From positions 1 through 41,702 of the IMG/VR virus record IMGVR_UViG_3300027968_000009: a DNA stretch of 41,702 bases. One strand, written 5' to 3'. This stretch comes from a virus. Every line of letters starts with the position of its first letter. Within the stretch, counting starts at the first letter, position 1. Below, in pieces: positions 1 to 41,702 of the stretch. The notes beneath the pieces were generated by a model, which searched no databases, had not been told where the DNA came from, and worked only from the letters and a program-made list of their open reading frames with translations. Position numbers and translations under genes: made by a program.

Positions 1-36
1 TTATTCTAAACTTCATAAATGCCAGAAAGGGATACA

Positions 37-840
37 ATGGGACGCCCTAGAAAGATCATAAATACCACTCCTGGGACGCGGGCCGTGATCTATATCCGTG
101 TTTCGACTCAGGAGCAAGCCAAAGGCGGTCACTATGGACCAGAAGCCCAGTTCGCTGCCTGTGAAAGCTACATCACACAAAAGAAGTACAGCGTGATTGA
201 AACCACGAGTGACATGGGGATATCAGGCGCAAAAACGGTTGACGCTCGCCCTGGTCTCTCGCGAGCATTGACGCTCTGTGAAATGCGTATGGCAGATGTC
301 GTAGTGTGCTACGCGCAAGATCGCCTTGCCCGCAAAGCAGGCGTCTTCGATGATATCCGAGAGCGTGCTATCAAGAATCGCTATCGTCTGGAAACCGCAC
401 GTGACGGACAGGTACTGACGGCTGCTGAAAACGAACTTTCTGCTGATGCGATGTCTTTTGTGGCTTCAATTGAACGCAAGCTGATTGCAAAGCGACTCTA
501 CGGCGGGCGCAAGGAACGCAGCAAGATCGATGGACGGGGTAGCGGCTTTCTACCCTGGGGGTATAAGCGCAGCGCATTGGGCGGGATCGTGATCGACCCG
601 GAGCCTGCCTATATTATCAGTGAATTGCTCTGGTTGCGCAGTAACGGGTATACGTTTCAGCAGACGGCTGACTGGCTGAATGAGCAGGGATTTAAGACGC
701 GCAACGAGCGGGATTGGAGTCCAGCGTCTGTACAAACGATAGAACGCAATCGCAACCTGTACATGACCGGTAGACGGCAATGGGACGGTATCGAGGCTAT
801 CCAGCTTTGGCCGGTTATTTTTGTGGAAAGGACGAGGTAG
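37..840 (+). CDS. Serine recombinase (resolvase/invertase family), short form
   Basis: A site-specific DNA recombinase of the serine family, 267 aa. The N-terminal catalytic domain shows YIRVSTQEQ with the nucleophile Ser23 and the arginine motif DRLAR (R96, R99). It is followed by a long helix (ASIERKLIAKRL) and a recombinase domain beginning near GFLPWGYKR. It stops at about the end of that domain, so the zinc ribbon and coiled coil of large serine integrases (usually 450-600 aa) are missing. The ATG at 37 is preferred over the upstream in-frame ATG at 19 because AGAAAGGG lies 6 nt before it. The HNH gene follows 1 nt after the stop. It may be the integrase of the element or an independent mobile gene; the role is inferred, the family is certain. 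Confidence 0.88.
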   Translation: MGRPRKIINTTPGTRAVIYIRVSTQEQAKGGHYGPEAQFAACESYITQKKYSVIETTSDMGISGAKTVDARPGLSRALTLCEMRMADVVVCYAQDRLARKAGVFDDIRERAIKNRYRLETARDGQVLTAAENELSADAMSFVASIERKLIAKRLYGGRKERSKIDGRGSGFLPWGYKRSALGGIVIDPEPAYIISELLWLRSNGYTFQQTADWLNEQGFKTRNERDWSPASVQTIERNRNLYMTGRRQWDGIEAIQLWPVIFVERTR

Positions 841-841
841 C

Positions 842-1234
842 ATGGTGGCACGGAAAACAATTAGTCCAGCAGTACGTAAGCAGGTCTGGGCGCGCGACGG
901 CAAGGCATGCCGAAAATGCGGAAAATCTGAGAAGCTAGAACTGCATCATATCATTCCTGTTGCTGAAAACGGCTCTGATGAGGCAGAGAACCTTGTACCG
1001 CTCTGCACAGCCTGTCATCGGGAATGGGAACACTTGATCTATCCTCACGCAAACAATATCAGCTTTGAGCAGTGGCTAGTGATTCCGCCTTGCCTTGCGC
1101 TTTTTGCTTTCTTTATGCGAGAAGAAATGTGGAGCGACGCTATCACCGCAAGAGAAGCAAGAGAACTGATTATCCAGTCCTACGACATGATGCGAGAGTT
1201 AGACAGATCAAGCGCGCAATATCTTGAAATCTGA
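842..1234 (+). CDS. HNH endonuclease
   Basis: Small HNH nuclease, 130 aa. The zinc knuckle pairs are C23-x2-C26 and C55-x2-C58-H59. The catalytic core is LELHHIIPV (H35, H36) and Asn50, spaced as in the McrA/HNH family. The start at 842 is chosen because AGGACGAGGT lies just before it; a longer in-frame reading from 821 would overlap the recombinase. It sits directly behind the serine recombinase, probably on the same transcript, and is followed at once by a 19-bp inverted repeat. Phage HNH proteins often assist terminase, but here the gene lies far from the terminase and on the other strand, so a homing or mobile-element role is equally possible. Confidence 0.85.
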   Translation: MVARKTISPAVRKQVWARDGKACRKCGKSEKLELHHIIPVAENGSDEAENLVPLCTACHREWEHLIYPHANNISFEQWLVIPPCLALFAFFMREEMWSDAITAREARELIIQSYDMMRELDRSSAQYLEI

Positions 1235-1290
1235 TTTGCGATCTGTCAACCATTTCCCCGGCGGCGTCAATATGGTTGACAGATCGCAAA
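1235..1290. repeat. Perfect 19-bp inverted repeat with 18-nt centre
   Basis: Left arm 1235-1253 (TTTGCGATCTGTCAACCAT) and right arm 1272-1290 are exact reverse complements, separated by 18 nt. The element starts right after the HNH stop codon. There is no T-run on the plus side, so it is not a canonical intrinsic terminator. It could be a stable 3' hairpin for the recombinase-HNH mRNA, an operator, or a recombination site. Confidence 0.75.
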
Positions 1291-1392
1291 GATGATTTAC
1301 TGGCGTCGGTAAAGTGATAGTGCGAGGGACGGAGCAATAGACATTCCACGCTTCGCCTCTCGCACAAGCAGTAGTGAACGATGAGAGGCAGT

Positions 1393-1479
1393 ATGAACGA
1401 TAAGCCCATCTCGATGGAGGAAGAAAGCATTGCGTCGCTCGCAAGGTGTGTGATATACTCGCTTCTGGCAACGGATTAG
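1393..1479 (+). CDS. Possible 28-codon ORF before the CRISPR array
   Basis: ATG at 1393 is preceded by GAGAGGC with good spacing, and a 28-codon frame (begins MNDKPISMEEES) ends at 1479, 9 nt before the first CRISPR repeat. It has no recognisable domain. It may be a genuine small peptide or chance; the ribosome binding site is the only support. Confidence 0.25.
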   Translation: MNDKPISMEEESIASLARCVIYSLLATD

Positions 1480-1488
1480 AGTATTACC

Positions 1489-1747
1489 ATTACTAAAGGT
1501 TTGCCTTCGCGTTTGCGATTGAAATGCGCTCGTTACCGTGCTCGTGACTGGCAAGAATACCATTACTAAAGGTTTGCCTTCGCGTTTGCGATTGAAATGA
1601 GGAAAGCGCAGGGCGTGCGACTGATGCACTCGGATTACTAAAGGTTTGCCTTCGCATCTGCGATTGAAATTCAGATGGGGAGGGTAGTTCGTTATGGATT
1701 ACCCCTCTAAATTGCCAGAGGATTGGTTTCGCGTTTGCGATTGAAAT
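1489..1747 (+). CRISPR. Mini CRISPR array, four 37-bp repeats and three spacers
   Basis: Repeats lie at 1489-1525, 1562-1598, 1634-1670 and 1711-1747. The first two are identical. The third differs at two loop positions (GTTT to ATCT). The last has six mismatches, all in its 5' half. All end in GCGATTGAAAT, the typical ATTGAAA-type end of type I or III repeats. Each repeat holds the hairpin TCGC-GTTT-GCGA, and the loop changes in repeat 3 keep the stem. Spacers are 36, 35 and 40 nt. The degenerate final repeat suggests the leader is on the left and the array reads on the plus strand. No cas gene is present in the window, so it would depend on host Cas proteins. Confidence 0.85.
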
Positions 1748-1755
1748 ACAGGAAA

Positions 1756-1780
1756 AGGGGTAGCCATGATGGCTACCCCT
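1756..1780 (-). terminator. Second (backup) terminator of the late transcript
   Basis: Twelve-bp perfect stem AGGGGTAGCCAT/ATGGCTACCCCT around a single G. Read on the minus strand it is followed by TTTTCC. It lies just beyond the main terminator at 1807-1835, so minus-strand transcripts that read through would meet it before entering the CRISPR array. Confidence 0.6.
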
Positions 1781-1806
1781 TCAATTTAGCGCGTTTGAGA
1801 CAAACA

Positions 1807-1835
1807 AAAGGGGCTCACACAGTGTGAGCCCCTTT
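1807..1835 (-). terminator. Intrinsic terminator of the minus-strand late operon
   Basis: Fourteen-bp perfect stem (1807-1820 with 1822-1835, core GGGGCTCACAC) around one nucleotide, followed on the minus strand by TTTTGTTTG. It lies 22 nt after the stop of the holin-like gene, the last minus-strand gene on this side. Confidence 0.85.
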
Positions 1836-1856
1836 CTCATCCTCTGTAGTCCGTTC

Positions 1857-2249
1857 TCATCCCCCGTAGTCTGGCGGATTCGTCTTTCCCAGCGACGCGC
1901 GCGGTGGCACCGGCGAATATGCGCTACTTGTCGCATTGCCGACCACGCGCGGCCCGGAGAGTTGCGGCTTCGGCTTCACCACGTTAAACCAGTTCTCGGT
2001 CAGATACTGATCCAGCGGCTTGAGCGGCCCCGCTAACAGCGAGCCAATCGCGGCAATCATCACCGGCACATCAATCGATGGATTGCCGGTCAGATGTCCT
2101 CCCAGCGCCACGTAGCCGACGCTTGCGCCGACGACGACCAGCCCAGCGAGCAAGCCGTTCACCAGGTTATTGCCGTGGAGCTGCTTCAGTAAGCCAGGCA
2201 GGATAGTCCCGAGCACTGGCAAGAGAATCGTCAGTTGCTGCACCGTCAT
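1857..2249 (-). CDS. Holin-like small membrane protein
   Basis: A 130-aa protein with two predicted membrane segments: an N-terminal one around LTILLPVLGTILPGLL and a second around LLAGLVVVGASVGYVALGG, with a further hydrophobic stretch VPVMIAAIGSLLAG. The C-terminal third is polar and rich in Pro and Ser. The start follows GGAAGAGGAAACGC. It is the last gene of a cluster that contains the amidase, and size, topology and context suit a holin that releases the endolysin. No sequence signature proves this; XhlA-like 6728-7012 is the other lysis membrane candidate. Confidence 0.55.
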   Translation of the reverse strand: MTVQQLTILLPVLGTILPGLLKQLHGNNLVNGLLAGLVVVGASVGYVALGGHLTGNPSIDVPVMIAAIGSLLAGPLKPLDQYLTENWFNVVKPKPQLSGPRVVGNATSSAYSPVPPRASLGKTNPPDYGG

Positions 2250-2412
2250 GCGTTTCCTCTTCCTTTCCAGGTGGTGGTGTGTTCGTTCTTACGATTTCAT
2301 CAGGCAGCACGCCGGTCACGCGCCGGAATCCGACCAGCGAGAGATCGCACCGCACCGCACAAAAGCGACTGGCTGGCCGTTCCTGTTTGCGCGTGACCGG
2401 AAAGTGCTGCAT
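2167..2412 (-). CDS. Possible small gene overlapping the holin-like gene
   Basis: An 81-codon frame starting MQHFPVTRKQ. Its start is preceded by GAGGGGGTAACAC, the same unusual leader block found before the genes at 37218 and 38381, which is the main reason to list it. It overlaps the holin-like gene by 83 nt in another frame, so the C-terminal third may be a shadow. Rich in Arg and Pro, no domain recognised. It may be a genuine short protein, or the block may have been copied with no gene behind it. Confidence 0.4.
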   Translation of the reverse strand: MQHFPVTRKQERPASRFCAVRCDLSLVGFRRVTGVLPDEIVRTNTPPPGKEEETHDGAATDDSLASARDYPAWLTEAAPRQ

Positions 2413-2451
2413 GTGTTACCCCCTCGTGCTGTTGTAATTGGAGTGCGAATA

Positions 2452-2676
2452 TTATGAGTGGATTTCTTCGTATATGAGTGCCTGCTCATCGGTGGCGATG
2501 GCGTAGGGATAGCCGCGTGCATCGATTGCCAGAAAGCCATCCTCGCAGCGAAAAAGACCTTCGGAGGTGCGAACCACAAAAGGGCCATCAATCTTGACCA
2601 TTTTTGTAGTCACTTTCTTTTGATATTCTTTCCAGCCGTCAGCAGGCAGGTTCTCTGTGCTAAAAACTTGTTCCAT
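2452..2676 (-). CDS. Small hypothetical protein
   Basis: A 74-aa acidic protein with no recognised family. The start is supported by AAGGAGAG about 9 nt upstream. The sequence alternates charged and hydrophobic residues (MVKIDGPFVVRTSEG, DGFLAIDARGYPYAI), suggesting a small beta-rich fold. It lies in the accessory stretch between the lysis genes, next to the Acb2-like gene, where phages often keep anti-defence genes. No function assigned. Confidence 0.65.
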   Translation of the reverse strand: MEQVFSTENLPADGWKEYQKKVTTKMVKIDGPFVVRTSEGLFRCEDGFLAIDARGYPYAIATDEQALIYEEIHS

Positions 2677-2750
2677 TGTTAACTTCTCTCCTTATAAAAT
2701 TTCACCGTACATCTCGTGCTTTGTTCAAAGAGTGCTTATATTAGTGAGTG

Positions 2751-2954
2751 CTATCTTACGCCGCTCATACGCATGCGGCGCGCTATCTGCTTTTCCAGCA
2801 AGGCCAGCAGCAGGCTCATCGGAACGAACGCATCTTCACCCTTTGCCGTTTTGCAGGGGACGAGAATACCGTCAACGGAATCGAGCACATAGAGGATATT
2901 CGGCTCTTTGGCTTTCTCCTCTTGCTCTGGTAGCATGGTCTCTTCAGTTTGCAT
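2751..2954 (-). CDS. Small hypothetical protein
   Basis: A 67-aa protein, start supported by GGAGAGGAGAG. It has an acidic N-terminus (EEKAKEPNILYVL) and a basic C-terminal helix (LLALLEKQIARRMRM). No membrane segment long enough to be certain and no known motif. It is part of the same run of small genes as the Acb2-like protein and is probably co-transcribed with it. Confidence 0.6.
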   Translation of the reverse strand: MQTEETMLPEQEEKAKEPNILYVLDSVDGILVPCKTAKGEDAFVPMSLLLALLEKQIARRMRMSGVR

Positions 2955-3005
2955 AGATCTCTCCTCTCCAATAAAAAGTGGAATAATTTACACAAGATTT
3001 GCCGG

Positions 3006-3287
3006 TTACTCGTTGCGCGCTATCGATGCGTTGGCGCAATACACCACGTCCTCTAGATGTGTCAGAGCCAGCGACTTTTCACGGCTGTTTGGACACATCT
3101 GATCGAGCGCATAGGCAAAGGACTTTGCCATTGCACGGATACGCTCATAGCGCGCCGGTTGACTGCCTTTCGGCGGGTGATAGCTGAAGCGACGCTCAAT
3201 CTCTGGATTGATTGCCTCAGCTTGTTCTCGTTGTGAGTCAACTTCCGGCGCATTGGCAGATACAATTCTCGCATCTTGACCTGGCAT
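3006..3287 (-). CDS. Acb2/Tad1 hairpin-domain protein, predicted cyclic-nucleotide sponge
   Basis: A 93-aa protein. The C-terminal two thirds match the family pattern I know for Acb2/Tad1 hairpin proteins: RRFSYHPPKGSQPARYERIR, a helix AKSFAYALDQMCPNSREKSL, then ALTHLEDVVYCANASIARNE. Family members bind cyclic di- and trinucleotides or related signals and block CBASS or Thoeris effectors. The SREKSLALT-LE-ANA-IARNE end is especially diagnostic. The start follows AGGAGA. It sits among small genes near the endolysin. The family call rests on recalled motif resemblance, not on a search; which signal it binds is unknown. Confidence 0.75.
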   Translation of the reverse strand: MPGQDARIVSANAPEVDSQREQAEAINPEIERRFSYHPPKGSQPARYERIRAMAKSFAYALDQMCPNSREKSLALTHLEDVVYCANASIARNE

Positions 3288-3302
3288 CGTTAAATTCTCC
3301 TG

Positions 3303-3536
3303 TCATAAAATTTCAATAAACTTACACAAGGCTATTCGATCAGCCTCATGCCAGCAGCCATACATCTTCTTGTCGCTGTATGGCACATTCTCCAACAGTT
3401 TGCCGTGCGGATATTCCCGCGTCGGAATGAGCCACAGGTCAACCACGTCTCTGCTGTAGCGTGTTCCAATGAGCGCGGCATAGCAGCGATCATGGCCCTG
3501 GTAGTGGACAATCAAGCCTATGCAAACGTTATCCAC
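3303..3536 (-). CDS. Small hypothetical protein with GTG start
   Basis: A 77-aa protein, probably started by GTG at 3536; the Shine-Dalgarno is weak (AGGGTG some 10 nt upstream). Pattern: MDNVCIGLIVHYQGHDRCYA then LIGTRYSRDVVDLWLIP. It is rich in aromatic residues and Cys, with no known domain. Its start codon lies inside the first of two tandem DnaA-box-like sequences. Confidence 0.55.
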   Translation of the reverse strand: MDNVCIGLIVHYQGHDRCYAALIGTRYSRDVVDLWLIPTREYPHGKLLENVPYSDKKMYGCWHEADRIALCKFIEIL

Positions 3537-3548
3537 AGGTTATCCACA
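3529..3548. promoter_or_regulatory. Two tandem perfect DnaA-box sequences
   Basis: TTATCCACA occurs at 3529-3537 and again at 3540-3548, 11 bp apart, about one helical turn. Both match the strict DnaA 9-mer. They fall across the start of the 77-aa gene and the gap to the endolysin. A third copy lies at 34532-34540 inside the large terminase. DnaA binding is inferred from the consensus only. Confidence 0.4.
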
Positions 3549-3550
3549 CC

Positions 3551-4363
3551 CTAGACAGCGACGAACGTGCCGCTATGCGTCGCGTGATTCCATGTTGCCA
3601 GCGAGCCGGTAAATGGCTGCATGCTGGTATCAGGCTCCGTCACACTCACAAACTCCGGCCCCATCGGCACGCCAGGAAACTGGCCTTTTCGTCGCGCAGC
3701 CAGCCACATCTGCGCAATGCCCGTGTCCGTTGGCAGCTCGCCCGTGTAGAGCTTGCCAGAAAGCAGGTTCCACAGCTTCAAGTCGTCAGCGTTGAATTCA
3801 TTTGTCGTCGCCATTGGTTTCTCCAATTGGGCAAGATAGGCCCATAGTTCGCTCCAGGGATAGTTGCCAGGACAGCGAGCGCGCGAAAGCGGTGCGATAT
3901 CGCAGTGGCCGATGATGCCGCCTTTACCGTCGTTTTGCGCGCGCCTCATGGGGATGTTGTGGCGTTCGCAAATGTGCTGGATGAGCCGGAATGATGCTGC
4001 CTTTTGCGCAGAGGTGAGCGGCGTTGAATTGTCCGTTGCCGGGTCAACATGTTCGATGGACACGGTGCGCAGATTCAGGTTTTCATTGCTGGGTAGAAAG
4101 CTGGCATAGCCTTTCTCGACGCAGCAGTTCCCGCCCGCGCCGTCCTTCTCCCAGACGCACTGCACAATCGTTCCATCCAGACCGACCACATAATGTGTTG
4201 AGGCCATTGCCGGATCAGTGGCAAAGAACTCCGCGACCTGCTGAGCGGTCTCAAAACCTGCCGTCTTATGGACAACTAACCACATGTGGTCATTCTGGTT
4301 GATGAACACTCTTTGCTCATTGACGAACATCGGCAGCGCGCCCGGCTCATCCGTTGCGCTCAT
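3551..4363 (-). CDS. N-acetylmuramoyl-L-alanine amidase (endolysin)
   Basis: A 270-aa zinc amidase of the Amidase_2/PGRP fold that cleaves the bond between MurNAc and the stem peptide at the end of infection. Zinc ligands are visible as H32 in VVHKTAG, H153 in GHCDIAPL and C164 in RARCPG, as in T7 lysozyme-type enzymes. SIEHV supplies the conserved acidic residue E104. The catalytic domain covers about residues 15-190. The remaining 80 residues, after a short linker (MATTNEF), may bind the wall but match nothing I know. There is no signal peptide, so export needs a holin. It overlaps the upstream gene by ATGA, so translation is coupled. Confidence 0.88.
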   Translation of the reverse strand: MSATDEPGALPMFVNEQRVFINQNDHMWLVVHKTAGFETAQQVAEFFATDPAMASTHYVVGLDGTIVQCVWEKDGAGGNCCVEKGYASFLPSNENLNLRTVSIEHVDPATDNSTPLTSAQKAASFRLIQHICERHNIPMRRAQNDGKGGIIGHCDIAPLSRARCPGNYPWSELWAYLAQLEKPMATTNEFNADDLKLWNLLSGKLYTGELPTDTGIAQMWLAARRKGQFPGVPMGPEFVSVTEPDTSMQPFTGSLATWNHATHSGTFVAV

Positions 4364-5055
4364 ATGCTCTGCCCTTTTCCCAGGCTTGCCAGGATATTGG
4401 CGTGTGCTGCCTTTGCGGCGGCGAGCTGCTGTTGACCGCTTGCAAATGACTGATTGGCCGCCTCTAGCGCATCGGACGCCGCTTGCACCGTCGAGAGCAG
4501 TGCGTTCACATCCAGCGGCGGCAGTGGCGCGTCCAGTGCAATCGCGGCCTGGATACCGGCACTGGCGACAGTTTGCCAGAGGATTTTCACCGGCTGGGGG
4601 ATATGCGTTGCGCCCAGATCGAAGTAGTACCCAACCGGCGGCTCATCGGCATAGCCAGAGCGGATAAGCCATACCGGCCCGCTTGCCGATGGATGCAGGC
4701 CCGCGCCGGTTGTCGCCTCGGAGAGCGCACCCGCGTTGGCAACGAGCAAAAGCACCAGCCCGGCGGCGTCGTTCTGCTGTTGCAGCGCGGTATGCAGCGC
4801 GACCGGGTTGGTCGCGAACTGAGCAACCAGGTCGTCCAGATCGTGATACTCGGCCTTGTTCTCAGCCAGCCAGGAAAGGACATCGGCAAGCGTGACCTGT
4901 GAAGCAGAGGCGAAACGATGCAAGAGGTCAGATTCCAGTGTGGTTGGTGCAGGATTGCCAGGAAAAGCGAACGAGCCAGCCAGGGCCAGCGTGGCGACGG
5001 CGGCGCGCACATCGGGTGAGATGTCGGGGGTCAATTGGACCATGTGGTCGGTCAT
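4360..5055 (-). CDS. Hypothetical protein coupled to the endolysin
   Basis: A 231-aa protein, first gene of the lysis operon, started after AAGGAG. The middle is mostly Ala-rich helices. The C-terminal 60 residues (from LLSTVQAASDALEAANQ) look like a coiled coil. There is no transmembrane segment or signal peptide. It directly precedes and overlaps the amidase, so it may be a tail- or lysis-associated structural protein. Transcription starts just upstream behind a leader terminator. Family not recognised. Confidence 0.7.
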   Translation of the reverse strand: MTDHMVQLTPDISPDVRAAVATLALAGSFAFPGNPAPTTLESDLLHRFASASQVTLADVLSWLAENKAEYHDLDDLVAQFATNPVALHTALQQQNDAAGLVLLLVANAGALSEATTGAGLHPSASGPVWLIRSGYADEPPVGYYFDLGATHIPQPVKILWQTVASAGIQAAIALDAPLPPLDVNALLSTVQAASDALEAANQSFASGQQQLAAAKAAHANILASLGKGQSI

Positions 5056-5082
5056 AGAAACTACTCCTTACGATAGGACAAT

Positions 5083-5114
5083 AAAAACGCCACATTGCAG
5101 ATAGCAATGTGGCG
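5083..5114 (-). terminator. Leader terminator (candidate attenuator) of the lysis operon
   Basis: Stem 5104-5114 with 5088-5098 (CGCCACATTGC), loop 5 nt, followed on the minus strand by TTTTTATTG. It lies between the minus promoter at 5138-5146 and the first gene (start 5055), so transcripts must pass it before reaching any gene. Similar leader terminators occur at 27501-27534 and 37241-37269. Confidence 0.75.
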
Positions 5115-5137
5115 AAAGGCGCACCATTTACAGCCCT

Positions 5138-5146
5138 ATTATAGCA
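5138..5146 (-). promoter_or_regulatory. Extended -10 promoter, leftward
   Basis: On the minus strand TGCTATAAT forms an extended -10 element (TGn plus perfect TATAAT). No good -35 is seen. It would drive the operon 5055 to 1857 through the leader terminator. Confidence 0.55.
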
Positions 5147-5158
5147 GATTTGGCGGTG

Positions 5159-5167
5159 TGGTATAGT
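5159..5167 (+). promoter_or_regulatory. Extended -10 promoter, rightward
   Basis: TGGTATAGT, an extended -10 element on the plus strand, 22 nt before the GTG start of the YopX gene. It lies back to back with the leftward element at 5138-5146, so the two promoters share about 30 bp and may be co-regulated. Confidence 0.5.
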
Positions 5168-5189
5168 AGGGAAAACAGAGAGGTGAGAC

Positions 5190-5561
5190 GTGAGAGAAAT
5201 CAAGTTCAGGGCGTGGCACAAGCGAAAGCGAGAGATGTTTGACGTAAGCGCAATCCAGTTCCGAGAACCGCGCTTTGTCGTCAAGATGAATTCACTGGAA
5301 ACCTATATACTCGATGAGGTGGAACTCATGCAATATACCGGTCTGAAAGACAAAGCAGGCAAAGCGATTTATGAGGGGGATATTGTCAGCAATGGTGACT
5401 GGGAGGGTGAGGTAAGATATAGCGAGCAATGCGTGGGGTATGAGCCATTTGCCTGTGACGGAGAGGGCGACCATGAATGCCACTACTACTGGGGTGACTA
5501 CTGGCAAGTCATCGGCAACATCTACGAAACGCCTGAGCTATTAGAGAAAGCGAGCGTCTGA
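5190..5561 (+). CDS. YopX-family phage protein
   Basis: A 123-aa YopX-type protein of unknown biochemical function, frequent in phages of Gram-positive bacteria. The family pattern is clear: REIKFRAWHKRKREMF at the N-terminus, then MQYTGLKDKAGKAIYEGDIV, and a C-terminal VIGNIYETPELLE. It starts at a GTG behind AGAGAGGTGAG. It heads a six-gene plus-strand cassette inserted among minus-strand genes. A second, divergent member lies at 27960-28400 on the other strand. Confidence 0.85.
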   Translation: MREIKFRAWHKRKREMFDVSAIQFREPRFVVKMNSLETYILDEVELMQYTGLKDKAGKAIYEGDIVSNGDWEGEVRYSEQCVGYEPFACDGEGDHECHYYWGDYWQVIGNIYETPELLEKASV

Positions 5562-5803
5562 TGGAACAGAAATGCACGATCAGGATTGGCGATACAGAGC
5601 TTGAAGGCACGATTGATGTAGAGCGAAAGCCTCTCTCTGATGAGCAAGCTCAGGAAATGAGGGAGTTGAAAACGAGATTATACAATACGTTTCAGCGAGT
5701 GACGGGCGGCAGATGGACGCCACCCAGCCCGATTATCGACAGCACGGTATCGCCCGTGATTGAGGATGAGACGCGGTTGATTGAACAGAAAGCGAGCGAC
5801 TGA
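5561..5803 (+). CDS. Small hypothetical protein
   Basis: An 80-aa acidic protein (begins MEQKCTIRIGDTELEG), a beta-like start followed by a helix (DEQAQEMRELKTRLYNTF). No known domain. It begins at the last base of the YopX stop codon (TGATG) and ends RLIEQKASD, so the repeated AGAAAGCGAGCGA block serves both as its C-terminus and as the next ribosome binding region. Co-expression with YopX is likely. Confidence 0.75.
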   Translation: MEQKCTIRIGDTELEGTIDVERKPLSDEQAQEMRELKTRLYNTFQRVTGGRWTPPSPIIDSTVSPVIEDETRLIEQKASD

Positions 5804-6075
5804 TGGCAGAGAATGAGCGCGATACCCACTTTGCAGGCTTCGGGGAGATGCTCTACGGTGACTTGTTTAACCTGTTCCGTAGTCTGTTCTATGATTGTGT
5901 TACAGCAGAACAGGCATATCACATGCAAGAGGACATTCAAACCTACATTGCCCAACGTGCCTATGATCTGGTAGAGCGCATTGTGAGTGACGCGCCTGTC
6001 ACAGAATGGGAATGGGATATGCGCGACATTCCCGATATGACTGAGTGGCCTGAGCAGAAAGCGAGCGAGGGATGA
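5803..6075 (+). CDS. Small hypothetical protein
   Basis: A 90-aa acidic protein, helical in the middle (LFNLFRSLFYDCVTAEQAYH, IQTYIAQRAYDLVERIV). No family recognised. It overlaps its neighbours (TGATG at 5803, ATGA at 6072) and ends WPEQKASEG, carrying the same repeated end/RBS block as the gene before it. Confidence 0.72.
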   Translation: MAENERDTHFAGFGEMLYGDLFNLFRSLFYDCVTAEQAYHMQEDIQTYIAQRAYDLVERIVSDAPVTEWEWDMRDIPDMTEWPEQKASEG

Positions 6076-6314
6076 GTATCAGCGCAACTCCGGTCTTTCT
6101 CTGTAGTGAATGTACCGGCACAACCTCATTTCCGCTTGAAATCACACTGGGAGAGAACACCGTCGATTTCACCTGCGCGCATTGCGGCGAACGCTGGCAT
6201 GTACTTTTTGAAGTCACCTCACTTGAGCCGCTTCATATCGGTACATTACTGGTAAAGCGGTCGCTCGGTGTTATACGAGACGGGCAATTCTTTGCAAAGG
6301 CGAAAATGCAATGA
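6072..6314 (+). CDS. Small zinc-ribbon protein
   Basis: An 80-aa protein with two Cys pairs, CSEC (near residue 11) and CAHC (near 35), separated by a beta stretch, which fits a zinc ribbon. GERWHVLFEV after the second pair resembles small phage zinc proteins. A nucleic-acid binding or adaptor role is possible but not shown. ATGA overlaps on both sides indicate coupled translation. Confidence 0.72.
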   Translation: MSISATPVFLCSECTGTTSFPLEITLGENTVDFTCAHCGERWHVLFEVTSLEPLHIGTLLVKRSLGVIRDGQFFAKAKMQ

Positions 6315-6538
6315 CCAACCAGCCAACAAAAGCGGATTTGCTGAATCTTTTAGAGCGAGAAACCATGAATATTGCCGGTGAAGTGGTATTGAGCAAAGTG
6401 GGCTATACGCCGCGCCTTGACCGTATCGAAACGTCTCTCGGAGAGATTATCACGGCTATCCTCGAACTGAAAAAGATGGAAGGTGTACCAACCAACTTGC
6501 AGTTGGTTGACGGGAAAGAAAGTGTGAGTGAGGGATGA
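6311..6538 (+). CDS. Small hypothetical protein
   Basis: A 75-aa mostly helical protein (KADLLNLLERETMNI, RLDRIETSLGEIITAILELK), possibly a short coiled coil. No known domain. It ends with the GAAAGTGTGAGTGAGGGATGA version of the repeated end/RBS block and overlaps the next gene by ATGA. Confidence 0.68.
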   Translation: MTNQPTKADLLNLLERETMNIAGEVVLSKVGYTPRLDRIETSLGEIITAILELKKMEGVPTNLQLVDGKESVSEG

Positions 6539-6759
6539 GTAATCCATTGGAGACGAGCGGAATAGAGCGCCTCTATGGCTTCCGAATCATTCCTGATGAA
6601 ACTATCCCCAATGGCTATAGACGCATGGAGGGGATGGATATTTATATCAGTCCTGGTAACTACAAGATTATCAGGGAAATGAATGCAAAGGCCATACTCG
6701 TAGCGATCGGCTGTATGCGCGAAATGGCTAATGCGGGTGCGTCAGCCAGTACACAATGA
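6535..6759 (+). CDS. Small hypothetical protein, end of the plus-strand cassette
   Basis: A 74-aa protein (MSNPLETSGIERLYGFRIIP) with a GNYKIIREMNAKAILVA segment. No recognised family. Its last 32 nt overlap, tail to tail, the 3' end of the minus-strand XhlA-like gene, so the two convergent transcripts would be antisense there. No terminator is seen between them. Confidence 0.65.
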   Translation: MSNPLETSGIERLYGFRIIPDETIPNGYRRMEGMDIYISPGNYKIIREMNAKAILVAIGCMREMANAGASASTQ

Positions 6760-7012
6760 TACCTCCAGCCACAGTGGTTGCCAGGGCCACTACTGCCGTC
6801 GTCACCACCAGCACGGTTTTCAAGAGGATATCGAGGCGCGTCTTTGTCGTCGCCTGATCGGTGGAGAGCTGCTGATTGATCTTGTTCTGTTCGTCGAGAA
6901 TACGATCAATGCGTTCGAGGTGCTTGGTAAATAGATCGGTCAGCACTTCGTAGGTCTGGATGTTTTGTAAGCGTTGCTGCCGGGCATTATTGCCATTGTT
7001 GCTTCCTGTCAT
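6728..7012 (-). CDS. XhlA-like membrane protein (holin accessory)
   Basis: A 94-aa protein with a polar N-terminus, a central coiled coil (LFTKHLERIDRILDEQNKIN) and one C-terminal transmembrane helix (VVTTAVVALATTVAGGIIVY) ending HPH. This coiled-coil plus tail-anchor layout is that of haemolysin XhlA/phage holin-accessory proteins, which act at the cytoplasmic membrane in lysis. It follows the large tip gene 8 nt after its stop. The lysis genes proper come after the inserted plus-strand cassette, which seems to have split the lysis region. Confidence 0.65.
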   Translation of the reverse strand: MTGSNNGNNARQQRLQNIQTYEVLTDLFTKHLERIDRILDEQNKINQQLSTDQATTKTRLDILLKTVLVVTTAVVALATTVAGGIIVYWLTHPH

Positions 7013-7020
7013 CTCTCCTC

Positions 7021-10000
7021 CTAATACCAGACGCGGGTATAGTTGTTCAGTGACGGGCCGTTCGTCGCGTCAATGGCATAGACATAGGTCATGCCGCTCG
7101 CGCTCATATAGCCGGTGGTGGTCAGCTTGACAATGGGGAGTTGTGCGTTCCACGTCGCCAGCATTTCCGGCAAAAAGAGCGAAATAAAGGTGCCGGGGGC
7201 CAGTCCCGCGTAGAGCGTCGTTCCCACGAGTTCTATGGTATTGTTGTTACCCAGGCGCGTGAGCAGGCCGTTGCCAAAGCTGGTGGCTTGCGCGGTGGTC
7301 ATACCGTTGGTGACACCGGAGAGCGCCGATTCGATCTCCGCCACAATGCCGGAATTGCCTTCAAGCGTCGCCTGCGCGCTCTGGCTGCTGCCGTTGTTGA
7401 GGATGGTATTGACCGTCGACTGCCCGACGTAGGTAAAGGACAGAATGGCGCCTGCTGGCAGTTTTGGCAGCGTACTGTCATACGAGATGCTTGCGCTGCC
7501 TGGTTGCCAGTAGAACTGGCGGTTGTTGTCGATGCCCTGCACGCCCACCGTGGCAGGGCTGCTGTTGATTGTGATGACCGGCGCGCTGTAGAGCGGATAG
7601 CCCATTTGCCAGGACGTGGTACTCCCATCGGCCACTTTGAGTTCCGGTGGCGGCGTGACCAGGCTCGTGACATTGGTGATGATCTGCTGATTGCGGAAGA
7701 GGTCAGCACCTGCCTGCACGCTCACCTGTGGCCGGTAGAGCAGATAGCCTGACGCAGCAGCCGGGTCCACCACGCTCTGCACGGGAAATGCCGCCGGACG
7801 GGCCAGGCGTGGGCCAAAGAAGAGTTTTTGCCAGCGATCAATGTACCAGTAGTAATCACCGCTCGCCTGGACCGCCGCATCGATCTCGTTGGAGTAGTAA
7901 GCGGCAAAGGGCAGTGTAACAGGATGCAACTGGTAGATCGTCGCCCCCGTGCCAATTGTCGGGCCGCGCACGCAGGCCACCAGCGTGAAAAGCTGGGGCA
8001 TCACCGAGGGGTCGGTGGTCGTCATGGTTACTTTCGTGTAGAGTACCTGTCCTGTGAGGTTCGTACCGAGCGGCTGTATCCAGAGTTGATAATACCGCGA
8101 GGTGCCGCCGTCGTTGCGCAGTCCGCAGGCCCCGGCAGCGAGCGGCGAGGTGTCGAGGTAGGACTGCACGCACGTCCCATCCCAGTATACCGCGATCAGT
8201 CCCCCTTTCATCGTGACGCGCACGCGATGAAAGGTGCCTCGCGTAAAGGTGATGCTTGATGCGCTCCCAAGCAGCGAGCGCGTCCCGCTTGCCACCTTGT
8301 AGAGCCGCAACTGGTTGGTATAACCACCGCTACTGGACGCATCGTAGACACCCAGTTCGTAGTAGTTGCTCGTGCTGACTTCGCGCCAGGCAAGGCCACC
8401 GGCATCGCTCTCGTCCATATCACACAGGAGATCAACATCCGCGCACGAGATGGAGTTGTTGAGATAGAGGCCACCGGAGCCGCCGGAGAGGATGAGGCGG
8501 CTGTTCGTCGTGTCATAGGTCGCCGTCGCCGCACTGCCGCCACTCTTGCTGGTATTGGTGTAGTTGGCCGATGTGTTGCTGCTAAACAGGTCTTGCGTCG
8601 CCGCCGGTTGATTCGTCCAGTAGGACAGTGCCGCGCCCGCGCCGCTATTGCCCACATTCGTCCAGGTTGAGCCATCCTGTGAGGTGGCCACAGCCACGGT
8701 AGTGTTCGTCGGCACATTGGCATTCCACATGACATTCGACGAGGCCACATAGCCCACAGGCGTGAGCGAGAGCGCCGGACTGATGCGGGTGCCGGTGACG
8801 GTGCCATAGTTGCCACACACGCGCACCACCAGGCCGGTGATGATGGGGCTGTCCAGTAGCCCGGTGGAGTAGAGAATCACCTGAATCTTGAGCGATTTGC
8901 CGCTGACGCTCGTGCCGGGTGAGAGGCCTGGAATGCTGGTAGTGGGCGTCGTCGCGCCATTGGTGCATTGTTGCCAGGTGGTTCCTCCATCCAGGCTGGC
9001 CAGCACGACGGCGGTGGACTGTTCGTTGCCCTGTCCGGTGACTTCCGACCACGAGATTTGGGTATTGCCACAGGTGCCGAGACTCGAAAGCGAGATAGAC
9101 GGCGATATCCAGGTGCCGGAGAACGTGTTGGTGCAGGTCAGGTTGGCGATCTTGCCGGTGCAGCTGCTGCTGCTATCGACATAGGTGCGCAGGCCAATGT
9201 TGCCTGCCGCCGTGTAGGTGCTATCCAGAATATCGATGATGGGGCTACTGCCATTATTCCAGTAGACGGTATGACGGTTCTGCGAGACGACGAGCTTCAG
9301 GTGATAGGTGGTGCCGCTATTGATCGTCTCGCTGACCTGTACGATATCGGTAAAGGTGCCGGTTGCAGGCCCGCCGCCCACATTGGACGAGGGTGGGTTG
9401 TTGATGCCATAGCCCAGTGAGACGGAGGTGCCGCCTGCCTGCCCGCCCGGAGCGCGCATCACACGCACGTAGTAGGCAAAGCTGTTATTGGGCGACCCCC
9501 AGTAGGTCTGCCGATACACAAAGCCGATTTCATTCTGGTTGGGTGAGCTATCGGTCAGCGTAAAGTCGGCCTCAACGGTAAAGTTATTCACGGCACCCAA
9601 GAAGTTGAAGCGCGACGAGGACCAGGACGTTCCCGAGCTGCCGCCGGACGTGACGACATACGCCCCCGACGATGTGGATTGCGTGGGGTTACTTCTGCCA
9701 CTATTGCCCGGCACAAAGGTCATGTTATTGAGGTTAGACCAGGAATAGGAACTGGACCCAAGCGCCAGGTCGCCATTGCTGTTGGGCGCGGTGCCTGTCT
9801 CAGTCCCACCGTTCCAGGCAGATGCTGAGCCATACGCCGCCGTCACGTCGCTGGTTGTGGTGTTCGCCGCCGAGTTGATGGTGATGACGACTTGCAAGAG
9901 CGAGGGAATGGCTGTGGGGTCTTGCCCACCAGAGAATGTTTCTAGCAGGTAAAACGAGGTTCCCGCCACGTTCGCCCCGGCAGGTAGTCCCGGCAACGCC

Positions 10001-13000
10001 TGATTGTTGGTACACGGCAGCCAGGTCGTCCCATCATAGCTGATGAAAATCGCCGCCTGCCCGGCGACCGTCGCTGCCCCTGGCGACCCATCTGTGACAG
10101 TCGGGCCATAGGTGGGCGTCGAGGCCACCCAGGTGATCGTCGAATTTTGCACCAATCCTACGCCGCTGATGCTGTGCGCGGGTGAGAGGCGGGAACTGAC
10201 GGCAGGGCGATACACCGGCACGACGCTGACGACCGTTGCCGGAACAACATACGCGCCAATCGCCGATACCGTGGGCGGATTGACCGCCGGGGCAGTCGAT
10301 GTTGTGCTAAAGAACGGAGAGCCGGAATGGCTACCGAGATAGCAATTTTTAATATAAATATCGTAGGTTCCGGCCTGGTTGCCGGAATTAAAGATGGAAA
10401 CGCTGGTGATTGTCTTGCCAGAGAGCGCGGAGAGGTCAATTGCTCGCGTGTACCAGGCGTCTTTGGCGTAATCGGACAGGTCCTGGATGGAGAGAACGGA
10501 GAGGCCGCTCTGGTCCCACTGACCCACTGAGAAATTGGTATCTGCCGCGCCGACGTACTCGGTGAGGCTGGTGCCGTCGCTGAAGAAGAGTTCGACGCCC
10601 GCCTGAAACATCGGTGAGGTGGAGGCAATCCAGATATCATAGTTGAGCGTGTCAGAGCTGCCAACCGTCATACTGCCCGTCCAGATCACGGCATCGAGGC
10701 GATTATCCACCACTGCCGCATCCGCCGTCGTCACGCTGTAGGTCTGCCCATTCACCTGGACGGTACTCTGTGTCTTCGGCTGGTAGCCCTGCGAGGCGCT
10801 GAGGCCCGTCACTGGCCCACTACTGTTGAGCGTGCCGGTCGGCTGAATCGTCGTGAAGTTGCCATAAAAACTGGCTGTCTCCCCCGGCTGGCCGCCATAG
10901 ATCGTGACCGAGCCTGCCGGGGTATAGTTGGCGCTAAATGTCCCCAGCCCCGCCGTTCCTGACACGTTGGCCGTGCCGCCACTGACCGAGATCGTGTTGG
11001 GCGCGATTTCCGTGCCATAGGTATAGGCCAGAAACGATTGGAACTTGAGCGCGTTTTGTGTCGTGGGCGCAAGGGTGTTGTTACTTGCGACCATGTTAGT
11101 GAGTGTGCCGCTACTAAAGTCGCTTGTGACCTGTTCCGTCAGCGAGAACTGCGTCCCGGCCCGCGCCAGTTCGAGGTCGCCGGTATTGCTCGTGATCGGT
11201 GGCGAGGCTGTGTTGGGCGCGTAGGTAAAGGGCGTCGTTGTGGTGGTCGCCGCTGTATTGGTGAGCGTGCCCTGCCCAAAGGTGGCGGGGGTATAGTCGC
11301 TCTCTAAGGCAAAGTCACCCCATACGCCTTCCTGGGAAAGCGTCTGCTGGATGAAGTCGCACACCATATCGCCTGCCGTCCAGTTGAGGTAGTTGGTGGT
11401 GTTGGCCCGTTTATCCGCGTCATAATGGTGATCCATCATGGTCAGCGCGTGTTCCAGTTGCGCCGCGCCCCCGGCGGCGGGCTTGCTGATGCGGTCGTTA
11501 TTCACATAGCCGTCATACAATTTGCCCTGGCTGGCGTCCGAGAAGAGTACCGGCATGCCGCGCTGATAGGAGGCCGTCCCCGCTGTGTCCTCTGCCGTGA
11601 GCGTGAGGATAGAGCGTTGATCGAGCGCATCAGCCAGCGTAAAGGATTCGTTGAGGATAGAGGCTCCGACGCCGCTTTGCAGGCTGGATGTGCCAATCAG
11701 GCAGGAGAGGCCCGCAGGTGTACTGCTCATAGTTGGCGCGGTGGTCATACCGTCGTTGGTCACGCCCGCAGATGCGCTATTGGAGACGTAGACCGTAAAC
11801 ACATCGCTCGCCCAGGCGGTGCTACCATTCAAAACGAAGGCGTCCATGTAGAGCGTGTCGCCCGCGATGAATTGCCAGAGCGTGGCCGTGTTCGCAGGCG
11901 TCGTGTAGGTCGTCTTCGCGGTAGAGAAGGTTTGGCCTGAGAGCGTGGAGAGGGCAATCGGATAGTACGTGCCGTCCATCGTGCGGCGATACCAGCGCAC
12001 GATGAGCGATGCCCCACTTTTGGATGTGCCGGACTTGGCAAGCGTAAAGGCCGCAGACCACGAGCCTGCCACAATCGTATTGCCCGCTAGCGAGAGCGAC
12101 CAGCCTTTGCCAGTTGGGGCGGGTAAGGCCCCTGTCCCTGTTTGTGTGCCTCCCTGACTGGCCAGTTCGACATAGGTGTTGGTGCCCGATGACGGCATGG
12201 TGACGCTGACACTGGTTTCCGTGCCACCCGAGGTGATAGCCATCTGATCGGATCCTGTCAATCCCCCGGCGGTTTGCGCAACATTGCTCGCGTAAAAGAG
12301 CGACGTGGTAGAGGCCGCAATACGCCCGCGCAAGGAGAAATCATGATCCGCTACCAGTCCAATGCTCCCGCGCAAGGAGAAATCATGGTCGCTGATACCG
12401 GAAAGGCGTCCGCGCATCTGGTAGTCATGGTCAGCCGTCGTAGCTGACGACGGCATGAAGGTCACGACTGTGCCGTCCTGGTTTTGTGCCGTGCCGATGG
12501 TAAAGGACGCGGAGGCCGCCCCCGTTGTGCTGACGATCTGGTAGACCTCGCGCAAGGTTGGCCCGCCCGCGCCCTCAGCGCCAAATGACCAACCAGAAGT
12601 CAGGCTGCTCTCCGTCTGTCCCGCGCCGCCATACGCCAGTCCGGCGATCCAGAGTTCGCTTGCCTGCGTGGTAGTGGGGGTGGTGCCAGAACTCACCGTT
12701 GTCGAGGAAGACGGTGAGCCGATGGCCACCTGATCAACCGGATTGGACTGCCAGCCCGTCGTCGAGTTCCACTCGCTGAGCACCAGGTCATTGTTGTAGG
12801 CACTGTTCAGGTTGAAGGTGAAGCTGGTGGTACCCGCCATTGCTGCCGTGACGATCACGTAGTAGACCGAAACGCCTTGCGCCACCCCCGCATTTCCCTT
12901 TGCCAGCGTCCAACCGGTCGGGGTCGTCCAGGTCGCCGCCGTGTTGCCCGCCGCGACGGAAGCCACCAGCAGGTTGCCTTGCGTGACCCCACTGGTGAGC

Positions 13001-13065
13001 GTGACGGTATTCGACGCAGAGGCGGCAGCGCGGTTGCCCGCGCCCTGGACGCGACTAATGCTCAT
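7021..13065 (-). CDS. Giant tail-tip/receptor-binding protein
   Basis: A 2014-aa structural protein rich in Thr, Ser, Gly and Asn, as in phage tip and fibre proteins. Visible parts: an N-terminal beta domain; three short DHD-x3-RG repeats near residues 215-255; a tail-hub-like segment (RSILTLTAEDTAGTASYQRG, LEHALTMMDHHYDADKRANT); two LamG/concanavalin-like sandwiches (around FTVEADFTLTDSSPNQNEIG and VDLLCDMDESDAGGLAWREV); and at least three copies of a module with ISP-SLS-G and a DG-TW motif. The last 400 residues resemble a baseplate hub. It probably joins tip assembly and carbohydrate recognition on the host surface. The missing separate Dit/Tal genes fit a fusion. Confidence 0.8.
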   Translation of the reverse strand: MSISRVQGAGNRAAASASNTVTLTSGVTQGNLLVASVAAGNTAATWTTPTGWTLAKGNAGVAQGVSVYYVIVTAAMAGTTSFTFNLNSAYNNDLVLSEWNSTTGWQSNPVDQVAIGSPSSSTTVSSGTTPTTTQASELWIAGLAYGGAGQTESSLTSGWSFGAEGAGGPTLREVYQIVSTTGAASASFTIGTAQNQDGTVVTFMPSSATTADHDYQMRGRLSGISDHDFSLRGSIGLVADHDFSLRGRIAASTTSLFYASNVAQTAGGLTGSDQMAITSGGTETSVSVTMPSSGTNTYVELASQGGTQTGTGALPAPTGKGWSLSLAGNTIVAGSWSAAFTLAKSGTSKSGASLIVRWYRRTMDGTYYPIALSTLSGQTFSTAKTTYTTPANTATLWQFIAGDTLYMDAFVLNGSTAWASDVFTVYVSNSASAGVTNDGMTTAPTMSSTPAGLSCLIGTSSLQSGVGASILNESFTLADALDQRSILTLTAEDTAGTASYQRGMPVLFSDASQGKLYDGYVNNDRISKPAAGGAAQLEHALTMMDHHYDADKRANTTNYLNWTAGDMVCDFIQQTLSQEGVWGDFALESDYTPATFGQGTLTNTAATTTTTPFTYAPNTASPPITSNTGDLELARAGTQFSLTEQVTSDFSSGTLTNMVASNNTLAPTTQNALKFQSFLAYTYGTEIAPNTISVSGGTANVSGTAGLGTFSANYTPAGSVTIYGGQPGETASFYGNFTTIQPTGTLNSSGPVTGLSASQGYQPKTQSTVQVNGQTYSVTTADAAVVDNRLDAVIWTGSMTVGSSDTLNYDIWIASTSPMFQAGVELFFSDGTSLTEYVGAADTNFSVGQWDQSGLSVLSIQDLSDYAKDAWYTRAIDLSALSGKTITSVSIFNSGNQAGTYDIYIKNCYLGSHSGSPFFSTTSTAPAVNPPTVSAIGAYVVPATVVSVVPVYRPAVSSRLSPAHSISGVGLVQNSTITWVASTPTYGPTVTDGSPGAATVAGQAAIFISYDGTTWLPCTNNQALPGLPAGANVAGTSFYLLETFSGGQDPTAIPSLLQVVITINSAANTTTSDVTAAYGSASAWNGGTETGTAPNSNGDLALGSSSYSWSNLNNMTFVPGNSGRSNPTQSTSSGAYVVTSGGSSGTSWSSSRFNFLGAVNNFTVEADFTLTDSSPNQNEIGFVYRQTYWGSPNNSFAYYVRVMRAPGGQAGGTSVSLGYGINNPPSSNVGGGPATGTFTDIVQVSETINSGTTYHLKLVVSQNRHTVYWNNGSSPIIDILDSTYTAAGNIGLRTYVDSSSSCTGKIANLTCTNTFSGTWISPSISLSSLGTCGNTQISWSEVTGQGNEQSTAVVLASLDGGTTWQQCTNGATTPTTSIPGLSPGTSVSGKSLKIQVILYSTGLLDSPIITGLVVRVCGNYGTVTGTRISPALSLTPVGYVASSNVMWNANVPTNTTVAVATSQDGSTWTNVGNSGAGAALSYWTNQPAATQDLFSSNTSANYTNTSKSGGSAATATYDTTNSRLILSGGSGGLYLNNSISCADVDLLCDMDESDAGGLAWREVSTSNYYELGVYDASSSGGYTNQLRLYKVASGTRSLLGSASSITFTRGTFHRVRVTMKGGLIAVYWDGTCVQSYLDTSPLAAGACGLRNDGGTSRYYQLWIQPLGTNLTGQVLYTKVTMTTTDPSVMPQLFTLVACVRGPTIGTGATIYQLHPVTLPFAAYYSNEIDAAVQASGDYYWYIDRWQKLFFGPRLARPAAFPVQSVVDPAAASGYLLYRPQVSVQAGADLFRNQQIITNVTSLVTPPPELKVADGSTTSWQMGYPLYSAPVITINSSPATVGVQGIDNNRQFYWQPGSASISYDSTLPKLPAGAILSFTYVGQSTVNTILNNGSSQSAQATLEGNSGIVAEIESALSGVTNGMTTAQATSFGNGLLTRLGNNNTIELVGTTLYAGLAPGTFISLFLPEMLATWNAQLPIVKLTTTGYMSASGMTYVYAIDATNGPSLNNYTRVWY

Positions 13066-13067
13066 GT

Positions 13068-13592
13068 TTACCCCACAATTCCAAGTGCAGCAGGAGAAAG
13101 CGCCGGAACAGGAGGCCCATCCTCACGCCACTTGCCAAAAGGACGGTAGAGATTGGTCTTCCAGTTGACATAGAGTGCCTGCTGCTGGCAATCCCACACA
13201 AAGCAGGTACATTCCCCTGACGCCCTATCATCCAGCCGTCCCACGATCATCGCGGCCATCATCTTCTTGCCCGCGACGATCGTGGTATCAAATGACCCGT
13301 TTTTGAACTGGATGGCTCGCTGCTCAGGCAAAATTGGGACGCGCACCGTGTTGCCCGTTGGTGCCAGACGAGAAGCCGGACAAAACATCCACAGCTCTCG
13401 AATGCGCGACGTGAGATCGTTGGCGACGACATCCGCCGACCAGTCCGTGAGGCGTTCGATGCCCCGCACGAGGTCAATCTTGGAAACCGCCTCGCTGACC
13501 CACGTGTCATCATCGAGCTTCACCGCCCAATAGGGCCGGTCAATCTGCAACAGTGAGCGGTTCCCAAGCAGCCCGAAAAGCAATTCGTTCAT
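13068..13592 (-). CDS. Tail-associated hypothetical protein
   Basis: A 174-aa protein. The start at 13592 (MNELLFGLLGNRSLLQID) is chosen for AAAGGAAGGATGT upstream; a longer in-frame reading has no such site. It holds WAVKLDDDTWVSEAVSKIDL and a Cys-containing CTCFVWDCQQ. Located 2 nt before the tip gene and after the tape-measure cluster, it is likely a minor tail protein linking tip and tube. No family recognised with certainty. Confidence 0.7.
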   Translation of the reverse strand: MNELLFGLLGNRSLLQIDRPYWAVKLDDDTWVSEAVSKIDLVRGIERLTDWSADVVANDLTSRIRELWMFCPASRLAPTGNTVRVPILPEQRAIQFKNGSFDTTIVAGKKMMAAMIVGRLDDRASGECTCFVWDCQQQALYVNWKTNLYRPFGKWREDGPPVPALSPAALGIVG

Positions 13593-13609
13593 ACATCCTT
13601 CCTTTCGGG

Positions 13610-14368
13610 CTATGAATAGTTGTATTGCAGCGTAATGACCGGCGTCCACGTCCCGGTCGTGATGTTGGCCCCGATGAAGATGCAGAGCGTGAAGTACCAG
13701 TAGAAGGCGGTCGAGGCAGGTGGGGCGCTATTGCCGACGATGTACTGAAGCCAGCCCTGAAGTGACTGCCACGCGCCTGCTGAGTTGAGCCAGTTGGAAG
13801 CCGAAACCGCGACCGAGCCGGTCGTTCCGGTTGTGGCCGAGGGGTTGGTGCCGACCGAGCCTGCTGAGGGCGTTTTCTGCCCGCTGTTGTAGCCCTGATC
13901 GTAGGCATTGCCCTTGATATAGGAGGTCGAGGAGGTATCGCTTGACTGTCCATTGGTGAAGGCGTCATTATCCGTTCCGGGCGGCTGCGTGCCTGCTGCG
14001 GGAGGAGTATGCGTGCTGTCAGCAAAGCAGGAGAATTGCATGGCCGTAACCGGGTTTCCATCGGCGCTGAAGTTGAACCGCAGCACCCTGGCTTTGGTAT
14101 TGTCGCCCGTATAGGTAGCGATCTGGTTCCCTGTGGTATCGGCGGTAAAGGCCCAGAGCTGGGTGACTGCCTGCGTGCCGGAGGTGGGCTTGTTCATGTA
14201 GGGCCAGGAAGCGGAAGGTGTTGAACCTGTTTGCCCGCCGCCTGACTGCGCCATGCGCAGTTCATTGGCCCCGGATGTGCCGCCCTGTGCAATCGCGGTT
14301 CCCGTCCACGTCGGCGAGGCGTCGGTTCCCGTGTTGTACTGTATGCTAATTGAGGTATAGTCCGCCAT
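13610..14368 (-). CDS. Tail protein, Thr/Ser/Gly-rich
   Basis: A 252-aa protein with the composition of phage beta-rich tail proteins. It begins MADYTSISIQYNTGTDASP and ends with a FYWYFTLCIFIGANI stretch followed by VITLQYNYS, where both ends show a similar beta pattern (SIQYNTG, TLQYNYS). It lies between tape measure and tip protein, where distal tail proteins are encoded. The start follows GGAGCAAGGA. Specific function not recognised. Confidence 0.7.
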   Translation of the reverse strand: MADYTSISIQYNTGTDASPTWTGTAIAQGGTSGANELRMAQSGGGQTGSTPSASWPYMNKPTSGTQAVTQLWAFTADTTGNQIATYTGDNTKARVLRFNFSADGNPVTAMQFSCFADSTHTPPAAGTQPPGTDNDAFTNGQSSDTSSTSYIKGNAYDQGYNSGQKTPSAGSVGTNPSATTGTTGSVAVSASNWLNSAGAWQSLQGWLQYIVGNSAPPASTAFYWYFTLCIFIGANITTGTWTPVITLQYNYS

Positions 14369-14379
14369 ATTCCTTGCTC

Positions 14380-17300
14380 CTAATATGATCTATTCCCGCT
14401 CGTCACGCGAATGTTCGCGGCGAGTGGCAACGCCATTGCTGAGATGAGCGTCTGGCTATCCAGCTGCACCAGGACATTCATCGATTGCGGCATGCTGCCG
14501 CCTCCTCCCATGCCGCCACCCAGAGAGAGTGCGCTTCCTCCCATGCCGCCACTGGTTCCACCGCCCGAAAGCGGATAGACCGAGCGCGAGTTAAAGGACA
14601 CCAGTTCCGGGCCGCTCTCGCCCGTGATGGCGAAATCCCCGCCAAAGCCTTGCACGCCACTGGCAAACATCGGAATGGACGGCGAGAGGCCACTGCCCCC
14701 AAACATGCTGTTGAGCGCTTGCTGAATCATGGCCCCAATGTTGGGCAGGGGCGGCAGGTGGATATCTGAAAACATCGCGCTGATCGCATCGGTGATTTGC
14801 TTGCCCAGATCAGGTAACGATGGCAGGTGGATACCGGAAAAGAGATTTCCCAGGTCGCTTGTGATCTGTCCCGCCAGGTTGGGCAGCGATGGTAAATGTA
14901 TGCCCGAAAAGAGATTGCCTAACTCACTGCCAATCTGGCCTGCGATATCCGGCAGTGGCGGCAGGTGGATACCCGAAAAGAGGTTTCCCAGGTCAGCGCC
15001 AATTTGCCCCGCAATATCGGGCAAGGGCGGCAGGTGAATGCCTGAAAATAAACTCCCTAACTCGCTGCCAATCTGTCCGGCAATGTTCGGTAAGGACGGC
15101 AGGTGGATACCGGAAAAGAGGCCAGAGAGGTCGCTGGTGAGACCAGAGAAATCAAGGTGGGGCAGATGGATATCAGAAAAAGCGCTCGCAAGCTGGGTGC
15201 CAATGCCAGAGAGATCGAGATGAGGCAACTGCATGCCGCTCACCTGTGTGTTGATATCCGTTTTTGCGATGTTGTGGACCAGCACGCCGTTCGCATAGTA
15301 GGTATGCGAGTCACCAACGGTGATGTTGTAGACCGGCACCGGCTCGCTATGCGCCTCGATAGCAAGCAGCGTCGTGTATCCCTGCACGGTCTCTATGCGT
15401 GCATCGACCTGGAGCGGCGCAACGTCCAGATCAGGATTTTCCCGGCTCGTTGCTGCTGGTGAGAGCGATTGCCATCCGTGTTCGGTCATGACCGGGTGTG
15501 AGTCGGTGAGCGTGAGCGTCCGCCCATCCTCCATGTGCAGGGTGTAGATGGCCTTCTGTGGGAAGCTGATCGTCGCCGTTATCCGCGCCGGAACATCCTT
15601 GCCTTGCACAACATCTCCAAGAGCAAGACGTTCAATCGCTCGCGTGCTGCCATCCGCGAGTAGCACCGGCGTGCCAGCAGGGAAACAGCCGCCGCTTGCC
15701 GCTGGTTGTTGCCCGGAGTCAAAGAGATTGTGGAACCAGTCTCCGAGGCCGCTAAACAGGCTGCCCGCGCCGCCACCTGGGGCAAAGAGATCATGCGAGA
15801 GGCTACCTAGTCCGCTGAAGAAATCGCCCATGCCACCGCCAGGGGTAAGGAAGCCACCTTTCCCAAAAAGGGCTTGTGCGAGAAAGGGGTCAATAGGGGA
15901 CATGGCGCTCACGCTGCCGGGTCCCTGGGACTCAGGGGGCGGGACTTCCACGAGAGGGCCATTCGTAAATTCCTTGCCGGTGAAGGGGTCAGTTGCGCCC
16001 AGAGGGGAAAAGTGAACGTTTTGTGGTTGGTACTGATATCCCGCGGGCTCAGCCCACGTGCCGATAGAGCCGGGAGATTGCATCCAGGTCCAGCCGGGGC
16101 CAACACCAGTCGGAGCCTGTGAGGGCGCGCCCGGCGAGCCATAGGAGTAGAGATCAGGAATTGAGGCGGAGACAGGTGCGGGGGTGCGTGTATTAAATGC
16201 GCCCGACCACATTGCAGGCGCAAGGGCCGGGTCGGCTGCAACAAACTGCGTCAGGAGATTGCCAATAAATTCACCAAAATTTGGGCTTTGCGAACCGGGA
16301 GGAGAGGTATTGGCAACGGCGTTGAGGATTGGGGTAAATCCCTGTACTACCCCATACGAAAAGGCATCCCAGCTACTTTGCGTAGCTGTGCTCGCTGCAT
16401 TCATCGAGTAGTCAGGCGAGCCGATGGTAGTGGCAGGTATACCGAGTTGCGCCTGATAGGCGGTCGCGCCCGTCCCAATGGAACTCGTGATGTTGCTAAT
16501 CATCTGCGCGGCCATCTGCGCGTACATGATGGGGCGCATCATCATATCAAATTCTTGTAGCCCCCCGAAGCCGCTCAGACCGCTCGCTGCCTCTTCTTCT
16601 CCGCCTGCGCCAAAAAGGTTGCTAAAGAAGCCGCCAATCCCGCCGCTGCTCTCATTCATGCTACCGCCGAGTTCATCGACAGATTTGCTTGTTTCCTGCA
16701 CGGCAGTCCCAAAATCGGTTATGGTCTGAGTCGCGTCTTTCGCGCCTGTGCTGATGGTGCTAAAAACATCACCTGGCTGGTTGCCAATATCATAGAGGCT
16801 TTTAAAAACGGTATCTTTGTCAGACCCCAGGGTTGCGACAAAGGTGTCCCAGCTCTGCCCGGTTTGTTGCAGATAGTCCTGGACGCTCGATGGCTTGATA
16901 TCCTGGTTGAGCGCCTGCTGGAGGACCTCCAGGTTGTTCATCGGAGTGCTCCCGATGGACACGGCAAAATCATGCCAGCTTTGCCCAGTATCTTCGAGGT
17001 AGCTCCCGATCATATCGAAGGCATTATTTCCTTCCGGCGCAGCTAGCATCGATGCCACGGATTGCTGGAAGGCTTGTATGTTTTCCGTCGCCGGACCGTA
17101 CACCTCGTTGTTTGTGCCGCCGAAAGCCGAAACGGTCGCATCGGCCACCATTTTGTAGCTATCGGCCACCTGGGGCATCACTTCAGGGATTTGTGAGGTC
17201 GTATCCACAAAGTCGCCTACGGACTGACTGGCTGGTTCCATGACCTGCTGGAAATCCTGCACCGGCTGCGTCGCCTCTTGCAGCGACTTCGTGGAGTCGT

Positions 17301-17634
17301 CCAGAATGGGAGGAAGCTGGCTGATTGCATCCTGGAAACTGCTCACGGTATCTGAGAGGCTGCCCGTTGACTCATCCATTGATGAGACAGCCTCTTGAGC
17401 CGATTGCACCGGCTTCTCAATTTCCCCTACCGCATCAGTAAAGCCCTTTGCGCTGCTGGCCCCGTCGTCCAACCGCCCTTGCAGATTTGAGAGCGCATCA
17501 CCCGCGCCGCTCACACTCTCTTCAACGCCACCACCAATATCCGCCAGCGAGGCTAAATCTTCTTTCGCCTGCTGGACACCAGAGCCGTCGTATTCAATTT
17601 TAATAGTAGCTTTGATTTCGCCGGCATCGGCCAT
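14380..17634 (-). CDS. Tail tape-measure protein with embedded Hint domain
   Basis: A 1084-aa protein that sets tail length inside the tail tube and probably helps DNA entry. Residues 1-330 are heptad-rich helices (ATIKIEYDGSG start; SVDELGGSMNES region). A hydrophobic segment follows (MMRPIMYAQMAAQMISNI). Residues 650-788 form a Hint (intein-like) domain, and 803-978 are eight tandem repeats. The C-terminal GFGGDFAITGESGPELVSF is the usual tape-measure end. The Shine-Dalgarno is strong (AAAGGAGGTGAGG). It lies directly after the frameshifted chaperone genes, as expected. Self-cleavage at the Hint domain would split it into fragments of about 649 and 296 aa. Confidence 0.88.
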   Translation of the reverse strand: MADAGEIKATIKIEYDGSGVQQAKEDLASLADIGGGVEESVSGAGDALSNLQGRLDDGASSAKGFTDAVGEIEKPVQSAQEAVSSMDESTGSLSDTVSSFQDAISQLPPILDDSTKSLQEATQPVQDFQQVMEPASQSVGDFVDTTSQIPEVMPQVADSYKMVADATVSAFGGTNNEVYGPATENIQAFQQSVASMLAAPEGNNAFDMIGSYLEDTGQSWHDFAVSIGSTPMNNLEVLQQALNQDIKPSSVQDYLQQTGQSWDTFVATLGSDKDTVFKSLYDIGNQPGDVFSTISTGAKDATQTITDFGTAVQETSKSVDELGGSMNESSGGIGGFFSNLFGAGGEEEAASGLSGFGGLQEFDMMMRPIMYAQMAAQMISNITSSIGTGATAYQAQLGIPATTIGSPDYSMNAASTATQSSWDAFSYGVVQGFTPILNAVANTSPPGSQSPNFGEFIGNLLTQFVAADPALAPAMWSGAFNTRTPAPVSASIPDLYSYGSPGAPSQAPTGVGPGWTWMQSPGSIGTWAEPAGYQYQPQNVHFSPLGATDPFTGKEFTNGPLVEVPPPESQGPGSVSAMSPIDPFLAQALFGKGGFLTPGGGMGDFFSGLGSLSHDLFAPGGGAGSLFSGLGDWFHNLFDSGQQPAASGGCFPAGTPVLLADGSTRAIERLALGDVVQGKDVPARITATISFPQKAIYTLHMEDGRTLTLTDSHPVMTEHGWQSLSPAATSRENPDLDVAPLQVDARIETVQGYTTLLAIEAHSEPVPVYNITVGDSHTYYANGVLVHNIAKTDINTQVSGMQLPHLDLSGIGTQLASAFSDIHLPHLDFSGLTSDLSGLFSGIHLPSLPNIAGQIGSELGSLFSGIHLPPLPDIAGQIGADLGNLFSGIHLPPLPDIAGQIGSELGNLFSGIHLPSLPNLAGQITSDLGNLFSGIHLPSLPDLGKQITDAISAMFSDIHLPPLPNIGAMIQQALNSMFGGSGLSPSIPMFASGVQGFGGDFAITGESGPELVSFNSRSVYPLSGGGTSGGMGGSALSLGGGMGGGGSMPQSMNVLVQLDSQTLISAMALPLAANIRVTSGNRSY
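14701..15228 (-). repeat. Eight tandem 21-23-aa repeats in the tape measure
   Basis: Units begin LP-x-LP or LPHLD and end LFSGIH (for example LPPLPDIAGQIGSELGNLFS then GIH). Two 21-aa units are followed by five 23-aa units (69 bp each) and a degenerate last unit. At DNA level neighbouring copies are close but not identical. Repeat number would change tape length in fixed steps. Confidence 0.85.
15271..15687 (-). other. Hint/BIL (bacterial intein-like) domain within the tape measure
   Basis: Residues 650-788 of the tape measure. Block A: CFPAGTPVLLADGS with Cys650 as first residue. Block B: TDSHPVMT (TxxH). Blocks F/G: VYNITVGDSHTYYANG then VLVHN ending at Asn788. The +1 residue is Ile789, not Cys/Ser/Thr, and no homing-endonuclease domain is present (139 aa). 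This points to a BIL-type autoprocessing domain giving N- and/or C-terminal cleavage rather than normal protein splicing. Domain identity is seen; activity is inferred. Confidence 0.88.
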
Positions 17635-17655
17635 TGCTTCCTCACCTCCTTTCCG

Positions 17656-18000
17656 TCACCCCATCAGTATCTGGGTGTTAGTTTGTCTGTTCGGCGCTCT
17701 TTGCGGCGCGCCCGGTATGTTTGTAAACCCTTTGAACGACGCCGCAAACTTTGGATCGGTCGTGTCGATAATCTCTTCGTCTTCGTCCTCGACTACCTGC
17801 CGTTTTGACCGTTTGCCGCCACCAAAGGCGCGGATGATAGCCAGTGCCAGGCGCTGCGTCTGCACCTCGTCATCGATCTCCAGGTAGTGCAGCCAGCCGA
17901 GCAGTTCGATGCTGCTCATAGATCGCAACAGGTCCGCGACGTGCTTGTAATCCAGCCGCTCAGCAAGACGATAGAGATTATAGATGTCGGCGCGTTCTAG
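17656..18000 (-). CDS. GT-type extension of the tail assembly chaperone (-1 frame)
   Basis: The reading frame beginning CTA-GAA-CGC at 18000 stays open to 17656 (114 aa) and is entered by -1 frameshift from the upstream chaperone, giving a fusion of about 248 aa like lambda gpG-T. It starts LERADIYNLYRLAERLDYKH, holds the acidic run EDEDEEIID, and ends NRQTNTQILMG. An internal ATG (17928) would give only 90 aa and lacks a convincing ribosome site. It lies just before the tape measure, which the fusion is expected to chaperone. Confidence 0.8.
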   Translation of the reverse strand, partial: LERADIYNLYRLAERLDYKHVADLLRSMSSIELLGWLHYLEIDDEVQTQRLALAIIRAFGGGKRSKRQVVEDEDEEIIDTTDPKFAASFKGFTNIPGAPQRAPNRQTNTQILMG

Positions 18001-18401
18001 TTTTTTTTCGTGTCTGTCGTGCCAGGAATCATGCCAGAGAGTCGCAAGATGGTAATCCAGAGCCGCTCAATGGCCGCCCCATTCTGCTCGTGCAGCAACG
18101 CTTTGCGATGGCTGTCGGTAAAGACGCGCTTGCCCGTCGCCGGGTTGTAGCAGCCCCCGATCACGATGAGCGGCAGCGCCTCGCTTTTACGATAGTCACT
18201 GCGTTTGGTCTTCTCATCGTATGAGGCGATCTGCACGGCCATGCGATCTTCTGCTGAAAGGGCGCGGCAGAGAATTTGCACGTTCCATTCCGGCACGTCC
18301 ACCAACTCTTCAGCAGGTGTGATACCGAGAATGTGCGCGAGCAGCGCCTGATCGTCGTCAAAGGTCAAAAACGTGGCGTCTTGCGCCTGTGTGTTCGTCA
18401 T
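17997..18401 (-). CDS. Tail assembly chaperone (gpG-like)
   Basis: A 134-aa protein between the tail-tube genes and the tape measure, the standard place of the G/GT chaperones. It is acidic at the N-terminus (TFLTFDDDQALLAHIL), with PEWNVQILCRALSAEDRMAV resembling siphophage tail-chaperone sequences. It ends T-K-K-N-stop encoded by ACG AAA AAA AAC TAG, so a slippery site directly precedes the stop codon. The start has only a weak upstream Shine-Dalgarno (AGAAAGTAG). Confidence 0.8.
   Translation of the reverse strand: MTNTQAQDATFLTFDDDQALLAHILGITPAEELVDVPEWNVQILCRALSAEDRMAVQIASYDEKTKRSDYRKSEALPLIVIGGCYNPATGKRVFTDSHRKALLHEQNGAAIERLWITILRLSGMIPGTTDTKKN
18000..18006 (-). promoter_or_regulatory. 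Programmed -1 frameshift site A AAA AAC
   Basis: Minus-strand heptamer A-AAA-AAC in the correct X-XXY-YYZ phase, inside a run of eight A (18001-18008) and immediately followed by the zero-frame TAG (17999-17997). The -1 frame is open for 114 codons. This is the canonical arrangement for tail chaperone frameshifting. Confidence 0.85.
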
Positions 18402-18414
18402 ACAATGCTACTTT

Positions 18415-19119
18415 CTACATGCGAGTAACAGTCGTTGTGCTAAAGGTATTCGAGGTTACCAGGTAGACCGGCCCCACTGCCTGAAAATTCACGCTTTGCT
18501 TCTCTACGTCGTTGGCGGCGTCCACCTGTTGAATCTGCGTCGGCAGCGCGTAGAACTGCCAGCGTTGGCCGCCTGACTCGTTAAACCAGAGCTGGCAGAG
18601 GATGATGCCGCCAGAGATGTTGATCTGGCCGACGCCGGTAATCATCTCGTTGAGGATTCTCGCGTCGTCACGAAAGCAGTCCACGCTAAAGGTCATGGTT
18701 TTGATCGTGCCGACGCGCACCGCCCAACTACCTGATGCCTGAAACGGCGTCACATCTTTGGTCTGCCCCCTCACCTGCATCTTCCAACTATGCGCCCCGT
18801 CCAACGCTGAGAGCGTGAAGTAGCTGCCCTGAGAGATGCGAATATAGTTGTTGGTGCCGGGGGTACGCGCCGTGTTGAAGACAATCTCACCCACAGGCCA
18901 GTAGAAGGTGTAATCCCCGCTCGTATCCGTTGTCCACCCGCTCGTACCATTAGGAGAATACTGGACGGTCACTCCCTGCGACTGGTCCCACGCCTGATGG
19001 GTATTGGTGAAGTAGTGGATATGATCGCCGCTATCGGTACAGGATTCAGGCGAACCAAGTGCCGTTGAAGGCGAGGTTGATGTCCACACGTCGCCATTTA
19101 TCCCCGCTATTGCTGACAT
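18415..19119 (-). CDS. Tail-tube-like protein (longer paralogue)
   Basis: A 234-aa tail protein. Its core (MQVRGQTKDVTPFQASGSWA then TIKTMTFSVDCF) matches the core of the next protein upstream (LKGATKDVTPFGASGNWAI, TIKSWTAKVTAF), so the two are paralogues; both begin M-A-x-x-AGI. The common motif resembles major tail/tube proteins of siphophages. Rich in Thr, Ser and aromatic residues, with an extra N-terminal domain of about 100 residues (SGDHIHYFTNTHQAWDQ). It lies just before the chaperone genes. Which of the two builds the tube is not clear. Confidence 0.72.
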   Translation of the reverse strand: MSAIAGINGDVWTSTSPSTALGSPESCTDSGDHIHYFTNTHQAWDQSQGVTVQYSPNGTSGWTTDTSGDYTFYWPVGEIVFNTARTPGTNNYIRISQGSYFTLSALDGAHSWKMQVRGQTKDVTPFQASGSWAVRVGTIKTMTFSVDCFRDDARILNEMITGVGQINISGGIILCQLWFNESGGQRWQFYALPTQIQQVDAANDVEKQSVNFQAVGPVYLVTSNTFSTTTVTRM

Positions 19120-19155
19120 GATACTGTCCCTCTCATATCCACTCGCTTCACAACA

Positions 19156-19539
19156 TCACGAATAGGTACAGGCACCTGTGCCGGTAAAGGAAAAGTCCAC
19201 AGTTTCTGCGCCTTGCGCGTCCACGTTAGGGTCAATACCAGTGAGAATGGCTGAGCCACTGAAGCCATGCGGGGTATTGACGATATTGAGGGTGAGCGTG
19301 ACGGTTGAGTTCAGCAACGCATACAAATTGGTCTGTGCGGTGTCCGCTGTGTCCACGAAGGCGGTCACTTTGGCTGTCCAACTCTTGATTGTGGCCAGAT
19401 TAATGGCCCAGTTGCCAGAGGCTCCAAAAGGGGTGACATCTTTGGTCGCACCTTTGAGCGAGAGCGTCCATTTCGAGGCGTCGGTAAAGGCGGTCGAAGC
19501 TTCGGAGACGGACGCGCCGATTCCTGCGAGGGCTGCCAC
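19156..19539 (-). CDS. Major tail (tube) protein candidate
   Basis: A 127-aa beta-rich protein starting at a GTG after AAAGGAGT. Its length and motif (KWTLSLKGATKDVTPFGAS, GFSGSAILTGIDPNVD) fit compact tail-tube subunits. It is paralogous to the 234-aa protein that follows. The gene is preceded by its own terminator-like hairpin (19571-19609), which suggests separate control of its level, as expected for a high-copy structural protein. Confidence 0.72.
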   Translation of the reverse strand: MAALAGIGASVSEASTAFTDASKWTLSLKGATKDVTPFGASGNWAINLATIKSWTAKVTAFVDTADTAQTNLYALLNSTVTLTLNIVNTPHGFSGSAILTGIDPNVDAQGAETVDFSFTGTGACTYS

Positions 19540-19570
19540 TTTTTTTACTCCTTTTTCAAGGGATATGGCA

Positions 19571-19609
19571 AGAGAAAAGCCATACCAAAAACGAATTTCA
19601 GGTATGGCT
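19571..19609 (-). terminator. Terminator-like hairpin between the Com-like and tail-tube genes
   Basis: Minus-strand stem AGCCATACC (19609-19601) with GGTATGGCT (19586-19578), then TTTTCTCT. The same GGTATGGC can instead pair with GCCATATC just downstream (19569-19562), giving two mutually exclusive hairpins. It precedes the tail-tube RBS. Confidence 0.6.
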
Positions 19610-19639
19610 CAAATGGCTCCGGGTGTGTATTTTATTGTG

Positions 19640-19855
19640 CTACTTGTGAGCGATGCTTGCCCACAGGATATGGTGTTCCATGTGACAGCCGCGACACCAA
19701 CACCAGAGACCGCCGGGTATACTGGCGAGCGGTGTAAGGCTGGCTGTGTCGATGCGCGCCAGCAACTTGCCTGTCTTCTCGCAAAAGATCGGCGTGCGCT
19801 CTGCTGACACTGCGCTCTTTTCCTCATTATATCCTATCGTTGGGCTTGCTGTCAT
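19640..19855 (-). CDS. Com-like small zinc-binding protein
   Basis: A 71-aa protein with the layout of the Mu Com-type zinc finger: an early Cys (IFCEKTGKLLARID) followed by a CWCRGCHMEHHI cluster. The GKLLARI motif after the first Cys and the C-x2-C-H end are the family marks. Mu Com activates translation of the DNA-modification gene mom; here no mom gene is visible, so the role is open. It lies unusually among tail genes, 8 nt after the gp10-like gene. Confidence 0.65.
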   Translation of the reverse strand: MTASPTIGYNEEKSAVSAERTPIFCEKTGKLLARIDTASLTPLASIPGGLWCWCRGCHMEHHILWASIAHK

Positions 19856-19863
19856 CTTGCCTC

Positions 19864-20268
19864 CTACACACCGTCCAGAAACGATGAGAGCGCGTCTTCG
19901 ATATGCTCTTCCACAAAGTCAATTGCCTTCTCAGTCATTTCCTGCCCTGCCACATGTGACCTATGTTTCGCTGGTCTATAGCCATGTTTGGTACGCCAGC
20001 CGCGAGCAGTTTCATGGCCCGAATTAACCCAGTCATAATAGTACACGTCGTCATTGAGCGTGAACGAGAGGCCGTCTGGTTTGGCCTGCTCTGCATCTTG
20101 CAATCTGCCTGACCGCCGATGGGTGGCCTCTTTCCAGGCAGCTTCCGTCTGGCTAGCAAGTTCCGCTGTCTGCTTGACGAGGTTCTCTTGCCCCTTCTCC
20201 TCGATGTCAGAGAGGTTGCCCAGGACTTCATCCAGTCCTTCCCAGGTGATGCTGACTTTTGCGCCCAT
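19864..20268 (-). CDS. HK97 gp10-like head-tail/tail-completion protein
   Basis: A 134-aa protein with the family pattern ITWEGLDEVLGNLSDIE at the N-terminus, a long helix, then WVNSGHETARGWRTKHGYRP and SHVAGQEMTEKAIDF. HK97 gp10-type proteins cap or join the tail at the head end. It overlaps the upstream gene by one base (TGATG) and the start context is good. Its place between connector proteins and tail tube fits the function. Confidence 0.82.
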   Translation of the reverse strand: MGAKVSITWEGLDEVLGNLSDIEEKGQENLVKQTAELASQTEAAWKEATHRRSGRLQDAEQAKPDGLSFTLNDDVYYYDWVNSGHETARGWRTKHGYRPAKHRSHVAGQEMTEKAIDFVEEHIEDALSSFLDGV

Positions 20269-20585
20269 CAGGACACCTCCGACGCAATGGCAGAGAAAGA
20301 CAGTTCTATGTCATCGCGTAACGTGACTGTTTCCGTAGGCATGGTCTCCATATTCTCTGTAGAGAGATCGGAACGAAGCAGCGTGATTGTTGCTTCAATG
20401 AGCGAATCAGGCTCTATGGATAATGTCAGTTTTGTGATATTGGTCACAAGTTCGTCATCGGCAAAAATCAGAAAATGGTATGCGACAGGAGTATTCGCCG
20501 GGCCTTCAATCCGAATCCGCCGACCAACTAATTCCTCTGCCGTGAAATTCCTTCCTTTGGGGGAAGGAATATATACTGCTGTCAT
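20268..20585 (-). CDS. Small hypothetical protein
   Basis: A 105-aa protein; the start at 20585 (MTAVYIPSPKGRNFTAEELV) is chosen for GAGGAGG upstream rather than a longer frame without a site. Strongly beta-patterned (RRIRIEGPANTPVAYHFLIF, ITKLTLSIEPDS). No family recognised. It sits in a small accessory block inside the head-tail connector genes. Confidence 0.7.
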   Translation of the reverse strand: MTAVYIPSPKGRNFTAEELVGRRIRIEGPANTPVAYHFLIFADDELVTNITKLTLSIEPDSLIEATITLLRSDLSTENMETMPTETVTLRDDIELSFSAIASEVS

Positions 20586-20586
20586 A

Positions 20587-20835
20587 CTAGCCTCCTCTGG
20601 ACATATACACCGTTGGCGGTGGCGGGACTTCCGCTTGCGATGGTGCTGACACCGTCTCATCAATCAAAGCCTTGAGTTGGCTGTCTTCCATCGAAAGCGC
20701 ATAGAGCGCGCCGCAAACGAAGCACTCTTGCACATAGAGCATCAGGATATCATCCTCGCCGGGTTGGACGACATAGGCCGGGTAGCCGATGTCCGCTAAC
20801 TTGGCTTGTAGCGCCTGTTCTTGCTCTGGTGTCAT
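20587..20835 (-). CDS. Small hypothetical protein
   Basis: An 82-aa protein (MTPEQEQALQAKLADIGYPA) with one C-x2-C pair (CFVC) and a Pro-rich tail (PPPPTVYM). It is coupled to the upstream gene by ATGA. No domain recognised. Confidence 0.68.
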   Translation of the reverse strand: MTPEQEQALQAKLADIGYPAYVVQPGEDDILMLYVQECFVCGALYALSMEDSQLKALIDETVSAPSQAEVPPPPTVYMSRGG

Positions 20836-21128
20836 GTGTTCGCCTCCGCCAGTGGTTTCTCATCAAGATACACCGTGATAGAAGGAACTGCCTCTGGATT
20901 ATCTGTCGTGAGAAAATTTCTTTCAGCCACTACATGCCCAGTTCCAGTCTCACCTACAAGCGGGACAGAGTGACCGATAATGCCATGTTGTGCGAGTTCA
21001 TCCCGTACAATTTCCCTGATCTGTTCCTCTGATAGTACCTTGTGCGCTGCCTCAAACGCTTCTCGCGTCTTCGTCAGTTCCTGCTGAAGCCCTTCAGTCA
21101 GTTCTATCGTGAAATCTGCCTTTGCCAT
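20832..21128 (-). CDS. Small hypothetical protein
   Basis: A 98-aa protein; the start at 21128 follows AAGGAGGAGC, much better than an upstream in-frame ATG. The N-terminal half is helical (LTEGLQQELTKTREAFEAAH), followed by a beta-like C-terminal half ending SITVYLDEKPL. No family recognised; it is probably co-translated with the next gene through ATGA. Confidence 0.7.
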   Translation of the reverse strand: MAKADFTIELTEGLQQELTKTREAFEAAHKVLSEEQIREIVRDELAQHGIIGHSVPLVGETGTGHVVAERNFLTTDNPEAVPSITVYLDEKPLAEANT

Positions 21129-21138
21129 ATGCTCCTCC

Positions 21139-21567
21139 TTAACTCGCTTTGACAAAGATCGTCCATTCCGCCCCGTCAAGCAGCCATTTCGCGCCATCTA
21201 CCCACTCGTTTTTGCTGACCGACGTACTGGCGAAGCTGCCGCTGATCGTACCCCCGGTCACTGTCACAGGGCTGGCGACAGTGAGCAGGGTCGCAATACG
21301 CGCCGCCGCGCTGGCAATGGCACTGGCTGCGGCAATGGGGCCGGTGGCGACGACACGGAACATGAGCTTGCTATAGGCATTCGCCCCACCAAAGACGGGG
21401 TGATTAGATGAGCCGCCGGGCTGGTATTCCACCAGGCAGTACGGCGTGGCCGTCCCTGGCAAGGCAAACGACTGATAGACGCCGCCAGGGGCGTAGCTCG
21501 CAAGGGTGGTATCACCTGCAAGCGTCGCCTCTATCCAGGTGTAGGCTACATCCACTTCTGCTGTCAC
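21139..21567 (-). CDS. Tail-completion protein (gp17/DUF3168-like)
   Basis: A 142-aa protein with features of the DUF3168 tail-terminator family: an N-terminal helix, PYCLVEYQPGG, then KLMFRVVATGP and a helix AAARIATLLTV, and a C-terminal WTIFVKAS strand. It lies directly after the head-tail joining gene, with an ATGA overlap, as such genes usually do. Assignment rests on pattern and order. Confidence 0.65.
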   Translation of the reverse strand: MTAEVDVAYTWIEATLAGDTTLASYAPGGVYQSFALPGTATPYCLVEYQPGGSSNHPVFGGANAYSKLMFRVVATGPIAAASAIASAAARIATLLTVASPVTVTGGTISGSFASTSVSKNEWVDGAKWLLDGAEWTIFVKAS

Positions 21568-21905
21568 GAGACGCCTCCACGCAAGAGATCAATCGTAAAT
21601 TCCATGTGGTTATCTGGAAACGTTTCTGGGATACTGATCACCCGATACTGATAATTGGTGCCAGTCACCGGATCAATACTGCTGATGAGCGGGTTGGCGT
21701 TGCTCACCTCGGTGAGAATGTCGGTCTGACGAATGTCATAGATACCGGTGATATACGCATCGAACATCTCACGCGAAGCGACGCCCTCGTAGTACAACAC
21801 TTCATTGGGGATAGCCCGGTTGTCGAGTTGGACCCCACCGATGTTCGTCAGCACAGGAGAGGTGCCGTTCGCCCGCTGCACGTTGATCGTGATATCCTTA
21901 CTCAT
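21564..21905 (-). CDS. Head-tail joining (stopper-like) protein
   Basis: A 113-aa protein beginning MSKDITINVQRANGTSPVLT. The true start is at 21905, overlapping the stop of the connector gene by one base (TGATG). The ending YRVISIPETFPDNHMEFTID is typical of small beta proteins closing the head-tail interface. The role is inferred from order between adaptor and tail-completion genes; the sequence alone is not decisive. Confidence 0.65.
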   Translation of the reverse strand: MSKDITINVQRANGTSPVLTNIGGVQLDNRAIPNEVLYYEGVASREMFDAYITGIYDIRQTDILTEVSNANPLISSIDPVTGTNYQYRVISIPETFPDNHMEFTIDLLRGGVS

Positions 21906-22816
21906 CAGGTTTCCTCCATCACATAGGGCTGCAACAGGCGCATGGCCTCTTTCACTAAAAGGCTTTCGCCTGAAGTGTCTCCACGTAGCGTAAAGGTGAT
22001 GTTGCGTTTCCCCATCTGCTGCTGATCGCTGCCGGTCGGGTTGACCAGTTGCACAAAGCATTGATTGATGAGCAGGCTACACGCCCGTACAACCGTACTT
22101 GGTAAGTTCGTCCAGCCGCTGTCATAGGTGATGGTGAGCCACTGCTGGCGGCTGCGATTGCGCTGCGTGTTCCACGGCGTCCCGGTAGACGTTTGCTGAT
22201 TGTTGTTGGAGAGTGGCACGAGGTTGCGCACGCTCACGAGCTGCTGCTCGCTGTCGATGATGGCCTCCGCCGGGTCATAATCCACCACGGAGAGTGGGTC
22301 ACTCTTGATCGAAAGCGCGGTGAGGGCGGTAATCGGAAAATGACGGGGCCGAAACCACAGCACGCCTTCGTTGTTGATGGCGGCGCGCATCGTCGGCATG
22401 GTCAGCACTTCGCTGCTATAGGTGGATACCCACAGGCTCTGATGGCAGATATCTTCTACCCATTGCGAGGCGGTGAAAATTTGCTCAGCCAGCGAGATAC
22501 TATTGGTACCATCGCTGCATACCGCGATACCGGGGCTGTGCTGGTAGACGAGCGGATTTTGCAGGGTGATGCTGGTAGCCCCTGGCGCGACGACGCTGGC
22601 GGCTTGCACGACTTCTGAGTTGAGGCCATCGAAGATGTAGAGGTTGTCATAGGCATTGATCTGTGCGGTGATCGCGCTGGACGGCACACTCAAGAAGCCT
22701 GCACCGGCATTTTGCGTGGAGGAGAAACGGAACGCATTGCCATAGTAGCCGCTTGTGCTGAGGCCGCTAGGCTTGCGTAAGTATGCAAATATGTCCAGGT
22801 ACGTCGAGCCGATCAT
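21905..22816 (-). CDS. Head-tail connector/adaptor protein
   Basis: A 303-aa protein following the capsid region, in the position of gp6/gp15-type adaptors but longer. The middle shows VEDICHQSLWVSTYSSEVLT and a Tyr-Arg-rich strand region, and the C-terminal 60 residues are helical (VRACSLLINQCFVQLVN, LLVKEAMRLLQPYV), as in adaptor proteins. The start follows CTAGGAGAAAC. Family assignment is mostly by context. Confidence 0.62.
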   Translation of the reverse strand: MIGSTYLDIFAYLRKPSGLSTSGYYGNAFRFSSTQNAGAGFLSVPSSAITAQINAYDNLYIFDGLNSEVVQAASVVAPGATSITLQNPLVYQHSPGIAVCSDGTNSISLAEQIFTASQWVEDICHQSLWVSTYSSEVLTMPTMRAAINNEGVLWFRPRHFPITALTALSIKSDPLSVVDYDPAEAIIDSEQQLVSVRNLVPLSNNNQQTSTGTPWNTQRNRSRQQWLTITYDSGWTNLPSTVVRACSLLINQCFVQLVNPTGSDQQQMGKRNITFTLRGDTSGESLLVKEAMRLLQPYVMEET

Positions 22817-22956
22817 GTTTCTCCTAGCTGTGCGCGCCGCCGTCGCCAGTCACCTGTGATTACTATACAAGTGGAAAATTCTTCAGAACACTCATTTTAC
22901 CTCTGCCTTGAGCGCGGTGCTTGGTGCTGCCATGATGCTCTATCCTTTAGACCCTG
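22817..22956 (-). other. Short gap with micro-ORFs
   Basis: 140 nt between two genes. On the minus strand a 13-codon ORF (starts 22933, MAAPSTALKAEVK) follows AAAGGATAG and is joined by ATGA to a 10-codon ORF (MSVLKNFPLV). Neither has known similarity. They may be tiny genes, the decayed remains of one, or chance. Otherwise nothing is seen. Confidence 0.3.
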
Positions 22957-23148
22957 CTAGCCTCTGGTGTTCACTGGTTGAGCAGGAACGAGCGTGAAAT
23001 TATCCTTCAACTGCTCCTCGCTGATATGACCGACGGTGCCGTCCTTGTCGATCACGCGGTAGAGACCGTGGTACTCGCTTGCCTCGTCTTCCACTAACTC
23101 CACCGAAATCACCACGCCCTGCGTGTTTTTGTATTGCTGTGTTGCCAT
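22957..23148 (-). CDS. Small hypothetical protein
   Basis: A 63-aa protein (MATQQYKNTQGVVISVELVE) predicted as a small beta protein, with HGLYRVIDKDGTVGHISEEQ. The start follows AGGAGATAG. It sits in the head gene cluster between a decoration-like protein and the adaptor. No family known. Confidence 0.7.
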   Translation of the reverse strand: MATQQYKNTQGVVISVELVEDEASEYHGLYRVIDKDGTVGHISEEQLKDNFTLVPAQPVNTRG

Positions 23149-23163
23149 GATCTATCTCCTGAG

Positions 23164-23193
23164 AGGATGAGCAGGTGTGTACCTGCTCATCCT
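23164..23193 (-). other. Strong intergenic hairpin, 13-bp stem
   Basis: AGGATGAGCAGGT pairs perfectly with ACCTGCTCATCCT around a 4-nt loop. No U-run follows; instead CTCAGGAGATAG, the next RBS, comes directly after. It may stabilise or process mRNA between two head genes. Confidence 0.65.
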
Positions 23194-23215
23194 GAATATG
23201 TTTCCTTTTGGTGCG

Positions 23216-23794
23216 CTACTCTTCACAAATGCCGATAAAGCCATTCACCGTTGGCGTACCGGTATCTGCGTCCAGAAACAACTGATTGTTAGCGGCGGTT
23301 GAGAGGTAGCCATTGCCCAGGTCAGGCGAACTTTGCGCAATCGCGACCGGCAATTTGCCCGTTCTCAACACCTCAGTACCAGTCGTATCCTCAAAAAGCA
23401 CACAGGCCGCAGCGGAGGCCGAAAGGTGCCAGCAGAGAATGCGAAATTTCTTACCGGATGTGGGCGTGTAGACGCTGACCGGCGTACCGGCGTTGAGCGC
23501 GACCCCTTTGATCTGCACAAACTTCGTCACAATACGGCGCGGGCTGAAGAGGCTGGTTCCGGTCTGCATACCCTGCACGATCATGAGCAGGTTCGCCGCC
23601 GCGACGCTATCCGCCGCCGATTGGTTGGCGACGCCGGAAAGCAATTGGATGAGACTGGGTGCAGAGGGCTGATTCTGGAGGTCGTTGCTAACAACGCCAC
23701 CCTGCTGAGCAACCACGCCGACATTTGGAACGTAGTTTCCTTGCGCTTTGGTGCCGTAAATATCAGACGGCAGCACGCCATCAGAAACAGACAT
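23216..23794 (-). CDS. Head protein, possible decoration protein
   Basis: A 192-aa protein coded directly after the major capsid gene. N-terminal 90 residues are mostly helical and Gln/Ser-rich (VANQSAADSVAAANLLMIVQ). The C-terminal half is a beta domain (GVALNAGTPVSVYTPTSGKK, LCWHLSASAAACVLFEDTTG) like small capsid-binding or adhesion folds. Place, size and domain type suggest a capsid decoration protein; no family signature is recognised. Strong hairpins lie on both sides. Confidence 0.55.
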   Translation of the reverse strand: MSVSDGVLPSDIYGTKAQGNYVPNVGVVAQQGGVVSNDLQNQPSAPSLIQLLSGVANQSAADSVAAANLLMIVQGMQTGTSLFSPRRIVTKFVQIKGVALNAGTPVSVYTPTSGKKFRILCWHLSASAAACVLFEDTTGTEVLRTGKLPVAIAQSSPDLGNGYLSTAANNQLFLDADTGTPTVNGFIGICEE

Positions 23795-23811
23795 GATGTT
23801 TACTCCTTATC

Positions 23812-23843
23812 TCTCAGCGGGTACGCTCTTGTACCCGCTGAGA
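23812..23843 (-). other. Strong intergenic hairpin after the capsid gene
   Basis: TCTCAGCGGGTAC (23812-23824) pairs perfectly with 23831-23843 around 6 nt. On the minus strand it is followed by TAAGGAGTAAAC (the next RBS), not a U-run. It may protect the capsid mRNA 3' end or reduce readthrough into downstream genes. Confidence 0.68.
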
Positions 23844-23861
23844 ACCGCTCTCATGGCGCTC

Positions 23862-25715
23862 CTACGATGTGACAATGCCCGTGAGACAGCCAACGCCGCC
23901 GAGGAATTCGTTGCGTAGCGTCTCGTTGGCGAACGCGGCATAACTCCACTGTGTCATGTGGCTCTGGTCAGGCGGATACTCTCTTGCCCACAGTTCCTTG
24001 TTGTAGCGCACGGAAAGCGGTGGGCCGTCCATCTCTGCGACGGTAAAGGGCAGGGTGAGCGAGAGCGCGATGATCGTGCCTTGCGTCAAGTACGGCACCA
24101 TAATCACATCCATGAGGCGGCCCGTGGTCTGGTTGACCCAGCCCGTTGCGCGCCCGCCGCCCACAAGGTCAGAAAGTCCGCCCTGGTTTGGCGAGGTATT
24201 CACGCGGAAGTTGGTCGCGTTCATGATGATGTTGGTCAGCGCCTTGTGGTCGCGCACGCCAACGAGCAGGCACTCAGGGTTGGCATGCGCGTTGAAGTAC
24301 ATCGCCTCCAACCAGCCATCGATATCGCTCTTTGCCAGCGCGCCGCCGATGTCTGCCACCCGCTTCACCACTGCGACCTCGCCACCTTCACCGACACTGG
24401 AAAGCGAACCGGCGTTGAGGTAGGTCATGCTCTGCAACCCATCAAAGATCAACGCCTGATTGGCTGGCGTGCCACCACCGCCGGAGGTTGCCACCACCGC
24501 CGTATTGCCCGCGCTCACCACACTGCTGTACGCTGTGCCGGAGGTGACAAGCGCGCCGGTCATGGTCACGTTCATGTAGCCCGTGCTGACGCCGCCGGGG
24601 TCATCCAATGCGTGGGAACCGGTCAGGCTGGGATTGGTGTTGTTGACAAACGCTGTTGCCGATTGCAGCCACATCGCACTGTTGGCAGGCTGGGTGCTAC
24701 CAGTGCCGATGTAGACGTTGTACGTCCAGCCACTTCCTTGCGCGCCGCCCGCACCGGAGCCGCCGGTGTAGTTGTTCGGGATGCGCATGATGTTGAACGA
24801 AATGGTCTGCGACGAACCGCCGCCAGTGACGGCAATCGAGAGCGCGGCGGGCGAACTGTTGCTGTAGGGCGAGATCGACCAGGCCAGCGTTTCCCCGTTG
24901 TAGTTTTTCGCTGTGACGAGAATCCAGAGCGTGTTGTTGGAGAGCGCGCCCCCGGTCGCCGCTGTCGCGCCGCCGTTGGGAGGAGGCGGACTCCACATAT
25001 TTTGCGCGCCGTTCAAGTACCAGACCTCTTGCCCGACCATGAGCGTTGGCGCGAGTTTGGCCGCGATCTTGGCGCGCACCGCCGGGTCAAACATGCGACC
25101 GTAAATCTCTGCCTCGTCAGTCACCACGTCCTGACGCGCAATCTGGCGCAGGAGGTTCTGCTTGTCTACCCAGACGTATTGCTGCTTCTGGATACTGCCG
25201 CCCTGGTTCAAGACGAAGCCGGTCACATCTGGACCATTGCCGTTGAAGACGGAGGTAATGGCGCGCCAGTGCTCCACGTCGATGCCGACGCTGGGAAAGC
25301 GCGGCAGCATGTTTTTGACGGGCGTGTCAAAGGGCTGCACGAATTTGGCGAGTGGCTCCAGGTAGTAGCCGGTCCAGTCGCTGTTTGCGCCAACGTACTG
25401 CTGGTCGCGGTTCAGGTCGCCGCCGAGCAGGCTGGTGATGGTATCCGTGCCGATACTACGCTGGTAGCGGTTGAGGTAGCTTTCGGGGGCGCGTTTCAAG
25501 TAGCGACCGACAAACTCATCGGTCATCTGTCCGCCCGAATCGAAGGCCACGCCGCCTTTGGCACGCGCCATCATGAGCGCCTGCCGCCGCAGCACGTCAT
25601 GGTCGCCGCCCAGCGAATTGTCGATGACGCCCGCGACTTCTTTGCCGGTGTCACCTTCGCTGATCTGCGCGCCAGGGGGAAGCTGGGCTTTGATGGTATC
25701 TTGTGTTACTGGCAT
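23862..25715 (-). CDS. Major capsid protein with an inserted Ig-like domain
   Basis: A 617-aa protein in the exact place of the HK97-fold capsid protein, after the protease. N-terminal part: VLRRQALMMARAKGGVAFDS, a helical arm, then AKFVQPFDTPVKNMLPRFPS. The C-terminal part (EAMYFNAHANPECLLVGVRD to WAREYPPDQSHMTQWSYAAF) carries the usual capsid ending. Between about residues 240 and 415 lies a Gly/Thr/Asn-rich insertion (LWILVTAKNYNGETLAW) of fibronectin/Ig pattern, which explains the unusual length (300-400 aa is common). The insertion may project from the capsid surface. It begins 3 nt after the protease stop. Confidence 0.8.
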   Translation of the reverse strand: MPVTQDTIKAQLPPGAQISEGDTGKEVAGVIDNSLGGDHDVLRRQALMMARAKGGVAFDSGGQMTDEFVGRYLKRAPESYLNRYQRSIGTDTITSLLGGDLNRDQQYVGANSDWTGYYLEPLAKFVQPFDTPVKNMLPRFPSVGIDVEHWRAITSVFNGNGPDVTGFVLNQGGSIQKQQYVWVDKQNLLRQIARQDVVTDEAEIYGRMFDPAVRAKIAAKLAPTLMVGQEVWYLNGAQNMWSPPPPNGGATAATGGALSNNTLWILVTAKNYNGETLAWSISPYSNSSPAALSIAVTGGGSSQTISFNIMRIPNNYTGGSGAGGAQGSGWTYNVYIGTGSTQPANSAMWLQSATAFVNNTNPSLTGSHALDDPGGVSTGYMNVTMTGALVTSGTAYSSVVSAGNTAVVATSGGGGTPANQALIFDGLQSMTYLNAGSLSSVGEGGEVAVVKRVADIGGALAKSDIDGWLEAMYFNAHANPECLLVGVRDHKALTNIIMNATNFRVNTSPNQGGLSDLVGGGRATGWVNQTTGRLMDVIMVPYLTQGTIIALSLTLPFTVAEMDGPPLSVRYNKELWAREYPPDQSHMTQWSYAAFANETLRNEFLGGVGCLTGIVTS

Positions 25716-25718
25716 GGG

Positions 25719-27500
25719 TTATAATCCTCCACGCTGCGCGAGCAGTCCCGCAGCCAGCGCGTCTACTTGTCGTTCCTGTGTGTCAAGTTGGCCGCTCGCG
25801 CTTGCCTCGGCTATGGCCTTGTAGACCGCCGAACCGGTATAACGCTGGGCCTGGTAGGGGTCGGTCGGCAGACGCTTTTGCGCCTCGCCGGGGTGAGTAC
25901 CTGCGTGCTGGATCGGCGCGCCAGGGACGGGCGTTTTCGCAATCCGCTCGATCTGCTCTTTTACCACGGACAATTCCGTGCGTACTTCAGCAAAGGTCGT
26001 GTCGTTTGCGCTGTTCGCGGCTTCCACTGCGCGAGTGATCGCACCGGTGATGATGGTTTCGAGATTTCCCGTGGGGGTACTTCTTGCAAGCGTGCCTGCG
26101 ATGCCCTGCAGGCGGGCATAGACGGCGGCGAGTTGCTGGGTAACGACGCGCTCCACAATGCCAGTGAGAACGCGCTCAGTGTCACTGTCGCCGTCAGAGA
26201 GCGAGCTGGCGTCGCCGTCCGTGTCACCGAACGCGCCCCCGAACGCATCGATGTCGCCGTCGTTATCGGGGTCCATTTGTTTGAGTGCTGCCTGACAATC
26301 CGCGCATCCAGCATCGGCACAGTTTTGCATCTGCGATTTGGCAGCCATGAGGGTATGGCCGATACTCTCATGGAGTTTGTTCTTCGTGGCCGCGCTGATC
26401 GATTTGCCAGCACGTTCAAGCGGTTGCGGTTCAGGTTCTGGCGCGCTTTCCGGTTCAGGCTCTTCCGTAACGTCTGTCACAAAGCCATCTGCTCTCACGA
26501 TCTGGATATCACAGCCAGGACAGGCGGGGTTATCCACGAGCGACAACTCAGCGACCGTGTAGCGCGGCAGGTAGGGATACTGTTTGCCGTTGTACTCTTT
26601 TTTCGGCCACCTGCGCGGGTCAGTGCCATACTCAGGGTCAGGAATGATGGATGCGCTGTAGCCCGTGAGGACATTATCCTCGACTTTGAGCCACGTGTCT
26701 TGCGCGCCGCGACTGATGCGCGAGCCAACGTAAATCGCGCGTTCCTGGGGATCAGGCAAGACTTCTAGCCGCCTGCCGACCGCTTTTTTTGGGTCGTGCT
26801 GCTCGCGAATGTTGCCACGCCACTGTGTCCACGCCTCTGGACAGTAGCCAAAGATCGTGCCATAGCTGTCAGGCACTTCCGCCGTCGCCTGTCCCCACAC
26901 TTCACGTTTCGTCGCATCGATGCGGGTGAGCGGCAAGGACATGGCAAAGCGGTCGCTCTGGGTAATCACACCAGCAGAGGCCGCGCGCGCTTCGTCATGG
27001 CTGTGGTGGTGGTCAGCATCATTGTCGTGCGAGTGTTCGTGTTCGTGGTTCTCATCGTTGCCTTGTGCTCCAAAAGCCGGATGGCTATGGGTGTGCGTAC
27101 CGCTCATCGGCTCGTGATTGCCAGTGGCGCGGTCTATCGTGATGTGAGAGGGCATAGCTCTATCCTTTGTGTTGTCGTCTTGCCAGCTATCAGGAAGTTT
27201 CCAGCCGTTGGCCTTCGCTTTGCGTTTGAGGCAGGCTTTCACGGCAGCGGGATCGTCGGCATGGCCGATAAGGTGGACGGCATTGTTGAAGTCGGATTCA
27301 TTCTGAACCGGAAAACTTTTATGGGGGCCACAGAACGCCGATTCGTCCATGCCCTCGCGCTCTTTGTCGGAGTAGTAGCGGCGGGCGATGGTTTCGAGGT
27401 CAGGAGATAGACCGGCGGTCAGCAGACGCTCTAACTCCGTCTGCAAAGAGGATGTGATCTCTTCAGGAGAAAGAATTTTATAGGTTGTGTTCGCAGGCAT
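25719..27500 (-). CDS. Prohead protease with scaffold-like tail
   Basis: A 593-aa protein. Residues 1-120 form a module common next to phage proteases (FCGPHKSFPVQNESDFNNAV). A His-rich metal-binding-like stretch follows (HTHSHPAF, HEHEHSHDNDADHHHSH). The middle is the protease proper: FGYCPEAWTQWRGNIREQHD, GSRISRGAQDTWLKVEDNVL, TGYSASIIPDPEYG and YTVAELSLVDNPACPGCDIQ, the S78/HK97-type ending. The acidic C-terminal half with long helices may act as scaffold. The ATG at 27500 is preferred over GTG at 27512, because GAGGTGG lies 8 nt before it and the GTG is inside the leader hairpin. Confidence 0.8.
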   Translation of the reverse strand: MPANTTYKILSPEEITSSLQTELERLLTAGLSPDLETIARRYYSDKEREGMDESAFCGPHKSFPVQNESDFNNAVHLIGHADDPAAVKACLKRKAKANGWKLPDSWQDDNTKDRAMPSHITIDRATGNHEPMSGTHTHSHPAFGAQGNDENHEHEHSHDNDADHHHSHDEARAASAGVITQSDRFAMSLPLTRIDATKREVWGQATAEVPDSYGTIFGYCPEAWTQWRGNIREQHDPKKAVGRRLEVLPDPQERAIYVGSRISRGAQDTWLKVEDNVLTGYSASIIPDPEYGTDPRRWPKKEYNGKQYPYLPRYTVAELSLVDNPACPGCDIQIVRADGFVTDVTEEPEPESAPEPEPQPLERAGKSISAATKNKLHESIGHTLMAAKSQMQNCADAGCADCQAALKQMDPDNDGDIDAFGGAFGDTDGDASSLSDGDSDTERVLTGIVERVVTQQLAAVYARLQGIAGTLARSTPTGNLETIITGAITRAVEAANSANDTTFAEVRTELSVVKEQIERIAKTPVPGAPIQHAGTHPGEAQKRLPTDPYQAQRYTGSAVYKAIAEASASGQLDTQERQVDALAAGLLAQRGGL

Positions 27501-27534
27501 AGAAAAAGCCACCTCGCTAATCTACGAGATGGCT
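27501..27534 (-). terminator. Leader terminator (candidate attenuator) before the head operon
   Basis: Minus-strand stem AGCCATCTCG (27534-27525) with CGAGGTGGCT (27516-27507), one mismatch, followed by TTTTTCT and then ATG. The descending arm contains GAGGTGG, the Shine-Dalgarno of the protease gene, so the same fold could both end transcription and mask translation. The promoter lies upstream at 27577-27585. Confidence 0.75.
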
Positions 27535-27576
27535 TAATGCCTCTATGGGCGAAAGCTCTAAAACGTTCTTACGCTG

Positions 27577-27585
27577 ATTATATCA
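27577..27585 (-). promoter_or_regulatory. Extended -10 promoter for the head operon
   Basis: TGATATAAT on the minus strand: perfect TATAAT with TGn. No good -35 is seen. It lies about 80 nt before the protease start, upstream of the leader terminator. Confidence 0.6.
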
Positions 27586-27639
27586 CGTTCTCGGATTATG
27601 TTCTAGTGCTCGCTCTTTCCTTCTCTTAACAAGGGAGCG

Positions 27640-27963
27640 TCAAGCCAATGGAACGGAATATGCTCGGATATAGTCATCAGGTGGCGTATCCAGCGGTGGG
27701 CAATGATCGAGCAGTTCACTACGACATGGTAGCCACATCTCTTCTATTGTCCAGACTAGCACCACCTCACCATTGACTAACTCGACTTCTCCCTGATGCA
27801 CGCGCCAGTAGTCATCCTCGTGGCAGGTATACCCGATATGCTCCTTCCAATGCCAGCAGTTGATATCTTCCCACGTCAGCGGTCGGGGTAAGGGCTTGCG
27901 GTACTTTGCTCGCAACTCTTCCAATCGGCGCGCGCGCTCTTCTGAAAGCCGTTGCTCGCTCAT
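27640..27963 (-). CDS. Hypothetical protein, Trp-rich
   Basis: A 107-aa protein. The N-terminus is a charged helix (RLSEERARRLEELRAKYRKP). The rest has many Trp (LTWEDINCWHWKEHIGYT, LVWTIEEMWLPCRSELL). No known family. It ends the small-gene cluster before the head operon promoter and overlaps the YopX gene by ATGA. Confidence 0.7.
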   Translation of the reverse strand: MSEQRLSEERARRLEELRAKYRKPLPRPLTWEDINCWHWKEHIGYTCHEDDYWRVHQGEVELVNGEVVLVWTIEEMWLPCRSELLDHCPPLDTPPDDYIRAYSVPLA

Positions 27964-28400
27964 TCCTCCCTCACTTTCTGCTCTAGCAACTCAGGATGCT
28001 CATAGATATTGCCGATGACCTCTACATACGGCCACATGCGCTTAGGTGGCCTTCCATTGTTGTTGCTGTGATACCAACCGCCTTCCTCATCCCACCAGAA
28101 TACTTCTCCGATGGCATTAGTAAAGTCGCCTGTCATATCGTGAGGATGATTGATACAAACGATATCTCCCTCATAGATTTCCTTGCCGTGAGTATCCTTG
28201 AGACCGGTACACCAGAGAGGTATATAGCGATGGTCAACATTCCAACCGACAACCTCGCCATCTCTGAAGGAGTCAGCATCTACCACTATCGGTAAGCCGT
28301 GTAACCCAATAGCCAGCACCTCTTTACTATTCAGTGCTTCATCAGCATAGATCATTCGTCGCTCTTGCTTATCCCAGAACCGACACCTTCGCTCGTTCAT
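27960..28400 (-). CDS. YopX-family phage protein (second copy)
   Basis: A 146-aa YopX-type protein: RRCRFWDKQERRMIYADEAL, then LWCTGLKDTHGKEIYEGDIV and VIGNIYEHPELLEQKV. Its core and ending parallel the plus-strand YopX at 5190-5561 (TGLKDKAGKAIYEGDIV, VIGNIYETPELLE), but the middle is longer and different. It ends with GAGCAGAAAGTGAGGGAGGA, the same end/RBS block used in the plus-strand cassette. Function unknown. Confidence 0.82.
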   Translation of the reverse strand: MNERRCRFWDKQERRMIYADEALNSKEVLAIGLHGLPIVVDADSFRDGEVVGWNVDHRYIPLWCTGLKDTHGKEIYEGDIVCINHPHDMTGDFTNAIGEVFWWDEEGGWYHSNNNGRPPKRMWPYVEVIGNIYEHPELLEQKVREE

Positions 28401-28600
28401 ACCAACACCTTCATATATGGTGCAAGTGCTCGCTTCGCTTCCTCTTGCCAGAGATAGACGGGCAAGAACTCGGTTTCAAACATCCAATAGAGTTCGCCGC
28501 TTTGATAGAGCTTGAATAAATAGATCAAGATAGGATTATCGATTGCGATCTCATAACCAAGTGTGCGCAGGTGAGACTGAAATAGCTCCTGTTCGTTCAT
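28397..28600 (-). CDS. Small hypothetical protein
   Basis: A 67-aa protein with aromatic helices (HLRTLGYEIAIDNPILIYLF, LYWMFETEFLPVYLW). ATGA overlaps on both sides link it to its neighbours. No domain recognised. Confidence 0.68.
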   Translation of the reverse strand: MNEQELFQSHLRTLGYEIAIDNPILIYLFKLYQSGELYWMFETEFLPVYLWQEEAKRALAPYMKVLV

Positions 28601-28830
28601 ATGTCCTCTGTTTCAGGATAGTACAAGAGCATATCGTCATACTCAGGAGCGGGCGTGTATGGCTCTATCGGCTCTCGCTTACCAGTTAATGCTATCTGTG
28701 AAAGTGCTATTGCTACTTCTTGCACGGTATAGCCAAGATCAAGTAGCAACAGTTCTGTCCTGATTGATGGAAAATATGGTTCTACCTCACGGCTTTGAGG
28801 CGGTATAATGCGCGGCGGCACAAGTGCCAT
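28597..28830 (-). CDS. Small hypothetical protein
   Basis: A 77-aa protein (MALVPPRIIPPQSREVEPYF) with a helix ELLLLDLGYTVQEVAIALSQ that resembles a small helix-turn-helix-like segment and a Pro/acidic end. Start supported by AAGGAAGAGC. No family assigned. Confidence 0.66.
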   Translation of the reverse strand: MALVPPRIIPPQSREVEPYFPSIRTELLLLDLGYTVQEVAIALSQIALTGKREPIEPYTPAPEYDDMLLYYPETEDI

Positions 28831-28857
28831 GTTATTGCTCTTCCTTCCGTAACTCTA

Positions 28858-29172
28858 TTATCCCGACCAGAATGTTTTCATATCAATGCCTTCCACCTGG
28901 CTAAAGTTGTTGAAGATAAATTCCACCATCGCCAGATAGAGCCTGTCCTGTTCGTCACCGCTCCAGTCATAGCTAATCTGCGCGTCGAAACTATATTCCT
29001 TGTCACGCTCGTTGAAGTACACACCGGGCGCAAAGGACTTTTCTGGTAGCTTTTCTTGCAGGAAGTTCTCAAACCGCTCTTCGATTTCTTTGATGGTGCC
29101 ACGCGGGTTGTACCCGTTGCACATATAGCCTTCTATTTGCTTTTTGACATAGATTCCGATGACGAGTCCCAT
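28858..29172 (-). CDS. Hypothetical protein
   Basis: A 104-aa protein; the middle contains RFENFLQEKLPEKSFAPGVY and DAQISYDWSGDEQDRLYLAM. A mixed alpha/beta fold is likely. It overlaps the upstream zinc-ribbon gene by 40 nt in a different frame, more than its neighbours do, but has its own site (GGTGAGG). Function unknown. Confidence 0.68.
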   Translation of the reverse strand: MGLVIGIYVKKQIEGYMCNGYNPRGTIKEIEERFENFLQEKLPEKSFAPGVYFNERDKEYSFDAQISYDWSGDEQDRLYLAMVEFIFNNFSQVEGIDMKTFWSG

Positions 29173-29360
29173 GCCTCACCTTTTACCAGTTCTGTATACC
29201 GCTTCAATATCTCCGCCCATTCTACCACATGTTCCTGCTTACAGTGCCGACACTTGTAGGCAATGCCTGCCGCCACAAAAAAGAACACGGCATGTCCATC
29301 AATCGGACAGCGCTCTTTGACCGGTTGGCTATTCTGTTGTGGCGTGGGCGACTCAATCAT
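29133..29360 (-). CDS. Small zinc-ribbon protein
   Basis: A 75-aa protein; the true start is at 29360, overlapping the exonuclease stop (ATGA) with AAAGGAG upstream. It holds CPIDGHAVFFFVAAGIAYKC and CRHCKQEHVVEW, a two-knuckle zinc ribbon similar in layout to Com-like proteins. It could bind RNA, but no target is evident. Confidence 0.68.
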   Translation of the reverse strand: MIESPTPQQNSQPVKERCPIDGHAVFFFVAAGIAYKCRHCKQEHVVEWAEILKRYTELVKGEAWDSSSESMSKSK

Positions 29361-29902
29361 ACTGACTCCTTTGTCAGCATCTCCCATATCTGCTTGATAT
29401 AGCGTGCATCGGCAAGCGCGTTGTGTGCGTTTTCTTGCTCAGGAAGCCAATCATCAGGAATACCCCGCTCGTCGAGAAGCTGCTGAAGGTCTCGCATATA
29501 GTGCGGAAGAGATGCGGGAACATCCATCATCGTGCCAAAGAGTTGGCAGAGAGCTACAAAGTCATACGCACAACACCAGCCGATGAGTTCAGGATAGCCA
29601 TATTTCTCGATATCCATGAATGCCAGGATTTCTTGCTTTATGGCCTCACGGGTACGCATCATACATCTCTTAGAGCGACATTTGCCCGTTGGCTGGCCTT
29701 CATGGTTTATCTTATGACCGCAACACGGACAAAGCGGAAGCGGCTTAATGACATGCTCTTTTACCCAGTCGCTTGCCTTGCTCTCATCAAACTCAATTGA
29801 TTGCAGATACAGCTCACGCCCGTCTTCAGCAACAATACCAATACTTATCAAATCTATCGTCTTGCCGTCGTCAATAAACTCTTCGTCCAGGAAATATTTC
29901 AC
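29357..29902 (-). CDS. DEDDh 3'-5' exonuclease (Rv2179c-like)
   Basis: A 181-aa nuclease. The start is the GTG at 29902 behind GTAGGAGGGC, overlapping the MuF stop as GTGA. Catalytic residues: D6 and E8 in FLDEEF, D114 in AYDFVAL, H160 and D165 in HNALADARY, as in the DEDDh class (oligoribonuclease/RNase T-like, Rv2179c type). A Cys-rich insertion between motifs (C58, C60, C61, C75, C80) probably binds zinc, which is unusual for this family. It lies between morphogenesis genes, so its substrate in infection is not obvious. Confidence 0.82.
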   Translation of the reverse strand: MKYFLDEEFIDDGKTIDLISIGIVAEDGRELYLQSIEFDESKASDWVKEHVIKPLPLCPCCGHKINHEGQPTGKCRSKRCMMRTREAIKQEILAFMDIEKYGYPELIGWCCAYDFVALCQLFGTMMDVPASLPHYMRDLQQLLDERGIPDDWLPEQENAHNALADARYIKQIWEMLTKESV

Positions 29903-30495
29903 GATTGCCCTCCTACTGCCTGAATATGGCACCGACAACGATTATGGAACGGTGCGTTGGTATGTCCGCTTGGAAATGTTGAGCCTATCGGAATCGGCCC
30001 GGCCTCTGCATTCGTCACACAGAGCGCACAGGCATCTGGCTCGTTCACCGCCTCGATCTGAGCAACACCGGAAGCTTGCAAAGCATCCAGCACGGTTTCC
30101 TCGATCACTGTCTGGATTTCTGTCGTGGCATAGGTATCCGCTACCTGCTCAGCAACACTTTCCATGACCGCTTCGATATCGTCGCTACTCGCATCATCAC
30201 CCAGCGCCTCAACCTGCTCGCTGAAGAGGCTCGTCGCCCAATTAATAGCGCGGCTCATCAGGTTTTGTGCCGTCGTGACAACCGACTTGAGCGCGTTGCC
30301 TAACCCGCGTGACTGCTGGCCGAGTTGCTGTTGTGCAAAACCTTGCCCTAAGCGTTGCGCCTGCTCAAGATACTGCACAATGGCCGCGCTCACCACCTCA
30401 CGGTCAACCTGGCTGTAGTCCAGTTTCGTGCCATGCCTGCTACCCGAAAGTACCAGCTTCTTGAGCGTGCGCGCTAGCTCCTGCTCACAGGTCAA
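29899..30495 (-). CDS. MuF-type minor head protein
   Basis: A 198-aa protein: an N-terminal helical part (RTLKKLVLSGSRHG, AAIVQYLEQAQRLGQGFA) and an acidic helix region, then the MuF-type C-terminus NEPDACALCVTNAEAGP, GSTFPSGHTNAPFHN and RCRCHI. Such proteins bind the portal and are packed into the head. It overlaps the portal gene by ATGA. A related Cys motif also occurs inside the portal fusion, so the module is present twice. Confidence 0.75.
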   Translation of the reverse strand: MTCEQELARTLKKLVLSGSRHGTKLDYSQVDREVVSAAIVQYLEQAQRLGQGFAQQQLGQQSRGLGNALKSVVTTAQNLMSRAINWATSLFSEQVEALGDDASSDDIEAVMESVAEQVADTYATTEIQTVIEETVLDALQASGVAQIEAVNEPDACALCVTNAEAGPIPIGSTFPSGHTNAPFHNRCRCHIQAVGGQS

Positions 30496-33302
30496 TTGCT
30501 CTGGCGGAGGTTGCCGCCACTGTCGGCGGCTGGCACGAAAAAACGTGCGTCTCCTGCTCGCGCACGCTCAAAGACGGCTCGCACCTCGTCCGCTGTGGTC
30601 GCTGTCGTCAGTCCCTGCTCAATCATGCGCCGTTCCCTGGTGGGGATAACCTCGGAGGCGAAGGGCCGGAACGGGCGCGCCGCTTTGATATCGTCAATGG
30701 CACGGGCACGCCAACGCTTGATGTCGGCACGAGCTAACGCTGATAATTGCTCATCAGATTGCCGTTTTGCTTCACGTTTCGCATCCCAATACTCAGGATA
30801 CTGCTCATCACCCATTTTGAACGGAAATCGCTGGTCGCCAACGCACAACCAGACCGTATCAAGCGCGAGCGGAAGCGGTGGCACTTCGTCAACCGGCATC
30901 GGCTTGTCAGCATCGACATAGGCCAGCGTGATATGTGGCGTGTAGCCGTGATTGTCAGCGACGAAATAGCCCGCCGCCTCAACTGCCTGTACCAACTTCG
31001 TGCGAAATTCAGCAAGGCCCGGAACATCGACTAAAGCAATTACTGGCGTCTCGTCCGTCTCTGCCGGGAAGAAGCGACCAAGACCACCAACAACCCCGGA
31101 AAGCGGCTTTGCTTCAGAGGAAATCAGCGCGATCGCGTCTTTGATCTTTCCTGGCGAGGTATGCGGTCTCAGCAGATCATCGGTCGAATCATCCTCCATA
31201 TCGCCAAGATAGGCCAGCGTGATATGAAGATCGCCTGCCGGTTCACCGCCGGGAATAGCCAACTTTTTCGCCGTTGGCGTGTCCAGCAGGAAGGCCAGCA
31301 TCATGCCTGTCTGCGGCCCATCACCTTGCGTAGCGCGTTCTAGTGTGATCGGCTCCAACTTGCAATCACAGCCATCATGACCACCTGGCCTGGTTGCCCC
31401 GCTCGGAAACGCTTCACCGGCAGCGCGGACATGGCCATCGTTGGCTACACACGCATCACAGGTACAGTTGCCTTTGCGCCAGATGCTCATTGCATTGGCG
31501 TTAGCATGGCCTTCAAATCCTTCTTTGCCCGTTCCACTATTGAAAGCGGCGTCGGTGTCAGCGCCTGCCGCGCGATTTTGCGCTTTTCCCGACCCTTGAG
31601 ATTTGCCAGTTTGCGTACCGCTCGCACTCGCTGTCGTCCTGTTGCCCACGACCTTGCCAGTGCTGCTTCCGCTTTTCGGATTCGCCTTTGGTTGAGCCTC
31701 TTCATCGTCGTCTTCTCCTGTTGTTGCAACATTTTGTTGTGGATTTTGCGCGGTCATCTGGAAACCGGCGATCTGCGCCTGTCGCTGCGCATCCATCATT
31801 TCCTCATCGTCCAGCCAGACCGGCCCATCTTTGGTGAGCACCATGCGTCCGAGGTGCTTCCCGTCCGGCTCTTCTGGCAACTTTGCGAGCTTTGCCGCGT
31901 TGGAGAGGCCGAGTATGCCCGCGCTGGTGTACATGGTGAGCGTGGCGGCTTTCGCCTGTTCGTCTTCCTGTTCCTCGAAGCCCCCGAACTGCAGATCGAA
32001 GAGTTCACCGTGCAGTTCGGACGGGAAATCGTTATTCATCACGCCGGTGAGCATGCCCGCATAGGTCATAGCTATCGGGCCAATCGTGCGCCGGTAGAGG
32101 ACGTTTTGCTGTGAGTCGCCACTGCTCTTGTGGATATCGTCGGTAAAGCTGATATCCCCCATGCTCATGCCATAGCAGCCCGTTGCAATATTGAGTAGCC
32201 ACATGTCGAAGTCGGTCATGATCTCGCCGTTGTCGACCTGGATGATCTTGACGCCGGGCATGGTGAACTTCATTTGCGCCTGCCGGGCTGTGTTGCCTGC
32301 CATAAGCGCGTTCCACTGTTGCTCAAAGCTGTCGATCTGGTCCGGCGTCCAGTTGGTAGATTCCGGTACCTCTGCGATGGCCTTTGGCATGTTGCCTTCC
32401 GTAAACATCGCAAGGTCACGCTTTTTCTTGCGCAGCGCCTGGTTGACCTCCATGATGATGCGTTCGACGCGAGACTGACCATAGGGTGTATCGGCAGCCG
32501 GTGACTCCTGGTAGTGCAACATCATATCGGTGGTATAGAGCATGCCAGGAATGCCCCAGGGGTATTGCTGATAGGCATAAGGCGGGTCATCATCGGGCGC
32601 TGGTGTGTCTCCCCAATCGTTCAAGATAGGTTTCATCGAGTCGCCGGCGATGATATGCAGGCCGAGGAGTTGGCCGCCACGTGTGCGGTGCTTGTAGACG
32701 TACAACTCGTCGATCTGAGTCTGTTCTCTGAGGGCCTTGCGTAGCCACGTATGGATATCTTTGCCGCCGGTAGAACTGCCGTCGTCAGCGGTGTGCTTGC
32801 CATTAGGTTTCTCAAACCAGCGTTTGAAGTAGCTAATCTCCTCCTGGAAATCTTTCTCTTCGAGGCCCTGTGCAACGTATTCAGGTTTGAGTTTGATCTG
32901 CACATTCATTCTGGGAACCATGTCAAACCAGGCGCGTTCGCAGAGCGTGATGCCAGAATACATCTTGGCCAGCATACGCAACTGTTGGAAGCCGGGGATA
33001 TCGGGGTTGCCCTGCGTGCGGTCGGGGACGTAGGTGTTGACCGCAATCGGGAAAGGATAGCGCACGGGGATGCCGCCGGGATCGACGCCGGGCTGTGGCG
33101 GCAGTGGTTGACCGGGGGTAAAGAGCGGTATCTGATTGACAGGGATGCCCGCCTTTGAGCCGTAGAATGTTTGCCCCAAAATTCCTTGTGCCTGGCCCGG
33201 CATGACGTACATGGTTGCGCCGCCGGGTAGCACGATAGGCACGGCGGCACGATCAATCGTCGGTTGTGGTCGGTTACGTTGTTTAGTGTGGCGTCGGCTC
33301 AT
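30492..33302 (-). CDS. Portal protein fused to MuF-like and 2H phosphoesterase domains
   Basis: A 936-aa protein. Residues about 1-480 are the portal, the dodecameric DNA gate (TQGNPDIPGFQQLRMLAKMY, DLAMFTEGNMPKAIAEVPES, DISFTDDIHKSSGDSQQNVL). After a low-complexity linker comes a MuF-like zinc-type segment at about 600-650 (CTCDACVANDGH, FPSGATRPGGHDGCDCKLEP). Residues about 667-830 form a 2H phosphoesterase with both HxT motifs, H693-T695 in LHITLAYLG and H790-T792 in YTPHITLAYV, 97 residues apart as expected. A C-terminal helical tail (ADIKRWRARAIDDIKAARPF) resembles phage head proteins. Usual portals have 400-550 aa. The 2H domain may cut cyclic nucleotides or RNA ends. Confidence 0.85.
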   Translation of the reverse strand: MSRRHTKQRNRPQPTIDRAAVPIVLPGGATMYVMPGQAQGILGQTFYGSKAGIPVNQIPLFTPGQPLPPQPGVDPGGIPVRYPFPIAVNTYVPDRTQGNPDIPGFQQLRMLAKMYSGITLCERAWFDMVPRMNVQIKLKPEYVAQGLEEKDFQEEISYFKRWFEKPNGKHTADDGSSTGGKDIHTWLRKALREQTQIDELYVYKHRTRGGQLLGLHIIAGDSMKPILNDWGDTPAPDDDPPYAYQQYPWGIPGMLYTTDMMLHYQESPAADTPYGQSRVERIIMEVNQALRKKKRDLAMFTEGNMPKAIAEVPESTNWTPDQIDSFEQQWNALMAGNTARQAQMKFTMPGVKIIQVDNGEIMTDFDMWLLNIATGCYGMSMGDISFTDDIHKSSGDSQQNVLYRRTIGPIAMTYAGMLTGVMNNDFPSELHGELFDLQFGGFEEQEDEQAKAATLTMYTSAGILGLSNAAKLAKLPEEPDGKHLGRMVLTKDGPVWLDDEEMMDAQRQAQIAGFQMTAQNPQQNVATTGEDDDEEAQPKANPKSGSSTGKVVGNRTTASASGTQTGKSQGSGKAQNRAAGADTDAAFNSGTGKEGFEGHANANAMSIWRKGNCTCDACVANDGHVRAAGEAFPSGATRPGGHDGCDCKLEPITLERATQGDGPQTGMMLAFLLDTPTAKKLAIPGGEPAGDLHITLAYLGDMEDDSTDDLLRPHTSPGKIKDAIALISSEAKPLSGVVGGLGRFFPAETDETPVIALVDVPGLAEFRTKLVQAVEAAGYFVADNHGYTPHITLAYVDADKPMPVDEVPPLPLALDTVWLCVGDQRFPFKMGDEQYPEYWDAKREAKRQSDEQLSALARADIKRWRARAIDDIKAARPFRPFASEVIPTRERRMIEQGLTTATTADEVRAVFERARAGDARFFVPAADSGGNLRQSN

Positions 33303-33519
33303 GGGCGTTTTCCTCAGAACTATTCAGGACTTCCATCCTGATGCGCAAATACTGGCCTTTTTCGAGTTTGCGAATCGTCTTTGCAAACTGTTCAAATGTT
33401 GCGTCTCCCAGCATGGACTCACTCAGCAATGAACCATACTCCGCTTTCACGAGGACATCACCGCCTTCTAGCCAGTCAACAAGACTGTAGCATCGTTCAT
33501 TGCTGTACTCACTACTCAC
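33283..33519 (-). CDS. Small hypothetical protein
   Basis: A 78-aa protein (MSSEYSNERCYSLVDWLEGG) with a helix ATFEQFAKTIRKLEKGQYLR. It overlaps the portal start by 20 nt and the next upstream gene by ATGA. No family recognised; the position between terminase and portal is a usual site for small accessory genes. Confidence 0.65.
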   Translation of the reverse strand: MSSEYSNERCYSLVDWLEGGDVLVKAEYGSLLSESMLGDATFEQFAKTIRKLEKGQYLRIRMEVLNSSEENAHEPTPH

Positions 33520-33683
33520 GTCGTTTGCTCCTTCTTCTGCTCAGGATGGCCCGGACAGAGCAGAAATATCCCGCCCTCTTTCCCAGCTTGCATCTGCTCT
33601 ACAATGGCGCGACCTAAATCCTTGATGCGCCCGCATATCGCACAGAGATTGCTCTCTTGTGGCTGCTCTTGTGTATCGCTCAC
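33516..33683 (-). CDS. Small zinc-finger-like protein
   Basis: A 55-aa protein beginning at a GTG (33683) with AAGGAG upstream; a longer frame reaching back into the terminase gene has no support. CAICGRIKDLG and a later LCPGHPEQK supply C-x2-C and C-x2-H pairs, so a treble-clef-like zinc site is plausible. It starts 10 nt after the terminase stop. Confidence 0.62.
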   Translation of the reverse strand: MSDTQEQPQESNLCAICGRIKDLGRAIVEQMQAGKEGGIFLLCPGHPEQKKEQTT

Positions 33684-33693
33684 GCATTTCTCC

Positions 33694-35106
33694 TTATTGC
33701 CAGTATGGGCGTCGCGAGGGCGTCTCAATGGCACGCTGTTTCTGCTCGGCTTCACGTTGTTGTTGCCGCTCGGCACGCTCTCTAATAGCGGCGATATAGT
33801 TGCTCGCTGACGGGCCATCGACGGCCATTGCAGCATAGCGCCAGCAGTCCATCGCATGGTTGTTGAGGTCCACTGGTACCTCTTTGATCGGCTTGCCGTC
33901 CTGCGCTTTGGGCCAGACATACTCTAAAATCTCACCTTCTGAGCAAAACGGCTTGTGTGCATTGACCAGCGTCTCATCGCGCTCAGGAAGCGAAAACTCG
34001 TAGACGTAGAGGCGCGGGCGACCATCACCGGCAATCTGCAAACGCGACTGCACGGCGCTGATGCCAGGCGCAATATCGTTTGTTGCCTCTATCGCGTTCA
34101 AGCCGTTGCTCCTGAATTTGGTGATGTAGGCAGGCTCTGCCGGGTCGCAATGAAACGCGCCAACGCCGAACGTCGCTTTCATCTCCTTGCCTCGTGCCAC
34201 CCACCAGTCATCCACCTTTTGCGTCATATAGATCTCGCGTATGAGGTACATGCGGCCATCGCCATCGACAAACCAGACCAGGATGACGCCCGGATTGGTA
34301 TAGCCCCAGTCCACTGAGGCGAGTACCTGCTTGACCGCCGGGCCGGGCTTCCCGTCTTCGGTGAGTATCCCCCAGGCGAGCAACTGCTTTTTGCTGGCCT
34401 TGTGCAATGCGCTATCCCACTGCTCATAGACCATGCCCTCAGCGGCTGCCCACTGACCGAGGTAGTAACGCAGGTAGCGCACGCCAGTAAGCGCTTTCAG
34501 ACGTGCGAGGCGCTCAGGTGTGATACTGGGATTATCCACATGCCTGCTTTCCAACATTTTGGTGAGTCCGAGGTCACAACGTTGTTTGAGCCAGTGCGTC
34601 GGCGGCCCTGGGTTGCAGTCGCCAATCAACTGCTGATAGGGCATAGCCCCATAGCGCAGGCGCATACTCAGCGTTTCCCAGTCATTCTCGGAGAGTTCGG
34701 TCGCCTCTTGCGGATAGATCATGTCCCACTCGGAGGACAGCACTTTTTCGGCGTTATCCATGCCGCCAACGGCAATAATGGAGCCATTGGGATACTCATA
34801 CTGCTGATCAACAGTGCTGAAGTGGATGAGCGAGCCGAGCCAGCCCTGTGGCAGCACCTTCTTTTCGTAGGTGACCATTGCTGTTTGACCCAGGCTCTTG
34901 CGTGTCTTGCGCACCATGAGCAGGCGTGAATTCGGATACTTATCAGCGCAGTAGTGTAGCTTTTCGAGAATACTCCTCGACTTGCCGGTATCTGCCGGGC
35001 CACACAAAAGCAACTCAGGACGCCGCGACCGCCACGCGATGCGTGATGCGCCAAACGGTTGATAAGGCGCGCGCTCTTTCGGACGCCTGAGAACAGCTTT
35101 CGTCAT
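33694..35106 (-). CDS. Terminase large subunit
   Basis: A 470-aa packaging motor. The ATPase domain has Walker A GPADTGKS (K42, S43), Walker B near WDMIYPQEATEL (Asp-Met-Ile-Tyr-Pro-Gln-Glu), and the coupling motif GDCNPGPPTHWLK. The C-terminal RNase-H-like nuclease begins VDWGYTNPGVILVWFV with a metal-binding Asp, with further acidic residues toward VDLNNHAMDCWRYA. Lengths and motif order agree with the family. It overlaps the small subunit by ATGA. A perfect DnaA-like 9-mer (34532-34540) lies inside the gene. Confidence 0.92.
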   Translation of the reverse strand: MTKAVLRRPKERAPYQPFGASRIAWRSRRPELLLCGPADTGKSRSILEKLHYCADKYPNSRLLMVRKTRKSLGQTAMVTYEKKVLPQGWLGSLIHFSTVDQQYEYPNGSIIAVGGMDNAEKVLSSEWDMIYPQEATELSENDWETLSMRLRYGAMPYQQLIGDCNPGPPTHWLKQRCDLGLTKMLESRHVDNPSITPERLARLKALTGVRYLRYYLGQWAAAEGMVYEQWDSALHKASKKQLLAWGILTEDGKPGPAVKQVLASVDWGYTNPGVILVWFVDGDGRMYLIREIYMTQKVDDWWVARGKEMKATFGVGAFHCDPAEPAYITKFRSNGLNAIEATNDIAPGISAVQSRLQIAGDGRPRLYVYEFSLPERDETLVNAHKPFCSEGEILEYVWPKAQDGKPIKEVPVDLNNHAMDCWRYAAMAVDGPSASNYIAAIRERAERQQQREAEQKQRAIETPSRRPYWQ

Positions 35107-35648
35107 TCTTCCTCCACGCCATCGTCTTCAGGGACATTGACATACTCTTTGGGGAGAAAGTTGTTGATTGTCATGCCCTTCTCGCGGTATTCCGGCATAC
35201 GTTTCTTGGCATAGAATATGAGGAGGGTGTCGCTATACTTGCGTATCATCATCATAGGGCCGCGCTTGTAGATCGGCTTACCCTTGCTATCAAGTTTTTG
35301 GTTTCCCTCTTCATCCAGGTCAGGCTCATACTCGTAGACTGGCTGGCCCTGACTGATAATCGGCTCCACAACCCCCTCTATCGCACGCCGTCTGATTTCA
35401 GCTTCGATGCGAGCATTGGCGGCTTTATCGGCAATGTTGAAGGCGAACAGAAATTGTTCATCATGCTCTTGCCAGTAGTAGACAAGCGTTCGATCTATCT
35501 CTGCCTGCTCAGATGCTTGCAAAATGTTGGCTGTGCGTTCGTAAGCGTCAAGGAACTGCGCTTGCGCTCTGATGCGCTGCGCTGCTGTCATGCGCTGGCC
35601 CTGTCGTCTCTTTTTTTGAAGTGTCGAAGTGTAGAACTGCTCGCTCAT
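35103..35648 (-). CDS. Terminase small subunit
   Basis: A 181-aa DNA-recognition subunit. An N-terminal HTH-type helical region (RIRAQAQFLDAYERTANILQ, AEIDRTLVYYWQEHDEQF) is followed by a beta part and the very typical RKYSDTLLIFYAKKRMPEYR, shared by many phage small terminases. It precedes and overlaps the large subunit by ATGA. Confidence 0.86.
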   Translation of the reverse strand: MSEQFYTSTLQKKRRQGQRMTAAQRIRAQAQFLDAYERTANILQASEQAEIDRTLVYYWQEHDEQFLFAFNIADKAANARIEAEIRRRAIEGVVEPIISQGQPVYEYEPDLDEEGNQKLDSKGKPIYKRGPMMMIRKYSDTLLIFYAKKRMPEYREKGMTINNFLPKEYVNVPEDDGVEEE

Positions 35649-35694
35649 ATCCTGCTCTCGCCTTTTGCAAAATCAGCCCAAAAATATGCGTATT

Positions 35695-35994
35695 TCAATT
35701 CGTGGCCGGTTCTGTCTGCTCTTCCATCTCATCCACATACCTGATCTCGTACTGGCCTTTGAGATCCAGCAGGTGATGCAGCTCGCCCATCATCGTGAAG
35801 ACACTGCCATTATCGAGCGTCACCAGACCATTCGGATAGTGCGTCCCCCACGCCTCGTGCTTGTCATGCTTGCGGGTGTCTCTCGTCTTCGTCTTGCTGT
35901 TATCCCAAATCGCTTTGAAGAAACGCGGTTCCTCGCGTCGCTTCAGCAGTGTGTTGATCGTGGCCACAGCAGGTGTGTTGGCTTGTGTCATCAT
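35695..35994 (-). CDS. Small hypothetical protein
   Basis: A 99-aa protein, basic in the first half (RREEPRFFKAIWDNSKTKTR) and acidic in the second (YEIRYVDEMEEQTEP). No known family. It joins the upstream gene by ATGA and precedes the terminase genes. Confidence 0.68.
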   Translation of the reverse strand: MMTQANTPAVATINTLLKRREEPRFFKAIWDNSKTKTRDTRKHDKHEAWGTHYPNGLVTLDNGSVFTMMGELHHLLDLKGQYEIRYVDEMEEQTEPATN

Positions 35995-36407
35995 GGTTGT
36001 TTCTCCAGCCAGCTAAATTGCGCATTGTGTCCATCGGTATTTCCCCAACGCCGGAATCCATGCACATGGTCATCGGGATAACTGCTTGGCTGGAAACCGG
36101 GGAAGAAGGAACGGGCAGCGGTGACAATGCACCAGTCCTTATGCTTGAGGTTGTCAGGAAAATCAGGGGAATACACGATATGCTCCTCAGAGCCGCAACA
36201 ATCGCAGGTGACATTGCAGGTCATCGACGAGTAGCGTAACAGCAGTTTCCCATCGGCAATCTTGTGTAAGAATGCTGCTTGTGTATCATGGGCAGATTTC
36301 TCAATCAGGATGTAAGGCGAGTCTTCTGCCCGAATCACCATCGTCGTCATGAGACCTGCATTGACTGTTTGTGATTGCTCACTCAGCGCAAATTGTATAT
36401 CAGTCAT
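35991..36407 (-). CDS. Hypothetical Cys-rich protein
   Basis: A 138-aa protein beginning MTDIQFALSEQSQTV. The middle CNVTCDCCGSEEH with a later DWC suggests a zinc site. It overlaps the genes on both sides by ATGA, so it is translated as part of a coupled chain of small genes. Family not recognised. Confidence 0.68.
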   Translation of the reverse strand: MTDIQFALSEQSQTVNAGLMTTMVIRAEDSPYILIEKSAHDTQAAFLHKIADGKLLLRYSSMTCNVTCDCCGSEEHIVYSPDFPDNLKHKDWCIVTAARSFFPGFQPSSYPDDHVHGFRRWGNTDGHNAQFSWLEKQP

Positions 36408-36544
36408 CGAATAATTCCTCCGTGGCGATGCTCGCTATCGCTGTGCTGCACCGGATCGCCAGTCAGCGCCTTGTAGAGCAGCGGCAATGAGAGTAGCAGC
36501 GCCAGGGCCAGTGTCACCGCGCAACTGAACAGAGCGTATTTCAT
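36404..36544 (-). CDS. Tiny membrane protein
   Basis: A 46-aa protein (MKYALFSCAVTLALALLLSL) consisting of one N-terminal membrane helix or signal anchor and a short His-rich tail (SDSEHRHGG). ATGA overlaps on both sides and a conserved place within the chain make it credible despite its size. Function unknown. Confidence 0.62.
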   Translation of the reverse strand: MKYALFSCAVTLALALLLSLPLLYKALTGDPVQHSDSEHRHGGIIR

Positions 36545-36723
36545 GGGCGCGCCTCTTTCTGTAGCCACTGTTTCAATGCTTCTACGTCCCGATCAAATTG
36601 CTCATCATCACGCTGGCTGGCATCGAAAAGCCGGATATAGGTACGGTACACATGCGAACCGTCCAGTAGAGCATAAAGCACCTGGCGCATCGCTTCTGAG
36701 AGCGGTGGCATCTGTTCGCTCAT
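36541..36723 (-). CDS. Small hypothetical protein
   Basis: A 60-aa helical protein (MSEQMPPLSEAMRQVLYALL, DRDVEALKQWLQKEARP). Coupled by ATGA to both neighbours. No domain recognised. Confidence 0.65.
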   Translation of the reverse strand: MSEQMPPLSEAMRQVLYALLDGSHVYRTYIRLFDASQRDDEQFDRDVEALKQWLQKEARP

Positions 36724-36908
36724 ACGTTTTTTCTCTCCTGTCGCAGTCGCTCGCTGGCAAATGGCATGAGCAGGCCCAGCTCCTCTGCTTCCAGCCGTGC
36801 CTGTAGTCGCCTGTCATAGAGCGGGCCATAGCGTGCCACAGCGCGAGAGCAGAGAAAGCCAGTAGCCCCGGTCAGCAGCGCGAGTAGTTTTCGTTTGAGT
36901 CGAGTCAC
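36720..36908 (-). CDS. Small membrane-associated protein
   Basis: A 62-aa protein from the GTG at 36908, which has GGAGG just upstream; a longer frame from 36953 would begin inside the preceding terminator. Basic start (VTRLKRKLLALLTGATGFLC) with a short hydrophobic segment, then charged helices. No family recognised. Confidence 0.6.
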   Translation of the reverse strand: MTRLKRKLLALLTGATGFLCSRAVARYGPLYDRRLQARLEAEELGLLMPFASERLRQERKNV

Positions 36909-36925
36909 GTCGCCTCCAAAATGAC

Positions 36926-36958
36926 AAAAAGCTGAGTATCCACAAAGGGACACTCAGC
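36926..36958 (-). terminator. Intrinsic terminator after the 73-aa gene
   Basis: Minus-strand stem GCTGAGTGTCC with GGATACTCAGC (one mismatch), then TTTTTGTC. It lies 38 nt downstream of the gene ending at 36997 and just before the start at 36908, so genes further left depend on readthrough or another promoter. Confidence 0.75.
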
Positions 36959-36996
36959 GAAGGCGTGCAGTGTCATAGGTCTATTGGCTATAAGAA

Positions 36997-37218
36997 TCAG
37001 GCGATATCAGGTAAACGGCTCATTAAATAGTCATCGGCACATTTAAAACGCTTGAGTTTGCCAGCCTCGATAAGGATATAAATCTCTCCATATCCCCCGG
37101 TCTCATTGTCTCGCGAATCGTTCAAGAATTTCTGGACGCGCAGGGCCATCTTTGCCACCTCTTGTTCGACTTCAATGGTGACACGCGACGGCGGCGTAGA
37201 AGCGGTATCCTGTTTCAC
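36997..37218 (-). CDS. Small hypothetical protein in its own transcription unit
   Basis: A 73-aa protein starting at GTG (37218) behind GAGGGGGTAACACAAT. The N-terminal half is charged and helical (VTIEVEQEVAKMALRVQKFL); the rest (GEIYILIEAGKLKRFKCADD) is beta-like. It has a promoter, a leader terminator and its own 3' terminator, an unusual amount of control for such a small gene, suggesting a regulator or immunity-type role. No family known. Confidence 0.7.
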   Translation of the reverse strand: MKQDTASTPPSRVTIEVEQEVAKMALRVQKFLNDSRDNETGGYGEIYILIEAGKLKRFKCADDYLMSRLPDIA

Positions 37219-37240
37219 ATTGTGTTACCCCCTCATAATA

Positions 37241-37269
37241 GCGAAAAGCAGCCCTCGCGAAAGGACTGC
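37241..37269 (-). terminator. Leader terminator (candidate attenuator) before the 73-aa gene
   Basis: Minus-strand stem GCAGTCCT (37269-37262) with AGGGCTGC (37255-37248), loop 6 nt, followed by TTTTCGC. It lies between the promoter at 37298-37326 and the start at 37218. Confidence 0.7.
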
Positions 37270-37297
37270 CAGTAAAGACGTACTCAGTTCTGAGAGT

Positions 37298-37326
37298 AGT
37301 ATAGCCCATTTTATAATCGCTTGCAA
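37298..37326 (-). promoter_or_regulatory. Sigma70-type promoter
   Basis: Minus strand: -35 TTGCAA (37326-37321), spacer exactly 17 nt, -10 TATACT (37303-37298). Transcripts would start near 37291 and meet the leader terminator. Confidence 0.72.
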
Positions 37327-37531
37327 TGAGCGTCTCTTAAGCAAAGAGGCGTGGAGCGCGACCACTGGAGAGTGTCAAAAGTAGCGCACAGTGTTAGCTG
37401 GAATTGACACAGAGGAGCCGCGTCACCTGGAAGGGTTGGACGCGGCTCGTGTGCCATGATTATGCGCTCATGACGGCAATGGGAGCTGGGCACTTACCAT
37501 ACTCCGCCGGGCCGACCCGGCTGGTATCAAA

Positions 37532-37685
37532 GCACGAGGCAAGGATTTGCACCTTGCATAGCCTAATACTTCCATTCGGCCTTCGTCTAGCTCCTTCGGC
37601 CCCACACTTTTGCGGCTGTAAGCACCATCATAGCTCGTAGTTACCTTCTGCTAGCTAAGTCGTCTACCTATTCCGCCACTCGTGC
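37532..37685 (-). tRNA. Oversized tRNA-Leu-like element
   Basis: Minus strand. A seven-bp acceptor stem GCACGAG/CTCGTGC, then TGGCGGAATAGGTAGACG, an almost exact class II (Leu) D-arm, and at the 3' end a T-arm GCAAGG-TGCAAAT-CCTTGC directly joined to the acceptor. About 100 nt separate D-arm and T-arm, against roughly 45-50 in normal tRNA-Leu. TTAGC and GCTAG can form an anticodon-type stem enclosing about 60 nt. Deviations: a 6-bp T stem and G for U in the T loop. It may be a tRNA with an insertion, a tRNA-like regulatory RNA or a decayed tRNA. No anticodon can be assigned. Confidence 0.5.
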
Positions 37686-37688
37686 TTT

Positions 37689-37732
37689 CTGAAACGTTGG
37701 CCCGTCACTCGGCGTTGGGGCCAACGTTTCAG
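37689..37732 (-). other. 15-bp perfect hairpin next to the tRNA-like element
   Basis: CTGAAACGTTGGCCC pairs perfectly with its complement around 14 nt. On the minus strand it ends 3 nt before the tRNA-like acceptor stem. It could be a 5' processing signal or part of one structured transcript. Confidence 0.7.
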
Positions 37733-37749
37733 AGGATGAAACCGAATCT

Positions 37750-37776
37750 ATTCTACCCCACTCTGTCAACTTTCAA
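37750..37776 (-). promoter_or_regulatory. Possible promoter upstream of the tRNA-like element
   Basis: Minus strand TTGAAA (37776-37771), 15-nt spacer, TAGAAT (37755-37750). The spacer is shorter than ideal. It would transcribe the hairpin and the tRNA-like element. Confidence 0.35.
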
Positions 37777-37931
37777 CTCAGCAATGAGAGAATGTCACAA
37801 TTCTTTCATAAATCTCCATTTTTCTATCGCTGCTATAGACAAAACCCAACTATTCTGCTAAGATAAGCCGGCGCGAGGGGGTAACAATCTGCGCAATAAT
37901 ACTGATAAGGTGGCTGCGTGACGATGCGAAA

Positions 37932-38381
37932 CTACTGTTCTGGATAATCGTTTTCCACCCATATTCCCCATGCCATCCCATAGCAGAAGAGTATCACCGC
38001 GCCGACGACAAGCAACACGAAGGCCGTGCCGCCATAGGGCAAGAAATCGAGGCTATGCGAGATCGCCAGCACGAGCAGGGTGAGCGGTATGGTGAATGTG
38101 CCTGCCATTGCCATGAGACAGGCGGCGATGACGCAGCGCCCGAAGACGGAAAGCGATTGCCAGCGAATAGGGCGCAAAGAAACGTCAGTGTGTTTCGGGT
38201 CAGGCGTGCCACTCCATGCACCAGGCCAGGCTTCTCTTATTGTTCCCTCTGATAAAATCACCGTCGTATTATCCTCTGCCGGAATCTCGATGGGAACGCC
38301 AGGATAGAGCATTGCCTCAGTAAACCAGGGCGGCAGACCCATATGTTCTTTCAGTTCCTCAAATGTATGCGGATTCTCCAT
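37932..38381 (-). CDS. Membrane protein, unknown
   Basis: A 149-aa protein. The first 75 residues are soluble (ELKEHMGLPPWFTEAMLYPG, LSEGTIREAWPGAWSGTPDP), followed by two membrane helices (VIAACLMAMAGTFTIPLTLL; AFVLLVVGAVILFCYGMAWG). The start is preceded by the GAGGGGGTAAC block. It may be an anchored accessory protein of the FtsK-like module to the right or a superinfection protein; nothing in the sequence decides. Confidence 0.7.
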   Translation of the reverse strand: MENPHTFEELKEHMGLPPWFTEAMLYPGVPIEIPAEDNTTVILSEGTIREAWPGAWSGTPDPKHTDVSLRPIRWQSLSVFGRCVIAACLMAMAGTFTIPLTLLVLAISHSLDFLPYGGTAFVLLVVGAVILFCYGMAWGIWVENDYPEQ

Positions 38382-38412
38382 CAGTTACCCCCTCGTTTAT
38401 CATCAGATAAAT

Positions 38413-38898
38413 TTATTCTACTTCCTGCACAATCGTACTACCTGCCGGTGGCAATGCTTTTTGCTGCTCAAACACCTCAAACATGGTCATATTCTCTTCA
38501 ACGAGCAGATACGGCATAAACACCTCTTCCATTTTTACCATGCCGCTATCGATAATCGCCATTTGCGCACTCACCCAGTCGCGAATGTTGGCCCATGCTG
38601 TGCGATAGGCTTGCTCATCGAGACGATCACCGCTAATACCTTTACCGCTATTACGGTAACTTTCTGCTACCAGCTTTCGCACGTTCTCAAATCGTGCTGG
38701 CAAACGAAACGTATAGTTCACCCCATGTAACACCAACACGAACTGGATCGAGGTTGCATTTCCCTCGTCGTCAAATTCAAGCTGAATCTTCCTCGCTTTA
38801 TGAGCGGCCAAAGCCTGCTGGATTGCACCGAAAATGCCGTCCATCGACGCCTGACTTGTGTAATTCTTCAACCTACTCGCTTTTCTCTGCTGTACCAT
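38413..38898 (-). CDS. Conserved phage/mobile-element protein of unknown function
   Basis: A 161-aa protein matching a pattern I know from many uncharacterised phage and plasmid proteins: KNYTSQASMDGIFGAIQQAL, a strand with the FDDEGNATSIQFVL motif, FRLPARFENVRKLV, and then AYRTAWANIRDWVSAQMAII with VFMPYLL. The combination Tyr-Thr-Ser start, LPA and aWrxikDWv is diagnostic. Biochemical role unknown. It overlaps the upstream HTH gene by 26 nt. Confidence 0.75.
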   Translation of the reverse strand: MVQQRKASRLKNYTSQASMDGIFGAIQQALAAHKARKIQLEFDDEGNATSIQFVLVLHGVNYTFRLPARFENVRKLVAESYRNSGKGISGDRLDEQAYRTAWANIRDWVSAQMAIIDSGMVKMEEVFMPYLLVEENMTMFEVFEQQKALPPAGSTIVQEVE

Positions 38899-39097
38899 TC
38901 TCCTGTCCTCTCTTTTTCAGATAGGTCGCCACACTCGACTCGATCACCCACCAGTTGCGGCCTAATCGAAACGCCTGGATGTCGCCCGCGTTGCGCAGGC
39001 TGTGGATCTGGCTACTGTACTTGAGGCCGAGCCGACGCGCTGTTTCCTGGAGCGTGATTGTGCCGGGCGGTGTGTAGCGTTTGGTGGCGGTGGTCAT
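38873..39097 (-). CDS. Excisionase/MerR-type HTH DNA-binding protein
   Basis: A 74-aa protein with an N-terminal winged-HTH of the excisionase (HTH_17) type: TITLQETARRLGLKYSSQIH, SLRNAGDIQAFRLGRNWWVI and SSVATYLKKR. Such proteins bind att sites as recombination directionality factors or act as small repressors. It is coupled by ATGA to the preceding gene. If the recombinase at the left end is the integrase, this is the best candidate for its excision partner. Confidence 0.8.
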   Translation of the reverse strand: MTTATKRYTPPGTITLQETARRLGLKYSSQIHSLRNAGDIQAFRLGRNWWVIESSVATYLKKRGQENGTAEKSE

Positions 39098-39312
39098 GAC
39101 GACACCTCTTGCGCTTGCCGTTGCTTCTCCTTGTCTATCTCATTCTCGATATTTATCATCAGGTCATACACGTCTGTCCAGGCCAGTTGCTCTGCATTGC
39201 GGATAGCGACCACAGCGGCATTACGACTATCCAGCATTTGCGCGTTGGTTTTGATGACCTCCAGATCGTGCTTGATCTGTTTAAGGCTGGCTAACAGGTA
39301 TTGGAGTTCCAT
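39094..39312 (-). CDS. Small coiled-coil protein
   Basis: A 72-aa protein that is helical throughout (LLASLKQIKHDLEVIKTNAQ, DLMINIENEIDKEKQRQAQE), probably a short coiled coil. It lies between the membrane-HTH gene and the excisionase-like gene, 3 nt after the former. No domain name can be given. Confidence 0.68.
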   Translation of the reverse strand: MELQYLLASLKQIKHDLEVIKTNAQMLDSRNAAVVAIRNAEQLAWTDVYDLMINIENEIDKEKQRQAQEVSS

Positions 39313-39315
39313 CGG

Positions 39316-40149
39316 CTATTTTCCTTCCTGAATGCGCTTGATCCACTTATTTGCGGTTGTCGGTGAACACCCAACTTTTTCAGCGATTGCACGTCCGGTA
39401 AGCGTACTGTCCAGGGCATATTCAGCGCGTATCTTTTGTTCGATTTCACTGGACGCGCTGTCCACGCCGGTGTCCACTGGACTGTCCAGGGTGTTCACCT
39501 GTGCAGGCGCTGCGATCAGTGGGGTGTTCACGGCGGGCAATTGCGGCTGTGTGACCGCCAGTTTCAACGCCTCTACTTCCTGCTTCAATTCCATGATAAT
39601 GTTCACGGTATCCGCTGTGATGTTCAGGGTGTTCACCTCTGATCTATGTGTCTGTTCAGGGTGTACGCCCTGTTCTTCGCGAAACCAGCCGCTCATGAAG
39701 ATGAGTACCAGCACGAGCGCCGACCGTTCCCACGTCAGGGCAATCGGATTAATACCAAGCTGTACCGTCGCCTGTTCAACGGAAATGCCAACGCTATTGG
39801 CCCGTGCGATAATCGATTGCATCTGGATAGAGACGTAGCTAATCGCCGCCGCGATGCACACAGCTAGAACGATTTCAGCCACCTTGCGCCTGCCCGCCTT
39901 GTCAGAGAGATAGACCTTGTGCGCTTTTGCGCCCAGGCCAAGCACCTGAAAGTCAAGCGTGAGGAGCAGGCAGATCGCCCAGGTCAGCGCCAGACCTCCA
40001 TACTGGCGCAAGGCATTGCCGCCGGTAAGTAGGTCCACGCCTGCGATGATACCGGAGATAGCGAGCGCAGGACCCGATAAAGTGATAATACTGTCTTCGA
40101 GTTTGTTGATGCTCTCTTTGAGCGTGATCTGTGGCGGATGGATACGCAT
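39316..40149 (-). CDS. Membrane protein with C-terminal HTH (SpdB/DUF2637-like layout)
   Basis: A 277-aa protein. Hydrophobic segments lie near residues 20-45 (ISGIIAGVDLLTGG), 50-75 (YGGLALTWAICLLLTLDFQV), 90-110 (EIVLAVCIAAAISYVSI) and 140-155 (ALVLVLIFMSGWF). A Pro/Val-rich linker with repeated VNT motifs follows, and the C-terminus is an HTH (LTGRAIAEKVGCSPTTANKW). Several membrane helices plus an HTH recall SpdB-type spread proteins of actinobacterial conjugative elements, which work with an FtsK-like TraB translocase; an FtsK-like gene lies just upstream here. It could also anchor DNA or a regulator at the membrane. Confidence 0.75.
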   Translation of the reverse strand: MRIHPPQITLKESINKLEDSIITLSGPALAISGIIAGVDLLTGGNALRQYGGLALTWAICLLLTLDFQVLGLGAKAHKVYLSDKAGRRKVAEIVLAVCIAAAISYVSIQMQSIIARANSVGISVEQATVQLGINPIALTWERSALVLVLIFMSGWFREEQGVHPEQTHRSEVNTLNITADTVNIIMELKQEVEALKLAVTQPQLPAVNTPLIAAPAQVNTLDSPVDTGVDSASSEIEQKIRAEYALDSTLTGRAIAEKVGCSPTTANKWIKRIQEGK

Positions 40150-40167
40150 ACACGTCCTACCTTCCTA

Positions 40168-40431
40168 CTACCAGAACCAACCGCGCTTTTTCGGCTGCTC
40201 GTCTACATCCACAGTAATAACTTTGCCCTTTACCTCATCCATCAAGGTCTCCCACTCGCGCTGCAACGCTCTGTACTCTTCATCATAGCGTGTCGGCTGC
40301 TCGCTTTCGACTTCCTCCCTTGTCAGGGAAGAGGCAATCTCATCTTGCCGGTCTCGTATGGCCTGAATACGATCAACTTTCTCGTAGACACTCAGATCAG
40401 GCGTCTCAAACATCTTGCCGAACCATCCCAT
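40168..40431 (-). CDS. Small hypothetical protein
   Basis: An 87-aa protein; the start at 40431 (MGWFGKMFETPDLSVYEKVD) has GAGGAA in the repeated RBS block. A charged coiled-coil-like middle (RIQAIRDRQDEIASSLTREE, YRALQREWETLMDEVK) leads to the end KKRGWFW. It begins like its neighbour (MGLFDFFK / MGWFGKMF), suggesting that the two share a membrane-facing N-terminal motif. Confidence 0.7.
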   Translation of the reverse strand: MGWFGKMFETPDLSVYEKVDRIQAIRDRQDEIASSLTREEVESEQPTRYDEEYRALQREWETLMDEVKGKVITVDVDEQPKKRGWFW

Positions 40432-40447
40432 GTCATTCCTCGCTTTC

Positions 40448-40669
40448 TTAATGTTCATGTGGCAGGAAGTAGCCGCCACATTCTGAGCAATACACGCGAG
40501 AAGAAGGATTATCCCCGAGGACTGGCCCCCAGGTTCCATTACGGTAACGTTCTAATCCATGCTCTCGCAGCATGTCTTTTTCAATCTCATACCGCCGTTG
40601 CTTGTCTGCCCCCATGTATTCATTTGCTAAGGTTTCCGGTTTGCTTTTGAAGAAATCGAATAATCCCAT
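40448..40669 (-). CDS. Small hypothetical protein with Cys/His end
   Basis: A 73-aa protein (MGLFDFFKSKPETLANEYMG) with a charged helix and a C-terminal CSECGGYFLPHEH, which could bind zinc. The RBS block is AAGCGAGGAATGAT. No family recognised. Confidence 0.7.
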   Translation of the reverse strand: MGLFDFFKSKPETLANEYMGADKQRRYEIEKDMLREHGLERYRNGTWGPVLGDNPSSRVYCSECGGYFLPHEH

Positions 40670-40690
40670 ATCATTCCTCGCTTTCTTTCG

Positions 40691-40831
40691 CTATTTCCAG
40701 CGATGCGCTGAATGCGTATTCTCTTCAGGATGAGGCCAGGGGTCATTTCCGCCTGTCGCCTCATGATACTTCTGAAATGCAATACAAATCGGCACTGCTA
40801 TGACAATCGCTAGAATAATAGCTACAACCAT
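40691..40831 (-). CDS. Tiny membrane protein
   Basis: A 46-aa protein (MVVAIILAIVIAVPICIAFQ), one membrane helix followed by a polar tail (DPWPHPEENTHSAHRWK). The start is supported by GCGAGGAACGAG. It lies between small genes of the FtsK-like module. Confidence 0.62.
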   Translation of the reverse strand: MVVAIILAIVIAVPICIAFQKYHEATGGNDPWPHPEENTHSAHRWK

Positions 40832-40846
40832 CTCGTTCCTCGCTTT

Positions 40847-41023
40847 CTATTTGCTTGCTTTCTTCCGTTTCAAGTAGCGTCGTTTGCGTTCGCGGTGCGT
40901 GGCGTGCGCCTTCTCAATATCGTCCAGATGCATCCGGTGGAGCAGGTGCCATTTGCCGCAGTACCAGCCGACGAGAAAGCCGACCAGCGCGCCAGCGAGC
41001 AGTGCTACTACCACCGCATTCAT
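40847..41023 (-). CDS. Tiny membrane protein coupled to the FtsK-like gene
   Basis: A 58-aa protein (MNAVVVALLAGALVGFLVGW) with one membrane helix and a strongly basic C-terminus (HRERKRRYLKRKKASK). It overlaps the FtsK-like gene by ATGA, so it is probably made with it and might anchor or assist that ATPase at the membrane. Confidence 0.65.
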   Translation of the reverse strand: MNAVVVALLAGALVGFLVGWYCGKWHLLHRMHLDDIEKAHATHRERKRRYLKRKKASK

Positions 41024-41702
41024 TGCGCGTTCTCTTCCAGACCGCTCACGATCTGCTCATACTCAACACATGCTCTCTGGTAGGCAACCGTGCCACCAGC
41101 TTTCACCCGCCAGACTTTTTCCACGATGGCGACCTTGCCCCATCCTTTTTCACGCAATGCGAGGACTTCTGAAAAATGCGCCTGAAAAAGACTCTGTGAA
41201 ACCGCATCTGTATTGGTTTCACCGGTATTTTTCAAGTCGCTTTCAACAACAGTGTCGGTGTCCTTCATGCGCCTTTCAGGAAAGGGGATCACATTTTCAG
41301 ACTGCCTCGATTTCGCAGCCACCAGGCGCTTGACATCGTAGATCGGGGCCAGCACGATATCAGAAAAGGAGGGATACTCGACGACGAACTGACCAGGCTT
41401 GCCTTTCGCAAAGTTCGCCTTGATGAGTTCGGCATTCATGAAGCCAGCCGCTTTTGCCGCTGTCGTATCGATAGCGGCAGCGCTCCTGAAACGGAACATC
41501 TTCTGCGTGACCTTCATCTCGTCCGTCGAGTAGTCGGTCTGCATGCATGCCAGCAGAAACATGCCATATTTGCGCCCGCGCACCGCCAGAATGGTGAGAT
41601 CGGCAAACATCCTTTTCAGCAGCTTTGGATCCACGACTTCATAGCCGAGAGAAAGCATCTCCTCGACATACATCAGCAACACCGGTTGCCGCTCCAGTTC
41701 GG
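41020..41702 (-). CDS. FtsK/TraB-like DNA translocase, C-terminal part (cut by window edge)
   Basis: The frame is open through the right edge; 226 residues are visible. A Walker-B-like strand PVLLMYVEEM opens the visible part, followed by ADLTILAVRGRKYGMFLLAC and TQKMFRFRSAAAIDTTAAKA, which resemble the late core of FtsK/HerA-type translocases. The end (LREKGWGKVAIVEKVWRVKA, AYQRACVEYEQIV) looks like a small winged helix, as in the DNA-reading gamma domain of FtsK/TraB. The Walker A is outside the window. Neighbouring small membrane proteins and the membrane-HTH protein suggest a DNA-transfer or partition module. Confidence 0.7.
   Translation of the reverse strand, partial: ELERQPVLLMYVEEMLSLGYEVVDPKLLKRMFADLTILAVRGRKYGMFLLACMQTDYSTDEMKVTQKMFRFRSAAAIDTTAAKAAGFMNAELIKANFAKGKPGQFVVEYPSFSDIVLAPIYDVKRLVAAKSRQSENVIPFPERRMKDTDTVVESDLKNTGETNTDAVSQSLFQAHFSEVLALREKGWGKVAIVEKVWRVKAGGTVAYQRACVEYEQIVSGLEENAQ

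Follow-up and report, generated by a model that had tools for sequence, protein, structure and literature searches.

Portal genes as probable double-coded cargo cassettes: a 2H phosphoesterase module and a nested +1-frame gene in a viral contig

Portal genes of the phage group considered here are very probably double-coded cargo cassettes, in which the linker that bears an exchangeable enzyme also encodes a small protein under selection, read in the +1 frame and provided with its own ribosome-binding site. A basic family of this second protein is found in six portal-2H genes, and a second family lies in portals without a 2H domain; the hidden protein may act as a partner either of the payload or of DNA packaging. 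The window from which the analysis started, a viral contig of 41.7 kb (41,702 nucleotides) in IMG/VR, looks temperate in that it carries an integrase or DNA-invertase-type recombinase (19-840).

The fusion of a 2H phosphoesterase to a portal, and the idea that such an enzyme is delivered by the virion against host defence, are already published (Iyer et al. 2017). In the available portions of Iyer et al. 2017 (PMC5512222) and 2022 (PMC9503650), 2H domains are fused to MuF and portal domains in polyvalent proteins that are expected to be packaged, a role as RNase or degrader of nucleotide signals is proposed, and release by cleavage and entry with the genome are suggested. The gene described here is of the same polyvalent type, with its 2H domain fused to a portal within a packaging locus. 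What those portions provide is architectures; exchange of the module between unrelated portals, a comparison of empty, NUDIX-bearing and 2H-bearing cargo slots, and the overlapping gene are new here.

Anatomy of the portal-2H gene and its neighbourhood

The packaging genes run along the minus strand from a terminase small subunit (35103..35648; phrog_4044, E 3e-27) through the terminase large subunit (33694..35106; PF04466 and phrog_2) and a 78-aa ORF to the portal-2H ORF, which has an ATG start and encodes 936 aa (30492..33302; identified by ORF call, Pfam, PHROG and Foldseek). It is adjoined by a MuF-like minor head protein (29899..30495, minus; VG15 and phrog_4728 matches), directly after which comes an Rv2179c-like 3'-5' exonuclease (29357..29938, minus; PF16473 and phrog_2259); further on lies a putative head maturation protease (25719..27512, minus; phrog_9427, E 2e-20), a candidate for the enzyme that would clip the portal linker. 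Functional coupling of the 2H domain with the exonuclease was considered and rejected, since such a gene lies near only 1 of 77 viral 2H loci and the association is therefore not recurrent. Elsewhere in the window, a 2014-aa ORF (7021-13065, minus) has a weak PHROG match only (phrog_20852, annotated unknown).

The portal core (residues 102-517; 31752..32999, minus) is ordered in the full-length model and matches phrog_2662 (E 6e-35, residues 156-556), while the Pfam Phage_portal profile scores 36.8 bits, slightly below its cut-off of 39.1. Solved portals rank first when the full-length model is searched with Foldseek (phage 812, E 3e-14; HK97, 1e-9), and the portal fold together with the terminase genes immediately upstream places the protein among HK97-type portals. 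The core is followed by an acidic and polar linker (residues 518-611; 31470..31751, minus) that is predicted to be disordered, with pLDDT below 50 in the full-length model. Next comes a MuF-type Cys/His motif (residues 604-651; 31350..31493, minus; 85% identity to orthologue L003), whose cluster of C613, C615, C618, H642, C645 and C647 resembles the end of MuF proteins; in L009 and L010 a similar motif is located after the 2H domain. The 2H phosphoesterase domain (residues 664-832; 30807..31313, minus), supported by an AlphaFold2 model and by PF13563 (37.4 bits against a cut-off of 27, residues 691-802), occupies the position of an exchangeable cargo module, and behind it a conserved portal tail (residues 853-936, RWR...EVRAVF; 30492..30746, minus) is 77% identical to that of L003.

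The initial annotation had read this ORF as a portal, a MuF-like Cys segment and a complete 2H domain in one chain. The portal, the 2H domain and the Cys/His cluster are all present, but the MuF-like element is confined to that Cys/His motif, as Pfam gives no PF04233 match to the MuF helical domain in the ORF. The annotation had also raised the prospect of an assembly artefact joining two genes. An artefact or frameshift is rejected and the ORF is genuine, because a second viral contig, L002, matches window positions 24495-37934 (13,440 bp) with 100% identity and orthologue L003 carries the same architecture in one 899-aa ORF with 76% overall identity.

The nested gene in the linker

On sequence grounds, and independently of any reading of the cargo, the linker DNA is supported as coding in its +1 frame for another protein, small and basic. 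The predicted gene (31487..31705, minus) starts with ATG at 31705, encodes 72 aa with a pI of 12.0, and is preceded by a Shine-Dalgarno-like AGGAG 9 nt upstream (31715..31719, minus). The case for it draws on codon conservation, homologues and dN/dS. In the linker 30 of 32 synonymous codons are kept, as against 224 of 406 in the portal (p = 7e-6), and the main-frame dN/dS climbs to about 0.7-2. Homologues in the +1 frame were found before the 2H domain in L003 and L007 and after it in L008, L096 and L106, and all five have an ATG preceded by a Shine-Dalgarno-like AGGAG or GGAG. Within the overlap, dN/dS is 0.11-0.75 for the +1 frame, a mark of purifying selection, and a near-neutral 0.90-1.20 for the portal frame across the five pairs where both were computable. 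In sliding windows, the frame with the low dN/dS switches from portal to nested exactly at the nested ORF in three independent pairs: the window with L003, L008 with L096, and L181 with L183.

The last of these pairs concerns a second, unrelated-looking peptide. This +1-frame family, of 77-79 aa, lies in the linkers of homologous portals without a 2H domain, at codons 515-593 of the portal ORF in L181, 693-771 in L183 and 513-589 in L180, and at 3001-3231 of L190; in L181 and L183 the nested frame has a dN/dS of 0.34 against 1.37 for the portal frame. A possible third nested +1-frame ORF, with a Shine-Dalgarno sequence and an ATG, was observed at codon 960 of the L176 portal ORF and codon 922 of that of L178, where the codon test is ambiguous.

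A chance open frame is rejected as an explanation of the nested gene on two counts: the dN/dS flip is seen in three pairs, and it is absent from Strzyga and Polewnik, a close pair of isolates in which there is no nested gene and the linker stays under main-frame selection. The pair of Mufasa8 and Sonali is too diverged to serve as a clean control for the flip. Several other candidates were discarded. Nested-frame similarities in L011 and L015, L013 and L017, and L018 and L122 were rejected, the main frame being the conserved frame there, while the candidate in L015 and L153 appears to be a genuine upstream gene into which an over-long ORF call extends. Searches with the nested peptide against phage records (tblastn) and PHROGs gave no significant match, and no overlapping gene within a portal gene was found in the literature searched; a class of overlapping genes inside portal genes thus appears to be unreported.

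Exchange of the 2H module and its possible delivery

Comparison of aligned regions shows, at the level of sequence, that unrelated portals have exchanged the 2H module, which behaves as interchangeable cargo. Between the window and its orthologue L003, identity is 85% in the portal and 77% in the tail but only 53% in the 2H domain; with L004, the 2H domain is 72% identical and the portal just 23%. Nucleotide similarity of the portal gene to the portal genes of L004 and L007 is limited to 31313-30835, which is the 2H region. Approximately unbiased (AU) tests agree with this conflict, as a clade of the window with L003 is rejected for the 2H tree (p = 9.6e-7) and a clade of the window with L004 is rejected for the portal tree (p = 2.6e-6).

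The cargo slot lies between the disordered linker and the conserved tail, and in homologous portals it is empty or holds other domains. L174, with a portal 66% identical to that of the window, is cargo-free, its portal leading directly to the same tail; in the homologous portals of L176-L178 the slot is filled by another, long coiled sequence, and in that of Arthrobacter phage Mufasa8 by a NUDIX domain. The Mufasa8 protein (NC_049478 gp3) likewise places an enzyme after the portal core, but has NUDIX in place of 2H and carries MuF in the same chain. Two further architectures were observed. The portal of L004 (2781-5996), unrelated to that of the window, has DUF305 immediately ahead of its 2H domain, and so holds two cargo-like domains in one portal. 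The portal homologue of L178 (3-3947; 1314 aa) combines the long coiled cargo with a MuF-type Cys motif, and its C-terminal stretch (LYLFLDLDGVFS...) is HAD-phosphatase-like by eye, with no Pfam match.

Relatives were collected by scanning viral contigs and, once, bacterial genomes; in the genome collection only more distant 2H relatives were found, mostly in actinomycete prophages and Bacillus-group loci. The roughly 90 distinct relative ORFs extracted are all larger than a lone 2H domain. Cultured phages also have a 2H domain next to or joined with head genes, among them Arthrobacter phage Salgado (gp18) and Gordonia phages whose head protease-2H is annotated. Among 62 non-redundant relatives the partners are Phage_portal (26), XkdF-type protease (11), S78 prohead protease (8), MuF (7) and Phage_capsid_4 (3), proportions that are not unbiased because the 2H seeds came from portal fusions. 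Single relatives among the 62 carry NUDIX, zeta toxin, histidine phosphatase or ADP-ribosyltransferase domains, and the 2H domain is placed before or after its partner, varying by relative. Partner types are interspersed across the 2H tree: the portal label has to change 7 times, and well-supported branches force at least 3 of those changes. The common denominator of the partners, judging by their predicted identities, is the capsid interior, which fits a packaged cargo.

The reading considered rather likely is that the portal carries a LigT-type 2H domain as interchangeable C-terminal cargo, enclosed in the capsid, later freed or acting while tethered, and probably blunting host defence. Portals form a dodecameric ring through which DNA enters the capsid, and they normally remain in the emptied capsid, so delivery of the 2H domain would need its release. 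From portal anatomy, C-terminal extensions should face the capsid interior; as this is the lumen side, up to 12 enzyme copies enclosed with the DNA of each virion are plausible. Cleavage of the linker, for which the phage's own prohead protease is one possible agent, could free the 2H domain and let it pass into the cell together with the genome; alternatively, it could act while tethered, in the producing cell. A similar delivery has been proposed for the MuF polymorphic toxins of temperate phages (Jamet et al. 2017, PMC5576092), which likewise place variable enzymatic domains on a head protein at the portal; here, however, it is the portal itself that bears the domain, a putative phosphodiesterase rather than a known toxin.

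Should the enzyme act solely in the producing cell, late and on unassembled portals or proheads, it would degrade defence nucleotides or RNA ends with no virion delivery at all. The portal is made in the infected cell before assembly, the cleavage site in the linker is still only putative, and the available part of Iyer et al. 2022 (PMC9503650) suggests that ADP-ribosyltransferases in such contexts might counter immunity directed against the packaging apparatus. A freely acting enzyme, however, would need no fusion, and the fusion of relatives to many capsid-interior proteins is best explained by packaging; this late action is accordingly regarded as unlikely, if the least so of the alternatives.

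Family and substrate of the 2H domain

Both HxT motifs are intact and occur precisely where the initial annotation had placed them. The first, H693-x-T695 (31218..31226, minus), is present in 73 of 73 relatives, and in the second, H790-x-T792 (30927..30935, minus), the histidine is kept in 73 of 73 and the threonine in 70 of 73, the first motif lying within the search seed and the second outside it. The AlphaFold2 model of the isolated domain has the 2H fold at high confidence (mean pLDDT 90.3) and is matched by solved 2H enzymes, so that the two HxT motifs sit within a predicted 2H fold, as in other members of the superfamily. In close pairs the dN/dS of the 2H domain is 0.12-0.33, indicating purifying selection.

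By profile and by predicted fold the domain is LigT-type, nearer to the LigT/ThpR cyclic phosphodiesterases than to Acb1. The family profile search returned first an archaeal LigT-type protein (1vdx, 7e-11) and Deinococcus drCPDase (7e-10), with Acb1 at 0.28. When the 2H model was searched with Foldseek, Escherichia coli LigT ranked first (8e-8) and Acb1 (7t27) 38th (3.5e-4); a phosphodiesterase of phage BCSR5 was also matched. Pfam assigns LigT or LigT_PEase to 52 of the 62 relatives and Acb1 to 1 of 62 (E below 0.001). The RNA 2',3'-cyclic phosphodiesterases of the LigT/ThpR group, which share the fold and the two HxT motifs and give the best profile and structure matches, are nonetheless distant at about 18% identity, and the LigT/ThpR equivalog TIGR02258 scores 28.8 bits, below its cut-off of 65.7; unlike them, the 2H domain here is part of a portal.

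An Acb1-like anti-CBASS nuclease hydrolysing 3'3'-cGAMP or cA3, the function the initial annotation had leaned towards, is improbable in the light of these results. The Acb1 enzymes of T4 and FBB1 (PMC9117128) share the 2H superfamily and the HxT tetrad, the Foldseek matches include both Acb1 and the BCSR5 enzyme, and Pfam weakly matches orthologue L003 to Acb1 (E 0.014). In Acb1, aromatic stacking residues and a C-terminal lid lie over the cyclic nucleotide (PMC9117128). Acb1, however, is a compact protein with that lid, and it is farther than LigT from the 2H domain of the window by sequence and fold; in the portal-2H ORF itself the Acb1 family (PF23474) gives no hit at E up to 0.1. As LigT/ThpR is nearer by both profile and fold, the Acb1-like label is not supported. 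The annotation's recognition of an intact, conserved 2H domain on the C-terminal side of the portal stands, while the module exchange and the linker gene had escaped it.

The LigT-type class says little about the substrate, because 2H enzymes readily switch substrate, with poxvirus and phage examples (PMC11410667). RNA ends or small nucleotide signals might be the substrates of the domain, hydrolysed at 2',3'-cyclic or 2'-5' phosphodiester bonds. We infer an anti-defence role, most likely the weakening of a host defence that works by RNA cleavage or by nucleotide signalling. That the domain instead helps to build or plug the portal, with catalysis irrelevant, is improbable, for although its fusion partner is an essential assembly protein and the partners in relatives are assembly proteins as well, the catalytic tetrad is conserved, dN/dS is low, and close portal homologues are entirely without 2H.

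If the 2H cargo is delivered, its action would precede all phage gene expression and fall at the point where defences based on nucleotide signals or RNA cleavage settle the outcome of infection. Portals with no cargo, with 2H or with NUDIX form a natural series that makes the slot view testable, and a phage's cargo may be an indicator of the defence at work in its hosts. The nested gene indicates that an essential structural gene can harbour, in its linker, another protein that gene finders overlook, and a main-frame dN/dS that goes up while that of another frame goes down offers a search signature for more such genes.
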